Part shown: in pieces, positions 1 through 40,910 of the stretch
Position numbering within the stretch: position 1 is the stretch's first letter
How the letters are laid out: each line of letters starts with the position of its first letter
NCBI GenBank assembly: GCA_018303185.1
Contig: JAGVYR010000067.1
Location: 1-40,910, forward strand
Length of the DNA stretch: 40,910 nt
Source: Candidatus Woesearchaeota archaeon
GTDB taxonomy: Archaea; Nanobdellota; Nanobdellia; Woesearchaeales; GW2011-AR4
Direction of reading: 5' to 3'
The notes under the pieces: generated by a model
The model's input: the letters and a program-made list of their open reading frames with translations, nothing else
The model's database searches: none
What the model was told of the DNA's origin: nothing
Made by a program: the position numbers and the translations under genes

Positions 1-8
1 GAACCAAA

Positions 9-19
9 TGTTTATAAAT
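9..19 (+). promoter_or_regulatory. TATA box of the marC-like gene
   Basis: The AT-rich element TTTATAAATT is centred about 27 bp before the ATG at 41. This spacing predicts transcription starting at the A of the start codon, so the mRNA would be leaderless. Confidence 0.7.
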
Positions 20-40
20 TAGCTTCTCCATAGATTTCTT

Positions 41-610
41 ATGATTGATGAAGTTGTAAGGGCATTTCTGGCTTTGTTTGTAGCGATGGACGTCATTGGA
101 ACGCTTCCTATATTCTATTCACTCACTACAAAATTCCCTTCAAAGCAGAAAGCCAGCAATATAAACAGGGCAATAACAATAGCGGCAATAATCCTGTTCA
201 TATTTCTTGTCTTCGGAAATCCAATGCTGTACTATTTCGGCATAGACATAGAGAGCTTTGAGATTGCAGGCGGCATAATCCTTTTTATAGTGGGAGTTAA
301 GATAATCCTGAACCTGAGGCTGATTGAAAAGAGTGCGAGCAAATACGAAATTGCTTCTGTCCCGATGGCCACTCCTTTGATAACAGGGCCTGCTACAATA
401 ACCACGGTCATGCTCATTGTTGCCAAATACGGCTATTTTGCCGCTATGCTCGCGTCTGCCGCCAATATCTTCCTTGCATGGCTTATATTAAGGCAGTCAG
501 AATGGCTTTTTAAGGTTGTTGGAAGGCAGGGAAGCGATGTTTTGTCAAGGCTTTTCGGGCTTATTCTTGTAGCGATGGCAGTGCAGATGATAAGGGCGGG
601 AATTGTGTAA
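41..610 (+). CDS. MarC-family (UPF0056) integral membrane protein
   Basis: This is a 189-residue, very hydrophobic protein with about six membrane helices (roughly residues 5-27, 40-62, 70-92, 112-130, 137-155 and 168-188). The first helix carries the conserved D-x-x-G-x-x-P pattern (MDVIGTLPIF), and the length is typical of MarC/UPF0056 proteins. The family sits in the cytoplasmic membrane. Its old link to multiple antibiotic resistance has not held up, and its substrate is unknown. The gene stands alone with its own TATA box and no leader. The assignment rests on family pattern and topology. Confidence 0.85.
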   Translation: MIDEVVRAFLALFVAMDVIGTLPIFYSLTTKFPSKQKASNINRAITIAAIILFIFLVFGNPMLYYFGIDIESFEIAGGIILFIVGVKIILNLRLIEKSASKYEIASVPMATPLITGPATITTVMLIVAKYGYFAAMLASAANIFLAWLILRQSEWLFKVVGRQGSDVLSRLFGLILVAMAVQMIRAGIV

Positions 611-734
611 ATGTTTCTATGGTTCGTATATAACCACTATATAGTGATAATAATAGAAAGTTTTATAAATGTAAATGTTTCTATGGTTCGTATATAACCA
701 CTATATAGTGATAATAATAGAAAGTTTTATAAAT
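607..734 (+). repeat. 64-bp perfect tandem duplication containing a palindrome and a TATA box
   Basis: Positions 607-670 are repeated exactly at 671-734. Each copy contains the 12-bp perfect palindrome CACTATATAGTG (635-646 and 699-710) and the TATA-like TTTTATAAAT (661-670 and 725-734). The second TATA copy is about 28 bp before the ATG at 758 and is therefore the likely promoter of the protease gene. The first copy starts at the stop region of the marC-like gene. The duplication gives two promoters and two candidate operators in tandem. Confidence 0.9.
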
Positions 735-757
735 GCCGAGTTTATACTTTTATCAGT

Positions 758-1618
758 ATGGCTAATGAAACGCCTCAAGATGGGCTAAGCAGAAGAGATT
801 TACTAAGAAGGTTACCTAAGTTTGTGGTAGCTGTCGGTGGAGGGGCTTTAGGCGGAGCTGTTGCAGGAAGAGAGCCACTTATTGAACGAGTTAAATCATT
901 GGAAAGCAGTTTAGAAGAAGCAGAAGGATTAGGCATACTTAATCTGTTTACAGACCCCAATTATACTGAGAATATACCGTCTGACAGAGCATTTGAAAGA
1001 TTGGAGAAAAGTATTGCAGTTGTGCGGGTAGGAAATGAGTGGAGTACTGGGGTTCTGATAGGCAACTACGTGCTTTGCACCCACCATGGGATTGAAAGTA
1101 TCTTAAAAGGAAAACGTGAATCTTCGGATATGTTTTCTGAACCAGATAAATATGAGATAGTTATGAATCGCGGTGAAACTTATTTCTTCCGCATTGTGAC
1201 ATACGATAAGAATGATGATTTGGCGCTCTTGAAGACCTATCATAGAAATTACATGTGGCCGGCTTTTGTATCCGGCGGTAATGTTAACTTAAAAGCCGGA
1301 AGAGAAATTAGAGTAATGGCATCCAGGCCGGATTTTAAAAGGTACCTTCAAATAGGGAGGATTGCTCAGGTGAATGCCACGCTTAATGATCGAGAACGCA
1401 AGATTAGCTATCAAAATAGATGGGTAGCAGACACTTATGCAAAGGAAGGGATGAGCGGAGGAATACTTACCGAACCTAGTGGCAGCTTTTTGGGATTAGT
1501 TCAAGGTCGTTTAACTGAAACAGGTCATGCATATGGCGTCGGTTGGAATATCATACATCCATTTCTTATGAAAGCTGCTACACTTGAATCCAAAAGGCTG
1601 TTTGGAGACAAAGTGTAA
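758..1618 (+). CDS. Tat-exported trypsin-like serine protease
   Basis: The 286-residue protein opens with a twin-arginine signal (SRRDLLRR at 11-18, then a hydrophobic Gly/Ala-rich stretch to about residue 37), so it is probably exported folded and may stay membrane-anchored. A short helix follows (40-57). The chymotrypsin-fold triad is readable: His110 in VLCTHHGIE, Asp154 in NDDLALLK and Ser233 in EGMSGGIL. The serine motif is GMSGG, not the usual GDSGG. No PDZ domain follows, unlike in DegP/HtrA. The substrate is unknown. The gene is leaderless, with its TATA box inside the duplicated repeat. The next gene, a membrane coiled-coil protein, lies about 90 bp downstream and could be a partner. 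Confidence 0.8.
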   Translation: MANETPQDGLSRRDLLRRLPKFVVAVGGGALGGAVAGREPLIERVKSLESSLEEAEGLGILNLFTDPNYTENIPSDRAFERLEKSIAVVRVGNEWSTGVLIGNYVLCTHHGIESILKGKRESSDMFSEPDKYEIVMNRGETYFFRIVTYDKNDDLALLKTYHRNYMWPAFVSGGNVNLKAGREIRVMASRPDFKRYLQIGRIAQVNATLNDRERKISYQNRWVADTYAKEGMSGGILTEPSGSFLGLVQGRLTETGHAYGVGWNIIHPFLMKAATLESKRLFGDKV

Positions 1619-1704
1619 CAAACCGGCCTAATTTGGGTATGTATAATCTACTATAAATCGTTTAACACAGAAAAAGTTAGAAGAAAAAATTAAAGTTGAT
1701 ATCT

Positions 1705-2064
1705 ATGGCAGAGAATTATAAAAAACCTGATGGGCATACTCCCTCTAGCTTGTATCACGCACTTGTAAATGCATTTTCAGATTCTGAACGCAATGGCAAA
1801 TTGGTTATGTGGTTTTTATACTCGGGGATAGGCATTTATATTGTAGTTTTAGCGGCTTATACGCAAATACGAATATCAGATATACATCGAAGTATAGGAG
1901 CTATGAGGGAAGGCATAGCAGCACAGATAGAAACTATGGGGGCAGATATAGCAGCGCAATTTGAAGGCCTAGAAAAAAGAGTTACAGCCATAGAAAGTTA
2001 TCTTGACCAACAGGAGGCGCCTTATAAAATGGAGCTGAAAATTACACTCCCGCCCGAGCCATGA
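1705..2064 (+). CDS. Single-helix membrane protein with C-terminal coiled coil (function unknown)
   Basis: I do not recognise the family. From the ATG the protein is 119 residues: a polar start (about 35 residues), one membrane helix (about 36-58, LVMWFLYSGIGIYIVVLAAY), then a heptad-like amphipathic stretch (about 62-105) rich in Ile, Met, Ala and Glu, and a short Pro-rich tail. This is the layout of a small anchored oligomer. A TTG at 1696 would add three residues, but the ATG is preferred. A TATA-like CTATAAAT lies at 1651-1658. The gene follows the exported protease on the same strand and might act with it at the membrane; that is inference from position only. Confidence 0.6.
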   Translation: MAENYKKPDGHTPSSLYHALVNAFSDSERNGKLVMWFLYSGIGIYIVVLAAYTQIRISDIHRSIGAMREGIAAQIETMGADIAAQFEGLEKRVTAIESYLDQQEAPYKMELKITLPPEP

Positions 2065-2149
2065 TTAATCCTCTCGAAGATAGCAAATAGCAGTGGAATT
2101 TTGTAAAATCAGTAATTCTGTCATTCTCTATTTATAAATCTCATATACT

Positions 2150-2276
2150 CTAGTATACACTTTTTACTACTAATAGTAAGGAAACTTACTGAAAATATAT
2201 GTAAACTAGTATACAAAAACGTAACATTTATATATTAGTATCGTCCTGAATATTTAAAACATTTGGTATGAGGTGA
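2150..2276 (+). promoter_or_regulatory. ftsZ upstream region: repeats, hairpin, TATA box and Shine-Dalgarno
   Basis: The direct repeat CTAGTATAC occurs at 2150-2158 and 2206-2214. Between them lie overlapping inverted repeats: TTACTA/TAGTAA at 2164-2179, and AGTAAG-GAAA-CTTACT (2175-2190), a perfect 6-bp stem with a GAAA loop. A TATA box (CATTTATATATT, 2225-2236) and a GAGGTGA Shine-Dalgarno (2270-2276), seven nt before the ATG, complete the region. The repeats look like regulator-binding sites for the division gene. Confidence 0.55.
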
Positions 2277-2283
2277 AATTAAG

Positions 2284-3351
2284 ATGGACTTTATTGTGAA
2301 GGAGGCTTTGAAGCATCAGCCTGAGCAGAGCTTTGATGACATGGTGGGAACTGCCAACATCAAAGTCATAGGATGCGGTGGCGGCGGCAGCAACATGGTC
2401 AATTGGCTCTATAAGAAGGGAGTCAAGGGAGCTGAAATAATAGCGTGCAACACGGACAAGCAGCACCTGGACATGACAGATGCTGACAAGAAATTCCTGA
2501 TAGGAAGAGATGTTACACGCGGACTAGGATGCGGAGGCTATCCTTCAAAGGGAGCTGAAGCTGCACAGGAGAGCATGTCCCAAATCAAAGAGGTTTTGAA
2601 AGGCTCTGACATGGTTTTTATATGCGCAGGAATGGGCGGCGGAACCGGAACAGGAAGCGCGCCAATCGTTGCTTCTGTAGCAAAAGACATGGGCTCAATC
2701 GTCATAGGAACAGTCACAATGCCTTTTAACATTGAAAGGGCAAGAATCGACAAAGCTGAGTTTGGGCTGCAGCAATTAAGGCAGGTTTCTGACACAGTCA
2801 TCGTAATAGACAACAACAGGCTTGTGAACATTGCAGGCAATTTGCCTGTACAGCAGGCTTTTGCAGTTGCAAACGAGCTTATCTCAACAATGATTCGCGG
2901 AATAGTGGAGACAATTGCAGTGCCTTCGCTTGTCAACCTGGACTATGCGGATGTCAAGGCAATAATGACCAATGGCGGCGTTGCCGCAATAGGCGTTGGC
3001 GCTTCAGACACAACCAACAGGGTAGATGAAGCTGTAAAAGGAGCTTTGAGCAATCCTTTGCTGGACATAAGCTACAAAGGCGCAACAGGCGCTTTAATCC
3101 ACATCGAAGGCGGGCCTGACATGACACTTGACGAAGTAAGCAGAGTGGGCGAAATTGTCACGGAAAACCTTGATGCAGATGCAAACGTCATCTGGGGAGC
3201 AAGAGTCTCGGAAAACATGAAAGGCAGGATTACTGTTATGACCATAATAACAGGAGTCAACAGCCCGTGGATACTTGGAAAAGTGGACGAGAGGACGAGG
3301 AAGAAGGAAGTCCACAGGCTTTCAAGCGAGCTTGGAATTGATTTTGCCTAA
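2284..3351 (+). CDS. ftsZ: Cell-division GTPase FtsZ (FtsZ1-like)
   Basis: FtsZ is the tubulin-like GTPase that polymerises at mid-cell. Visible motifs are the nucleotide-binding GCGGGGSN (about 30-37), NTD at 56-58, the tubulin signature GGGTGTG at 118-124, and the T7-loop region [11 protein letters not shown] that activates GTP hydrolysis in the next subunit. The opening [11 protein letters not shown] resembles the start of archaeal FtsZ1 proteins (MDSIV..A), so FtsZ1 is more likely than FtsZ2. The protein (355 aa) ends soon after the globular core and has no long acidic tail. It is translated from a GAGGTGA Shine-Dalgarno, unlike most single genes here. A T-rich stretch after the stop probably terminates the transcript. 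Confidence 0.95.
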
Positions 3352-3357
3352 GGGCAA

Positions 3358-3374
3358 ATTCTTTTTTATTTTAT
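3358..3374 (+). terminator. T-rich terminator after ftsZ
   Basis: ATTCTTTTTTATTTTAT follows the ftsZ stop by a few bases. Archaeal polymerases commonly terminate at such oligo-T runs. The next gene has its own AT-rich promoter overlapping this region. Confidence 0.5.
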
Positions 3375-3410
3375 CTTTATACTTTTTAATAGCTATGGGC
3401 ATAGAGGCGT

Positions 3411-3869
3411 ATGATGGACTTAAAAGAATCCCAGAGGAATGTGCACATTGCGCAGGCGCTGCAGAAGAGCGGGCTTGCAAGTTCTCTTAATGAGGCCAGC
3501 AGCAAGGCAAGCATGATAATAAGCAGCTCTGAGGGGAAGCAGCAGGATGAGGAGATAAGGCTTCTTGAAGTCAAGTACAAATTTTTGCTGGAGCAGCAGA
3601 GCGAGCGCCATAATTCGGCAGTTTCGCAGCTTAAGGGCGTTGTCGAGGGATTGCAGTCACAGCTGTCTTTCATGAAGGCAGAGATTGAGTCAGTGAAGGC
3701 TCAGAAACAAAACCCACCAAATGTGAACAGGGGAAAAGAGGTACAGCAAAGCCAGAGGCAGGATGGGGAGCAGGGACAAAATGCAGCGAAGGAGCCCCAC
3801 CACGCCAACGGCCGTTTCACTTCCGATGATGTTTCAGTGGACAAGTTCTTTTATTTCGGGAAGAAGTAA
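3411..3869 (+). CDS. Coiled-coil protein of unknown function
   Basis: The 152-residue protein is not recognised as a named family. Residues 1-45 look helical and Ser/Ala-rich. Residues 45-100 form a charged amphipathic coiled coil (EEIRLLEVKYKFLLEQQSER, then SQLKGVVEGLQSQLSFMKAEIE). A Gln/Asn/Lys-rich linker (100-135) and a short conserved-looking tail ending VDKFFYFGKK follow. TATA-like sequences around 3380-3390 predict a start at this ATG or at the next codon, which is also ATG. It lies directly after ftsZ and could be a cytoskeletal or division-associated protein; the neighbourhood is the only support. Confidence 0.6.
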   Translation: MMDLKESQRNVHIAQALQKSGLASSLNEASSKASMIISSSEGKQQDEEIRLLEVKYKFLLEQQSERHNSAVSQLKGVVEGLQSQLSFMKAEIESVKAQKQNPPNVNRGKEVQQSQRQDGEQGQNAAKEPHHANGRFTSDDVSVDKFFYFGKK

Positions 3870-3935
3870 GCTTATTAGAAGTTGCTTCTATTGATTATGC
3901 TTGATTATGACGATTATAATGGTTTTCTAAAAGTT

Positions 3936-4009
3936 CAGTTGGTTTCTTATGAAACTAACTGGTAACCAAAAAGTTTATATAGTTCTACATGAAACCATAT
4001 AATATGGTT
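3936..4009 (+). promoter_or_regulatory. Promoter with two palindromic operators for the first nucleotidyltransferase/HEPN pair
   Basis: The first palindrome is CAGTT-G-GTTTC-TTAT-GAAAC-T-AACTG (3936-3961). The TATA box GTTTATATAG follows at 3973-3982. The second palindrome is AACCATAT-A-ATATGGTT (3993-4009), lying over the predicted transcription and translation start. Operators on both sides of the TATA box suit autorepression by the helix-turn-helix of the encoded protein. Confidence 0.65.
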
Positions 4010-4588
4010 AAGCAGCTTAATATTAATCCGGTAGAACCAAGAGATGAAATAGAGGCATATCAAAAAGCACTCCACTGGTTTTTTGCATACCCTACCACTG
4101 AAATAAGTTTGACTGAGTTGTGCAAGCTATTGAAAATATCAAAAACTACTGCGAATAGAGTTGTCACACTCCTTGTTGGGGAAGGTTTCCTAAAAAAGCA
4201 AGAAATCGGAAACTTATGGAGGATATCTTGTAACTTAAATCACCCATACAACTTCACAAGAAAAGTTGCCTACAATATCCTGATGGTTTATGAATCTGGA
4301 GTTTTAGAAGCGATTCACAAACAAATACCAAACCCAAAGGCCATTGTGCTGTTTGGAAGCTATAGGAAAGGCGATGATGCGGAAAACAGCGACCTAGACA
4401 TTGCTGTAGAGGTAATAGATGATGAGGATGTCAGGATAGGTGAGTTAGGCGTGGTTGCACAGCTTGGCTATCGCAAAAACGTCCATGTTAGCCTCCATGT
4501 ATTCTCACGAAACAGAATTAATCTAAATATGTTTGCAAACATAGCCAATGGGATAGTGCTAGAAGGATTTTTAGAGGTGCGCCCATGA
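4004..4588 (+). CDS. HTH-nucleotidyltransferase fusion, MntA-type antitoxin/regulator
   Basis: The N-terminal third is a winged helix-turn-helix (SLTELCKLLKISKTTANRVVTLLVGEGFLKK). The C-terminal part is a minimal nucleotidyltransferase with the polymerase-beta-type motif GSYRKGDDAENSDLD. Proteins of this sort pair with HEPN proteins, and MntA antitoxins AMPylate their HepT toxin. I chose the ATG at 4004 because the TATA box is 27 bp upstream; the ATG at 3989 lies only about 12 bp from it. The stop overlaps the next start as ATGA, a tight two-gene operon. A homologue with the same C-terminal NGIVL-x-GFLE occurs near the right end of the window. The fused DNA-binding domain suggests it represses its own operon. 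Confidence 0.8.
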   Translation: MVKQLNINPVEPRDEIEAYQKALHWFFAYPTTEISLTELCKLLKISKTTANRVVTLLVGEGFLKKQEIGNLWRISCNLNHPYNFTRKVAYNILMVYESGVLEAIHKQIPNPKAIVLFGSYRKGDDAENSDLDIAVEVIDDEDVRIGELGVVAQLGYRKNVHVSLHVFSRNRINLNMFANIANGIVLEGFLEVRP

Positions 4589-4986
4589 GATACAAAAGAC
4601 CAGATAAGAAAAATGCATTAAGCCTTATTGAGGCTGCACAGAAAGAAATGAGATTTACACTGAACCTCCCGTTAAGCGAAGATGCAGGGCCAACAATTGT
4701 CAGAAACATATATGAGAGCTTTAGGATGCTAGGGGATGCACTGCTTATCTCTAAAGGCATTGAATCTGAAGACCATCTGGTGCCAGTAAAGGAACTTTTG
4801 AAGCTTAAAGTGGACACACAAAGGCCTATAAGCTCCATCGATAACCTGAGGAGGTTTAGGCATAACATCAATTATTACGGCTATCAGCCAAAATTAGCTG
4901 AAGTTTCTGATGTGATATCTATTGCACAAAGCTGCTTTAATCCTCTCTTAGACGAAGTGCTGAAGCAAGTCAAACAGAATGAGTAA
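4585..4986 (+). CDS. HEPN-domain protein, HepT-like toxin partner
   Basis: The 133-residue, all-helical protein lies immediately downstream of the nucleotidyltransferase with a 4-nt overlap, the usual antitoxin-toxin arrangement. HEPN RNases normally carry R-x4-6-H. Here the matching stretch is FRHNINYYG, that is R-x4-Y, with Tyr where the catalytic His is expected. The second pair in the window shows the same change (YRNRISYEG). The protein may be a variant nuclease, or a non-nucleolytic subunit modified by its partner. The fold assignment rests on operon pairing, helical pattern and the R/Y motif. Confidence 0.7.
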   Translation: MRYKRPDKKNALSLIEAAQKEMRFTLNLPLSEDAGPTIVRNIYESFRMLGDALLISKGIESEDHLVPVKELLKLKVDTQRPISSIDNLRRFRHNINYYGYQPKLAEVSDVISIAQSCFNPLLDEVLKQVKQNE

Positions 4987-5277
4987 TTATCTCCTATCCA
5001 CCATGAACAGCCTGTCATCGTCCACGTCAAAGAGGCCGAGGATTGCGCCCGAGTCTAAAAATGAATGCGCATAGCAGACAGCGCCGTATGCATTTAATAA
5101 ATTTCCCTGCTTCTCAAAGTGCTTAGCATCCTCGTAATAGCTTTTTGAGAGATTTAGCAATTCTAAAGCTTTCTTCTTCGATTCTTTGTCAAGGTTTTCC
5201 TTTACTTTGACTTTTTCCAGAGCTTCCCTTGTGAGGGAAAAGTATTTTTTCAGCTTTTGATTTAACTCTTCTGTCAT
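4987..5277 (-). CDS. DUF357 family protein
   Basis: The 96-residue protein is a helical bundle ending with the family hallmark: YYEDAKHFEKQG, then NAYGAVCYAHSFLDSGAILGLFDV. DUF357 is an archaeal family of small soluble proteins without a known role. The gene converges on the HEPN gene with no bases between the two stop codons. Two Asp-rich positions near the C-terminus (DVDDDR) are seen in many members. Confidence 0.85.
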   Translation of the reverse strand: MTEELNQKLKKYFSLTREALEKVKVKENLDKESKKKALELLNLSKSYYEDAKHFEKQGNLLNAYGAVCYAHSFLDSGAILGLFDVDDDRLFMVDRR

Positions 5278-5400
5278 TTTTATAGGAAGTTTTCATCTGG
5301 GGTTTTTTAGGTTATTGGTTTTATCCTAAGAAATTGGGGCAATTTTCCCACAGAAAAATGGCGATTGATATATTAATTACACATGCGCTTCAGGCACAAA

Positions 5401-5410
5401 TCTTTAAATA
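5401..5410 (+). promoter_or_regulatory. TATA box of the 128-aa orphan gene
   Basis: TCTTTAAATA is centred about 27 bp before the ATG at 5433, which predicts a leaderless mRNA and supports this small gene as real. Confidence 0.65.
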
Positions 5411-5432
5411 AGTTTGAACAACTCTAAGCATT

Positions 5433-5819
5433 ATGCCAGCAAATCTTTTAGTAAAAGAATTATTTTTGGATGTAAAAATACCTTTGGCCAGACATGTAAC
5501 TGACAGTCTAACTGGTTTTGATTTATCTGCATTGTTATTCAGGGGCTTTGATGGCGGTAAAATTGAAACAATGAAAACATTTGGAACTGATTGGCCGGAA
5601 AGAGATTTCACTTACGCATCTCCGGTAGGAGAACTTTATACACAATGGCCCAATAACCAGCATAATCCATTTACATATGCTTTCTCACATGCAATTCGTG
5701 GAATGGTCGTGTATGATAAATCTAAATTTACCCCAAAACCAGAGAATAACTACCGCTGGAAGTTTATTAATCCCAATGATAAACCTGGTACACTAGTAGC
5801 ATTGTTTAAATTGTGGTAA
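5433..5819 (+). CDS. Hypothetical protein, possible ADP-ribosyltransferase-like fold
   Basis: The 128-residue soluble protein belongs to no family I can name with confidence. It has a strand-like LSALLFRGFDG (about 28-38), a helix IETMKTFGTDWPE, then FTYAS, a region rich in Asn/Tyr/Phe, and a strand AIRGMVVYDKSKF (about 89-101). An Arg in a strand followed by ..YAS.. and a late strand recalls the small ADP-ribosyltransferase fold, but no clear catalytic Glu motif is visible, so this stays a guess. It ends 45 bp from the convergent rrp42 gene. The leaderless TATA box indicates it is transcribed alone. Confidence 0.55.
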   Translation: MPANLLVKELFLDVKIPLARHVTDSLTGFDLSALLFRGFDGGKIETMKTFGTDWPERDFTYASPVGELYTQWPNNQHNPFTYAFSHAIRGMVVYDKSKFTPKPENNYRWKFINPNDKPGTLVALFKLW

Positions 5820-5864
5820 GGTATACAATCAGAGAGAAAATCATAAAAACAATAAAAAAACAAG

Positions 5865-6641
5865 CTAAAGCATCTTCCTCAGTTCCTTCGCCTTCTCCAC
5901 TGCAATGTCAATCATCTGGAGTATGTCCTGCTCTGCCAGAGGGGAATTGCCGCCTTTCTGCATTGAGCATAAGGTGCCGTCATCCAGGCTTCCGACAGTC
6001 AGCCTCGCGTCAATGACTTTCTCCTCGTCAAGGTCAGGGTCAACAATGAAGCTGCTGCCAATCTTGGACACTGTTACAGATAAGGGCCACGCTTTCATCC
6101 CAAGCTTCTTATCGGTCTTTTCCTTGTACTCAATCTTGCCTTCATCATTCAGTGCCGGGAAGCGCATGTCCTTTACTGCTGCGATTGCAGCAAGCGAAGC
6201 GGCATCCAGAAGATTGCCGGAACTGTTCAGCGATATCACATCAATCATAATGAACCATGCCTTCTCGCCCTTTTCGATGCACAATCCTTTGAAGTCAACC
6301 GCCTTGCTTTCCCTTATAGCCCTGTCAACAACCCTTGCAAGCTCTATGGCCTCTATGCCCGGAGGGCCTGACTCAAAGTCAGGGCTGGACAGAGGAAGAA
6401 GCTCTGTATTGACCATAAGGCCGCCTTCCTCGGGAGTGTCCGGAAAAGGCGTTGAGATTTCAACCTTCACGCCGGCAATCACTTCAGTATCGCCAATCTG
6501 CACTTTAGCCGAGCCTTCTGCAGTGTTCGAGACGCCGTATTCTATCTTTATAGGCTGCCTGTAATCTGTAAGCTTTCTTCCGTCAAGCCTTGTGCCCGAC
6601 TCAAGAAGCCTGATTATGTGGTTTCTTAATTCTGAATTCAT
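5865..6641 (-). CDS. rrp42: Exosome subunit Rrp42
   Basis: Rrp42 is the non-catalytic RNase PH-like partner of Rrp41 in the hexameric ring of the archaeal exosome, which degrades and tails RNA from the 3' end. The start NHIIRLLESGTRLDGRKLTDYRQP is characteristic, as are VSNTAEGSAKVQIGDTEVIAGVK and the acidic-pocket region PDLDEEKVIDARLTVG. The length (258 aa) is normal. Its start overlaps the rrp41 stop by four nt (ATGA). It is the last gene of the psmA-SBDS-rrp4-rrp41-rrp42 operon. Confidence 0.95.
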   Translation of the reverse strand: MNSELRNHIIRLLESGTRLDGRKLTDYRQPIKIEYGVSNTAEGSAKVQIGDTEVIAGVKVEISTPFPDTPEEGGLMVNTELLPLSSPDFESGPPGIEAIELARVVDRAIRESKAVDFKGLCIEKGEKAWFIMIDVISLNSSGNLLDAASLAAIAAVKDMRFPALNDEGKIEYKEKTDKKLGMKAWPLSVTVSKIGSSFIVDPDLDEEKVIDARLTVGSLDDGTLCSMQKGGNSPLAEQDILQMIDIAVEKAKELRKML

Positions 6642-7351
6642 TCTTCATCAACTCTTGTGTATTTTTCCTTCAATGCCCGTTTTTGGACTTCATAGATCTT
6701 TGCGCAGGCCGCTTTTGCCTTTGCAAGAAGGTCCTTCAGCATTTCCTTCTTCACAAGCCCGTCCATTTGGAGCAAAGTTATCTTCCCGGAAGAGGGCATT
6801 ACCGCGACCGGAATGTCTGCAACAGGGCCGCCTTCATACGCTTCCTCTGAGTAATCAAGGTCTACAACCAATTTATCGTCAACCCTTCCTACAGAGACTG
6901 CTGCAATCATGTCCTTCATTGCAAGGCCTGCATCGGCAAGAGCCATTGCAGCGGCTGTTATGCCTGCACATCTGCTTCCTGCTTCTGTCTGCGGAAATTC
7001 AATGAAGACATCGACAACAGTGTTTGGGAACTCTTCAAGGCTGAGCACAGGAAGCAAAGCCTTCTCCGTAACCATGGAAATCTCCTTTGACCTTCTTGAG
7101 CCTCCGGGCCTTACCCTTTCCCCTGAGCCTGAAAAAGGCATCATATTGTAGTGGCATCTTAAAATGCCTGTAGAAGGGTCCTGCAAAAACTTTGGATGCA
7201 GATTTCTCGGGCCATACACTGCCGCATAAGCCCAAGTATTTCCAATTTTGAAGTATGCCGAGCCGTCAGCCCTTTTTATTACGCCGACCTTGGCTTCCAT
7301 AGGCCTTGTCTCATCAAAGCCCCTCTTGTTTTTTCGTTCTTTATAGCTCAT
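6638..7351 (-). CDS. rrp41: Exosome catalytic subunit Rrp41
   Basis: Rrp41 is the RNase PH-fold phosphorolytic subunit of the exosome. It shows the phosphate-binding G-S-R (about 125-127) and the active-site acid in GGPVADIPVAVM (Asp179). A basic RNA-contact region, GERVRPGGSRRSKEIS, lies near 76-92. The length is 237 aa. It overlaps the end of rrp4 by 11 nt, so translation of the two is likely coupled. It needs Rrp42 for activity, and the Rrp4 cap recruits substrate. Confidence 0.95.
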   Translation of the reverse strand: MSYKERKNKRGFDETRPMEAKVGVIKRADGSAYFKIGNTWAYAAVYGPRNLHPKFLQDPSTGILRCHYNMMPFSGSGERVRPGGSRRSKEISMVTEKALLPVLSLEEFPNTVVDVFIEFPQTEAGSRCAGITAAAMALADAGLAMKDMIAAVSVGRVDDKLVVDLDYSEEAYEGGPVADIPVAVMPSSGKITLLQMDGLVKKEMLKDLLAKAKAACAKIYEVQKRALKEKYTRVDEE

Positions 7352-8060
7352 TATTGTTCACCCTTTGAGTTTGTGTGCAGCCGTTCTGCTCGAGGAAAGA
7401 TTTTATCCTCTCTGTCAGCCCTGAAAGATGGCTTTCCTGCTCAATCTTCCTTATTGTCTTTATCGCAAGAAACTCCTTCTCAGGATCGCCCTGTATCCAT
7501 GCAATTCCGTTCTGCCCGACAATTATGTTGCAGCCGGTCATGTCTTTTATCATGCTTACCATGCTGCCCTGCTTTCCAATAATCCTTGGGACCTTGTTGG
7601 ATGCAACTTCTACCATCCTTCCGCCCCTCAGCTTCCTCAGGCCCGGGCCTTTCATGCTTATGTCCACAAGCTTCTGCGAAGTAACATTGTAGATTTTTGC
7701 AACAATGTAATCGCCCATGCTGTAATACTGCGTAAGATCGGCACCTCTCGCTATGAATTCAGAGGTAGCCTCCCTCACAGGCAGCATTGCCGAGTATGGG
7801 CTGTTCGTGTCAACTCTCCACCCGTTCATGCTGACATCAGTCACCTTGCAGATTATCGTGTCGTTCTTCTTTGGGATATACCGCCCGGACATCGGAATGA
7901 GCTTTATCGCCCTCCCGTCCAGCTGCACAAGCCCTAGGCGCCCTGCAACTATGTTGTCACCTTCCCTGTAAGTCCCCTGCCCCGGAAGGTTGTCCATCCC
8001 CACAGCGAGAACTTCGCCAGGAACGACAATGTCCTTGTCCTTAACTTTTATTTCTGTCAT
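7341..8060 (-). CDS. rrp4: Exosome RNA-binding cap subunit Rrp4
   Basis: Rrp4 caps the exosome ring and feeds RNA into it. The order is an N-terminal domain (VVPGEVLAVGMDNLPGQGTY), an S1 domain (about 60-130) and a KH domain with the G-x-x-G loop in RIIGKQGSMVSMI. The frame is open five codons further upstream to a GTG, but the archaeal Shine-Dalgarno GGTGAG lies just before the ATG used here, so the shorter start (239 aa) is preferred. The Shine-Dalgarno overlaps the SBDS stop codon. Confidence 0.93.
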   Translation of the reverse strand: MTEIKVKDKDIVVPGEVLAVGMDNLPGQGTYREGDNIVAGRLGLVQLDGRAIKLIPMSGRYIPKKNDTIICKVTDVSMNGWRVDTNSPYSAMLPVREATSEFIARGADLTQYYSMGDYIVAKIYNVTSQKLVDISMKGPGLRKLRGGRMVEVASNKVPRIIGKQGSMVSMIKDMTGCNIIVGQNGIAWIQGDPEKEFLAIKTIRKIEQESHLSGLTERIKSFLEQNGCTQTQRVNNNEL

Positions 8061-8071
8061 TTGATTCAACC

Positions 8072-8773
8072 TCACCTGACTTTCTGCACTTTTGCCTCAA
8101 CATTTCCGTGAGTCAGTGCGTTTATTTTGTCGTAAAAATCACTTTCAAGTCCGCCTGGAATCTCCAGCAGCACGAGAAGGGAGCCGTCATTCTGCCAATC
8201 TTCACGAAGTTTTGTGCCAAATGAATTTATTATGCCGTATGACTTGGCTGCAAATTCAGGCGGTATCTTTACCGAAATTTCCTTGATTTCAAACTTTATC
8301 GGGAGTATCGGCCTCAGCAGTTTCAGGGCTTCCTGCACCTGCCTCTGCACAGGCTCAAATTCATGGAGATGAAATTTTGCCTCTGCCAGCGCATTCTCTA
8401 TCCTCTGCAGAGGATGGGGATGGTGTGTTGTTGGATCGACACCATTGACATGAATCATGTTTACAATCTGCCTGTACTTTTGCTCCCTCAGCTTTGCCTT
8501 GTGCTCTGCAGTTATCTGGACTTCTCCCTTTTCTATGATCGCTTTTGCAGCTTCAAGATGGTCGGCAGTCCCGAAAACTTCCTTCATTGCCCCTTCAGCT
8601 GCTGCAAGGCCCTTGTGCGCATCCGTAAAGACTTTCTGGGCTGCGAGAACATTCTTTATGTCTATCCCTTTTCCGGCTTTCAGCTCCAGCGCCATGTCAG
8701 AGTCCACAAGAATCTCAAAAGTATGGCCGTGGCTTTTCAGCCTTGCTATCACTGCCTTGTCTACATTAACCAT
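8072..8773 (-). CDS. Ribosome maturation protein SBDS homologue
   Basis: This is the archaeal orthologue of human SBDS and yeast Sdo1, which act with an EF-2-like GTPase in late large-subunit maturation. In archaea the gene is usually part of the exosome operon, as here. The SBDS N-terminal domain (DKAVIARLKSHGHTFEILVD) is followed by the central helical domain with VNMIHVNGVDPTTHHPHP and a ferredoxin-like C-terminal domain. The ATG chosen lies one nt after the psmA stop codon. An upstream in-frame extension of 14 basic residues overlaps psmA and is unlikely to be used. Confidence 0.95.
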   Translation of the reverse strand: MVNVDKAVIARLKSHGHTFEILVDSDMALELKAGKGIDIKNVLAAQKVFTDAHKGLAAAEGAMKEVFGTADHLEAAKAIIEKGEVQITAEHKAKLREQKYRQIVNMIHVNGVDPTTHHPHPLQRIENALAEAKFHLHEFEPVQRQVQEALKLLRPILPIKFEIKEISVKIPPEFAAKSYGIINSFGTKLREDWQNDGSLLVLLEIPGGLESDFYDKINALTHGNVEAKVQKVR

Positions 8774-8774
8774 T

Positions 8775-9512
8775 TTACTTCTTCTTTGCCGCTTTGTCTC
8801 CTGCCGCTTTCTCAATGTCTTCCTTCGAGAACTTAGCGAATTTTCTCTTCTTTGAGTCTATATAAGCTGCATCTATTCTCTCTATCTTGAAATTTTCCCC
8901 AAGGATCTTTTTTAATGCCTTTAATGACAGCTTCAGGGCGTCGCTTATGCTCATGCCGGGATTGTATTCCTTATGCAGGATTTCCTCAATCTCCACTTCG
9001 CCCTCGCCGATTGCGGTTGCCTTGTACTCGAAATATATCCCTGTCGGGTCTGTCTCGAATAATTTCGGGCGGTGGTTGTCAATCCCCCCTACGAGTATTG
9101 AGACGCCGAATGGCCTCAAGCCCCCGCTCTGGGTGCATATCTGCTTTAAGTCGCAGATGTCCTTTGTTATTGTCAGGATGTCAATTTCCGAGTCAAAAGT
9201 CACCTTGTGCTGCTGTGCCTTCAGCTGGGCCCTTTCTATAAGGACGCGCGCATCCGAGAGAATTCCTGCTGCCGTAGCTGCAATGTGCTCGTCAATCTGC
9301 CATACTTTCTCTACAGACTCTGGAACGACCAATGAGTCTACTATCCTCTTATCTGCCACGAAAAGGACGCCGTCTGAGCATGTTATGCCAATTGCTGTGG
9401 AGCCCTGCCTGACTGTCTTCTTGGCGTATTCCACCTGAAGTAGCCTGCCGTCAGGGCTGAACATTGTAATTGCGCGGTCATATCCCATCATCTGATGCTG
9501 CATCGGTTGCAT
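8775..9512 (-). CDS. psmA: Proteasome subunit alpha PsmA
   Basis: PsmA forms the outer gate rings of the 20S proteasome. The signature YDRAITMFSPDGRLLQVEYA is present near the N-terminus, followed by KKTVRQGSTAIGI. The C-terminus is Lys/Ala-rich (KAAGDKAAKKK). The start is fixed by a GGAGG Shine-Dalgarno ten nt before this ATG; a longer TTG-initiated frame would read through that ribosome-binding site. This is the first gene of the exosome operon. It follows a long leader region that is A-rich on the coding strand. Confidence 0.95.
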   Translation of the reverse strand: MQPMQHQMMGYDRAITMFSPDGRLLQVEYAKKTVRQGSTAIGITCSDGVLFVADKRIVDSLVVPESVEKVWQIDEHIAATAAGILSDARVLIERAQLKAQQHKVTFDSEIDILTITKDICDLKQICTQSGGLRPFGVSILVGGIDNHRPKLFETDPTGIYFEYKATAIGEGEVEIEEILHKEYNPGMSISDALKLSLKALKKILGENFKIERIDAAYIDSKKRKFAKFSKEDIEKAAGDKAAKKK

Positions 9513-9760
9513 TTGATCATCGCCTCCTACTTTCAATTTTCATTAATTCTAACGTAAAATCAAGTGCAACTCACGAAGTGAAATTAGTTGCATTTTGACC
9601 TTAACCTTCTTGCATTGCCTTTTTAATAATCGTGATTTTTTATTATTGTTTTATGATTTGTTTGTAATGAATTTTTTTATTGGTTTTTGAGTACTGTTGT
9701 TTTGTGCTTTTTTTGTTATTTTTTATAATTGAAATATTGTTTTTAGCCTGTTGTTATTTT
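9513..9760 (-). other. A-rich, T/G-poor leader region upstream of psmA
   Basis: There is no convincing gene in this gap. On the minus strand it is dominated by A with scattered C. Near psmA, TGCAACT (9569-9575) and AGTTGCA form an inverted repeat enclosing a small CAC/GTG hairpin. The composition resembles the stretch before rps12 in this window, suggesting a long, mostly unstructured 5' leader or a shared upstream element for highly expressed operons. Confidence 0.5.
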
Positions 9761-10117
9761 TTAATGCGTTAAATATAATGCCGCTTTCCTCAAAACCCCT
9801 GAAAGCCCTATGCTCCTCACAATCACTTCCTTGTTTTCTATATCTTTTATGAAGGCCAATGACGCCCTTAATTCATCCACACTTTTGTGGCTTACCCTTA
9901 TCAGGCCGCGCTGCTTTTCCTCATTCCACTTATCCCTGAGGAACAAAAGGCCTGCTCTTGCCATCCCCAGGCTTCCGGTAAGGTCTTTTACAGCGCTGAA
10001 GACTGAATTCTCAACAGCGTCTGCATGGACTTTGCCGTCTGATATAACTTCAAAAGCCAAATATCGCTTTTTTTCCCTTAGGCTCGGCATCAAAGGCTTT
10101 AATTTTCTTTTAGCCAT
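9761..10117 (-). CDS. rnp2: Ribonuclease P protein component 2 (Pop5)
   Basis: Pop5 is one of the archaeal RNase P proteins that help the RNA subunit cleave 5' leaders from pre-tRNA. The start KLKPLMPSLREKKRYLAFEVI is typical, followed by the alpha/beta core (SVFSAVKDLTGSLGMARAGLLFL) and RGLIRVSHKSVDELRASLAFI. The length of 118 aa is normal. Pop5 genes often lie in the exosome/proteasome neighbourhood; here it precedes psmA on the same strand with about 250 bp between them. A TATA-like CATTTATAAAC at about 10189-10199 would give a leader of about 50 nt. Confidence 0.92.
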   Translation of the reverse strand: MAKRKLKPLMPSLREKKRYLAFEVISDGKVHADAVENSVFSAVKDLTGSLGMARAGLLFLRDKWNEEKQRGLIRVSHKSVDELRASLAFIKDIENKEVIVRSIGLSGVLRKAALYLTH

Positions 10118-10200
10118 ATTTTAAAACAAGAAGGAAATCTGCTTTTTGGGTCCCTTCTTCTCTCTTACCTTTTGGAGGATATCTGGGATGTTTATAAATG

Positions 10201-11031
10201 TTATTGTTTGGGATTAGCATCAGGCAACCTGAAAAAATCCCCGAAATAAAGGAATGTTGCGAAATCACGAGTAAATGGCCATTCTTCCGTAGCCTTAACT
10301 ACGCGCTGCATATTACTCTCCCTGTATATCTCATCAAGAAACTTGTCTAAATTGCCACCAACAAAAGCAACTTTTAATTTTTCAGCATCACTGAAAATCT
10401 GGACAAATGCCACTACATGCATATCGTATGTCAACTGCCCCCTATAGATGTCCAGCATTTCAAGGCTATATGGTTCCGTCAGCATCTTATTTTGCGGATG
10501 AAACCTGGTTCTCCACGCCCCTATTGTAAGCTTTTCAAGGCGCGAACTTGTTGATATTTTAAGCAAGTTGCTTATTTGCTGCATCCCTTCCGGAGCAGGC
10601 TCCACAGAATAAACGTGGTTAAAGTCTTCAGCCATTCCCCAATCCTGGCCAGAATTTAAGGCATTCCAGATCATGATGGAAATGTCCTGCAATGCGCTCC
10701 TGACTGTGGCAGATTCCCTAGTGCCAGTCCCGCTTTCTGCTGAATAGAATGCCCTCTCAGCATCATCATTGAAAAATCCCCAGTGCATCCTTAATGCCTT
10801 TGGTATTTTCTGGAATTCTAAAGAATACTGGCCTTCCCTTAGGTTTTTGCCGCCATCCTTTGCAGCAAATATCCTTGCGGAATTATAAAAACCCAGCGCT
10901 TCCTGTGCCATGCCAGTCAGGAGTCTGGAATTCGTATCAGTATGGTGCCCCCATCCAATCTCTCCGGATGCATAACAATGAATCATCGGGACGCCTTTCA
11001 CAATTCGCGGCTCGTACAAAGCAGTTGCCAT
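10201..11031 (-). CDS. Hypothetical protein (276 aa)
   Basis: I do not recognise this protein. It has no signal peptide or membrane helix and looks globular. It is rich in aromatics, with His-containing motifs near the start (MIHCYASGEIGWGHHTDT), a middle region YSAESGTGTRESATVRSALQDISIMIWNAL and a C-terminal alpha/beta-looking part (KLKVAFVGGNLDKFLDEIY). A TATA box (GTTTATAAAC, 11054-11063) about 28 bp upstream supports the start and a leaderless, single-gene transcript. Confidence 0.6.
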   Translation of the reverse strand: MATALYEPRIVKGVPMIHCYASGEIGWGHHTDTNSRLLTGMAQEALGFYNSARIFAAKDGGKNLREGQYSLEFQKIPKALRMHWGFFNDDAERAFYSAESGTGTRESATVRSALQDISIMIWNALNSGQDWGMAEDFNHVYSVEPAPEGMQQISNLLKISTSSRLEKLTIGAWRTRFHPQNKMLTEPYSLEMLDIYRGQLTYDMHVVAFVQIFSDAEKLKVAFVGGNLDKFLDEIYRESNMQRVVKATEEWPFTRDFATFLYFGDFFRLPDANPKQ

Positions 11032-11109
11032 GCTGAATGGGTTTTCTTGCTGAGTTTATAAACATTTTTGTTGTCGGCACGTCAATACTTACAGGAATTT
11101 GCACGATAT

Positions 11110-11120
11110 CTTTATATAAA
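11110..11120 (+). promoter_or_regulatory. TATA box of the DUF2000 gene
   Basis: CTTTATATAAA is centred 26 bp before the ATG at 11141, predicting a leaderless mRNA. Confidence 0.7.
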
Positions 11121-11140
11121 ATTAGGATAAATCTGCTGTT

Positions 11141-11554
11141 ATGGAAAACAAAAAGCTTGCAGTAATATTGAATGAAAAGCTCGATGCCGGCAAGGCAGCC
11201 AATGCGCTTGCACACGCAATGCTTGGCTTCGGGGCGGGAGCAGTAACCAAGGAAGAGGTAAGGCTGAACAAGTATGAAGGTGCAGATGGGAAAGTGCATG
11301 AAAACATTTCTGAGATGGGAATTGTTGTGCTGAGGGCAAGCTCGGGGAAAATAAGGACGATAAAGAATGCTGCGGCACAGGCAGGGCTGAAATATGTTGA
11401 TTTTGTGGATACAATGAGCATAGGGACTTACGAGGAAGAGTATGCACTTACAAAGACAAAGAAAGATGAAGAGCTGAATTACTGGGCGCTGATATTATTC
11501 GGGGATTTTGGCAGAGTTACGGAACTGACAGGGAAGCTTTCTTTGTATAAATAA
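11141..11554 (+). CDS. DUF2000 family protein (PTH2-like fold)
   Basis: The 137-residue protein begins KKLAVILNEKLDAGKAANALAHAMLGFG, the DUF2000 pattern of a strand plus an A-x-N-A-x-A-H helix also seen in peptidyl-tRNA hydrolase 2. It contains GADGKVHENI and the later KYVDFVDTM. The family's biochemical role is not established. The Asn/His helix is kept. The next operon, a toxin-antitoxin pair, has its own promoter. Confidence 0.75.
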   Translation: MENKKLAVILNEKLDAGKAANALAHAMLGFGAGAVTKEEVRLNKYEGADGKVHENISEMGIVVLRASSGKIRTIKNAAAQAGLKYVDFVDTMSIGTYEEEYALTKTKKDEELNYWALILFGDFGRVTELTGKLSLYK

Positions 11555-11562
11555 ACCGCAAC

Positions 11563-11587
11563 CTTTAAATACTATAGTGCACTATAG
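11563..11587 (+). promoter_or_regulatory. TATA box plus 16-bp perfect palindromic operator of the RelBE-type pair
   Basis: The TATA box CTTTAAATA (11563-11571) abuts the perfect palindrome CTATAGTGCACTATAG (11572-11587), and the ATG follows six bases later. The predicted transcription start is the start codon. A protein bound here would block polymerase between TATA and start, the classic autoregulation of such pairs. Confidence 0.8.
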
Positions 11588-11593
11588 CCTGCT

Positions 11594-11812
11594 ATGGCAA
11601 CTACAATACAGATAAGCGGAAAGCTCCAGCAGGAACTTTCAAAGAGGAAGCTCTTTGACAGGGAAACCTACGAGGAGGTCATTTGGGGCATCATGGAAGA
11701 CACAATGGAGCTTAACGAGCAGACCAAGAAGGAGATAGCAGAGGCTAAGGCAGAAGCAGAGCAGGGAAAAACAGTATCTTTTGAAGAAGTTAAAAGAAGG
11801 CTTAAGCTCTGA
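11594..11812 (+). CDS. Antitoxin of a RelBE/ParDE-type pair
   Basis: The 72-residue protein begins MATTIQISGKLQQELSKRK, a short strand plus helix typical of ribbon-helix-helix or AbrB-like antitoxins. A long charged helix follows (ELNEQTKKEIAEAKAEAEQG), with a C-terminal segment FEEVKRRLKL that probably wraps the toxin. The stop codon shares one base with the toxin start (TGATG). The palindromic operator next to the TATA box indicates that it, or its complex with toxin, represses the operon. Confidence 0.85.
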   Translation: MATTIQISGKLQQELSKRKLFDRETYEEVIWGIMEDTMELNEQTKKEIAEAKAEAEQGKTVSFEEVKRRLKL

Positions 11813-12066
11813 TGTACCAAATAGAATTTACGGAAAAGGCCTTAAAGCAGATTAGTAAATTAGAAAAAGAAATTCAAAAAAGAATCCTTAATTCTCTGGA
11901 AAGGATACGGATAAGGCCCGAGTCATATGTTACACAACTTGTTGGCGAGCCATACTATAAGCTTAGGGTAGGGGACTATAGGCTGATAATTGATATCCAG
12001 AATGATAGATTAATCCTGCTGGTTGTGAAGGTTGGGCACAGGAAAAACATATACAAAGAGCTTTAA
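11812..12066 (+). CDS. RelE/ParE superfamily toxin
   Basis: The 84-residue protein has the RelE layout: an initial strand and helices (YQIEFTEKALKQISKLEKEIQKRIL), then central strands with YYKLRVGDYRLIIDI and the C-terminal VKVGHRKNIYKEL. The Arg in VGDYR, the Arg in GHRKNIY and the final Tyr match RelE RNase positions, so it probably cleaves mRNA on the ribosome; gyrase-type ParE action is less likely. Its last four bases overlap the convergent 37-aa gene on the other strand. Confidence 0.88.
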   Translation: MYQIEFTEKALKQISKLEKEIQKRILNSLERIRIRPESYVTQLVGEPYYKLRVGDYRLIIDIQNDRLILLVVKVGHRKNIYKEL

Positions 12067-12176
12067 TCCCTATACTCGTGGCTGTCGAGCCTTTCTTTTA
12101 ATTCGTCAAGCTCGTCTTCCAGGAATTCAATCCTTTCCTTCAAAGCCATAATCTCCTTTCTTGTTTCTTCTTCCAT
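12063..12176 (-). CDS. 37-residue charged coiled-coil micro-protein
   Basis: This short frame reads MEEETRKEIMALKERIEFLE, then a second Glu/Leu-rich stretch ending SHEYRD. Leu, Ile and Met recur with heptad spacing, so it should form a parallel or antiparallel coiled coil. A TATA box (AATTTAAAT on the coding strand, 12199-12207) lies exactly 27 bp before the ATG, as for other leaderless genes nearby, which argues for expression. It converges on the RelE toxin gene with a 4-bp overlap. No function is known. Confidence 0.6.
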   Translation of the reverse strand: MEEETRKEIMALKERIEFLEDELDELKERLDSHEYRD

Positions 12177-12276
12177 AGAATTAGATGGTAAAATCAGGAT
12201 TTAAATTGCTTTTGGAAAATCTTTAAAAACCCGTTGATGAAACCTGAGTTAAAAAAGAGTTATAAGAGGAGGAAAG

Positions 12277-13326
12277 ATGCCAATAGATCTGGAGCTAAAG
12301 AAGATCGAGGAACATTCAGTCGGAGGAATGCAGGTGTTTTTCATAGGAGGAGAAAGGAATAAGCCTTTGGTGTTCATCGCCAAGGATGCACTCCCTTTGA
12401 CCAAAGAGATTGAATGGATGCACCTTCTCAATTATCTTGGATTCAGCGTCGCAACGCTTCACTACAGGGGGCTTGGCAACTCAAGCGGGGAAATGACCAT
12501 CAACGAAAGCACTCTTTCTCCTGTCGATGACATCATATCCGCGGTAGATTTTGCGCATAGGGAAATGGCAGGCAGAAGGCTCGCCCCGAGACATGAAAGA
12601 GCAGTGCATGTTTTGTCATACAGTTTTGGCGGGTTTCCTGCGATGGCAGCCTTGCCTAGGCTGGAAGGCGCAAAAAAGCTGGTTGCATACTCCCCGCCAA
12701 TACCTTCACCATCAAAAGAGCGGGCAAGCCTTTACGGTTTCGGAACAAAATTCGAAAAAATGGGAGGGATACTTGCTCTTTATTCGGATGAGGCTTCCCC
12801 GTTTTATATAAGGGGATTTGATGGACGGGAGGCACGTAATTTTTTCGGAGGTGAAAATCCTGCCGATCTCTCCGGGCTTTTTGCGGCAGTTTCTGATAAC
12901 AGGCTTCAAATTGACATTATGCATACTAGAAGTGATAGTTGGAATGCCTTTCTCAGGACACAGGATTTTGTTTATTCAGCCAACAGATGGTGCTATCACC
13001 ATAAAAGGAGCCCTATCGCAAGAATTATACCTCTTGAGAATGGCAGCGACCATATAAGCGGCTTTGGATATAACGAGATTGCTTTGGCAATGCACCTTCT
13101 GACTGGCAACGGCCTGCATATTTACAAAATGGAGATAGGAAGATTTTCTGATAGGGCCCGCTTTTTAGCGAAAAATATTGAAAGAGGAAAGCTTACAATC
13201 AAAGTTCCGTTCTACTCTGAGAATATTAAAAGCCTGATGAATAACGCGCATGGAGTGTTTTCTCAAGAGTCGGCAAATATGGTTCTTTTTGGCATATACC
13301 CGAGCGCACCAAAATATGCATCCTAA
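12277..13326 (+). CDS. Alpha/beta hydrolase-fold protein
   Basis: The 349-residue protein has the fold's landmarks: the strand and oxyanion region ATLHYRGLGNSSGE (about 59-72), the nucleophile elbow SYSFGG with Ser116, a candidate acid Asp220 in MHTRSDSW, and His259 in NGSDHISGF. The N-terminal part ends in a CAP-free core, and about 90 extra C-terminal residues follow the His. There is no signal peptide, so it is cytosolic. The substrate cannot be inferred. A strong GAGGAGG Shine-Dalgarno lies four nt before the ATG, with a TATA-like CTTTAAAAAC at 12222-12231, so this transcript has a leader. Confidence 0.75.
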   Translation: MPIDLELKKIEEHSVGGMQVFFIGGERNKPLVFIAKDALPLTKEIEWMHLLNYLGFSVATLHYRGLGNSSGEMTINESTLSPVDDIISAVDFAHREMAGRRLAPRHERAVHVLSYSFGGFPAMAALPRLEGAKKLVAYSPPIPSPSKERASLYGFGTKFEKMGGILALYSDEASPFYIRGFDGREARNFFGGENPADLSGLFAAVSDNRLQIDIMHTRSDSWNAFLRTQDFVYSANRWCYHHKRSPIARIIPLENGSDHISGFGYNEIALAMHLLTGNGLHIYKMEIGRFSDRARFLAKNIERGKLTIKVPFYSENIKSLMNNAHGVFSQESANMVLFGIYPSAPKYAS

Positions 13327-13380
13327 AACAATAAACTTTATATTGCACTGCCCTATTATTCCGATTGGAGAATTCTGAAA

Positions 13381-14892
13381 ATGGCAGCAATACAGGTAAG
13401 CCGGGCAGCGATGAAAATAATCGTCACTTTCCTCATACTTGTAGGCGGCTTCACGCTCTCAAGGCTCCTTTCAGCCATTGTGATTGCAATCGCGAAAAGA
13501 AAAGAGACCGTGAAGATAAGCCATGTCCACCTCAACAAGGCGCTGAGATATCTGGTTACAATACTTACCCTCACCACAGCATTGCTTTACCTTAAGACTG
13601 ATTTTGCGGGCACAATGAAAATAGCAAGCAATATACTGGAAGTATCGCTTGATTACCTGCCGGACATGCTTCTCCTCATACTGCTTATAATACTGGGAGT
13701 TACCCTTGCAAACCTCATAACCTTCGGGCTGAGGAGATTTTTCGATGCGACAGGACTTTCCGACCTCATGATGGAGCAGAACAAGGAGCATGTCCTGAGC
13801 ATCTCCCTCGTTTCAGTCAGGATAGCGCTCTATCTCCTCATTTCAGTATCGCTTATGAGCATCTTCGGCATGGATGTCCATAACATAGTAAGGTTTCTGG
13901 GATGGGCGCTCTACGGGCTTCTTGGGCTTCTCCTGCTGTATGTTTTCTTCGGCACAAGGGCTTTTGTCGAGAATTTCATAGCGGGCATTTACCTGAAATC
14001 GTCAAGAATCCTGAAGCTTGGCCATAAGGTAAAGGTTGACGGCACCGAAGGCACTGTAAAGTCAATATCCAACCAGGGCATCACGATAAAGTCCGATTTC
14101 GGCTATAACACATTCATCCCGAACAGGGAATTCATAAAGAAGGAAGTGTCGTACAGGCACATCGAAACAGACCTTGACACGCTGGAGAAAATTAAGGGCT
14201 ATTTTGTCGAGCAGAAGCCGAGCTACTGCGGCCCCGCATGCGCTTCCATGATACTGAAGATTTTCGGCTTCAACGCGACCCAGGCTGAAATAGGGGACAA
14301 GTGCGGCACTGAAGTCGGGAAAGGAACGCACCCGAAAAAGCTGATTGAGGTAGTGCATGAAATAACCAGGGGAAAGGTCGGGGGCGCCTGGATAGACGTA
14401 GACCACATAACCGAGCTCAAATCGGAAATGAGGCTCTGGCTCTCCCAGGGCGCGCTGCCGATAATTGACTACAAGAAGAATATGCTTTTTCCTGCCGCTA
14501 AGTCAGCGCACTACTCTGTTGTTGTCTCGATAGAGGGCGATGACCTTGTCATATTGGACCCGAGCGGCAAGAAAGGCGGCGTCTATCTTGCAGACCCAGT
14601 GAAGATTTACAGGGGGATGGACACTTTCTCGGAGCTTATACAGGGAAAAAGGGGCTACATAGTGTTTGCGCCCGAAGGCACAACAGCTTTCCACAGGATT
14701 GAGGAGGGCATTATATATTCTGACCCCGGCCTTTATACCGAACTCAGCCAGCAGCTGAAGAAGGAGCTTTTCAGCATCCTTGAGAAAGGGCAGGTAATAG
14801 AGAGTGTGCTTCCGCCGAGGGTGAAGAGCTTCCTGAGCAAGTGGAAGGAAAAGGACAAGATAGCGAGATTGTGGAGGCCGAATACGATTTAG
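13381..14892 (+). CDS. MscS-type mechanosensitive channel fused to a C39-like peptidase domain
   Basis: The N-terminal half has about five membrane helices (13-38, 52-70, 92-116, 140-162, 172-192). They lead into the MscS pore/beta domain, readable as ENFIAGIYLKSSRILKLGHKV and VDGTEGTVKSISNQGITIKS. At residue 274 a papain-fold C39-like domain begins. Gln278 and Cys283 lie in EQKPSYCGPACA, His377 in SAHYSVVV and Asp393 in VILDPSG, so all catalytic positions are present. The C-terminal 90 residues are helical and charged. C39 domains usually cut after GG in leader peptides during export. Here the domain should face the cytosol, where the MscS beta domain lies. The fusion may tie proteolysis to membrane tension. 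Confidence 0.85.
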   Translation: MAAIQVSRAAMKIIVTFLILVGGFTLSRLLSAIVIAIAKRKETVKISHVHLNKALRYLVTILTLTTALLYLKTDFAGTMKIASNILEVSLDYLPDMLLLILLIILGVTLANLITFGLRRFFDATGLSDLMMEQNKEHVLSISLVSVRIALYLLISVSLMSIFGMDVHNIVRFLGWALYGLLGLLLLYVFFGTRAFVENFIAGIYLKSSRILKLGHKVKVDGTEGTVKSISNQGITIKSDFGYNTFIPNREFIKKEVSYRHIETDLDTLEKIKGYFVEQKPSYCGPACASMILKIFGFNATQAEIGDKCGTEVGKGTHPKKLIEVVHEITRGKVGGAWIDVDHITELKSEMRLWLSQGALPIIDYKKNMLFPAAKSAHYSVVVSIEGDDLVILDPSGKKGGVYLADPVKIYRGMDTFSELIQGKRGYIVFAPEGTTAFHRIEEGIIYSDPGLYTELSQQLKKELFSILEKGQVIESVLPPRVKSFLSKWKEKDKIARLWRPNTI

Positions 14893-14972
14893 CCAACTTA
14901 AGGCAGGCGCCGAAATTTTTGCGGGGCAGGTTGCGAGTTCTGATTAAGGCAAAGAACAATTTTCCCGATAAA

Positions 14973-15177
14973 GGTTAAGGCAGTCGCCATTAATTTGAGG
15001 CTGAGGCAGAATACATGTTCCGGGAATAAGGCATTGTTTTTTTCCCAACAAACAAAATCCAATGTTTCAACAAAATAAAAAATCAAAAAACAACCGAGAT
15101 TTGAACGCGAGCCTGCTCAAACTTGCGCTAAGGCGAAGCGTTCTCACAGGCAAATCTCTGGCGGCTCTGCCTTAACC
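14973..15177. ncRNA. Structured intergenic region with tRNA-like T-loop (candidate ncRNA or degenerate tRNA)
   Basis: The gap between two plus-strand genes holds a nested set of inverted repeats: GGTTAAGGCAG at 14973-14983 with its complement at 15167-15177, GAGATTTG (15096-15103) with CAAATCTC (15151-15158), GCCTG (15111-15115) with CAGGC (15147-15151), and CGCT/AGCG (15126-15140). On the minus strand it contains GTTCAAATC, as in a tRNA T-loop, and GGTTAAGGC, as in the D-loop of leucine or serine tRNAs. I could not build a full cloverleaf: no acceptor stem is found. The strand is undecided. Confidence 0.4.
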
Positions 15178-15236
15178 GAGTAAAAAACAATCGGGCAAAA
15201 GGTGCATTAGGCTGATCCAATCCAATTTAGGGCAAA

Positions 15237-15248
15237 TTTTTTATAATT
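15237..15248 (+). promoter_or_regulatory. TATA box of the large surface-protein gene
   Basis: The AT-rich TTTTTATAATTC is centred about 25 bp before the ATG at 15267; the mRNA should be leaderless. Confidence 0.6.
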
Positions 15249-15266
15249 CCAATGTAATTTTCTGCC

Positions 15267-17945
15267 ATGAAGCGCAAAATTCCGGCTTTTTTCGTTTTAT
15301 CAGTGCTTGCCTTCCCTGCAGCCTGTGCTTTTTCCCTTGCAGACCTCATAGCTTTGTTCGACTTTGATTTTTCTTCAAATGAGGCCAATGCCTCAAATTT
15401 TACCGATTATATGGCTGATAAGGATGGGAATGGGGTTAATGATACCCTTATGATTGAATTCGACGCTGAAGGAAGCCCCGGCGATTATATCTTTTCTGTA
15501 AGCATTGCCGCCAATGGAGCTGCTTATTCAAATGAAACGAACAGGAGCATTGCTTCAGGGATAAAGCGGATTAACGCGACATTTCCTTCTTCTGTGCTGG
15601 CAGGAAGGAATTTCACCTATTCTGTGAAAATATTTGACAGCGAATTTAACCTTAAGCTTGAGAGGAATAATATTGCTTCGGGTAATTACCGGAATTATGA
15701 AAAGGGAATCAGGGTATTAAATGTGACTGACAAATTTTCAGGCGGCTCGCTGCTTCTTAATATAACAATGAATATAACCTATAATTCAGCCTTTGCGGCT
15801 GAGGCGTACCTTAAATACAATGATTCATTTATCTTTTCATCCAGCGAAAAAAACCTTACGGAAGGGGCAAACAGCATAGCAATTTACTTTGGCAATGAAA
15901 CCATTGCCTCAACAAGGTATTCGGGAAAATACAACCTGACTTCAGTGAGCGTCAACGGAATTTTCACCGCAATGGCCTATGAAACCGATTATTATGATTA
16001 TCTGGATTTTGCGCAGGGCTCGATGCTCACGGGATTTTCTGAAGAGCCTTTGGATTCCGACGGAGACGGCTTGAATGATGCATTAAATATAATATCCGAT
16101 ATTGAAGTAAAACAAGGCGGAAATTACAATATCGAGATAATCCTTGCGGATTCTTTTGGAAATTATATTGGGAAAAAGGCCGCATCAGCCGCATCAAATT
16201 CCGGGCAGAGGAGCATAACGGTGGCTTTCAATGGATCCTCTATATACTCAAGGAAGCTTAACGGGCCCTACATTGTGTCAAGCGCAAAATTATTTTCTGA
16301 AAATAAGGCTGAAGATGCTGTTTATGATGCTTATGCCACTGCCTATTACAATTACACAAACTTTGAAAAGCCGCCGCTGCCTGACCTTTCAGTTTCAATG
16401 TCCACTGACGGCAGGAATAATTACGGCTCGCAGGATTTCACTGTTCACGTGAAGATGAACAATTCAGGAAGCAGGGCCGCATTCAGCAGCTTCTTTGAGG
16501 TTTTTTCCAATGGCTCTTTTTCTTCAAATATTTCCAAAGGGATAATGAAAGCAGGGGAAATTATCGAGGCAGCTTACAATATTTCATCAGCTTTTGATAT
16601 AGAATTCACTGCGATTGCGGACATAAACGATTTTGTCGAGGAAAATAATGAGGAAAATAATTTTGCAAGGAAGGCACTAAGGATAAATAAGGCTCCAAGG
16701 CTGAAAAGAATTAATGGCATATCCGTTAACGAAACCGATGAAATAAGCATATCAATAAACTCATCAGATTCAAACAATGATGCCCTTTCCATTTATTCCA
16801 ACATCTCTGATTTTGAAATAAAAAACAGAACACTTTACTGGAAAACCACAACAATGGACGCAGGGCATTATGCGGCAATGGTTAATGTTTCCGACGGCTA
16901 TCTTTCCAATGCTTCGTTTTTCATGGTAGATATCATTGACAGGAAGGAGATCGACAATGATGACGACGGCGTAAATGACTCCCTTGATGCGGTTGCGGGC
17001 AATGAGAAATCCGTTAACACTACTATTCAAAATATCTCGCTGAGCCTTGGCGGCTCCTCAAACCTTTCAAGAGTCTTTCAGGGAGTGCATGAGCTGAGAT
17101 TTTTTGAAGGAAATAAGACGCTGCTCAGGCTGAGCCTTAATCTTTCAGAGACAAAAATCAATTTTTCAAAAGTAAGGATTGAGAGGCAGCAGGGGAACTC
17201 CACAGGATACATATTGTTCAGCGGAATATCCCTTCCGTCGGGAAGGACAAAAGCGCTCTTCATGGACAAGATGAACGAATCTGAAAACGGCGTGTGCATA
17301 AAGGATGCAGGCATAACTTCCATAGCTGAAGTAAGCAATGGCTGCACTGCAGCGGATGAGTTCAGGGTTGAATGCGACAACACAACCCAAGAGGGATATA
17401 CTTGCACATATAATTCAAGCATAGGAAAATATGAGATAAACGGATTAAAGCACTCGGGAATAAGGCAGATGGATTACCAAAAGCCCTCTTCTGAAAGCAG
17501 CCCTTTGCCGGACTCGGGAGGCTCCGGAAGGTGCATTCCTGACTGGTATTGCAATGAATGGAGCATTTGCATCAATGGGTTTGAAGCAAGGGAATGTTCT
17601 GATTTGAAGAACTGCAATGCTGCTATAGGAAAGCCTGAAACTTTGAGGGAATGTACTGGGACAGAAAGCAGCGAGGAAGGCATTGAAGGGGATTACAGCA
17701 GAGTAAACAATATCAAAATCAATAATGGAACAAATAATAATCAAAATAATAAAAACGAAAAAAATGCCGGCAAAGGCCCCATAACTGAAGGCGCAAGAAG
17801 CCCAATAGTCAGAATAACCGGCTGGGCTGTTGCAAATTATGAAAATACGGACAAAGGAATCGGTTTTTCCGTATTGGCTTTTGAGGTTGCTGTCGGCATG
17901 CTTCTTTACATGGCATACAGGAAGCGCCTAAAAACGTTTAAATAA
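15267..17945 (+). CDS. Large exported, C-terminally anchored surface protein with Ca-binding repeats
   Basis: A signal peptide (MKRKIPAFFVLSVLAFPAAC) starts the 892-residue protein, and one membrane helix near the end (about 866-885) followed by KRLKTFK anchors it, so nearly all of it is outside the cell. Acidic thrombospondin type-3-like loops recur (DKDGNGVNDT near 51, SDGDGLNDA near 268, DNDDDGVNDS near 567) and probably bind calcium. Between them are Ig/CARDB-like beta domains. A Cys/Trp-rich module (WYCNEWSICINGFEARECS) resembles a thrombospondin type-1 repeat, and an Asn-rich linker follows. N-x-S/T sequons are very frequent, suggesting heavy N-glycosylation. A role in the cell envelope or in adhesion is likely; which one cannot be told. 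Confidence 0.75.
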   Translation: MKRKIPAFFVLSVLAFPAACAFSLADLIALFDFDFSSNEANASNFTDYMADKDGNGVNDTLMIEFDAEGSPGDYIFSVSIAANGAAYSNETNRSIASGIKRINATFPSSVLAGRNFTYSVKIFDSEFNLKLERNNIASGNYRNYEKGIRVLNVTDKFSGGSLLLNITMNITYNSAFAAEAYLKYNDSFIFSSSEKNLTEGANSIAIYFGNETIASTRYSGKYNLTSVSVNGIFTAMAYETDYYDYLDFAQGSMLTGFSEEPLDSDGDGLNDALNIISDIEVKQGGNYNIEIILADSFGNYIGKKAASAASNSGQRSITVAFNGSSIYSRKLNGPYIVSSAKLFSENKAEDAVYDAYATAYYNYTNFEKPPLPDLSVSMSTDGRNNYGSQDFTVHVKMNNSGSRAAFSSFFEVFSNGSFSSNISKGIMKAGEIIEAAYNISSAFDIEFTAIADINDFVEENNEENNFARKALRINKAPRLKRINGISVNETDEISISINSSDSNNDALSIYSNISDFEIKNRTLYWKTTTMDAGHYAAMVNVSDGYLSNASFFMVDIIDRKEIDNDDDGVNDSLDAVAGNEKSVNTTIQNISLSLGGSSNLSRVFQGVHELRFFEGNKTLLRLSLNLSETKINFSKVRIERQQGNSTGYILFSGISLPSGRTKALFMDKMNESENGVCIKDAGITSIAEVSNGCTAADEFRVECDNTTQEGYTCTYNSSIGKYEINGLKHSGIRQMDYQKPSSESSPLPDSGGSGRCIPDWYCNEWSICINGFEARECSDLKNCNAAIGKPETLRECTGTESSEEGIEGDYSRVNNIKINNGTNNNQNNKNEKNAGKGPITEGARSPIVRITGWAVANYENTDKGIGFSVLAFEVAVGMLLYMAYRKRLKTFK

Positions 17946-17968
17946 TGCAGTCCTGTCCCATATCTTAC

Positions 17969-18075
17969 GGGGCTGTAGTGTAACTTGGTATCACTCTACC
18001 TTGGGGCAATCCTCAACTCCTTGCAAGGGAGATTCCAGAGTGGTAGCAATCCGTGTTCAAATCATGGCAGCCCCA
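17969..18075 (+). tRNA. tRNA-Pro(GGG) with a 34-nt canonical intron
   Basis: The acceptor stem GGGGCTG/CAGCCCC (17969-17975, 18068-18074) has discriminator A18075. The T-arm is CCGTG-TTCAAAT-CATGG, and the anticodon stem CTACC/GGTAG flanks TTGGGG, giving anticodon GGG at 18003-18005. The intron is 18007-18040, between positions 37 and 38. The bulge-helix-bulge is clear: central helix TTGG/CCAG, 3-nt bulges GGC and AGT cut as GG^C and AG^T, and inner helix AATC/GATT. Confidence 0.92.
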
Positions 18076-18085
18076 CTTCTTAGTA

Positions 18086-18092
18086 TTTTTTT
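18086..18092 (+). terminator. Oligo-T terminator after tRNA-Pro
   Basis: Seven T residues follow the tRNA 3' end by ten bases, matching archaeal T-run termination. Confidence 0.5.
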
Positions 18093-18110
18093 GAGTTCCA
18101 TCGCGCCATA

Positions 18111-18268
18111 GGTGGCGGTGCGACGGTTTTCTGCGAAAACCTGCTCGGCATTCCTTTGGAATCCCTGCCTCGCCGCACGCCACAATGGCGCTGGCTTGAC
18201 GGGGGACGCCCCCTGCGAGGGTAGCAGGCGAGTAGCGAAGCTGCGACAGCCGCCTTTTGTGGCGTGCG
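18111..18268. ncRNA. GC-rich structured element A (candidate ncRNA or palindromic mobile remnant)
   Basis: This stretch is far more GC-rich than its surroundings. Its 3' part is bounded by a perfect 11-bp inverted repeat (CGCACGCCACA at 18174-18184, TGTGGCGTGCG at 18258-18268). The left arm can instead pair upstream with GTGGCGGTGCG around 18111, so two folds exclude each other. Local hairpins include GGTTTTC-TGC-GAAAACC and an ATTCC/GGAAT stem. Inside is TGACGGGGGACGCCC (18197-18211), close to a motif in the other two elements, and CAGGCGAG followed by GCGAAGC. A 73-codon plus frame crosses it but looks like chance. Confidence 0.5.
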
Positions 18269-18389
18269 AGGATTTTATTAGGGCTTATGCGGCCTTATGC
18301 AACTTCCCAACGATATCAACAAATCTTATTTAGCAACATTTAAATAGTAGTTTAATCAGTGCTGAATAGTAAAAGTGGTGGTAAGAGGC

Positions 18390-19823
18390 ATGGACAAAGG
18401 CGTAAAATTGATTCTGTTAGCTGTTTTGGTAGCGGTATCAGCAGCCTCTGCCTATGCCGCGCCTTCTTTTGAGCCAAAGGCTGTTGCCGTGAAGGATGAT
18501 ATCATTGTAAACGAGCCTGCAGAGTTCACTTTCGAGATATACAACAGTCTTGATACCATGCAAGAATTCAGGCTGTCCACGCTTGACTACCCTTTCTGGG
18601 GCATAAGGACAGAGCCTTTGATAAATCCCATAACCCTCACAGTAGCGCCAAAATCAAACAACAGCATCGGCATTCTTGTGGATGCCCTCCATATAACCCA
18701 GATAGGCGCTTATGTTGTCACGATAACTGTCGAATCCCTCAACACCGGAGAGAAGATATCGGTTCCTGTGCAGGTGGGGATAAAATCAACTGATCCTCTG
18801 ATTGGGGGCTATGTCCCGACTGTCATTACAAGTGTGAGCGTTCCTGCCCGGATGGACCCGAGGGAAGACGTCCCGATAAAGGTGCATTTGAGCAACCAAA
18901 ATCCCGTTGATTACGATGACATGGTTGTGAGGATTGAGAGCGAGCATTTCAATGATGTGATTGACTATACTCTGGGGCCGAGGGAGGAAAAGGATATCTC
19001 CCTCACAAAGAAAATCGACCCATTGTCGAGCCCGCAGAAAGGCAGGCTTTCTGTCACAATATACAAGGGCGACAGGATTGTCGTCAACACCATAACAAAG
19101 CCATATGAAATTATTGAATACAAGACGTTCACCCAGAAAGAAAAATCAAGCGGCTTCCTCAGCTCAAGAACCATGTATGAATTCCTGTCCAACAACAAGT
19201 ACTATTCAGGCCAGATTAAAGTTCCGACAACATTCATGCGCTCGCTTTTCACCACGACAAGCCCCCAGTCAGAAAAACTGGCAGAGGGCGGAAAGCGCTA
19301 CATCCTTTGGGACATCAGGCTTGAAGGCGCCAATACCATGGCAATGGAGAAGAAGGAAAACTTCCTGCCCCTCTTTGTGATAATCGTGCTGGTGATCGCT
19401 TTGAGCCTGTTCTATTACTTCTTCAGGAGCCCGCTGCTTATACTTAAGGAAGCTGCAAATGTCACGAAAGAAGAGGGCGGAATTTCAGGCATGAAGGTTG
19501 TGCTTCGCTTAAGGAACAGGGGCAAGTTCCAGCTTAAAGAAATAAGGATAACTGAGCAGGTGCCCTACCTTGTCCAGGTTGAGAAGGAAGTCTCAATAGG
19601 GACGCTGCAGCCCCAGAATCTTGTGAGGCAGGAAAAGAGAGAAACGCTTGTCCAGTGGCTTGTTGACAGCCTCGACCCCGGCGAAGAGAGGGTATTGACT
19701 TACAGGGTAAGCACAAAACTTCCTATTCTAGGCAGCTTTTCACTGGCAGCAGCATCGGCAAAATTCACGCAGGAAGGGAAAGAATTGGCTTCTTCTTCGA
19801 ATAGGCTGGCTGTTGAGATTTGA
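18390..19823 (+). CDS. Exported NEW3/CARDB-type protein with a C-terminal membrane helix
   Basis: A signal peptide (residues 1-23, GVKLILLAVLVAVSAASAYA) is followed by about 300 residues of beta-rich extracellular domains. These contain FEIYNSLDTMQEFRLST and IPVKVHLSNQNPVDYDDMVV-like strands, as in NEW3 or CARDB domains. A membrane helix (about 332-350, FLPLFVIIVLVIALSLFYYF) then leads to a cytosolic beta domain of about 125 residues (GMKVVLRLRNRGKFQLKEIRI). The ATG was chosen over a GTG five codons upstream because it starts a normal signal sequence and follows AAGAGG. A TATA-like CATTTAAATA lies at 18339-18348. It may be a cell-envelope or secretion accessory protein. Confidence 0.7.
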   Translation: MDKGVKLILLAVLVAVSAASAYAAPSFEPKAVAVKDDIIVNEPAEFTFEIYNSLDTMQEFRLSTLDYPFWGIRTEPLINPITLTVAPKSNNSIGILVDALHITQIGAYVVTITVESLNTGEKISVPVQVGIKSTDPLIGGYVPTVITSVSVPARMDPREDVPIKVHLSNQNPVDYDDMVVRIESEHFNDVIDYTLGPREEKDISLTKKIDPLSSPQKGRLSVTIYKGDRIVVNTITKPYEIIEYKTFTQKEKSSGFLSSRTMYEFLSNNKYYSGQIKVPTTFMRSLFTTTSPQSEKLAEGGKRYILWDIRLEGANTMAMEKKENFLPLFVIIVLVIALSLFYYFFRSPLLILKEAANVTKEEGGISGMKVVLRLRNRGKFQLKEIRITEQVPYLVQVEKEVSIGTLQPQNLVRQEKRETLVQWLVDSLDPGEERVLTYRVSTKLPILGSFSLAAASAKFTQEGKELASSSNRLAVEI

Positions 19824-19838
19824 TTCTTATTGTCATTC

Positions 19839-19991
19839 GGCTCTGTAGAAAATAAGCATAGTGCCAATTTGCGAGCCTTGTTTAAAGCTCATCAAGCATG
19901 ACAGGGGATGCCCTATGGGATGGCATGCCTGTGAAAAGCTCATTCAGGCGAGCAGGCACTATGCGAGCGAAGCGAGATTTTCTACAGGGCC
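19839..19991. ncRNA. Structured element B with 15-bp plus 10-bp terminal stem (candidate ncRNA or mobile remnant)
   Basis: The outer stem pairs 19839-19853 with 19977-19991 (15 bp, one G-U). The inner stem pairs GCATAGTGCC (19856-19865) with GGCACTATGC (19955-19964), a perfect 10 bp. Inside are a GAGC/GCTC hairpin, an ACAGG/CCTGT stem with an ATGCC/GGCAT helix, the shared TGACAGGGGATGCCC (19899-19913), TTTGCGAG near the left arm, and CAGGCGAG and GCGAAGC near the right. No frame is convincing. It follows the surface-protein gene by 15 bp and could also be its 3' end structure. Confidence 0.55.
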
Positions 19992-20038
19992 TTGTTATTC
20001 GTTATATTTATAAATCAGGTATAAAACCATAATTTCAT

Positions 20039-20193
20039 CCCCACCTAGCTCAACGGCAGAGCGTTCGGCTGTAGATAAATTCGCTATTCGACTCTGCATC
20101 AGCATGGGATGAAAAATAGACAGCTGAGCCCGAAAGGTTCCTGGAGAATCGATTGAAGAGTTGGTTCGGGAAATTCAAATCCGGGGGTGGGGA
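20039..20193 (+). tRNA. tRNA-Tyr(GTA) with two introns, one in the T-arm
   Basis: The acceptor stem is CCCCACC/GGTGGGG (20039-20045, 20186-20192) with A20193. The D-arm is GCTC-AACGGCA-GAGC, the anticodon stem TTCGG/CCGAA and the anticodon GTA (20071-20073). Intron 1 (about 20075-20128, roughly 54 nt) follows position 37; its bulge-helix-bulge is imperfect, so the boundaries may shift. Intron 2 (20145-20173, 29 nt) splits the T-arm between 53 and 54. It has a clean bulge-helix-bulge: central helix TCCT/GGGA, bulges GGA and AAT cut GG^A and AA^T, inner helix GAATC/GGTTC. Removal restores CCTGG-TTCAAAT-CCGGG exactly. Confidence 0.88.
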
Positions 20194-20266
20194 TGTTTTT
20201 CTTAAACTCTTGCTAGCCTGCAAGGCAATTAGAACAAAAGAAGACAATACACAGTATCTAGCACAA

Positions 20267-20310
20267 ATAATAGGGGCTGTTAATTTTTAATATCAATTAG
20301 CCCCTATTAT
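20267..20310. terminator. Strong stem-loop, 12-bp perfect stem
   Basis: ATAATAGGGGCT (20267-20278) pairs perfectly with AGCCCCTATTAT (20299-20310) around a 20-nt AT-rich loop. It stands next to a second hairpin at the 3' end of a broken minus-strand gene. It may be a terminator structure, or the end of a decayed mobile element. Confidence 0.5.
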
Positions 20311-20313
20311 GTT

Positions 20314-20354
20314 CGAAAGGCCTAACAAATGCTATTAAAAACTTAGGTCTTTCG
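20314..20354. terminator. Second stem-loop, 12-bp stem with one mismatch
   Basis: CGAAAGGCCTAA (20314-20325) pairs with TTAGGTCTTTCG (20343-20354), 11 of 12 positions. It lies directly against the stop codon of the minus-strand remnant and three bases from the first hairpin. Confidence 0.5.
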
Positions 20355-20647
20355 TTATAGGAATGAATTGTAGTACATCTCAGTTAGGTTTCTTAGAGCA
20401 TATTCTTTCACTTTCGCTGGACTCTTCTGCTTTTGAATAGTAGGGTTGTCAAAGCTGAATTGATCCACATTTTCTGGCTCCAAAATACATCCCATTAGTA
20501 TCAATGTAGAACGATATTTATTTTCGTTGATAAGACGAATTTGCAAATCAATCTTTCCCTTTTGGTCTAAAAGATGCTTGACGTAACCGCCAATAACGCC
20601 TCAAATTCCTAATGCTCCAATAACTGATATAACACTTCAGCGCTCAT
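20355..20647 (-). pseudogene. Disrupted small gene with intact leaderless promoter
   Basis: A TATA box (AAATTTATATTAAAA on this strand, centred near 20673) lies about 26 bp before an ATG at 20647. That frame (MSAEVLYQLLEH) stops after 12 codons. Another frame then carries a membrane-like ISVIGALGI, a TGA, GVIGGYVKHLLDQKGKIDLQ and a 63-codon open stretch ending LRNLTEMYYNSFL. The simplest reading is a small one-helix membrane protein broken by a frameshift plus a nonsense change. It could also be chance frames downstream of a real promoter. No family is recognised. Confidence 0.35.
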
Positions 20648-20740
20648 ATCGAAGAGAATCTGAGCTTTTAATATAAATTTAATCCAAAATTTGTAGCCTG
20701 CCCTCTTGTGCAACTATGAAACGTCCTAATTAAGAAACAA

Positions 20741-20965
20741 TTACTTTAATTTCTCAAATTCCTCTGCAGTCAATTTGGCATCTTTAATAATTCTTAACAA
20801 TGTTCCTTTCTTCATTTCATCATGGAGCGGAACAGTCAGTTTGATGATTTTTTCGCCGTCAAATTTTTCCAGCCTAACATGGGAGCCTTTTTGCCTCGTT
20901 GCAATAAAGCCTACTCTCTTTAGCCTCCTTATAACATCAATTCCAGAAATCACTGGAAGCTTCAT
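20741..20965 (-). CDS. hicA: HicA family mRNA interferase toxin
   Basis: The 74-residue protein has the HicA double-stranded-RNA-binding-like fold: ISGIDVIRRLKRVGFIATRQKGSHVRL, with the catalytic His in GSH, then KLTVPLHDEMKKGTLLRIIKDAKLT. HicA cleaves mRNA when it is not bound by HicB. The gene overlaps the end of hicB by four nt (ATGA) and has no promoter of its own. The length is typical. Confidence 0.92.
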   Translation of the reverse strand: MKLPVISGIDVIRRLKRVGFIATRQKGSHVRLEKFDGEKIIKLTVPLHDEMKKGTLLRIIKDAKLTAEEFEKLK

Positions 20966-21162
20966 ACTGATACCTTGACCTGCTCCCCTTTAAACTCAAT
21001 GAGATCGTTTGTATCCGGCTCTAAATACAGCTCTACAGCTTCCTTTATGTTGTTCAATGCTTCTTCCTTTGTTTCCCCTTGGGAGGTACAGCCCGGCAAA
21101 GATGGCACATAAACCGCAAAGCCGCCCTCTTCCTGAGGCTCTAATATCACGGTCAATTTCAT
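20962..21162 (-). CDS. hicB: HicB family antitoxin
   Basis: The 66-residue protein shows the partial RNase H-like HicB core: LTVILEPQEEGGFAVYVPSLPGCTSQGETKEEALNNIKEAVELYLE. There is no added DNA-binding domain after it, so repression may need another factor or the HicAB complex. An open extension of 20 codons upstream is rejected because the TATA box (CTTATATTTAAAG region, 21184-21196) lies 28 bp before this ATG. Antitoxin precedes toxin on the minus strand, between tRNA-Tyr and tRNA-Asp. Confidence 0.92.
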   Translation of the reverse strand: MKLTVILEPQEEGGFAVYVPSLPGCTSQGETKEEALNNIKEAVELYLEPDTNDLIEFKGEQVKVSV

Positions 21163-21222
21163 CTTATACCTTAAATTGGCTTGCTTATATTTAAAGATGC
21201 TGTTTTTGCCTACTACTCTCAA

Positions 21223-21470
21223 TTATCCACCCAAACACCGAAATCTTTATATATAAACTATCCCCAGGAAAGCAGTAGCTGTTTCTTGTAAAGAGCTTAA
21301 AATAGATGCAGAAGGCTAAAACACGCTGAAAAATGGCAGAAAATCCGCAAGATTTATAAATAACCTCCTTTTCCGGAATGTAATGGGTGAGAGTCTTTCT
21401 TTAGGCTATATGCTATAATTCCAATAGTTTAGCAGCTTAGAAGGAGACATCTATGCCATCCGATGCAGAT
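21223..21470 (+). other. Gap before the tRNA-Asp gene
   Basis: No gene is seen. A TATA-like GATTTATAAATA around 21350-21361 and a second AT-rich element near 21408-21416 could drive the tRNA-Asp/tRNA-Lys/RNA polymerase transcript. I see no box C/D or other recognisable small RNA here. Confidence 0.4.
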
Positions 21471-21609
21471 GCCCTGGTAGTGTAGCCTGGCATGGCACCC
21501 ACTAAAAGGGTGCTGCAGCAACTATCACGCAGCCCTGTCACGGCTGCGACCCGGGTTCAAAACAGCTGGTTATAATCACAGCCAGGTGCTGAAAGTCCCG
21601 GCCAGGGCG
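21471..21609 (+). tRNA. tRNA-Asp(GTC) with two non-canonical introns
   Basis: The acceptor is GCCCTGG/CCAGGGC (21471-21477, 21602-21608) plus G21609. The anticodon arm is uninterrupted: CAGCC-CTGTCAC-GGCTG, anticodon 21537-21539. Intron 1 is about 21499-21528 (30 nt) at 25/26, with central helix ATGG/CTAT and identical CAC bulges on both sides. Intron 2 is 21562-21595 (34 nt) at 59/60, with central helix TTCA/TGAA and bulges AAA and AGT cut AA^A and AG^T; its inner helix is imperfect. Removing both gives a regular cloverleaf with T-arm CCGGG-TTCAAAT-CCCGG. Confidence 0.88.
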
Positions 21610-21626
21610 TTTATTATCACGCTACC

Positions 21627-21759
21627 GGGCCGGTAGCTCAGCCTGGATCCCCGAAGAGGGCGATAGAGCACTGCACTTTTAGCAGGCACTGGTAAATCAG
21701 GATAAACCGAGATGCCGAAGGCAATGCAGTGGTCGCGAGTTCGAATCTCGTCCGGCCCA
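21627..21759 (+). tRNA. tRNA-Lys(TTT) with a 17-nt D-loop intron and a 42-nt canonical intron
   Basis: The acceptor is GGGCCGG/CCGGCCC (21627-21633, 21752-21758) plus A21759, and the T-arm is GCGAG-TTCGAAT-CTCGT. The D-loop is interrupted at 21647-21663. Central helix GCCT/GGGC and bulges GGA and GAT, cut GG^A and GA^T, leave AGCCTGGTA, a standard tRNA-Lys D-loop; the inner helix is very short. The anticodon stem CTGCA/TGCAG encloses CTTTTA with anticodon TTT (21678-21680). Intron 2 is 21682-21723, with central helix CTTT/AAGG, bulges TAG and CAA, and inner helix GGCA/TGCC. Confidence 0.9.
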
Positions 21760-21781
21760 TAATTATCAGCAGAGAAACAAA

Positions 21782-22024
21782 ATGAAGAAAAAATTTTCAC
21801 TCGACAAGCATTCGCTCATACCGAAGCACTCAAAGCTCAGCGAGAAGGAGAAAAAGGAGCTTTTTGAAAAATACAGCATTTCTGAGAAGGAGCTTCCGAA
21901 GATGTCAAAGAATGACGCGGCCATCCAGGGCCTTGGAGCGGCGCCGGGAGACATAATCAGGATTACAAGGCAGAGCTATACTGCAGGGGAATCATTTTTT
22001 TACAGGGTTGTTACAAATGTATAA
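21782..22024 (+). CDS. rpoH: RNA polymerase subunit H (Rpb5-like)
   Basis: The 80-residue protein is the archaeal counterpart of the C-terminal domain of eukaryotic RPB5, located near the downstream DNA channel. It contains KHSLIPKHSKLSEKEKKELFEKY and the conserved GAAPGDIIRITRQS. It begins 22 nt after the end of tRNA-Lys, leaving no room for a separate promoter with normal spacing, so a joint transcript with the tRNAs is likely. Its end overlaps the next start by eight nt. Confidence 0.95.
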   Translation: MKKKFSLDKHSLIPKHSKLSEKEKKELFEKYSISEKELPKMSKNDAAIQGLGAAPGDIIRITRQSYTAGESFFYRVVTNV

Positions 22025-23510
22025 ATACGGAAAGACACTGATAAAAAAATATTTTGAAGAGCAGAGTTTTGTAGACTCGGATATAGATTCCTTCAACAAT
22101 TTTATTGACAAGGAGCTTGCAAAAATAATCGAAGAGAACAGGGAAATTGTGCCTACAATCATCCCACATAATGTTGATGACTTCAGGATAAAGCTTGACA
22201 GAATCTGGGTCACGAAGCCGGAAATCACGGAAGCCGACGGCAGCAAAAGGGACATCCACCCGATGGAGGCGAGGCTCAGAAAGCTGACTTATTCCGCCCC
22301 AACATTTATTGAAGTCTCTGCACACATAAACGGCGTCCAGAGGGAGAGCTTCACGACGCAGGTTGCAAGCCTTCCTATAATGCTCAAAAGCAAATGGTGC
22401 CATCTGCACAAGCTTTCAAGGCAGGAGCTCATTGACAGGGGCGAAGACCCTGACGAGCCGGGCGGCTATTTCATAATCAACGGGACAGAGAAAGTGCTTA
22501 TAACCGTCGAGGATCTCGCGGCAAACAGGCTGATGATTGAAGAGGATGCGACAGGGGCAAGCCCATATGTCGGCAGGCTGTTTTCCGAGCACGGCTCATT
22601 CAAGATACCGCATACAATCGAGAGATTAAAAGACGGCATGTTCTACCTTTCTTTTACACGCGTCAAAAGGATTCCGGCTGTAGTCTTATTGAAGGCGCTC
22701 GGCATGCTTAAGGATGAGGAAATAACGCGCTTTATTTCATCCGAGAGGCAGTATGACGAGATGATAGTCAACCTCGTAGAGTTTGTGGGCATCAAGACAG
22801 TCGAAGATGCGCTGGACTATATGGCGAAGAGGATCGGCATAACGCAATCCAAGGAAGTAAGGATAGAGAGAATGAAGGAGATACTTGACAAATACCTGCT
22901 TCCAAATCTCGGAACCGATGAGGGGGACAGGATTTTCAAGGCATACAACATATGCAAATTCCTGAAGAGGTACATAGAAGTGATGAACGGAAGGCAGGAC
23001 ACGGACGACAAAGACCACTACAAGAATAAGAGGCTGAAGCTTGCAGGAGACCTTCTTGCAGACCTTTTGAGGCTGAACCTTAAAGTGCTCATAGGGGACC
23101 TTCTTTATAATTTCCAGAGAATAGTCAAAAGGGGGAAATTCCCGTCAATAAAAGTGATCATAAGGGACAAGCTTCTCACGCAGAGAATTTATTCTTCCAT
23201 GGCGACAGGCTCATGGGTCGGCGGCAGGAAGGGAATCAGCCAGAGAATCCAGAGGCTCAATTATCTTGAGACACTTTCACACCTCCAGAGAGTTGTAAGC
23301 CCCCTGAGCGCATCCCAGGAAAATTTTCAGGCGAGGGAGCTGCATCCGACACATCTTGGCAGGCTGTGCCCGATTGAGACCCCGGAAGGAACCAACATAG
23401 GCCTGAGAAAAAATCTGGCGCTGCTTTGCAGCATATCCCCTGAGACAAGCGAGGAAGATGTGCTCAAGGCACTCAAACAGCACGGCCTGAAGCCGATAAA
23501 GGAAAAATAA
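22017..23510 (+). CDS. rpoB2: RNA polymerase subunit B'' (N-terminal half of Rpb2)
   Basis: This is the N-terminal half of the second-largest polymerase subunit, encoded separately from B'. It has the lobe/protrusion region (SAHINGVQRESFTTQVASLPIML, then PGGYFIINGTEKVLI) and ends in the fork-loop motif RRVVSP-like LQRVVSPLSASQ with HPTHLGRLCPIETPEGTNIGLRKNLAL. The ATG at 22017 overlaps rpoH; a TTG three codons upstream is less likely. Splitting of the subunit between B'' and B' is a known state in several archaeal groups and is useful for classification. Confidence 0.95.
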   Translation: MYKYGKTLIKKYFEEQSFVDSDIDSFNNFIDKELAKIIEENREIVPTIIPHNVDDFRIKLDRIWVTKPEITEADGSKRDIHPMEARLRKLTYSAPTFIEVSAHINGVQRESFTTQVASLPIMLKSKWCHLHKLSRQELIDRGEDPDEPGGYFIINGTEKVLITVEDLAANRLMIEEDATGASPYVGRLFSEHGSFKIPHTIERLKDGMFYLSFTRVKRIPAVVLLKALGMLKDEEITRFISSERQYDEMIVNLVEFVGIKTVEDALDYMAKRIGITQSKEVRIERMKEILDKYLLPNLGTDEGDRIFKAYNICKFLKRYIEVMNGRQDTDDKDHYKNKRLKLAGDLLADLLRLNLKVLIGDLLYNFQRIVKRGKFPSIKVIIRDKLLTQRIYSSMATGSWVGGRKGISQRIQRLNYLETLSHLQRVVSPLSASQENFQARELHPTHLGRLCPIETPEGTNIGLRKNLALLCSISPETSEEDVLKALKQHGLKPIKEK

Positions 23511-23519
23511 GGAGAAAAA

Positions 23520-25322
23520 ATGGCAGAAGTTTACCTAAACGGAAAGTTTGTAGGGGAAGTTGATGATTCTGCAGGCTACATTGGCAAGCTCAGGGATGAA
23601 AGAAGGAAGGGGATAATGCCCTCAAGCATTAATTTTTACCTTGATAAAAAGTCAGGAAGGATTGAGGTCGAATCATCCCGCGGAAGGGCAAGAAGGCCTT
23701 TGATCATAGTTAGGGAAGGGAAGCCGCTCCTTACGGACAGGCACATAAAGCAGCTTGAGAAGAACGAGATATCATGGAGCGACCTTGTAAAGGAGGGCAT
23801 AATTGAATACCTTGATGCATCAGAGGAGGAAAATGCCCTTGTCGCATTCTTTGAGCAGGACCTTACGCATGAGCATTCCCATCTTGAGATAACGCCGCTG
23901 AATATGCTTGGATACTGCACAGCCCTTGTCCCTTACGGGAATTTCAACCAAAGCACAAGATTGAACGCGGGAAGCAAGAACCAGAAGCAGGCCTTGGGAA
24001 TTTACGCTTCAAATTATGCGGTCAGAATGGACATGGACGTGAATCTTCTGCACTATGCGCAGGTTCCGATTGTAGAGACTATAATGCATGAAATTACAGA
24101 GTATGGCAAGCACCCTGCAGGGCAGAATATTGTGGTTGCGGTCATGTCATACAAGGGCTATAATATGGAAGACGCCATTATAATCAACAAGGGTTCCATT
24201 GACAGGGGCTTTGGAAGAAGCACTTATTACAGGCCAAGCGTCGCCGAGGAGCTAAGGTACTCAGGCGGCCTTATGGACGAAGTCTCAATCCCCGACAAGG
24301 ATGTGAAGGGGTACAGGAGCGAGAAGGACTACAGGTATCTGGAGGACGACGGGATAATATATCCTGAATCAAAGGTTGCCGAGGGAGACGTGATCATAGG
24401 AAAGACAAGCCCTCCAAGATTTTTGAGCTCAATGGAAGAATACAACCTTGCTTCGTCAACAAGAAGGGAAAGCTCTGTCACGATGAAGCACGGCGAGAAA
24501 GGGGTTGTTGACTTTGTAATGCTTACTGAGAATGAGGAAGGAAACAAGCTTATCCAGGTAAGATTGCGCGACCAGAGAATACCGGAAGTGGGCGACAAAT
24601 TCACGTCAAGGCACGGCCAGAAGGGAGTTGTCGGCCTTATAGTGCCTGAAGCAGACATGCCTTTCTCAGCATCGGGAATCAAGCCTGACTTAATATTTTC
24701 CCCGCACGGAATTCCGTCAAGAATGACCATGGCGCACCTCATCGAGCTTGTAGGCGGGAAAGTGGGAGCATTGTCAGGAAGGCTCATTAACGGAACGACT
24801 TTTGACGCGGAGCCTGAAGACAAGCTGAGGCAGGAGCTCAAGGAGCTTGGCTTTAGGGAGAATGGCGTTGAGACATTCTACAACGGAGAGACAGGAGAGC
24901 AGTTTGACTCCCAGATCTTTGTGGGAAACATGTATTACCTGAAGCTTAAGCATCTTGTGGCTAACAAGCTCCATTCAAGGGCGCGCGGCCCGATACAGCT
25001 GCTTACAAGGCAGCCTACGGAAGGCAGGGCGAAGGAAGGCGGCTTAAGGCTTGGAGAGATGGAGAAGGACACATTTGTCGCACACGGAGCTTCGCTTCTT
25101 TTGAAAGAGAGGTTTGATTCGGATAGGACAATCGTGCCCGTATGCGAGGGCTGCGGCACAATCGCAATAAGGGATGAATACAAGGAAAAGACATACTGCC
25201 CGATATGCGGCGAAAATACTGAAGTGAGCAATGTTGAGATAAGCTATGCGTTCAAGCTCATACTTGACGAGTTCAAGTCACTCGGCCTGTATCCGCAGAT
25301 GAAGCTTAAGAGCAAGTACTAA
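23520..25322 (+). CDS. rpoB1: RNA polymerase subunit B' (C-terminal half of Rpb2)
   Basis: The 600-residue subunit contributes to the catalytic centre and wall of RNA polymerase. Visible are the ALGIYASNY, GYNMEDAIIINKGS and GDKFTSRHGQKGV motifs near the active site, the LLTRQPTEGRAKEGGLRLGEMEKD switch/anchor region, and a C-terminal zinc ribbon (CEGCG...CPICG). A GGAG Shine-Dalgarno lies in the nine bases between it and the previous gene. Confidence 0.97.
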   Translation: MAEVYLNGKFVGEVDDSAGYIGKLRDERRKGIMPSSINFYLDKKSGRIEVESSRGRARRPLIIVREGKPLLTDRHIKQLEKNEISWSDLVKEGIIEYLDASEEENALVAFFEQDLTHEHSHLEITPLNMLGYCTALVPYGNFNQSTRLNAGSKNQKQALGIYASNYAVRMDMDVNLLHYAQVPIVETIMHEITEYGKHPAGQNIVVAVMSYKGYNMEDAIIINKGSIDRGFGRSTYYRPSVAEELRYSGGLMDEVSIPDKDVKGYRSEKDYRYLEDDGIIYPESKVAEGDVIIGKTSPPRFLSSMEEYNLASSTRRESSVTMKHGEKGVVDFVMLTENEEGNKLIQVRLRDQRIPEVGDKFTSRHGQKGVVGLIVPEADMPFSASGIKPDLIFSPHGIPSRMTMAHLIELVGGKVGALSGRLINGTTFDAEPEDKLRQELKELGFRENGVETFYNGETGEQFDSQIFVGNMYYLKLKHLVANKLHSRARGPIQLLTRQPTEGRAKEGGLRLGEMEKDTFVAHGASLLLKERFDSDRTIVPVCEGCGTIAIRDEYKEKTYCPICGENTEVSNVEISYAFKLILDEFKSLGLYPQMKLKSKY

Positions 25323-25323
25323 A

Positions 25324-28092
25324 ATGGCGAAGGAAGCAAAAGAAATGAAGGAAGGCGAAAAAGACGAAAGCCTTATGGAAATGGGCGAAACTGCTAAAGA
25401 GAGCATGAAAGCGGAGGAAAAGCCGGAGACAGCCTCTTTTGGAGAGGGAAGTGCGGCAGAGCCGGCAGCAGCTGCAGGCGCGGCAGCCCCTGAAGAAACG
25501 CCTGCAAAGAGCATAGAAAAGTTTGAGGCTGAGCAGTTCCCGCAGAAACAGGTAGGCAGCATAATGTTTTCTGTGCTGTCGCCGAAGATGATTAAGGACA
25601 TGGCATCCGCCAAAATTGTCACGCCGGAGCTTTATGACAAGGAAGGCTATCCTGTTGACGGCGGCCTGATGGACATAAGGCTTGGAGTTATTGACCCGGG
25701 ATTAAGGTGCAAGACATGCGGCTCAAAGCTGAAGGAGTGCATAGGCCACTTCGGATACATAGAGCTTGCAAGGCCAATCATACATATCAAATTTGCAGCC
25801 ATGGTGCTTAATCTCCTGAAAGGGACATGCCGCGAATGCGGCCATGCGCTCATACCTTCGGTAAAGATAAAGAAGGCTCTCGAGCAGCTTGACGAGGCTG
25901 AAAGGGAAAAAGGGATTGAAGCAAGAAGGAAGAAAGTCAGGGAAGTAATGCTTAGCATGAAAGCAGCCTCAAAATGCCCGCACTGCAAGGCAAAGCAGTA
26001 CAAGGTTTCTCTCGAAAAGCCCACTACATACATCGAGAATGAGAAGAGGATAAGCCCGATTGAAGTAAGGACAAGGCTTGAAAAGATTCCGGACGAGGAT
26101 GTCGAGCTTTTTGGAATGAAGTCCAAGTTCATAAGGCCTGAATGGATGGTGCTTACAGTGCTTCCAATCCCTCCGGTGACAATGAGGCCTTCCATAACAC
26201 TGGAATCAGGAGAGAGAAGCGAGGATGACCTGACGCACAAGCTGGGCGATATTGTCAGGATAAACCAGAGGCTTTTCGAGAATATCAATGCAGGAGCCCC
26301 TGAAATAATTGTTGAGGACCTTTGGGACCTGCTGCAGTATCACGTTACAACTTTCTTTGACAATTCAGTGGCACAGCTCCCGCCGGCAAGGCACAGGAGC
26401 GGGCAGCCCCTGAAAACGATTACCGAAAGGATCAAGAGCAAGGAAGGAAGGATAAGGCACAACCTTGCAGGAAAAAGGACAAACTTTTCTGCAAGAACAG
26501 TAATAAGCCCTGATCCCATGATCGAGCTCAATGAAGTCGGCGTTCCGAAGATAATAGCAATGAAGCTTACTGTCCCGGAAAGAGTGACCGAATGGAACAT
26601 GGAGTACCTTAAGCAGTTTGTCGGGAGAGGCCCTGAAATGTATCCGGGCTCAAACTACATAGTAAGGCCTGACGGCAAGAAAAAGAAGATTACTGATGAG
26701 ACAAAAGAGGCTTCGCTTGAGGAGATCCAGCCGGGCTACATCGTGGAAAGGCACCTCATGGACGGGGACATTGCGGTCTTTAACAGGCAGCCGTCCCTGC
26801 ACAGGATGAGCATGATGAGCCATCGTGTCCGAGTTTTGCCAGGAAAAACGCTAAGGCTGAATCCTGCTGTATGCCACCCTTATAACGCTGATTTTGACGG
26901 AGATGAGATGAACCTCCACATACCGCAGACAGAGGAGGCAAGGGCAGAAGCTGAAATACTGATGGAAGTCCAGACACAGCTCATATCGGTAAGGTACGGG
27001 CTTTCTGTCATCGGATGCGTGCAGGACGCAATTTCAGGAAATTACCTTCTTACAAAAAGCCTTTCGGAAATGGCGAGGCATGAAGCCGTTGACATGCTTT
27101 CTGCAATCGGAATAGAGGACTTTGGAAAGCTTCCGAGAAAGGAGAAAGTGCACGGAAGGGAAGTGTTTTCAGTCCTGATTCCTGATGACTTCAATTTCAA
27201 GGGAAAGACACGCTCAGGAGAGGAAGTCACGATAAAGGACGGCAAGCTTATTGAAGGGTTCATGGACAGCGCAAACCTGGGAGAAGGCTCAGGGCTGCTT
27301 CTCAGGAATCTTCACCACAAATACGGAAAGGATTTCACTGTCGACCTGCTTGGGAAGATGTTCAGGCTCGGAATAAGGGTGCTGCTGAAAACGGGGTTTT
27401 CGGCAGTCATATCAGACACAGACCTCCCTGAAAATGCGAAGCTCGCAATAAATGAGGCTTTGGACAAGGCAAGGCAGGAAGTTGATGCGCTGATACAGCT
27501 TTACAAGGACAATAAGCTTGATACATTCCCCGGAAAATCATTGGAAGAAACGCTTGAGCTGAGGATACTTGAGGTGCTGAACAAAGTGAGGAACAGGACC
27601 GGAGAGATAGTTGCGGAAAAAGCAGATAAGGGCAGCCATACAATGGTAATGGCGAAGTCCGGTGCTAGGGGAAACCTTCTGAATCTTGCCCAGATGGCAG
27701 CATGCGTAGGCCAGCAGGCGATGAGGGGGAAGAGAATTGACAAAGGGTATGAGGGCAGGACGCTTTCACATTTCAAGAAAGGAGATTTGAGCCCGGAAGC
27801 CCGCGGTTTCATCAGGAACGGGTTCAAGAGCGGGCTCAATCCATTTGAATTTTTCTTCGGCGCAATGACGGGAAGAGACAGCCTGATGGACACTGCACTG
27901 AGGACGCCTAAGTCCGGCTATCTTTACAGGAGGCTTGCCAACGCGATGCAGGACCTTAAGGTTGATTATGACGGCTCTGTAAGGGACTCTTCAGGCCAGA
28001 TAATCCAGTTTTCGTATGGGGAAGACGGCATTGACGTTTCAAAATCAGAGAACGGAATAATAAACGTGAAAAGGATAATCGAACAGGTATAG
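25324..28092 (+). CDS. rpoA1: RNA polymerase subunit A' with an unusual acidic N-terminal extension
   Basis: A' carries the catalytic Mg-binding loop NADFDGDEMNLHIPQTEEA and the usual zinc sites (CKTCGSKLKECIGHFGYIE; CRECG...CPHC). The canonical start of the family (VGSIMFSVLSPKMIKDM) appears only at about residue 76. The first 70 or so residues are Glu/Lys/Ala-rich and low-complexity, with an Ala run, and are not part of the normal fold. The ATG one base after the rpoB' stop is the only sensible operon-spaced start, though other in-frame ATGs lie within the first 27 codons. Confidence 0.96.
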   Translation: MAKEAKEMKEGEKDESLMEMGETAKESMKAEEKPETASFGEGSAAEPAAAAGAAAPEETPAKSIEKFEAEQFPQKQVGSIMFSVLSPKMIKDMASAKIVTPELYDKEGYPVDGGLMDIRLGVIDPGLRCKTCGSKLKECIGHFGYIELARPIIHIKFAAMVLNLLKGTCRECGHALIPSVKIKKALEQLDEAEREKGIEARRKKVREVMLSMKAASKCPHCKAKQYKVSLEKPTTYIENEKRISPIEVRTRLEKIPDEDVELFGMKSKFIRPEWMVLTVLPIPPVTMRPSITLESGERSEDDLTHKLGDIVRINQRLFENINAGAPEIIVEDLWDLLQYHVTTFFDNSVAQLPPARHRSGQPLKTITERIKSKEGRIRHNLAGKRTNFSARTVISPDPMIELNEVGVPKIIAMKLTVPERVTEWNMEYLKQFVGRGPEMYPGSNYIVRPDGKKKKITDETKEASLEEIQPGYIVERHLMDGDIAVFNRQPSLHRMSMMSHRVRVLPGKTLRLNPAVCHPYNADFDGDEMNLHIPQTEEARAEAEILMEVQTQLISVRYGLSVIGCVQDAISGNYLLTKSLSEMARHEAVDMLSAIGIEDFGKLPRKEKVHGREVFSVLIPDDFNFKGKTRSGEEVTIKDGKLIEGFMDSANLGEGSGLLLRNLHHKYGKDFTVDLLGKMFRLGIRVLLKTGFSAVISDTDLPENAKLAINEALDKARQEVDALIQLYKDNKLDTFPGKSLEETLELRILEVLNKVRNRTGEIVAEKADKGSHTMVMAKSGARGNLLNLAQMAACVGQQAMRGKRIDKGYEGRTLSHFKKGDLSPEARGFIRNGFKSGLNPFEFFFGAMTGRDSLMDTALRTPKSGYLYRRLANAMQDLKVDYDGSVRDSSGQIIQFSYGEDGIDVSKSENGIINVKRIIEQV

Positions 28093-28149
28093 GCAAGGGC
28101 AGCAGGCATTATTAAAGGCAAATTCAGAGGCAAATGAGGGCATTCAAAA

Positions 28150-29292
28150 ATGGAATCATCAATAAAGGAATATGAAGGAAAGCTCCCGAAGAAGGTGCTT
28201 AACGATATAAGGGCCCAGGCAGCAAACCTTCCGCAGGCAAAGCTTAAGAAAGTCCTTGAGCTGGCACTTGGGGAATACAAAAAAGCCCTTGTATGTGCGG
28301 GCGAGAGCGTAGGCCTGATATCTGCAGAGTCAATAGGAGAGCCGGGAACACAGATGACCCTTAACACATTCCATTTCGCAGGCGTAGCAGAGATGAACGT
28401 CACCATGGGCCTGCCAAGAATCATAGAGATACTGGACGGCATGAAGGACATCAACACTCCAATGATGGAAATCTACCTTAAGAAGCCCTATTCGCAGGGG
28501 AAAGGGATAAGGGAGCTTGCGCTGGCTTTGAAAGAGACATTGCTCGGCGAGGTGGCTTCTGAATTTTCGCTTAACCTTGTCGACATGACAATTGACATCG
28601 CGCTCGACAAGGAAAAAATAAAGGATATAGGCATGACCGGCACACAGATCTCAACAGCAATTTCAAAGCAGGTGAAATCAGTCACAATCAAGGACAATAA
28701 GGAAGCGATTGCCATCAAGATGAAGGGCAAGGATGACAGCCTTAACGACCTTTACAAGCTTAAGGAAAAGCTCAAGGACGTGCACCTCAAGGGGGTAAAG
28801 GGAATAACCCAGGTCCTTCCGGTCAGGAGGGGCGAAGAGTATATCATTATAACAGCGGGCTCAAACATGAATGATGTGCTGCAGCTTGATGATGCTGACG
28901 TTTTCAGGACAACAACAAACAATATTTTTGAGATTGAGAAAGTGCTCGGCATTGAAGCGGCAAGGCAGGCAATAATCAATGAAGTCTACAAGGTCATTGA
29001 AAGCCAGGGGCTCAACGTGGACATGAGGCATATCATGCTTGTTGCAGACACGATGTGCACATCCGGCACCGTCAAGGGAATCACAAGATACGGCGTTGTC
29101 TCGGAAAAATCCTCAGTATTGGCAAGGGCATCTTTTGAAACCCCGATAAAGCACATACTGAATGCGGCAATGCTCGGCGAAATAGACGAGCTGAATTCAG
29201 TTGTCGAGAATGTTATGATAAACCAGCCTATTCCAATAGGGACAGGCATGCCTAGGCTGGTCACAAAAATAGGTGCGGGCAGCAAAAAATGA
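28150..29292 (+). CDS. rpoA2: RNA polymerase subunit A''
   Basis: A'' is the C-terminal part of the largest subunit. It contains the trigger-loop region GLISAESIGEPGTQMTLNTFHFAGVAEMNVTMGLPRIIEI and the jaw and C-terminal cleft segments through VMINQPIPIGTGMPRLV. The 380-aa length is normal. The frame overlaps the next gene (L30e) by four nt (ATGA). A gap of 57 nt separates it from A'. Confidence 0.96.
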   Translation: MESSIKEYEGKLPKKVLNDIRAQAANLPQAKLKKVLELALGEYKKALVCAGESVGLISAESIGEPGTQMTLNTFHFAGVAEMNVTMGLPRIIEILDGMKDINTPMMEIYLKKPYSQGKGIRELALALKETLLGEVASEFSLNLVDMTIDIALDKEKIKDIGMTGTQISTAISKQVKSVTIKDNKEAIAIKMKGKDDSLNDLYKLKEKLKDVHLKGVKGITQVLPVRRGEEYIIITAGSNMNDVLQLDDADVFRTTTNNIFEIEKVLGIEAARQAIINEVYKVIESQGLNVDMRHIMLVADTMCTSGTVKGITRYGVVSEKSSVLARASFETPIKHILNAAMLGEIDELNSVVENVMINQPIPIGTGMPRLVTKIGAGSKK

Positions 29293-29561
29293 CAAAGATA
29301 AGCGCGACAGAGCTGAAGAAGCTTTTGAAGGAAGGAAAAGCAATAGTGGGGAAGGACAGGACATTGAAGGGGCTTAAGAAAGGCTCTGTGGAGAGAATTT
29401 TTTTGAGCTCAAACTGCCCGAAGGCAGCAGAGCAGGACATTGAGAGATACGCCTTGATGTCGGGCGCGGAAGTCATAAAGCTGAGCTATCCCAACGATGA
29501 GCTGGGAGTCATGTGCAGGAAGCAGTTCCCGATTTCTGTCTTGTCTTTCGCTAAAAGGTGA
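29289..29561 (+). CDS. rpl30e: Ribosomal protein L30e (eL30)
   Basis: The 90-residue protein has the L7Ae/L30e fold with KGSVERIFLSSNCPKAAEQDIERYA and the C-terminal DELGVMCRKQFPISVLSF. Its position between rpoA'' and the NusA-like gene is conserved in archaea. It could instead bind a kink-turn in another RNA, but synteny favours L30e. Confidence 0.93.
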   Translation: MTKISATELKKLLKEGKAIVGKDRTLKGLKKGSVERIFLSSNCPKAAEQDIERYALMSGAEVIKLSYPNDELGVMCRKQFPISVLSFAKR

Positions 29562-29566
29562 ATCGC

Positions 29567-29980
29567 TTGACCAGAATAAAGTACGATGCATCTGTCATGA
29601 AATACATGTCCCTGTTTGAGTCTGTCACCAGGGCAAGGCTCAAGGACTGCATCATGGGGGAAAAGGTCATTTTTATCGTGGAAGAAGGCGAGATGGGGAA
29701 AGCCATCGGAAAGCACGGGGCAAATGTGAAGATGCTTGAAAGCATGCTTAAGAAAAGCATAAGGGTCATAGAGTTCAACAATAATATCACCGAGTTCATC
29801 GGCAACCTGATAAGCCCGATAAGGCCGAAGGCTATAGAGGCAGCTGAAGGCGGAGTTGTCATAACTGCCAATGACATGAAAACCAGGGGCATGCTGATAG
29901 GAAGGGACAGGAAAAACGTAGAGCAGGTAAAGGAAATCGTCGGCAGGTATTTTGGGAATATTGAGATAAAGGTTGATTAA
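29567..29980 (+). CDS. nusA: NusA-like KH-domain transcription factor
   Basis: Archaeal NusA consists only of KH domains; the bacterial N-terminal and S1 parts are missing. Here the domains include VIFIVEEGEMGKAIGKHGANVKMLES and a second G-x-x-G-like GRDRKNVEQVKEIV. A GGTGA Shine-Dalgarno lies five nt before a TTG that gives LTRIKYD..., matching the usual start of the family, so I prefer TTG. A GTG three codons earlier is the alternative. It is the last gene before structured element C. Confidence 0.92.
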   Translation: MTRIKYDASVMKYMSLFESVTRARLKDCIMGEKVIFIVEEGEMGKAIGKHGANVKMLESMLKKSIRVIEFNNNITEFIGNLISPIRPKAIEAAEGGVVITANDMKTRGMLIGRDRKNVEQVKEIVGRYFGNIEIKVD

Positions 29981-29988
29981 AAAGAGGA

Positions 29989-30109
29989 GGTTGGCATCTC
30001 TTTTGCGAGGCTTCGCAATTGACATGACAAAAGAGTTGAGGGGGATGCCCCATCCGGGGCTTCAACGATGCTTTTAGCACAGCAGCAATAGCCGAGCCCG
30101 ATGCCAACC
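29989..30109. ncRNA. Structured element C with 10-bp perfect terminal inverted repeat
   Basis: GGTTGGCATC (29989-29998) pairs perfectly with GATGCCAACC (30100-30109). Inside are TTTGCGAG, an ATGACA, and a strong stem with GTTGA/TTCAAC outside and GCCCC-ATCC-GGGGC inside, containing GGGGATGCCCC (30041-30051). The order of arm, TTTGCGAG, TGACA, GGGGATGCCC and arm is the same as in element B. It sits between nusA and rps12, two genes that are usually contiguous. Confidence 0.55.
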
Positions 30110-30422
30110 GAGCATTTTATAGGCTAGCAATAAAACAATAACATAACATTTAAAAATCAATAGAAAACCCTCAATGAGAGAAAACAAGGGCAAAATAACA
30201 AAGCACAGAACAATAAAAAACAATTCAATAAAATAAAAAGCCAATAAAAACAGCAGCAAAATCCAAAAAAGCAATAACGAAAATAAAAGTTAAAAAACAG
30301 CAAAATCATTCAATACAAGGCAATCAAAATAAAGCAAATATAACAAAAAGATATAACATAAAATATAACATAAAAAGATATAACAAACTAATCAGACAGA
30401 ATAAAAATAAAAATCCAGCAAA
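30110..30422 (+). other. A-rich, T/G-poor stretch upstream of rps12
   Basis: About 310 bases hold no gene. The plus strand is dominated by A with some C; T and G are scarce. Short words such as ATAACATAAA and AAAGATATAACA are repeated near the right end (about 30350-30385). A TATA-like CATTTAAAAATC near 30148 could start a long unstructured leader for rps12-rps7. The composition mirrors the region before psmA on the other strand. Confidence 0.5.
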
Positions 30423-30860
30423 ATGGGCAGCAAATCAAAGGGAATGAATGCCGGAAAGAAGCTCAAGGAGAGAAGGCACTGGGCGAGATGGCAGAATAAA
30501 TGGTATGTCAGGAGAGTCAATAATCTCAAGAAGAAATCAGACCCGCTCGGAGGGGCATCCCAGGCAAAAGGCATTGTTCTTGAAAAGGTGCAGCTTGAGG
30601 CAAAGCAGCCGAACTCGGCGATGAGGAAATGCGTGCGCATCCAGCTCATAAAGAACGGAAAGCAGATTACCGCATTCTGCCCGGGAGACGGGGCTACAAA
30701 GCTTATTGACGAGCACGATGAAGTCCTTGTCGAGTGCATCGGCGGCGCCATGGGCAAGTCGAAAGGCGACATCCCCGGAGTGCGATGGCAGGTAATAAAG
30801 GTGAATGACCAGAGCCTTGACGCTTTGCTCAGGGGAAAGCTTGAAAAGGCTAGAAAATAA
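30423..30860 (+). CDS. rps12: Ribosomal protein S12 (uS12)
   Basis: S12 sits at the decoding centre. The long conserved loop [20 protein letters not shown] and the archaeal/eukaryal start [20 protein letters not shown] are present, as is [18 protein letters not shown]. The length of 145 aa is normal. It follows the A-rich leader and is followed by S7 after 11 nt. Confidence 0.96.
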
Positions 30861-30871
30861 TCAGGGATAAC

Positions 30872-31468
30872 ATGGCTATACTCGCTTTTAACAGGTGGAA
30901 AACAGACGGCATAAAGGTTGATGACCCGGGCCTGCAGGACTACATCTCTCTGCAGCCGAAGATCGTGCCAAAAACCGGCGCAAGGTATGTCGGCAGCCGC
31001 TTTCACAAGAGCCGCGTCTTTATCGTTGAAAGGCTTATCAACAAGGTGATGATTCCCGGGCACAAGAGCAAGAAGCACTTCAAGACAAGCTCCCATCTCA
31101 CCGGAAAATCCCACAGGGCATTTGATATCGTAGTTCAGGCTCTCAGGCTCATCGAGCAGAAAACCAGGGAAAATCCAATCAAGGTCTTTGTAAAGGCGCT
31201 CGAGAATTCCTCGCAGAGGGAAGAGATAATCACCATCGAGTATGGCGGCGCAAGGTATCCGAAAGCTGTCGAGTGCGCCCCGCAGAGGAGGATAGACCTT
31301 GCACTGAGGCATATGACCCAGGGCTCCTACCAGAAGTCATTCAACTCGAAGAAGGCGATAGAGGAGTGCCTTGCAGACGAAATAATCAATGCATACGGGA
31401 TGTCGCAGGCTTCAAGCGCAATCGCAAAGAAGTTTGAAGTAGAGAGGCAGGCCGACGCGAGCAGGTAA
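30872..31468 (+). CDS. rps7: Ribosomal protein S7 (uS7)
   Basis: S7 nucleates assembly of the 30S head. The protein includes GRDDP-like IKVDDPGLQDYISLQPKIVP, then VERLINKVM, NPIKVFVKALENSSQREEI and the tail KKFEVERQADASR. The length of 198 aa is normal for archaea. EF-2 or EF-1-alpha genes, which often follow, are absent; the next gene converges from the other strand. Confidence 0.96.
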   Translation: MAILAFNRWKTDGIKVDDPGLQDYISLQPKIVPKTGARYVGSRFHKSRVFIVERLINKVMIPGHKSKKHFKTSSHLTGKSHRAFDIVVQALRLIEQKTRENPIKVFVKALENSSQREEIITIEYGGARYPKAVECAPQRRIDLALRHMTQGSYQKSFNSKKAIEECLADEIINAYGMSQASSAIAKKFEVERQADASR

Positions 31469-31480
31469 GGCCGATAGATT

Positions 31481-31501
31481 CTTAATTTATTTTTAACTTT
31501 T
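31481..31501 (+). terminator. T-rich terminator after rps7
   Basis: The T-rich stretch ending TTTTTAACTTTT follows the rps7 stop. A small inverted repeat AGCATG-G-CATGCT (31508-31520) stands between the convergent genes. Confidence 0.4.
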
Positions 31502-31550
31502 GCAGAAAGCATGGCATGCTCCTATACTTTAAGAAAAAATATGCAAATGC

Positions 31551-33650
31551 TCAAGCGGCTTTCTTTAAATAATTTTTTGGAACAGCTTTCATATCTGCCG
31601 AAGCGACAATGGACTCAAATTTCCCCGGAAGCTTTCCGGTCGGATTGACTTTTACGCCGCCGGGCATGCCTGCGTCTTCCTGTGCGGACACGATGTAAGA
31701 CCTTGTGGAGACAAGGTAATCGGCTGCTTCACGGCCGTACCGCTCTGCAAAGCCTGCACGCACAAGCTCCTCTACAGGCTTTGCTGAATTGCTCTCGTTA
31801 AGGTAAATCTTGGCTGAACAGACTCCGCAAGGCTCCTTTTTTCTCTTATCCTCCATATATCTGAGCGTCTTAAGCTCAGCCGCATCCCGGCCATGGCCCA
31901 AGGCAACCATATAATCGCCTGCTCTGGCTGTCATACCCTCCAGTACATTTCCATCACCTTCATATCCCGGGTTGAATCCTCCCGGCAGCCCATGGTAGAA
32001 TCTTTCAGAGTTATCTTTATCAATGAGTTTCTTACCTCTTCTTGACTGTCCTGATTTCTGGTCAAAGTAAGGAACCTCTACTACCTCGACGTTATAGCCC
32101 CGGCTCTGCAGCATATTCCTGATCGCATAAAGCATATTCCTTTCAGAGCCGTGCAGCCCTCTTAGGTCTTGCTCGGTGATTCTTGCTGAAACAGCAACTT
32201 CGTATCCTTTTTCCACTGCTTCTTCAAGCAGATCGCTTATATAGGTTTCATGATCTTTGTCCCCCATATGCGCAGCGGAGGAATCCCTTGCAGCTTGCCC
32301 AAACCTTTCGTAAGAAACTCTATCCATCCATCTGCCTGAAGATGGATTGCTGACAATATGGTCAATGCTGATAATGTTCGATGCAGAACCGGATGCAATA
32401 TTGCCGGCAGGATGCCTTGAATGGGCATATAATTTACTTGACACGGATTCGATAGAGCCGATATTGGATTGGACAGCCCTTTGGTATGGTGCATTTGTGC
32501 CGGTAATTCTGCCGGAATCCGCGCGCATTTCTGTCATTTTAGTTGCCTTCGGCAATGCAGCAGAAGATTCTTTGGAGAAAATTGCTGAATATGCCTTTGG
32601 TTCCTGATAAGCCGCTTCCCTATGAGTGGGCTCGCTGCTTTCATTTTGATGATTAACCTGGGGCTTATATTGTGCCGGGTGTAAAATCGCAGTATCGCGG
32701 CTTTTTTCCAAATCTTTCAGCTTGAAAACAAAAGGCTTTTCGGGAGAATTTTTCTTAAGGAAATTTTGTCGAGTGTATGCATGTTCACGTTGGTTATCAG
32801 CTTTTCTTTGAATTTCACGGTTTTGTGCTATTGGCGAGCTTGCAATTCTTTCATATGGGGCCTGCCGGAATCTTACAGAGTTAGCTGGCCTAAGCCCCAC
32901 AACCACTTTTGCCGTGTAAGCCGAGCTGTGGATTTTATCATGCATAATCCGTGCAGCATAGCGGCTGCTGCTATACGCCGTGAAGGCAGCGTTTTCATTG
33001 TAATATGCAATTACCAATGGGTGCATCCTCTTGGATGGCCTTGCATGCGCTTTTGGCATTGTTGGTGTACTATCTGTCATGTAATCCTGCACTTTTCGCA
33101 AATCTCTTCCTGCCTGCACTTCAAAGTAATGTGCCATATTGGCATAGCCAGGACTCATTGCCTTGTGAGAGGCATGGAAGTGAAGATTAAGCATCCGGGG
33201 CGTGTAAGGCTGGTAAGAAGCATAATCGCTTTGCCTGAAAGAAGAATAAGGCAGGCTTGCAGCCCGGTATTGAAGAAAGGGCATCGGCTGAGCGGCATAA
33301 GCAAAATTTGGATACACTTTTCCTGCTTCCAGAGACACAGCCAGCTGAGGTGAAATTGCCAGCACACTTTCCCTTGCCACCACCCTGGAAATCCCCTGAG
33401 GGGAGGAAAGGAAGTAAATGGATGCTATCACTGCGTCGAGGCTTGGGAAACTCACAGGCTTCTTTAGAGCAGCTTCTTCGGTTTTTCTTGAGTATGAATA
33501 ATCTTCCTTCCTTTCCGGGGCTCCGGCAGACAAAATATCCGGCTGCTTGCTGCCGGACAGGCCCTGAAAATCCCATGCTGCCTGATGGTTAGGTAAAATG
33601 TCCCTTATAACCGCATTTCCCGAAGAAATGCTCTTAGACAGCGCTATCAT
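31551..33650 (-). CDS. 699-aa orphan protein: long disordered Tyr/Ser/Ala-rich region plus C-terminal globular domain
   Basis: I do not recognise any family. There is no signal peptide or membrane helix. Residues 1-460 are low-complexity, rich in Ser, Ala, Tyr, His and Pro, with many basic residues, and are probably disordered (for example YRAASLPYSSFRQSDYASYQ). From about 465 to the end a folded alpha/beta domain is likely: YISDLLEEAVEKGYEVAVSA, then LYAIRNMLQSRGYNVEVVEV, a Gly-rich stretch near FYHGLPGGFNPGYEGDG, and a C-x-x-C in EPCGVCSAKI. A GGTGG lies just before the ATG, and a TATA-like TTTTATAAAAA is near 33670-33680. Composition differs sharply from the neighbouring ribosomal genes. 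Confidence 0.7.
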   Translation of the reverse strand: MIALSKSISSGNAVIRDILPNHQAAWDFQGLSGSKQPDILSAGAPERKEDYSYSRKTEEAALKKPVSFPSLDAVIASIYFLSSPQGISRVVARESVLAISPQLAVSLEAGKVYPNFAYAAQPMPFLQYRAASLPYSSFRQSDYASYQPYTPRMLNLHFHASHKAMSPGYANMAHYFEVQAGRDLRKVQDYMTDSTPTMPKAHARPSKRMHPLVIAYYNENAAFTAYSSSRYAARIMHDKIHSSAYTAKVVVGLRPANSVRFRQAPYERIASSPIAQNREIQRKADNQREHAYTRQNFLKKNSPEKPFVFKLKDLEKSRDTAILHPAQYKPQVNHQNESSEPTHREAAYQEPKAYSAIFSKESSAALPKATKMTEMRADSGRITGTNAPYQRAVQSNIGSIESVSSKLYAHSRHPAGNIASGSASNIISIDHIVSNPSSGRWMDRVSYERFGQAARDSSAAHMGDKDHETYISDLLEEAVEKGYEVAVSARITEQDLRGLHGSERNMLYAIRNMLQSRGYNVEVVEVPYFDQKSGQSRRGKKLIDKDNSERFYHGLPGGFNPGYEGDGNVLEGMTARAGDYMVALGHGRDAAELKTLRYMEDKRKKEPCGVCSAKIYLNESNSAKPVEELVRAGFAERYGREAADYLVSTRSYIVSAQEDAGMPGGVKVNPTGKLPGKFESIVASADMKAVPKNYLKKAA

Positions 33651-33794
33651 TTACATTTCCACCCGTTTTTTATAAAACTATTCTCATCAGATATAAAAAG
33701 GTTTTGCTGACCTTTATATACGGATTATTTGATTTCTTTGCTAAAAAAGAATTTAATCCGGAGATTTAGCCAATATAACAGGCAGCTAAGCGAA

Positions 33795-33806
33795 AAATAT
33801 TAAATG
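33795..33806 (+). promoter_or_regulatory. TATA box of the phosphoribosyltransferase-propeller operon
   Basis: AAATATTAAATG is centred about 28 bp before the ATG at 33829, making that codon the probable start of both mRNA and protein. Confidence 0.6.
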
Positions 33807-33828
33807 CTGCACTTTTTTGCATGCTTTC

Positions 33829-34947
33829 ATGGAAGGTATGGCTGATTTGCCCAAATATGAAGAAGCCAGAGAACGGCTGAGGCGGCTCATCATGGATCGA
33901 GGGATAAAATGGGGAGAGGGCATGATGCGTGGCGATGTGAGGGCTAAGTGGACTTTTGATTTGAGGGAAGTGCTTTTAACGCCTGAAGGATCTTATCTTT
34001 CTTCGGTACTCTTTTCTGAGATGTTGAAAGGATTTGATTTTGACATGGTAGGCGGCCCCTCGCTGGCTGCAGAAGCCATTGTCTGTCCCCTCATTCTCCA
34101 TCTTCGCAAGAACGGGAAAAACGTCCCCGGCTTTATTGTCAGGAAAGAAGCCAAAAGCTCAGGGCTGATAAAGCTGGTTGAAGGTCCCGTCAATGAGAGA
34201 GCAAAAGTCGTGCTCGTAGACGATGCAATCAACCAGGGCAACAGCAAGTTCAGGAGCATCAATCTCCTGCGCCAGGCCGGATGCGAAGCTGTAGGCGTTG
34301 TGACTTTGGTCGACTTCAGGAATACAGGCTCAAAAAATCTTGAGGAAAGGGGCTTTAAGGTCAAATCAGCTTTTGTCTTAAATGACTTTCCGCTGAATGA
34401 AAACAAATTGTTCATTTACGAAAATGCCTCAGTTACTGAGGCAAAATTTGAGCCTGAAAAGCATTCAAAAGAAGTTCCTGCAATACTTGAGCAATACAGG
34501 GATGATATCAGGGGCAAAATCTTTGTCGATAAAATGGCAGGCATAATATTCTTTGCGCTGTCAGACGGAGTCGCATATGCAATCGACTCTTCAGGAGATG
34601 TGCTGTGGAAAAGGAGACTCGGCATAGAAGTTCATCTTGAGTCCCAGGATGCCAGCATTTTGCTGTTCCGCACAGACAGCTACCGTGTATTTTCCCTTGA
34701 TAAGGGCACAGGAGCAATAAACTGGAGCTATGAAAACAAGAACATGGTTACAGCTGTCGAAATAAATGAATATGGTGTGATTGTCGGATGCGCAAACGGC
34801 TACCTATACTCTCTTGATTCCAGAAGCGGAAAAGTAAGAAAGAGCGCAAAAATTGAAAACGGCAATATATCCGGGGTATTCATGAATGGCAAAGAAATTA
34901 TCGTAGGATGTGAAGATGGAAAGTACTACACTTATGAACAGAACTGA
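33829..34947 (+). CDS. Orotate-phosphoribosyltransferase-like domain fused to a short PQQ-type beta-propeller (protein 1)
   Basis: Residues 1-180 are a type I phosphoribosyltransferase resembling orotate PRTases: FDMVGGPSLAAEA, GFIVRKEAKSSGLIKLVEG and the PRPP loop VVLVDDAINQGNS (about 127-139). The loop keeps both Asp but has NQGNS in place of the usual TTGxS. From about 220 to the end there are three or four beta-propeller blades of PQQ-repeat type (GVAYAIDSSGDVLWKRRL, YLYSLDSRSGKV). There is no signal peptide, so the protein is cytosolic. The ATG chosen fits the TATA box; a TTG four codons upstream is the alternative. The next gene encodes a similar protein and overlaps by 14 nt. Confidence 0.8.
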   Translation: MEGMADLPKYEEARERLRRLIMDRGIKWGEGMMRGDVRAKWTFDLREVLLTPEGSYLSSVLFSEMLKGFDFDMVGGPSLAAEAIVCPLILHLRKNGKNVPGFIVRKEAKSSGLIKLVEGPVNERAKVVLVDDAINQGNSKFRSINLLRQAGCEAVGVVTLVDFRNTGSKNLEERGFKVKSAFVLNDFPLNENKLFIYENASVTEAKFEPEKHSKEVPAILEQYRDDIRGKIFVDKMAGIIFFALSDGVAYAIDSSGDVLWKRRLGIEVHLESQDASILLFRTDSYRVFSLDKGTGAINWSYENKNMVTAVEINEYGVIVGCANGYLYSLDSRSGKVRKSAKIENGNISGVFMNGKEIIVGCEDGKYYTYEQN

Positions 34948-36565
34948 GAAAAATACTGACACACGGCCTGAAAAAACCGCGGAAATGGCAGGGGCAAAAG
35001 AGAGTCTGAAGTCTTTCATACTGAATAATGCAATAGTGTGGGGCTCGGGAGTCGGAGAAGGGGGAAAGCCCCATAAGAGAAGCGTGGATACCAAGCAGAT
35101 ATTCCTGAATCCTGAATATTGCAGCATCGCGGCGCAGCTGTATTATGGCAGGCTGGTGAAATATGATTTTGATTATGTGGGGGGCATGACCATGGCCGCA
35201 CACCTTGTCACAGCCTCTCTTGTCTATCTGGGAAGCCTTTATGGCAAGAATTTTGAAGGGTTTATGATGCGAAAGGAGCAGAAGCACTATGGAATGCTCA
35301 AGCAGATCGAAGGAAATATAAAAAATAACTCAAAAGTTGTAATCGTTGATGATGTTTTAAGCGGCGGCAAATTTGCCATAAGGACAATACAGGCTGTTGA
35401 AGCAATGGGATGCAAGGTTGAAGCGGTCATATGCCTTATAAACTACGAGATTGACGATAATAAATACCTTCTGGAGCAGGGGTATAATGTCGAGAGTATA
35501 TTCATGCAGTCTGAACTGGGGCTGAGTGGAAATTCAAGGCCTAAGCATCCGGGCCTGTACAGGCTGAAGTGGAAGCTTAGAGGCATAAATGCCACTGATT
35601 ACAGTGCGCCTAAGTCGACGCCTTTTGTCAATAAGAACGGAATTTATATCGGCAGCGACCAATCGAAGATAATGGCTGTAGATTTCGACGGGAAAGTGAA
35701 GTGGGAATTCAGGACAGATTTTCATGAGCATGGCGTGCATTCCTCCCCAATTGTTGTAAAGGGAAAAGTCATCTGCCCCGGCTATGACGGAAACCTGTAT
35801 TCTTTGGACGAGACGGATGGCCGCCTTATATGGAAGAGCAGGCTTTCAGACTTTATAGGCGGCTCCCCTGCTTATGACCCTGAGCTGGACAGGATATATA
35901 TAGAGCTTGAGCATGCGTACAGGAGAGGCGCGCTTGCATGCGTGGATTTTGAAACGGGTGAATTGCTTTGGGAATTTACCACGCCGGAATATACGCCCGG
36001 AATCCCGATAATTTTTCAGGACAAGGTGATTTTCGGGTGCAACGACCACTGCCTTTACTGCCTTGACAAGCATGACGGGAAAATGCTGTGGAAATTCAGG
36101 GCTTATGGGGAGCTGAAGAACGGAAAATCAGTGGATGCTGAGACAGGCTTTGCGTATGCGACTTCCTTTGACGGCCACGTATACTGCATAGACGTAGGGA
36201 CTGGAAAGCTTAACTGGAAACGGAAGCTCGGATACAAACTGCATTCAAGGCCTCTCCTGTGGAAAGACAGGGTGATTGTAAGCTCTATATCAAACCAGAT
36301 GACCGCGATGGACAAGAAAAGCGGTAAAGTGCTTTGGTATTTCACAACCAGAGACAGCGTTACAAGCTCTCCTTTTGAGCATGGCGGCATTGTGTATGCC
36401 GGCTCTGCCGACCGCAATATATATGCGATTGGCGCCAAAAGCGGAGAATTCATCTGGAAGTATGAGACTGAAGGAACAATAACTTCCTCCCCCAGAGTTT
36501 TTGGCGATTGCTTGTATGTAGTATCTAACGACAGTTATTTATACTGTTTTGGGAAGAGTAAGTAA
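34934..36565 (+). CDS. Orotate-phosphoribosyltransferase-like domain fused to a full PQQ-type beta-propeller (protein 2)
   Basis: The domain order matches the preceding gene. The PRTase domain (about 20-200) has FDYVGGMTMAAH, GFMMRKEQKHYGMLKQIEG and the PRPP loop VVIVDDVLSGGKF (about 135-147), again altered after the Asp pair. The propeller (about 210-540) has seven or eight blades with the repeated pattern Y-x-L/I-D-x-x-x-G-x-x-x-W-x-x (SLDETDGRLIWKSRL, CLDKHDGKMLWKFRA, AIGAKSGEFIWKYET). There is no signal peptide, which is unusual because PQQ propellers are mostly exported. A longer frame starts eight codons upstream. The coupled tandem suggests the two proteins work together, perhaps as a sensor of PRPP or a nucleotide. 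Confidence 0.82.
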   Translation: MNRTEKNTDTRPEKTAEMAGAKESLKSFILNNAIVWGSGVGEGGKPHKRSVDTKQIFLNPEYCSIAAQLYYGRLVKYDFDYVGGMTMAAHLVTASLVYLGSLYGKNFEGFMMRKEQKHYGMLKQIEGNIKNNSKVVIVDDVLSGGKFAIRTIQAVEAMGCKVEAVICLINYEIDDNKYLLEQGYNVESIFMQSELGLSGNSRPKHPGLYRLKWKLRGINATDYSAPKSTPFVNKNGIYIGSDQSKIMAVDFDGKVKWEFRTDFHEHGVHSSPIVVKGKVICPGYDGNLYSLDETDGRLIWKSRLSDFIGGSPAYDPELDRIYIELEHAYRRGALACVDFETGELLWEFTTPEYTPGIPIIFQDKVIFGCNDHCLYCLDKHDGKMLWKFRAYGELKNGKSVDAETGFAYATSFDGHVYCIDVGTGKLNWKRKLGYKLHSRPLLWKDRVIVSSISNQMTAMDKKSGKVLWYFTTRDSVTSSPFEHGGIVYAGSADRNIYAIGAKSGEFIWKYETEGTITSSPRVFGDCLYVVSNDSYLYCFGKSK

Positions 36566-36566
36566 A

Positions 36567-37664
36567 ATGGAAATTATATTCTGGTTTCTTCCGGCTCTTA
36601 TATTCTTAGGGATTGTAACGTCATATGAAGACATAAAGAAAGGCACCATTAGGAACAAGTGGATAATTTTTTCCCTGGCATATGCAATATCCGCATATAT
36701 GGCAATATCCTACTATTCTATAAAGGCAGGTTTAACGCTGAGAACTGGCTATTTTCTTGAGCTTATCGGCACTGCATTGTTTTCCCTTGCGACTGCATTT
36801 GTCATTTGGCACGCAGGCCTTTGGACTGCAGGCGACGGGAAGCTTTTTTTCGCGTATTCTATATTGGTCCCCTTGGAGGTTTATAGGTATGGCTATATCC
36901 CTTATTTTTCTTCCATCTCCATACTTATCAATACCTTTATTCCAGTGTTCCTTTTCCTCGTATTCCTACTGATTTTCCGTACTTCGCTGAAAGAGAAAAT
37001 TGAATACGGAAAGCAAGCCCTTGAATTCAATAGGATAATGCAACTGCTATTGTATCTTTTCGCCCTGATATGGCCGATAAGGCTGCTTTTTGCCTTCATC
37101 AGACTCCAGCTTAACTATTTCCTTATGATATTTTTGCTTTTTGTGCTGATGACCCAGGCAGAAAAGACTCTTAAGCTGGACATCAGGTACATATTGGGAG
37201 GCATAGCAGTGCTTCGGATGATATTCGACCCTTCCGTCTTTACAGAAATGGCATGGACTGAACTTTTCACCTTCTCTGTCCTTTTTATTGTGCTAAGATT
37301 TTTCATACTGCCCATAGGGTTTAATTATTTTACTGAGAATGTCCCGATCAAAGACCTAAAAGAAGGCATGATGCCCGCTGAGGCAATATTGAGGAAGAAA
37401 GGGGGATATATCAAGATACCCTTGGTGCAGTTCAGCATGCTCTCTTCCCTGAGGCAGACATCTATGAAAAATACTGTGCTTGAACAGACTGCAGAAGGCC
37501 TTACCCGTGACGGGATAGGCAGGATGCAGAAGATGAGACTGCCTTTCAGCAGCATACGGGTGAAGCATACCACAAGCTTTGCACCTTTCCTTTTTGCCGG
37601 TGCGTTTTTGACGATTGCCGTGCAGGGGAATTTTATCGTTCTTCTGATTAGCCTGTTTTTGTGA
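36567..37664 (+). CDS. A24-type prepilin/preflagellin peptidase-like membrane protein
   Basis: The 365-residue multi-pass membrane protein has the two aspartates of A24 aspartyl peptidases: Asp22 in SYEDIKKGTIRNKW and Asp90 in TAGDGKLFF (the GxGD-type site). These enzymes cut signal peptides from pilin- and archaellin-like proteins at the inner face of the membrane. After the first roughly 100 residues come several more helices and a soluble segment (about 255-330, PIKDLKEGMMPAEAILRKKGG), longer than in a simple FlaK/PibD. It starts two nt after the propeller gene, so it is probably in the same operon. A frame extending six codons upstream overlaps that gene. Confidence 0.78.
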   Translation: MEIIFWFLPALIFLGIVTSYEDIKKGTIRNKWIIFSLAYAISAYMAISYYSIKAGLTLRTGYFLELIGTALFSLATAFVIWHAGLWTAGDGKLFFAYSILVPLEVYRYGYIPYFSSISILINTFIPVFLFLVFLLIFRTSLKEKIEYGKQALEFNRIMQLLLYLFALIWPIRLLFAFIRLQLNYFLMIFLLFVLMTQAEKTLKLDIRYILGGIAVLRMIFDPSVFTEMAWTELFTFSVLFIVLRFFILPIGFNYFTENVPIKDLKEGMMPAEAILRKKGGYIKIPLVQFSMLSSLRQTSMKNTVLEQTAEGLTRDGIGRMQKMRLPFSSIRVKHTTSFAPFLFAGAFLTIAVQGNFIVLLISLFL

Positions 37665-37704
37665 TAATTGTTTCTGAATAAGGACGGAAATATTAATGCT
37701 GATT

Positions 37705-38943
37705 TCACTGAATCATGAATTGTTCTATGCTCTGGGAAAAGCAGTTTGGCCTCTTTGCAGCCTCTTCCTGTATTAATGCTATATTTTCCTCGGGAATCGG
37801 CACATAATATGGCTTAAGTATGTCTGTCTTTTCAGTAATCTTCCCTTCCTTTAGGAGCTGATAGTAAAGAGGCGTCTTTTTGTAAACCCGTAGGCCTATG
37901 CAGACGTCAACCCTGTCAGGCTTCAGCATGTCAATATTGCGGAAACTGCCCAGAATATTCCCCCTTTTTTCCATCGGGCTTCCGAACAGCAGGTTGTAGT
38001 TCACCTTGATGCCGTTCTTATGGCATAATTCAGTGGCCCTCTTTACATCCCCTACGGTGAACATCTTTTGGAGGTATCTTAAGGTAGCGTCATCAAGGCT
38101 GTCCACGCCGAGATTAACGTATTTTTTCCCTGATTTAAAGAGCTCTTGGAAAAATTCATCAGTGAACATCCTTGGGTGCGGATTAAGGTAGGCATCCCAG
38201 TTTATCCTTAGCTGCTCTTCGTTTAAAATCTTCAGTATCTTAATTGCGTGCCATGCAGGAACATTGAAGTTTGCGTCCACAAAGAAGATGTTCATTGTGC
38301 CTTTCTTGACAAGATTCCTTATTTCATCAACAACTTCAGAGGGCTCACGAAGCTTTGTCCTTTTTCCGTCAACAGCAGGATAGTCGCAGTAGGTGCACTC
38401 GAAAGGGCAGCCGAATTTAGTGGCAACGCCTATCATCGTGCCCTTTTTTTCATAGATTGAGTGGTTTATGAGGTTTCTCTTAAAGCTGCCCTGCACATAA
38501 TCATCTAAATCAGCAATAATCTTTGGAACCTCTTCGCCCTTTTCCAGCTTACTCAACAAGTGTTCCATCGCCCTGAATCCTTTTGTCGCGATGGCTATGT
38601 CAGCGCCCACGTAATTTATCACCTCTTCCGGCATCAGGTTTACAGCAGTCCCTCCGACCATTATTTTTGCTTCGCTTATCCCTTTTAATTCTGCAATCTG
38701 TTCCCTGATGTCATCAAGGTAAAACTGCTGGTTGAAGAACATAGTATTGTCAAAATTCCTTATCTGGAGGCCTATCAACTGCGGGTTGAAGGCGATTACC
38801 TCTTCTTTCAGGTCAACCTGCTCAATCTGGTCTATCAGTTTGACTGTATAGCCTTTCTTAATGAGCTGTTCGGCAGTGTATTCAAGGCCCACAGGAGCAA
38901 TAGGGGGCTTGAGCACATTGGGGTTTATAAGCAGGATTCTCAT
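37705..38943 (-). CDS. B12-binding domain radical SAM enzyme
   Basis: The N-terminal Rossmann-like domain (1-135) resembles cobalamin-binding domains: RILLINPN, then GLEYTAEQLIKKGYTVKLID and AKIMVGGTAVNLMPEEVI; the DxHxxG histidine loop is not evident. The radical SAM domain has the iron-sulfur motif C179-x3-C183-x2-C186 in FGCPFECTYCDYP and later GVDSLDDATLRYLQK. This class methylates or rearranges varied substrates, often lipids or cofactors. A TATA-like element at 38963-38976 sits 26 bp before the ATG. The methyltransferase gene upstream, on the same strand, may act on the same product. Confidence 0.85.
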   Translation of the reverse strand: MRILLINPNVLKPPIAPVGLEYTAEQLIKKGYTVKLIDQIEQVDLKEEVIAFNPQLIGLQIRNFDNTMFFNQQFYLDDIREQIAELKGISEAKIMVGGTAVNLMPEEVINYVGADIAIATKGFRAMEHLLSKLEKGEEVPKIIADLDDYVQGSFKRNLINHSIYEKKGTMIGVATKFGCPFECTYCDYPAVDGKRTKLREPSEVVDEIRNLVKKGTMNIFFVDANFNVPAWHAIKILKILNEEQLRINWDAYLNPHPRMFTDEFFQELFKSGKKYVNLGVDSLDDATLRYLQKMFTVGDVKRATELCHKNGIKVNYNLLFGSPMEKRGNILGSFRNIDMLKPDRVDVCIGLRVYKKTPLYYQLLKEGKITEKTDILKPYYVPIPEENIALIQEEAAKRPNCFSQSIEQFMIQ

Positions 38944-39005
38944 AAAGCTGCATGAAGGGCAAGTGTTTATTATTTTTTCGAATTGTAATTATTTGTAAAT
39001 CGGGC

Positions 39006-39695
39006 CTAATGCCAGAATATAGTATCCTTTCCTGCTGAGTTCCTTAAGCCAGAACTGCCATGCCTGTTCCTGAGAACTAGTATAAGCCGCCTGTCCTTGT
39101 TTTTTTTCGGAGGCTCAAAAGTATCTTTCTCGATGACATCATAGCCCGTTTTCTCTGCAGTCTCGATAGTCTCGCGGATGCTTTTCGGCCTTTTGCCGGA
39201 CATGAGCCGGGACAGGCCGTAGTTTATCACATTGTTGATGAATATAATTCCCTCTGCCTTTATTATGGCCTTAAGCTCCAGCAGGAAGGGCTGGTAGTCC
39301 ATATAATTCAGCACCTGCGAAATGATAACAGAGTCAAAAAGCCCATCTTCATTCCTCTCCTTGCTGCAAAGAGACAAAAACTGCAGCGGGTTGTCCGCCC
39401 TGGATATAAAAAAGATATTTTCGCCGTATTTTTCCTTTAGATATCTTAAAGCATGGACATCATTTTCCCAATAGGAGATTTTCGCATCTGGGAATGATTC
39501 CTGCGTTATCAATGGATGGAAGAACGGGCCTATCTCAAGAATCCTGTCCCCTGCCCCATTCCTGTACTTTTCTAAAAAAGGTAGGAGAGCTTTGCTTCCT
39601 TCCACCATCCTTCTTCTTGCATCAGGGCCGAGCTCTCCCTTCGCTGGATTGTCTTCCACCGGCCATCCCGGCCAGTCAAGGTCTTTTGTGTCCAT
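39006..39695 (-). CDS. Class I SAM-dependent methyltransferase
   Basis: The 229-residue cytosolic protein has motif I DRILEIGPFFHPL (about 50-62), a motif II-like acidic strand end SYWENDVHALRYL, and motif IV-like FDSVIISQVLNYMDY. The last 25 residues are basic and Gly/Ser-rich. The substrate is unknown. Its TATA box (39717-39728) lies about 28 bp before the ATG. A gap of 62 bp separates it from the radical SAM gene downstream, which has its own TATA-like element. Confidence 0.85.
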   Translation of the reverse strand: MDTKDLDWPGWPVEDNPAKGELGPDARRRMVEGSKALLPFLEKYRNGAGDRILEIGPFFHPLITQESFPDAKISYWENDVHALRYLKEKYGENIFFISRADNPLQFLSLCSKERNEDGLFDSVIISQVLNYMDYQPFLLELKAIIKAEGIIFINNVINYGLSRLMSGKRPKSIRETIETAEKTGYDVIEKDTFEPPKKNKDRRLILVLRNRHGSSGLRNSAGKDTIFWH

Positions 39696-39803
39696 GAACC
39701 CTATCTTGAACTGTGGTTTTTATAAAAGTTGCTTAAATTGCAGATGCCCTGCTTCGATAGCAATTAATGATGTACGGCAAAATCTTCTATAGCCCAACGA
39801 AAC

Positions 39804-39840
39804 ATTTATATAACATATCTTACAATTATGTAGTATATGT
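39804..39840 (+). promoter_or_regulatory. TATA box and 28-bp interrupted palindrome of the second nucleotidyltransferase/HEPN pair
   Basis: TATA-like ATTTATATAA (39804-39813) runs into an interrupted palindrome, ACATAT-CT-TACA-ATTA-TGTA-GT-ATATGT (39813-39840), which overlaps the start codon at 39837. As in the RelBE operon, the likely operator lies between TATA and start of a leaderless gene. Confidence 0.7.
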
Positions 39841-40376
39841 TACAAAAAAGTAGTATTGATAGGACAGCTGAAGTCTTCTTTAAAAATCCGACTAAAGAGC
39901 ACTATCTTACGGACATTAGCAGAACCGTTGGGTTAGCGCATACATCCGTTAAAAATAATCTGGATAAGTTGATTAAGCTTGGATTAATCGCAGAATCGGT
40001 TGAGAAGAAAGGGGGCAGAAAATTTCCGCTCTACAAAGCAAATTCAGACAGCAAGCTTTTCAGAAAATACAAAACCGCTTATAATATCTCAGCCATCTTT
40101 GAATCTAAAATAACCGAATTTATTGGGGATAAGCTTATGCCTAAGTCCATTGTGCTGTTCGGCAGCTACCAACGGGGGGAGGATACAGAAGAAAGTGATA
40201 TCGATTTGTTTGTTGAATGCGAAAAAGATGCATTAGACATATCATCATTTGAAAAAAAGCTTGGAAGAAAAATTGAGTTGCACTTTAACAATGATTTCAG
40301 TTCATTTCCAAAAGAGCTGAAGAACAATATTATCAATGGGATAGTATTAAGCGGTTTTTTAGAGGGGTATAGATGA
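39837..40376 (+). CDS. HTH-nucleotidyltransferase fusion, MntA-type (second copy)
   Basis: A winged helix-turn-helix (YLTDISRTVGLAHTSVKNNLDKLIKLGLI) precedes a minimal nucleotidyltransferase with GSYQRGEDTEESDIDLF and a C-terminal NGIVLSGFLEGYR. The protein is homologous in layout to the one near 4 kb but clearly diverged. It overlaps the HEPN gene by four nt (ATGA). The HTH may bind the interrupted palindrome at its own start codon. By analogy with MntA it could nucleotidylate its partner. Confidence 0.82.
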   Translation: MLQKSSIDRTAEVFFKNPTKEHYLTDISRTVGLAHTSVKNNLDKLIKLGLIAESVEKKGGRKFPLYKANSDSKLFRKYKTAYNISAIFESKITEFIGDKLMPKSIVLFGSYQRGEDTEESDIDLFVECEKDALDISSFEKKLGRKIELHFNNDFSSFPKELKNNIINGIVLSGFLEGYR

Positions 40377-40762
40377 TTACAAAAGTTAAGCCTGATAAGC
40401 AAAAGTCTGACTCCCTTAAGAAAATGGCAGAAATCACATTAGTGCGGCTGGATAGCACTGATATGGACAAATATCCAAGCAACACATTGCTGGATTATTA
40501 TGATGCAATTCATAAGCTGATAGAAGCCATCACTTTGAGAGGGGGGACCAAAGTAAAAGGGGAAGGAGCTCATCAGGAATTGATTGATTATGCAGCTAAA
40601 GAGAAGAAAATAGATGAGCATATGCGGGTATTTTTGCAGCAAATGAGGGATTACAGGAACCGCATTTCATACGAGGGCTTTATGGTCAATGAAAATTACA
40701 TCAAGCTAAACAAAGAAATTATCGAAAGGATAGTTAAGCATCTTTTTGAGCAATTGAAATGA
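40373..40762 (+). CDS. HEPN-domain protein, HepT-like (second copy)
   Basis: The 129-residue helical protein is paired with the nucleotidyltransferase. Its motif region is MRDYRNRISYEGF, giving R-x4-Y in place of the R-x4-6-H of active HEPN RNases, the same change as in the first pair. It begins with a basic stretch (ITKVKPDKQKSDSLKKM). The pairing and shared motif make the HEPN call reasonable; catalysis is uncertain. Confidence 0.7.
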   Translation: MITKVKPDKQKSDSLKKMAEITLVRLDSTDMDKYPSNTLLDYYDAIHKLIEAITLRGGTKVKGEGAHQELIDYAAKEKKIDEHMRVFLQQMRDYRNRISYEGFMVNENYIKLNKEIIERIVKHLFEQLK

Positions 40763-40811
40763 AAAACACCAAAAACCTTTTATACTAATTTAATCTGGAA
40801 TCATTTTAACC

Positions 40812-40910
40812 ATGCTGCCCCAGATAAAAAAGAAAATATCCAGCTTCCTCGTAGGAGAGCAGGGAAAGATATCCAAGGAGAGCATGCTTAAATTGGGCTC
40901 TTTTCTCGCA
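40812..40910 (+). CDS. Start of a gene cut by the window edge
   Basis: Thirty-three codons are visible, beginning MLPQIKKKISSFLVGEQG and ending LKLGSFLA at the edge. A TATA-like CTTTTATACTAAT (40777-40789) lies about 29 bp upstream, so the start is credible. A basic amphipathic N-terminus followed by KISKESMLKLG is seen; no family can be assigned from this fragment. Confidence 0.5.
   Translation, partial: MLPQIKKKISSFLVGEQGKISKESMLKLGSFLA

Follow-up and report, generated by a model that had tools for sequence, protein, structure and literature searches.

The role best known for MscS channels is that of a passive safety valve. The E. coli protein has three membrane segments, and its family combines membrane helices, a pore helix region and a beta-domain with an alpha/beta cage domain (PF21082). 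Papain-like cysteine peptidases of family C39 are known from another membrane context, that of ABC exporters such as PCAT1 and ComA, in which, according to PMC10318531, they trim the leader from a precursor peptide. A further group of papain-like enzymes, the phytochelatin synthase (PCS)-like enzymes of family C83, includes Alr0975 (NsPCS) of Nostoc, which is described in PMC3855540 as deglycylating glutathione.

Here, we describe a gene, present in some uncultured archaea with small genomes, in which an enzyme related to C39 and C83 is joined to an MscS-type channel instead of an ABC exporter. It lies at positions 13381 to 14892 (+) of a 40,910-nucleotide stretch of DNA from a Candidatus Woesearchaeota archaeon, which was analysed as a whole and is referred to as the window. 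We give about an even chance to the reading that the gene encodes a channel-anchored cytosolic cysteine hydrolase, in which an MscS-like ring would carry a papain-like enzyme that replaces the cage. The fusion is described in no paper that we found, which is weak evidence of novelty, as the literature covered was open access with few subscription journals and no preprints.

Fusion of an MscS-type channel with a papain-like enzyme domain

The gene is a single uninterrupted open reading frame (ORF) of 503 amino acids plus stop. Hydropathy averaged over 24 sequences reveals five hydrophobic segments (13411–13956, +; centres of the averaging windows at residues 11–29, 57–73, 93–117, 145–168 and 173–192), which are followed by the MscS beta-domain (residues 196–256; 13966–14148, +), identified through MS_channel_2nd (PF00924, 8.2e-9), and by a linker (residues 257–275; 14149–14205, +). 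The papain-like enzyme domain (residues 276–430; 14206–14670, +) is matched by Peptidase_C39 (PF03412, 4.3e-9, residues 276–398) and, over an overlapping stretch, by Peptidase_C39_2 (PF13529, 3.3e-6, residues 278–394), all three Pfam matches being above the gathering score. Within this domain, Gln278 (oxyanion-hole position; 14212–14214, +), Cys283 (nucleophile position; 14227–14229, +), His377 (14509–14511, +) and Asp393 (14557–14559, +) are found where an earlier, sequence-only reading of the window had placed them. This confirms the basis of that reading, a papain-like domain with its active site intact that is joined to an MscS-type channel, and both domains are above their Pfam cut-offs. 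The protein ends in a conserved tail (residues 431–503; 14671–14889, +), in which no Pfam family has its best stretch in the window protein.

Elsewhere in the window, the minus strand encodes two RNase PH-like exosome subunits, an Rrp4-like protein, SBDS and a proteasome subunit (5865–9536), an ordinary archaeal arrangement. Homologues of the RNA polymerase subunits Rpb2 and Rpb1 are encoded at 22008–29292, each split over two ORFs, and three ORFs overlapping by 17–38 bases are found at 33817–37664, with weak phosphoribosyltransferase and PQQ-propeller matches, strong PQQ/BamB-like propeller matches and archaeal peptidase A24-type matches, respectively.

The same architecture was searched for in other archaea, as the sequence-only reading had proposed, and it recurs in a total of 26 genomes from 14 families. 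Among 352 genomes of the order, 25 match at E≤1e-20, 24 of them at full length and one (G003) partially, its copy consisting of the last 128 residues cut by a contig end. A profile search across 378 genomes of the class revealed a further full-length copy in G583, which lies outside the order. The other class-wide matches outside fusion genomes cover the channel half only, and none of 20 further genomes searched around G583 has a copy (1 of 21, G583 itself). The presence of the gene is patchy, with 13 of 36 genomes in one family (f1) and 0 of 20 in one genus (g10), although these absences are soft because many genomes are incomplete. This sparse distribution (25/352) implies that the gene is dispensable. 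In its own genome, no second match to the fusion was found at E≤0.001, and PF03412 has no other match.

An assembly artefact or chance join is ruled out by the occurrence of the fusion in 26 genomes with fixed spacing: Gly214 in the beta-domain and Gln278 are 64 residues apart in 22 of 24 aligned sequences. This alignment comprises the 24 full-length sequences of the order, i.e., the window protein and 23 orthologues that are 26–66% identical to it, without the copies from G003 and G583. Gln278, Cys283, His377 and Asp393 are invariant (24/24), so that the loss of the triad in close homologues, which had been named as a possible refutation, was looked for and not encountered. At E≤0.01, PF03412 and PF13529 are each recognised in 23 of the 24 members. 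Spread of the fusion by viruses or plasmids was also considered and rejected: 10 plasmid and 4 phage records match, none of them covering 80% of the query. Viral contigs contained 0 relatives of the fusion.

The channel half and its coupling to the enzyme

The channel half retains the features of the E. coli MscS family in its membrane helices, pore helix region and beta-domain, and its family profile matches solved MscS chains at approximately 1e-10. It differs from E. coli MscS in having five predicted membrane segments instead of three and in carrying an enzyme where the cage would be expected. The sequence-only reading had spoken of a complete MscS pore/beta domain; this description holds for the pore and the beta-domain, whereas the alpha/beta C-terminal domain is missing, PF21082 being absent from the families listed (E≤1) for the window protein as well as from those of the 24 members. 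As PF21082 is not listed for any member, the enzyme directly follows the beta-domain and sits where MscS has its alpha/beta domain. The loop between the first and second segments is positively charged, with an average of 5.0 Lys and Arg against 1.25 Asp and Glu over the 24 sequences. Since positively charged loops are cytosolic according to the positive-inside rule, an N-out/C-in topology is predicted, and the enzyme domain most likely faces the cytosol.

The own genome of the fusion (G000, 1.62 Mb in 76 contigs) contains three PF00924 matches, of which the fusion is one. The second is a canonical MscS paralogue with PF21082 (3.9e-18) on contig C67, and the third, on contig C9, has PF00924 only. 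As the genome has two further genes of MscS type, and a cage is present in at least one of them, the fusion need not be the only osmotic valve of this organism. Moreover, short MscS-like proteins are common in the phylum, many of the matched stretches lying in open frames of approximately 180–230 amino acids. They share membrane helices plus beta-domain with the fusion, but they have no room for an enzyme domain, judged by open-frame length alone. Given how common these short matches are, a plausible origin for the fusion is the acquisition of an enzyme by a short channel.

In the channel-anchored hydrolase that we favour, a membrane-embedded ring, possibly heptameric by analogy with MscS, would be built from the five membrane helices and the beta-domain. 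Each subunit would hold, at a fixed distance and in the place of the alpha/beta cage, a cytosolic papain-like enzyme together with its conserved tail. The enzyme would most likely hydrolyse a peptide or peptide-like (amide-bonded) molecule via a Cys acyl-enzyme, by analogy with the chemistry of C39 peptidases and of the bacterial phytochelatin-synthase-like NsPCS. This reading is weakened by the sparse distribution of the gene, by the low confidence of the structure models (see below) and by the lack of a recurrent neighbour outside family f1 that would point to a substrate. With a joint this short and constant in length, the enzyme ring would be displaced as the channel opens or flattens, and this might, more speculatively, alter access to the active sites. 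That membrane tension controls the enzyme is likewise speculative. In its strongest form, this idea would make the protein a mechanically gated cysteine peptidase in which membrane stretch switches cytosolic proteolysis or thiol-peptide hydrolysis, i.e., a prokaryotic "chanzyme", which we regard as possible but somewhat unlikely.

The role of the channel half could also be more modest: no longer conducting, it would only tether a constitutively active peptidase of the cytosol to the membrane and hold it as an oligomer. This would agree with the two other MscS-type genes in the genome and with the faster divergence of the channel half, which has a mean column identity of 47% and 3 invariant columns, compared to 60% and 27 invariant columns in the enzyme half, and a median pairwise tree distance of 2.85, compared to 1.31. 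However, PF00924 still detects the beta-domain in 19 of the 24 full-length members at E≤0.01, Asn198 at the end of the pore and Gly214 are kept in 22/24 and 24/24 aligned sequences, respectively, and the match to solved MscS chains as well as the fixed spacing to the enzyme speak for more than an anchor, which renders this explanation rather unlikely. Pairwise distances in one half correlate with those in the other (Mantel r 0.94, with a maximum of 0.57 in 1000 permutations), so the two halves have largely travelled together. Only 8 of 21 splits are common to the trees of the two halves, and exact co-descent is therefore not proven.

Relationship of the enzyme domain to the C39 and C83 families

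The sequence-only reading had called the enzyme domain C39-like, and for the window protein single-sequence Pfam still puts C39 first. Profile–profile comparisons, however, place it closer to phytochelatin-synthase-like enzymes. The domain matches a profile of 7 such sequences at 8.9e-18 over 153 columns and a profile of 8 exporter C39 domains at 3.8e-10 over 101 columns, both profiles being hand-made from plasmid sequences picked for variety (7 of 27 listed PCS rows and 8 of 40 listed C39 rows). The order is unchanged for the shared core only (6.9e-15 compared to 1.5e-10), the stretch after Asp393 alone matches only the PCS profile (3.4e-5 compared to 0.093), and the best values among five shuffled controls were 0.19 against the PCS profile and 0.024 against the C39 profile. 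Among solved structures, the best match of the enzyme-half profile is Alr0975/NsPCS (3.1e-8, domain residues 10–169), with Gln, Cys, His and Asp of the fusion enzyme lining up, whereas C39 exporter chains reach only 0.078 and worse, over the first 67 positions. By these profiles, the domain is thus nearer to phytochelatin-synthase-like enzymes than to exporter C39 domains, a comparison that spans these two groups; as PF13529 (C39_2) matches 23 of 24 members, the domain may also have originated from C39_2.

Individual residues and motifs point in both directions. Besides the papain-like core and the four active-site residues, the fusion shares with C83 enzymes a 'GMDT...RGY' motif after the Asp (residues 412–426; 14614–14658, +), which is common to phytochelatin-synthase-like enzymes and is not found in exporter C39 domains. 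Directly before the Cys, all 8 exporter C39 domains have an acidic residue (Asp or Glu), which none of the 24 fusion sequences has. The fusion differs from NsPCS in being membrane-anchored and in lacking the set of PCS second-substrate residues, given as Arg173, Lys206 and Tyr207 (NsPCS numbering) in PMC3855540: mapped by eye on the Alr0975 profile alignment, these positions hold Lys in 24/24, Lys in 14/24 and Gly in 23/24 sequences, respectively. The His377–Asp393 spacing of 16 residues (24/24) equals that of exporter C39 domains, compared to 17 in cyanobacterial and algal PCS according to a survey (PMC11314372). With exporter C39 domains, the fusion also shares the four active-site residues and a PF03412 match above cut-off, but the protein itself contains no ABC transporter.

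Family models add to this mixed picture. The Phytochelatin family (PF05023) matches 16 of 24 members with 2e-7 at best, which weighs against a C83 assignment given that the best member E-values are 4.3e-9 for PF03412 and 8.8e-11 for PF13529. In NCBIfam, 12 of 24 members weakly match a bacteriocin ABC model (best 5.2e-5) and 10 of 24 match C39_PA2778 (best 0.0019), both favouring the C39 label. Considering that the profiles lean towards C83, that the second-substrate set of PCS is not conserved and that Pfam and NCBIfam lean towards C39, the enzyme is best called a separate papain-like branch between C39 and C83, filed in neither. Structure models were of low confidence, with a mean pLDDT of 46.6 for the full-length single-sequence model and 35.9 for a model of the enzyme domain built from 3 sequences.

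When 336 genomes of the order were searched with a profile of the enzyme domain, 54 matched at E≤1e-4. The 25 strongest matches (2.0e-62 or better) are all fusion proteins, the next best reaching 4.1e-19, and the weaker matches from there on mostly lie in open frames of 140–210 residues, with a few of 334–550. Five distinct small C39-like proteins that were examined keep the CGPA or CGPT motif, the His and the Asp, but they are distant from the fusion, have no channel joined to them and lack the long tail. In these 336 genomes, the long tailed form of the enzyme domain is seen only on the channel. Two of the small C39-like proteins, L130 and L132 (from genomes G194 and G195), have 'ERGI' after the Asp, which resembles the RGY of the fusion; L130 is also the best-scoring free-standing relative seen.

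The kinship with phytochelatin-synthase-like enzymes raises the question of whether the fusion acts on small thiols. In that case, it would remove the C-terminal residue from glutathione-like or other small peptides, as NsPCS does with glutathione, and the channel would couple this activity to solute loss or to redox or metal stress. The profile match, which spans the whole domain and takes in the GMDT...RGY motif, is in line with this, but the divergent second-substrate positions are not. Furthermore, GCS2 (glutamate-cysteine-ligase-like) is found in only 6 of the 26 fusion genomes, own genome included, and a glutathione pathway is therefore not a common trait. On balance, we consider a small-thiol hydrolase unlikely.

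A processing role would fit the C39 label given by Pfam: like the exporter domains described above, the enzyme would trim the leader of a precursor at the cytosolic entrance of the MscS pore, through which the product would then leave. Such a system would resemble PCAT without ATP, and the fixed placement of the enzyme under the pore would be suitable for it. The sequence-only reading had suggested such a release of peptides and had proposed a search of the genome for GG-type leaders. None of the 26 fusion genomes exceeds the cut-off of the GG-leader model TIGR01847 and one has a weak match, but this bacterial model is short (15 positions) and was positive in just one of 14 control genomes, itself bacterial, so that it may overlook leaders of archaeal type. 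Moreover, clustering of the ORFs of the 26 loci reveals no conserved peptide gene or other recurring neighbour outside family f1 that would hint at a substrate, although this test is weak for some loci because many contigs end near the gene. Together with the greater distance to exporter C39 domains and the absence of their acidic residue before the Cys, this makes processing and export quite improbable. Overall, the substrate clues weigh against a dedicated GG-peptide exporter and against a glutathione pathway common to the fusion genomes. A second PF03412 match was found in 2 of the 26 fusion genomes (G006 and G252), in a search in which only 20 of the 26 reach the cut-off and some of the fusions themselves are thus missed.

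Within family f1, two downstream clusters recur, c1 at 7 loci and c2 at 4 loci. They comprise relatives of two proteins encoded in the window, namely a probable membrane-anchored protein of 482 amino acids (18375–19823; c1) and a CARDB-domain protein of 892 amino acids (15267–17945; c2). Directly upstream of the fusion, the ORF at 12277–13326 is alpha/beta-hydrolase-like, with weak matches to Hydrolase_4 and to the model of the AHL-lactonase UilS (6e-4, well short of its cut-off), and it does not cluster with any neighbour in the other loci.

The C-terminal tail is conserved at Arg439 and Trp498 (24/24) as well as at Arg496 and Pro500 (23/24 each), and the near-invariant Arg496-x-Trp498-x-Pro500 end, which is unusual for a tail, may be a docking or inhibitory element. 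Its compatibility with docking into the enzyme would suit a protein that switches its channel by binding its own tail or by cutting its own channel or that of a sister subunit, but the self-cleavage that the sequence-only reading had proposed for gating is not borne out, with a fixed spacing between the halves and no conserved GG, the only cleavage motif looked at, between them (the only widely conserved GG, residues 399–400 in 23/24, lies inside the enzyme domain), and we regard such self-regulation as very improbable.

Implications for MscS-type channels and papain-like enzymes

Besides ABC exporters, the fusion is a second membrane context for an enzyme of the C39/C83 type. As a conserved family that carries an intact cysteine-enzyme domain instead of the cage, it would offer a testable prokaryotic example of catalysis that could be governed by the state of a channel.

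Follow-up and report, generated by a model that had tools for sequence, protein, structure and literature searches.

A woesearchaeal tRNA-Asp gene with D-loop and T-loop introns, and an apparent expansion of relaxed tRNA introns in Woesearchaeales

Introduction

A short archaeal tRNA gene that is interrupted twice, both times outside the anticodon loop, raises the question of where its introns lie, whether a normal tRNA can be made from it, and which enzyme would remove them. The strict archaeal splicing motif carries helices on either side of its two bulges (bulge-helix-bulge, BHB; hBHBh'). The relaxed forms hBH and HBh' lose part of it, and the bulge-helix-loop lacks a bulge (PMC6379350). 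The gene described here lies in a contig of 40,910 nt (the window) from an assembly of 1.62 Mb in 76 contigs that is about 91% complete (G000). The host is a woesearchaeote of the order Woesearchaeales, judging from a search with the N-terminus of RpoB'': hits among named genomes are nearly all Candidatus Woesearchaeota or Nanoarchaeota, the best at 82-85% identity.

The tRNA-Asp gene and its neighbourhood

The gene and its parts, all on the forward strand, are as follows.

21471-21609, forward: tRNA-Asp(GUC) gene, a 139-nt precursor interrupted twice
21471-21491, forward: exon 1 (tRNA positions 1-20), GCCCTGGTAGTGTAGCCTGGC; its acceptor 5' strand pairs with exon 3
21492-21521, forward: intron 1, D-loop (20/20a), 30 nt, ATGGCACCCACTAAAAGGGTGCTGCAGCAA
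21522-21561, forward: exon 2 (20a-59), with the 3' D-arm CTATCAC, the anticodon arm, the 5' strand of the T-stem and TTCAAA
21562-21595, forward: intron 2, T-loop (59/60), 34 nt, ACAGCTGGTTATAATCACAGCCAGGTGCTGAAAG
21596-21609, forward: exon 3 (60-73), TCCCGGCCAGGGCG; pairs with the 5' strand of the T-stem and with the acceptor strand of exon 1

An earlier note, made from the sequence of the window, had proposed a tRNA-Asp with two introns and none in the anticodon loop between these same ends, and the boundaries, the anticodon, the intact anticodon arm and the relatives all agree with it. The ends of the gene read GCCCTGG...CCAGGGC-G, and the anticodon arm CAGCC-CTGTCAC-GGCTG with anticodon GUC is uninterrupted. 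An intron at 37/38, a site that is used in relatives, is absent from the intact loop CTGTCAC. Exon 1 is identical in relatives of the same family. Removal of both introns yields a product of 75 nt in which every stem is intact and which folds into a normal cloverleaf in agreement with intronless relatives. The D-loop and the T-loop, which come together at the elbow when the tRNA folds, contain one intron each.

Scans of the window with ARAGORN and the Rfam tRNA model found no tRNA, as expected, since these are bacterial or general models and the gene is interrupted; such misses are usual for breaks outside the anticodon loop. That general tRNA finders report nothing at the locus would also suit a decayed pseudogene, with the real tRNA-Asp hidden in the unassembled tenth of a genome of such completeness. 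This is hardly credible, given stems that are all intact once the introns are removed and relatives that share both the genomic neighbourhood and the intron sites. Matches to tRNA-Asp in the assembly were limited to pieces of the gene itself, and a second copy was not found in these contigs, which represent about 91% of the genome. The locus is thus read as a functional gene, which is followed downstream by two further features.

21627-21759, forward: tRNA-Lys(UUU), with two introns, one of about 17 nt in the D-loop and one in the anticodon loop at 37/38, read against the intronless tRNA-Lys at the same place in a relative (G003)
21782-22024, forward: rpoH (Rpb5 C-terminal domain; PF01191, E 3.5e-27), the first gene of the downstream RNA polymerase cluster

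The order tRNA-Asp/tRNA-Lys/rpoH/rpoB'' is retained in other families of the order, and the locus is therefore old and probably under selection. Directly upstream of the tRNA genes and pointing away from them lies a HicA/HicB-type toxin-antitoxin pair (20741-21222, reverse strand; PF07927, E 3.8e-17; PF15919, E 1.5e-10).

Intron 2 in the T-loop

The exon to the left of intron 2 ends in GGGTTCAAA and, after 34 nt, restarts with TCCCGG. The motif consists of a central helix TTCA:TGAA with all four pairs formed and 3-nt bulges AA/A and AG/T; its outer helix is the 5-bp T-stem. An unconstrained RNA fold of the precursor yields exactly this motif (z = -3.4), and the site is common to 67 distinct tRNA-Asp genes including that of the window, 58 of which form 4/4 central pairs. 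This proportion (87% of the 67) falls to 3.6% when the introns are dinucleotide-shuffled; the helices of the motif are 97.7% paired in register and at most 71% when slid, and the fourth pair covaries by exchange of A-U and G-C. The 34-nt intron at 59/60, as first proposed, is thus exact, its motif being both recovered by the unconstrained fold and shared by relatives. Its exon-side helix is strong and its inner helix interrupted, so that it resembles HBh' and departs from strict hBHBh'. T-loop introns range from 13 to 131 nt in the 67 genes; a long inner helix is therefore dispensable.

Cuts at 56-58 instead would leave TTCAAGT as the T-loop. This candidate was rejected, as 59/60 has four central pairs and the T-stem, and as TTCAAGT is missing among intronless relatives, which carry TTCGAAT (21), TTCAAAT (8) or TTCGATT (2); the product of the 59/60 register is TTCAAAT.

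Intron 1 in the D-loop

Intron 1 was less readily placed. Exhaustive enumeration of relaxed BHB motifs in the single gene returns dozens of candidates, and intron 1 was settled only with relatives. Its length of 30 nt was given correctly in the earlier note, its place at 25/26 was not. By comparison with relatives, intron 1 is a D-loop intron (21492-21521) that follows C20: exon GCCTGGC, then intron ATGGCACCC...GCAGCAA, then exon CTATCACG. This placement at 20/20a rests on the mature register of the relatives, the junction count, covariation and the profile score.

Intronless homologues read ...GGCCTATCATG... (GGC-CTATCA), e.g. L022, and in two of them (L033 and L163) this stretch starts with AGCCTGG as it does in the window gene. 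Relatives with or without a D intron carry CTATCA or a close variant ahead of position 26. The junction GG(C/A)-CTATCA occurs in 19 of 22 genes with a D intron; two further genes use a neighbouring register (L045 and L115, slightly shifted) and one (L124) has no solution under the rules given below.

In the D-loop register the inner helix has 8 bp (TGGCACCC:GGGTGCTG), and the central helix CCTG:CAGC forms three of its four pairs; the outer one is a C.C mismatch here, and in 11 of 18 genes it likewise fails to pair. The bulges are GC/A and AA/C. Of the earlier description of both introns, the 3-nt bulges hold throughout, and the 4-bp central helix holds for intron 2 (4/4) and fails for intron 1 (3/4). 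In 5000 shufflings of intron 1, none gave as good a motif, with its 8-bp inner helix, at this register. The rules for assigning registers among relatives required 3-nt bulges, central helices with at least 3/4 pairs and inner helices of at least 3 bp. Across 18 aligned junctions the motif is 91% paired, compared with 25-51% when slid; since registers were picked partly by pairing, these counts lean towards the model, whereas CTATCA, the anchor in the exon, does not rely on pairing. Two central pairs switch together in 5 of the 18 genes (CTG:CAG versus TCG:CGA; C-G/U-A and U-A/C-G), and the inner helix shows double changes at three of four pairs.

Placement at 25/26 (or at 22-25, with the same product) would give a mature D-arm GGCAUGGCAC-G, whose D-stem GUGU/GCAC is able to pair. 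At 25/26 itself one of four central pairs forms; slid to 24/25 there are four (ATGG:CTAT) with 3-nt bulges, yet a contiguous inner helix is lacking and the outer helix is all but absent. Scored against a profile of 33 intronless D-arms (own range 17.6-38.9 bits), the 25/26 product reaches 18.8 bits versus 32.5 for the D-loop register, i.e. other boundaries fit the gene better at this intron. Together with the CTATCA of the relatives, this makes placement at 25/26 very unlikely. The D-loop intron has a strong inner hairpin and no exon-side helix, and is thus hBH-like and not a strict hBHBh'. In the unconstrained precursor fold, exon bases 8-11 pair with the 3' D-arm region, so that the D motif is not formed, and most of the intron hairpin is kept.

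Introns across the lineage

The frequency of such introns was assessed in a non-random sample of 98 distinct tRNA-Asp genes from loci gathered among relatives. Three intron sites are used in tRNA-Asp of Woesearchaeales, with up to three introns per gene: the T-loop (67 genes), the anticodon loop at 37/38 (39) and the D-loop (22). By combination, 21 genes have no intron, 26 a T-loop intron only, 23 anticodon-loop and T-loop introns, nine all three, six an anticodon-loop intron only, three a D-loop intron only, and one D-loop and anticodon-loop introns. Nine genes combine D-loop and T-loop introns without a canonical one. This pairing had been called uncommon, which holds for archaea generally but not for the gene's own lineage.

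Three-intron tRNA-Asp genes are seen e.g. in L061 (G030), L063 (G031), L137 and L124. A tRNA-Asp in G086 (L042) has a T-loop intron of 13 nt with little space for an inner helix, and is a candidate for a minimal bulge-helix-loop.

Among 166 genomes of the order, 67 matched an exact pattern for T-loop introns (GGGTTCAAA, 5-35 nt, TGAAAGTCCC), against 6 among 113 genomes from the rest of the class (split counted by hand), often with several matches per genome; the reversed pattern, used as control, had zero matches. A looser pattern marks three T-loop intron sites in the host genome, where most of the 20 tRNAs found with Rfam carry introns as read by eye.

Further interrupted tRNAs of the host include a tRNA-Ala(UGC) with introns at 37/38 and at 59/60 in the T-loop (L014, 568 to about 681, C64), for which the Rfam match stops inside the second intron. 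Two tRNA-Arg and one tRNA-Met (L016, L017, L018) have, by eye, apparent introns in the D-loop or D-arm.

On these comparisons, the window gene is nothing unusual within a lineage rich in tRNA introns. A paper describing tRNA introns in Woesearchaeota was not found in the open literature, subscription papers lying outside the search; the sole paper found in which 'Woesearchaeota' and 'tRNA introns' occur together deals with group I introns. For the lineage, this appears to be an undescribed expansion: a large order in which tRNA introns recur at three sites.

A model for splicing

Very probably, the locus is a functional single-copy tRNA-Asp(GUC) gene whose two short introns are removed by the protein splicing route of EndA and RtcB. 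The tRNA endonuclease EndA would cut the precursor at BHB-like motifs, and RtcB would join the exons. At the T-loop site, UUCR from the conserved exon pairs with YGAA near the 3' end of the intron, and the T-stem serves as outer helix (relaxed HBh'). In the D-loop, exon positions 16-18 (15-18 in another delimitation) pair with the 3' end of the intron, which itself supplies the hairpin, there being no exon-side helix (relaxed hBH). Half of each motif is exon sequence common to many tRNAs, which would permit introns to be gained at the same site in many of them; this may be why introns recur at the D-loop and T-loop sites and have spread in the order. The sequences show the gene, the places and motifs of its introns, their conservation and that EndA and RtcB are encoded; that the precursor is cut and joined, in what order, and that introns were gained is inferred.

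Splicing endonuclease and ligase

The host genome encodes one RtcB (PF01139, E 5.1e-171) and one EndA of about 200 aa with N and C domains (C19; PF01974, E 5.7e-27; PF02778, E 1e-16). In a search of 99 genomes with PF01974 (E<=0.1), 91 gave a match, in 87 of them to a single gene and in the remaining four to fragments or apparent duplicates; the open frames mostly comprise about 180-220 codons. In the host genome PF02778 matched one gene even at E<=10. A second EndA subunit was not found with these two profiles, which a very divergent one could escape. By alignment, the woesearchaeal enzyme keeps the Tyr, His and Lys of the catalytic triad (FRVYDRG, EDHARW, VAHSTKK). It fits the alpha4-type gene layout, namely one gene with N and C domains and a second subunit not detected.

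In several archaea, broad specificity has been ascribed to an insertion near the active site, the CSL or ASL loop, which carries a lysine. Relaxed introns are described as removed efficiently only by alpha-beta and epsilon2 enzymes by means of such loops, alpha4 and alpha'2 enzymes being strict (PMC4090602, PMC6379350, PMC12397907). Korarchaeum, named as the sole alpha2 archaeon with non-canonical introns, has the loop as well (PMC4033280). In the woesearchaeal EndA, a CSL/ASL-like insertion of 11-18 residues is absent by alignment. The corresponding segment, RFG-ELPEDGKVN-LSL, has roughly the same short length as its counterparts in M. jannaschii and native A. fulgidus; those of ARMAN-2 and 3p1y are longer. 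The latter, a longer A. fulgidus-like chain, is taken here to be a loop-grafted variant. A K or R is conserved in the woesearchaeal loop (DG[KR]V).

On balance, we lean towards a reading in which one gene, for an alpha4-like EndA devoid of crenarchaeal and ARMAN loops, suffices for Woesearchaeales to clear their abundant relaxed introns of the D-loop and T-loop, be they of the hBH, HBh' or 13-15-nt bulge-helix-loop type. This combination of enzyme and introns does not conform to the loop rule, save if a second subunit escaped detection or the enzyme owes its breadth to something else. A two-subunit or otherwise broad endonuclease, its second subunit escaping the profiles, would make the enzyme ordinary and leave the introns as they are. 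The best solved relative, 3iey_A (E 2.7e-39; 1a79, the M. jannaschii alpha4 EndA, follows at E 2.2e-29), is the alpha subunit of the two-subunit Nanoarchaeum equitans enzyme, and a single-sequence search that starts from the woesearchaeal EndA misses crenarchaeal beta subunits; both points speak for it. Against it, the woesearchaeal enzyme matches 3iey_B, the N. equitans beta chain (E 1e-10), so a beta subunit of that type should have shown, and one gene was the rule in the genomes with a match. A two-subunit or otherwise broad enzyme is hence considered rather unlikely.

Comparison with known systems

In Thermoproteales (Pyrobaculum and others), too, BHB-like introns occur at sites other than 37/38, with as many as three in a gene and EndA presumed to remove them (PMC4033280, PMC8450103, PMC3218864). 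These archaea belong to another phylum and use alpha-beta endonucleases with the crenarchaeal loop, in contrast to the single alpha-type gene without it. The Asgard Atabeyarchaeia and Freyarchaeia, a lineage unrelated to Woesearchaeales, are described as having most tRNAs interrupted, many by non-canonical introns and many by several (PMC11291895). Within DPANN, the micrarchaeote ARMAN-2 removes relaxed introns with its own epsilon2 enzyme (PMC12397907, PMC4033280), a three-unit fusion of about 395 aa with an ARMAN-specific loop, whereas the woesearchaeal protein has about 200 aa and no loop. N. equitans, of the same broad group and source of the nearest solved subunit, combines a two-subunit EndA with split tRNAs, as opposed to cis introns and one EndA gene. 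The alpha4 EndA of Methanocaldococcus jannaschii comes close in form, with a single catalytic subunit of about 180 aa, N and C domains and a comparable loop length, but the literature characterises enzymes of the alpha4/alpha'2 type as restricted to canonical BHB introns (PMC4090602, PMC6379350).

Significance

For the tRNA-Asp gene itself the outcome is a corrected intron position; the main interest lies in the lineage pattern and the loop-less single-gene EndA. Intron-rich tRNAs drop out of annotation, so that such archaea can look deficient in tRNAs; the non-canonical intron models of tRNAscan-SE 2.0 were built from Crenarchaeota, Euryarchaeota and Thaumarchaeota (PMC8450103). The very short introns of 13-15 nt would represent minimal substrates, and one small protein together with one 139-nt RNA would allow a direct test of what makes a splicing endonuclease broad in specificity. 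If true, the reading of a loop-less EndA that clears relaxed introns would break the accepted link of enzyme architecture, loop and intron type.

Follow-up and report, generated by a model that had tools for sequence, protein, structure and literature searches.

Archaeal tRNA introns that lie outside the canonical position 37/38 are known from print: 673 such introns have been described in 217 genomes, with up to three introns per gene (PMC8450103). A review gives a size range of 11–129 nt for archaeal tRNA introns, with medians mostly between 12 and 25 nt (PMC4090602). In Sulfolobus tokodaii, introns with a BHB-like motif in the D-arm of tRNA-Glu were cut in vitro by recombinant EndA, and the one in tRNA-Glu(UUC) is about 16 nt long by the quoted numbering; the exon-intron borders had to be defined biochemically because of repeats at the junction (PMC4307357). 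The same paper describes the cuts in archaeal introns as placed after the second base of each bulge. Like the Woesearchaeota considered here, ARMAN-2, with an epsilon2 EndA, and the crenarchaeal lineages with an (alpha-beta)2 enzyme carry many tRNA introns at diverse positions (PMC12397907, PMC6379350).

D-loop introns, short introns and tRNA genes with several introns are therefore all already in print. No paper on the tRNA introns of Woesearchaeota turned up in a search of the open-access literature; the woesearchaeal paper that was found concerns group I introns in rRNA genes (PMC6125680), and Kaneta 2018, by a review's account a study of the EndA loop with an intron survey, lay outside that search. 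Crenarchaeota, Euryarchaeota and Thaumarchaeota supplied the training data for the intron models of tRNAscan-SE 2.0, and Woesearchaeota are not named in the text describing them (PMC8450103).

The tRNA-Lys(UUU) gene described here shares with the published non-canonical introns a position outside 37/38, a BHB motif and the coexistence of introns in one gene (PMC8450103). It shares with S. tokodaii tRNA-Glu a short D-arm intron, and differs in the tRNA and in the lineage (PMC4307357).

Organisation of the tRNA-Lys locus

The window, that is, the whole stretch of 40,910 nucleotides analysed, is part of a contig (C5) of a Candidatus Woesearchaeota genome of 1.62 Mb in 76 contigs, which is 91% complete. 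The closest named records for its rpoB are mostly Candidatus Woesearchaeota, the top match having 84% identity. The tRNA-Lys gene (positions 21627–21759, plus strand; anticodon TTT) is flanked by a tRNA-Asp gene and by rpoH-rpoB, and the order tRNA-Asp, tRNA-Lys, rpoH, rpoB is repeated in relatives; the name rpoH is presumed from the layout of the archaeal rpo operon. The features are listed in Table 1. One of the related loci (L051), deposited as 'Parcubacteria group bacterium isolate NP996', has a woesearchaeal-type rpoB (77% identity) and an archaeal tRNA-Lys gene with an intron, and its title looks wrong.

Table 1. Features of the tRNA-Lys(UUU) locus, in window coordinates
Feature	Position	Strand	Remarks
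tRNA-Asp(GUC), neighbour	21471–21609	+	D-loop intron 21492–21521 (30 nt), T-loop intron 21562–21595 (34 nt), none at 37/38
Exon 1, tRNA-Lys(UUU)	21627–21646	+	Acceptor 5' strand, positions 8–9, D-stem 5' strand, D-loop to GG
D-loop BHB central helix, 5' strand GCCT (exonic)	21641–21644	+	Pairs with 21658–21661
D-loop intron, 17 nt	21647–21663	+	20 of 61 tRNA-Lys 5' halves have the exact empty site
D-loop BHB central helix, 3' strand GGGC (intronic)	21658–21661	+	
Exon 2, tRNA-Lys	21664–21681	+	Remaining D-arm, anticodon stem 5' strand, anticodon TTT, position 37
Intron, 42 nt, canonical position 37/38	21682–21723	+	Central helix CTTT/AAGG
Exon 3, tRNA-Lys	21724–21759	+	Anticodon stem 3' strand, variable loop, T-arm, acceptor 3' strand, A73
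rpoH (RNA polymerase subunit H, presumed), downstream ORF	21782–22024	+	By sequence and position

Standard annotation does not recover the gene. ARAGORN reported no tRNA in the whole window and none in the tRNA-Lys precursor alone, and Rfam gave no tRNA in the window at the gathering threshold, while its low-threshold matches there are at chance level; the RF00005 model reached just 13.3 bits when applied to the gene's last 74 nt. When both introns are removed, ARAGORN returns a full tRNA-Lys(ttt) of 74 nt. With the D-loop intron kept the call begins within exon 1, and with the canonical intron alone kept a false tRNA-Ala is given.

The intact cloverleaf of the spliced gene argues against its being a pseudogene whose role in the cell is taken by another tRNA-Lys(UUU), and so does the conserved location upstream of rpoH-rpoB. 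In addition, the 91% complete genome yielded neither another match to the 3' part, with up to three mismatches allowed, nor another anticodon arm of this tRNA; a further copy could be missing from such an assembly, and with this allowed for, the pseudogene reading is extremely unlikely.

Other interrupted tRNA genes were observed in the same genome. The tRNA-Asp precursor likewise gave no ARAGORN call, and a full tRNA-Asp(gtc) resulted from removal of both its introns. The central helix is perfect in its T-loop intron (TTCA/TGAA), and that of its D-loop intron contains a C-C mismatch, at which relatives (e.g. L037, L043 and L046) have a paired G. A tRNA-Pro(GGG) gene at 17969–18075 of the window, unseen by both ARAGORN and Rfam, has an intron of about 34 nt at the canonical site. 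Two tRNA-Arg genes on other contigs (L138 and L139, contigs C39 and C61) carry inserts immediately after the GG of the D-loop, and TAGCKCAGYYTGG is interrupted after GG at three of four places in the genome. These inserts were considered as possible signs of intron transposition between tRNAs, but they look just loosely similar to the tRNA-Lys intron. A tRNA-Ala-like gene (L124, contig C64) that follows an apparent 16S rRNA 3' end has an apparent T-loop insert.

The D-loop intron and its site in relatives

The D-loop intron lies immediately 3' of the GG in the D-loop. All four pairs of its central helix are formed between exon and intron, including one G-U pair; the bulges, GGA and GAT, have three nucleotides each, with the predicted cuts after the second base, and the inner helix comprises 2 bp (TC/GA) closing a six-nucleotide loop, CCCGAA. 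At the 37/38 intron the bulges read from the sequence are TAG and CAA, also cut after the second base. Both introns are therefore strict BHB introns, since helix, bulges and cut positions are as described for archaeal introns. The original prediction of a 17-nt D-loop insert with correctly spaced bulges, followed by a canonical 42-nt intron after position 37, with a standard loop once the insert is removed, was thus borne out. A relaxed motif (HBh' or hBH) at the D-loop site was considered and rejected, given the four pairs and the two three-nucleotide bulges.

The insert is very probably a BHB-type tRNA intron of the ordinary archaeal kind, placed non-canonically in the D-loop. The proposed fold of the precursor has exonic GCCT paired with intronic GGGC, which leaves the two bulges on opposite strands. 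EndA would cut between the second and third base of each bulge, after GG in one and after GA in the other, and the ligase RtcB would join the ends to restore the standard loop AGCCTGGTA; the 37/38 intron would be taken out likewise by EndA and RtcB. Cleavage, ligation and the order of these events are predicted from sequence. This reading is based on the motif, on empty sites in relatives that match the junction exactly, on the pairing statistics given below and on the presence of a single gene for EndA and another for RtcB.

For comparison, 81 loci were used (80 fetched with rpoB, and the window), of which 61 gave a tRNA-Lys 5' half and 20 had no pattern match. The D-loop intron is absent from 34 of the 61 halves, among them that of the locus with the closest RpoB found (L031, 84%), and 20 of them have exactly the loop predicted for the spliced window gene. 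The remaining 27 halves carry D-loop inserts, which fall into two classes. Class A, to which the window belongs, is cut after GG, and class B one base further, with central helix CCTG/CAGG. The table counts are 17 for class A and 10 for class B, one class A row (L081) being in fact a class B insert, misplaced because the pattern had stopped too early, and labelled as B for the tree. Full pairing of the central helix is seen in 15 of 17 rows in class A and in 9 of 10 in class B; one insert (L086) has just two of four central pairs in the class A register, and another (L105) is unclear. The insert sequences differ widely between relatives. In class A (17 rows) the inner helices total 71 bp, compared with 9.9 on average and 30 at most after shuffling, and in class B they total 40 bp, compared with 6.4 on average and 20 at most; in neither class did any of 2000 shuffles reach the observed total. 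In one relative (L099) exonic GCTT faces intronic GAGC, a compensatory change that keeps the pairing of the central helix.

These data bear on the possibility that the insert is kept, so that the D-loop of mature tRNA-Lys would be expanded to 26 nt and would tolerate a hairpin. At minimum energy the precursor is folded without the D-loop BHB; instead, ATCCCC and GGG-GAT of the intron pair with each other. When the D-stem is imposed as a constraint, the strict BHB has -6.7 and the intron hairpin -8.1 kcal/mol, a gap of 1.4, so the hairpin is slightly more stable. The short inner helix, of 2 bp, is a further weakness of the splicing reading. Among 16 genes folded, the hairpin was also favoured in, for example, L038, L045, L086 and L090, and the BHB in, for example, L055, L075, L087 and L099. 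Splicing is not refuted by this modelled fold. A strict, in-register BHB recurs with unrelated inserts of 15–95 nt, for which a retained loop would have no need, and more than half of the related 5' halves do without an insert; retention is accordingly very unlikely. In class A introns such as those of L036, L041, L090 and L108, the start, ATTGYCC, can pair with the end, GGGCAAT, and so rival the BHB; this pairing may slow splicing or may be a by-product of shared ancestry.

Removal of the insert without EndA, for example as a self-splicing intron, is scarcely conceivable, since 17 nt is far below the size of any known ribozyme and Rfam found no intron family in the window. In favour of such a route, group I introns do occur in woesearchaeal rRNA genes (PMC6125680). 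A group I intron was rejected here on the length of 17 nt, the lack of a catalytic core and the lack of an Rfam match.

The distribution of the three D-loop states (absent, class A, class B) was mapped on an rpoB tree of 58 of the 61 rows, leaving out two with frame breaks (L107 and L108) and the unclear insert of L105. It takes 18 changes, against a mean of 21.4 for shuffled states, and a number as low was reached in 2 of 200 shuffles. The well-supported (starred) branches force at least seven changes for intron absence and at least five for each of classes A and B. In this quick tree 27 of 55 inner branches are open, so gains and losses of the D-loop intron are not separable.

Introns of tRNA-Lys genes across Woesearchaeota

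Introns were tabulated over the whole tRNA-Lys gene for 56 of the 61 loci, five being below the alignment score. The 56 genes contain 102 introns, and 12 of them have three. They are located in the D-loop (26), at 37/38 (28), on the 5' side of the anticodon stem (15) and in the T-arm (32); the single intron placed elsewhere is probably a misalignment, and these counts retain odd inserts in L074, L079 and L105 that are likely misaligned. The central helix has all four pairs in 86 of the 102 introns, compared with a mean of 4.5 and a maximum of 12 in 1000 rounds of shuffling, the best of several equivalent junctions being taken in the real and the shuffled sets alike. The D-loop intron of the window is one of several that come and go in tRNA-Lys across Woesearchaeota, and it probably has no function beyond being removable.

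The 15 anticodon-stem introns, located after CACCTG and before ACTTTTA, all have a fully paired central helix. They were seen in L031–L038, L041, L045, L090, L097, L100, L107 and L108.

It had been proposed that an intron of 17 nt with an almost absent inner helix is close to the minimum that an endonuclease can use, and this part of the original prediction did not hold. The shortest tRNA-Lys introns in relatives measure 11 nt at 37/38, 13 nt in the T-arm and 15 nt in the D-loop, the last at the site used in the window; introns of 11–16 nt occur among them, and inner helices of 0–2 contiguous bp are common. The size is therefore unremarkable, in agreement with the lower limit in the review (PMC4090602) and with the in vitro cleavage of the S. 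tokodaii D-arm intron of about 16 nt (PMC4307357).

Splicing enzymes of Woesearchaeota

The genome encodes an EndA of 201 aa (contig C19), found as one match each by PF01974, PF02778 and a woesearchaeal profile, and the tRNA ligase RtcB (contig C74, E 5e-171). The best solved relative of this EndA is a tRNA-splicing endonuclease chain, 3iey_A (E 2.7e-39), presumably the catalytic subunit of the Nanoarchaeum equitans enzyme. The presumed catalytic triad residues, Tyr, His and Lys, are each present in all 30 aligned sequences (own and 29 loci).

A second EndA subunit was sought with PF01974 in 39 genomes, with PF02778 in the own genome and with the profile, built from seven woesearchaeal proteins, in 38 genomes. 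No second chain was found in the 91% complete own genome by any of the three, the profile being poor for divergent beta chains: it reached the N. equitans beta chain at 4e-15 and 2zyz_A (PAE0789) merely at E 0.45. The profile matched in 33 of the 38 genomes, exactly once in 30 and twice in three; the second match in G009 is strong and sits at the end of a contig, and the second ones in G026 and G021 are weak, with E 0.003 and E 0.11, respectively. Woesearchaeota may still possess a divergent beta chain.

No CSL or ASL insertion is present between the G and LSL motifs of the N-terminal domain in the woesearchaeal EndA sequences compared. This stretch has 8–9 residues in 24 of 30 EndA sequences parsed by pattern, and the other six show 9–10 by eye. 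Counted from the alignments, it comprises 9 residues in the own EndA, 8 in 1r0v (presumably the A. fulgidus enzyme), 15 in 4fz2 (ARMAN-2) and 18 in 3p1y, which we take to be the published CSL graft. With an apparently single alpha-like chain and no insertion, the woesearchaeal enzyme is unlike the epsilon2 and (alpha-beta)2 systems; that of S. tokodaii is presumably of the crenarchaeal heterotetrameric type. Efficient cutting of relaxed motifs is attributed only to (alpha-beta)2 and epsilon2 enzymes and tied to the CSL/ASL loop in reviews (PMC6379350, PMC12397907). An alpha-only EndA served mainly by strict motifs would be one consistent picture, and the mostly perfect central helices could explain how intron diversity coexists with a single loop-less EndA. 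We tentatively suggest, with more doubt than confidence, that Woesearchaeota have tRNA genes with many and changeable interruptions, served by just one EndA of the alpha type without CSL/ASL, their introns being nearly all strict, as in the tRNA-Lys set, and a minority of relaxed sites, for instance the D-loop intron of tRNA-Asp with its C-C mismatch, still being handled.

The tRNA-Lys gene alone adds one well-supported D-loop intron. Such genes are missed by annotation, as none of the three tRNA genes of the window was reported by ARAGORN or by Rfam at the gathering threshold. The tRNA-Asp and tRNA-Lys genes upstream of rpoH-rpoB offer a natural series in which to follow how introns are gained and lost within Woesearchaeota, a group with many introns at non-standard positions, yet mostly with one EndA gene and no CSL/ASL loop. 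With an apparently single EndA that lacks this loop, Woesearchaeota allow a test of whether loop acquisition and intron diversity are linked. If the suggested combination is true, the diversity of intron positions would be separable from loop-mediated broad specificity, two properties that are treated together in print.

Follow-up and report, generated by a model that had tools for sequence, protein, structure and literature searches.

Architecture of the tandem genes and their neighbours

The window, which is the whole stretch of DNA analyzed in this work, comprises 40,910 nucleotides from a Candidatus Woesearchaeota archaeon; its relevant features are collected in Table 1. Domain matches and AlphaFold2 models bore out the initial annotation in that two adjacent genes, PRT1 and PRT2, each code for an orotate-PRTase (OPRT)-like domain joined to a PQQ-type propeller, short in the first case and full in the second (PRT-propellers hereafter). 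PRT1 (372 aa) matched the pyrE model TIGR00336 with E = 7e-20 (71.4 bits, below the cut-off of 106.8) and PQQ_2 in its propeller part with E = 3e-8. The corresponding values for PRT2 (525-551 aa) were E = 1e-18 (67.4 bits, under the same cut-off) and E = 3e-37. The PRT1 model (mean pLDDT 83.9) presented an OPRT fold with a TM of 0.91 to the OPRTs of M. tuberculosis and C. diphtheriae and, at lower confidence, a roughly four-bladed half propeller, the designed four-bladed protein Ika4 being among its structural matches. The PRT2 model (mean pLDDT 93.8, pTM 0.90) displayed eight propeller blades, with the designed Cake8 (TMt 0.94) and BamB as closest structures of this part. The architecture of both proteins is no chance resemblance. 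The overlap originally described between the two genes exists if PRT2 starts at the ATG at 34916, as its orthologues do, and disappears with the alternative start at 34985.

Table 1. Location of the features discussed, numbered from the first nucleotide of the window.
Feature	Position	Strand	Basis or remark
PRT1	33829..34947	+	TIGR00336, PQQ_2, Beta-prop_ACSF4 matches; AlphaFold2
PRT1 OPRT-like domain	about 33829-34416	+	
PRT1 PRPP loop VVLVDDAINQGNS, intact pattern	34207..34245	+	alignment of 40 PRT-propellers
PRT1 half propeller, four blades	about 34507-34944	+	
PRT2	34916..36565	+	alternative start 34985; AlphaFold2, Pfam/NCBIfam matches
PRT2 OPRT-like domain	34988-35542	+	
PRT2 PRPP loop VVIVDDVLSGGKF, degenerate	35336..35374	+	degenerate in 3/3 PRT2 orthologues
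PRT2 complete propeller, PQQ-type, eight blades	35555-36562	+	
A24 (type IV prepilin peptidase family) membrane peptidase, Hxs-associated clade	36567..37664	+	PF06819, PF01478
B12-binding radical SAM protein, convergent neighbour	37705..38943	-	PF04055, PF02310
229-aa protein, methyltransferase-like by eye	39006..39695	-	sequence inspection; no Pfam match

The A24 peptidase announced directly after PRT2 was confirmed there: its gene begins with an ATG one base past the PRT2 stop, and its product matched Arc_PepC and Peptidase_A24 and keeps the motifs SYEDIKKGTIRNKW and WTAGDGKLF. The convergent radical SAM protein reached 284 bits with TIGR04072 (cut-off 360), and related proteins clustered with ORFs of loci L037 and L048; it is a possible tailoring enzyme, and the 229-aa protein might, more weakly, be a tailoring partner. 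For the divergent 699-aa ORF at 31551-33650, no relatives were found in any neighbourhood locus compared.

PRPP loop and active-site residues

The PRPP loops of both proteins had been considered altered. This holds for PRT2, whose core reading DDVLSGGKF is off the pattern, and was not upheld for PRT1, in which DDAINQGNS fits it; residues D131, D132, and G137 of the PRT1 loop were invariant or almost so in the alignment of PRT-propellers. The loop was intact in 32 of the 40 aligned proteins, and the Arg, Lys, Glu-Gly, and Asp-Asp of the OPRT-like site were 90-100% conserved, a pattern with which PRPP binding by the intact-loop proteins is likely. The catalytic-loop His of OPRT was not conserved, which makes an unchanged OPRT chemistry unlikely.

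In the three tandem pairs (window genome, G004, and G009) the PRT1 loop was intact and the PRT2 loop degenerate, and one of the two PRT-propellers of G057 also carried a degenerate loop, every archaeal pair thus having exactly one intact copy. The degenerate copies of the tandem pairs and of G057 fell in separate clades of the tree, thus reflecting at least two independent losses of the loop. The occurrence of one live and one dead copy per archaeal pair suggests heteromers with a single live site. Active sites of OPRTs are shared across the dimer (cf. the title of PDB entry 1oro), and because of this sharing the OPRT-like domains of PRT1 and PRT2 would probably form a hetero-oligomer.

The genome of the window carries a separate PyrE (133.3 bits vs. 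the cut-off of 106.8) beside PyrC- and PyrF-like genes, and therefore PRT1 and PRT2 are not the housekeeping orotate PRTase. The similarity to TIGR00336 could be read as that of a diverged orotate PRTase serving pyrimidine synthesis; such a reading is largely refuted by the presence of this normal PyrE and by the scores of the PRT-propellers under the pyrE cut-off, and we give it almost no credence.

Distribution of PRT-propellers

Relatives were found by an alignment-based scan of genome contigs, a single-protein query having given no match. The search of related genomes for the architecture and its neighbours, proposed at the outset, yielded full-length relatives, rare in the order of the window organism (five of 353 genomes), as well as further ones in bacteria. 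The closest protein relatives belong to Candidatus Woesearchaeota. The tandem pair was present in the window genome, G004, and G009, whilst G003 had a single copy and G057 two copies, each fused to a radical SAM domain. Outside archaea, the same architecture occurred in Patescibacteria, Eremiobacterota, Burkholderia, Granulicella and other Acidobacteria, Caulobacterales, and Myxococcota. No PRT fusions were found on plasmids by tblastn, where matches were confined to the propeller (kinases and other PQQ proteins).

Archaeal loci

His-Xaa-Ser (Hxs) systems are attributed to Haft and Basu in PMC9062424. Their components were recognized with the models for HxsA, HxsB, HxsC, and HxsD (NCBIfam TIGR03976-03978 and NF038309/38313). 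Locus L038 of G003 brought together a PRT-propeller, a TPR protein, an HxsA3-like protein, HxsB (437 bits, cut-off 370), HxsD (49.2 bits, cut-off 50), and an A24 peptidase. The radical SAM domains fused to both PRT-propellers of G057 were HxsC-like, the best one scoring 96 bits (cut-off 268). HxsD-like proteins adjoined PRT-propeller pairs (loci L035 and L036; genomes G004 and G009), and no HxsB over the cut-off was found in these two genomes. Similarity to HxsA3 or HxsA4 in L038 and L158 remained below the cut-off. Neither HxsB nor HxsD is present in the window, and no HxsA-type repeat substrate was recognized in it. In the same genome, hxsB (386 bits, over the cut-off), hxsD, and a TPR gene lie together on another contig (C44), and the Hxs linkage of the window is therefore by family, not by locus.

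The A24 peptidase of the window was 46% identical to the one in the hxsB-hxsD locus of G003 and belongs to an A24 clade, defined here, that neighbours hxsD-hxsB. Its linkage to PRT-propellers proved conserved, since an A24 gene was located within about 5 kb of a PRT-propeller in all five archaeal genomes having one. Among the 22 substantial A24 genes obtained from 59 relatives surveyed, 15 lay less than 1 kb from an hxsB homologue and five were near PRT-propellers, one of these five being also among the 15; A24-hxsD-hxsB was a recurrent gene unit in archaeal relatives. Judging from gene neighbourhood, archaeal A24 peptidases of this clade are components of Hxs radical SAM systems. The HxsA-like proteins near A24 genes carry a prepilin-like leader (consensus EEG|KISKQS plus a hydrophobic stretch), with seven leader-bearing proteins in 25 loci vs. 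none in 60 control loci (1029 ORFs), and the A24 enzyme would process these leaders.

Control of pilus assembly had also been put forward initially; if exerted on type IV pili or archaella by way of the A24 peptidase, it would agree with the family identity of the enzyme, with the prepilin-like nature of the HxsA leaders, and with the PilB-like ATPase (by eye) and pilin-like protein found upstream in L038. Against this, the A24 clade belongs to Hxs loci and sits consistently by hxsD-hxsB and not by pilus genes, and no A24 homologue was detected in bacterial PRT-propeller loci; we consider this kind of control very improbable.

Bacterial loci

PRT-propellers of Patescibacteria adjoined YcaO/SagD-like proteins (217.9 bits, cut-off 219.25) and often SagB (over its cut-off). 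In these genomes 17 of the 19 YcaO genes sit in a PRT-propeller locus, according to coordinates compared by hand, and about a third of the Patescibacteria genomes with PRT-propellers are without YcaO. In an order-wide sample of 297 genomes, 14 had a PRT-propeller, 25 had YcaO, and nine had both (about 1.2 expected; p = 7e-8, without phylogeny correction and in a sample including the genomes that prompted the idea). No YcaO was recognized in the window or in the other archaeal PRT-propeller loci.

Other bacterial loci presented different partners. An Asp/Asn beta-hydroxylase was adjacent to the PRT-propeller in L059 and fused to it in L081; AMMECR1 was fused at the C-terminus of the PRT-propeller in L059 and, just under the cut-off, in L064; and DUF6065 appeared in the PRT-propeller locus L079. 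The simplest of these bacterial loci was an operon of Burkholderia coding for a PRT-propeller-AMMECR1 fusion, a GG-leader peptide whose tail is rich in Gly and Asp, an Rce1-like protease, HlyD, a C39 ABC exporter, and an outer-membrane protein, in which no further modifying enzyme was recognized.

Exported or membrane-anchored proteins rich in Gly, Asp, Glu, Cys, and Ser were enriched near PRT-propellers, both in Patescibacteria (16/440 vs. 4/608 control ORFs; p = 8e-4) and in other bacteria (8/176 vs. 1/373 ORFs for the same composition class). The definition of the tract was set after seeing examples and the GDGGDG pattern occurs elsewhere, so that this enrichment is supporting rather than decisive evidence. 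Two candidate features were discarded: a GGDGG tract as specific to PRT loci, since only 2 of the ~15 places with the GDGGDG DNA pattern genome-wide were in such loci, and an HADxP signal conserved among the precursors of Patescibacteria (3 vs. 1), which was not upheld statistically.

Proposed function

The recurrence of peptide-modification neighbours in both archaea and bacteria argues for PRT-propellers having a role in maturation rather than in nucleotide metabolism: they probably constitute a new component of peptide-maturation systems, one that binds PRPP. A conflict system, one of the possibilities first raised, was not supported by this comparative context of peptide and protein modification. 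Nucleotide-sensing regulation, as first stated, was not supported either, the partners being Hxs, YcaO/SagB, beta-hydroxylase, or C39-exporter loci. PRTase folds do act as PRPP sensors in PyrR and PurR, and the genes for PRPP synthetase, PyrE, PyrF, and PyrD lie upstream of the PRT-propeller of L062; both facts would fit a PRPP or nucleotide sensor gating a modification pathway by nucleotide state. PRT-propellers are, however, without a DNA- or RNA-binding domain, and L062 is a single case, modification enzymes and not nucleotide genes being the partners in nearly all loci. We regard this gating as unlikely, though PRPP sensing stays conceivable for the intact-loop proteins, in which PRPP binding is likely.

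The explanation that we favour overall, to which we grant an even chance, is that PRT1 and PRT2 are PRPP-binding maturation proteins for RiPP-like peptide or protein modification, with the propeller as substrate platform. The host system in Woesearchaeota would be a radical SAM system of the Hxs type, with substrates whose prepilin-like leader would be cleaved off by the adjacent A24 peptidase. Within the putative hetero-oligomer, PRT1 would give the live PRPP site, and PRT2 a second half site together with the complete propeller, which would hold the substrate. PRPP would most likely be bound in order to modify this substrate or to ready it for HxsB/C, YcaO/SagB, or the beta-hydroxylase, a covalent PRPP-dependent modification being plausible. 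A bolder version, which we advance tentatively, makes PRT-propellers the first PRPP-dependent family of peptide-modifying enzymes: in archaea and bacteria, a live/dead OPRT-like heteromer would transfer phosphoribosyl to a precursor, Gly/Asp-rich or of the His-Xaa-Ser kind, that the propeller keeps in place, or would otherwise use PRPP on it.

PRT-propellers could, on the other hand, be non-catalytic scaffolds or chaperones that present the substrate to its modifying enzyme, as BamB or an RRE partner would, with the PRTase fold as a structural or dimerization module. The propeller is indeed the best-preserved part of PRT2, with BamB as a close structural match, the PRT2 paralogues have dead loops, and no YcaO partner protein was recognized in the Patescibacteria loci, YcaO enzymes often requiring one. 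A pure scaffold would not need the PRPP loop and the OPRT-like R/K/D-D residues kept in 32 of 40 proteins, and each archaeal pair always keeps one live copy; this alternative seems to us possible but rather doubtful.

PRPP-binding maturation proteins of the kind favoured here would mean that one two-domain family, common to ultra-small archaea and bacteria, is tied to several otherwise unrelated peptide-modification chemistries. We know of no PRPP-using step in peptide natural-product pathways, and PRT-propellers suggest one. The tie between archaeal Hxs systems and a dedicated prepilin-type peptidase offers, moreover, a testable export or surface route for Hxs products.

Comparison with known systems

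The initial statement that no described pathway contains this set agreed with our search, in which no description of a PRTase-propeller with these partners was found; the literature searched consisted of open-licence papers, and novelty is therefore not proven. The host systems (Hxs and TOMM) are already known, and the PRTase-propeller component is apparently undescribed. PRT-propellers share with PyrE the fold (TM 0.91), YxD-like and RKxxK motifs, and the PRPP loop; they differ in being fused to a propeller, scoring under the pyrE cut-off, having lost the catalytic-loop His, and coexisting with a separate PyrE in the genome. Their propeller fold resembles eight-bladed propellers of the BamB/PQQ type (BamB, designed Cake8), whereas the fusion to a PRTase, the lack of a recognized export signal, and a conserved GLEFGL..KRGG hairpin of their own set them apart. 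The Patescibacteria loci have in common with TOMM/LAP systems of the microcin B17 or streptolysin S type (YcaO and SagB) these two enzymes and small proteins rich in Gly, Cys, and Ser, but present a PRT-propeller instead of a recognized E1-like partner and a YcaO just under the SagD cut-off. As regards Hxs systems, no description of a PRTase-propeller or a dedicated A24 peptidase in them was found in the open-licence literature searched. The archaeal PRT-propeller loci share HxsB, HxsD, and HxsA-like proteins with these systems, in the locus or near it, and G057 shares the HxsC-like radical SAM domain, there fused to the PRT-propellers; the archaeal loci differ from known Hxs systems in having a PRTase-propeller as well as an A24 peptidase dedicated to them, along with HxsA leaders of a prepilin-like kind.

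Genes around the PRT-propeller proteins and in related loci

The gene couple at the contig end is probably an MNT/HepT toxin-antitoxin pair; a similar couple was present in one relative locus (L048). For the low-complexity ORF beside PRT1, neither a family match nor a relative among all fetched loci was found.

Features in the window and in related loci (L numbers); PRT-propeller, orotate-PRTase-like domain fused to a beta-propeller
Feature	Locus	Coordinates	Remarks
Nucleotidyltransferase (MNT-like), then HepT-like protein	window	39837-40762	contig end; PF01909 (nucleotidyltransferase)
699-aa low-complexity ORF	window	31551-33650 (-)	divergent from PRT1
MNT-like/HepT-like pair	L048	1-993	
TlpA/ResA-like thioredoxin	L035 (G004)	11750-12313	
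TlpA/ResA-like thioredoxin	L036 (G009)	9443-10009	
Gly/Asp-rich substrate-like protein, internal Hint/intein-like domain	L036	13392-15341	
Same	L065	3963-4883	
Same	L083	12420-13433	domain recognised by eye only
212-aa protein	L158	3200-3838 (-)	~42 His-Xaa-Ser/Thr repeats; prepilin-like leader
PRPP synthetase, PyrE, PyrF, PyrD; PRT-propeller directly downstream	L062 (Doudnabacteria)	5724-11548	sole such case seen
PRT-propeller-AMMECR1	L059	9998-13246	
PRT-propeller-AMMECR1	L064	9914-12676	

In the archaeal genomes G004 and G009, the thioredoxin gene followed the tandem PRT-propeller pair and preceded M23 peptidase and TPR genes. The Hint/intein-like domains of the substrate-like proteins were common to archaeal and Patescibacteria loci, and the His-Xaa-Ser/Thr repeat protein adjoined A24 (prepilin-type peptidase) and HxsC-like radical SAM genes.

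The AMMECR1 fusions, together with weak alpha/alpha-toroid-type matches in the C-terminal region of the L059 protein, call to mind AmmeMemoRadiSam systems.
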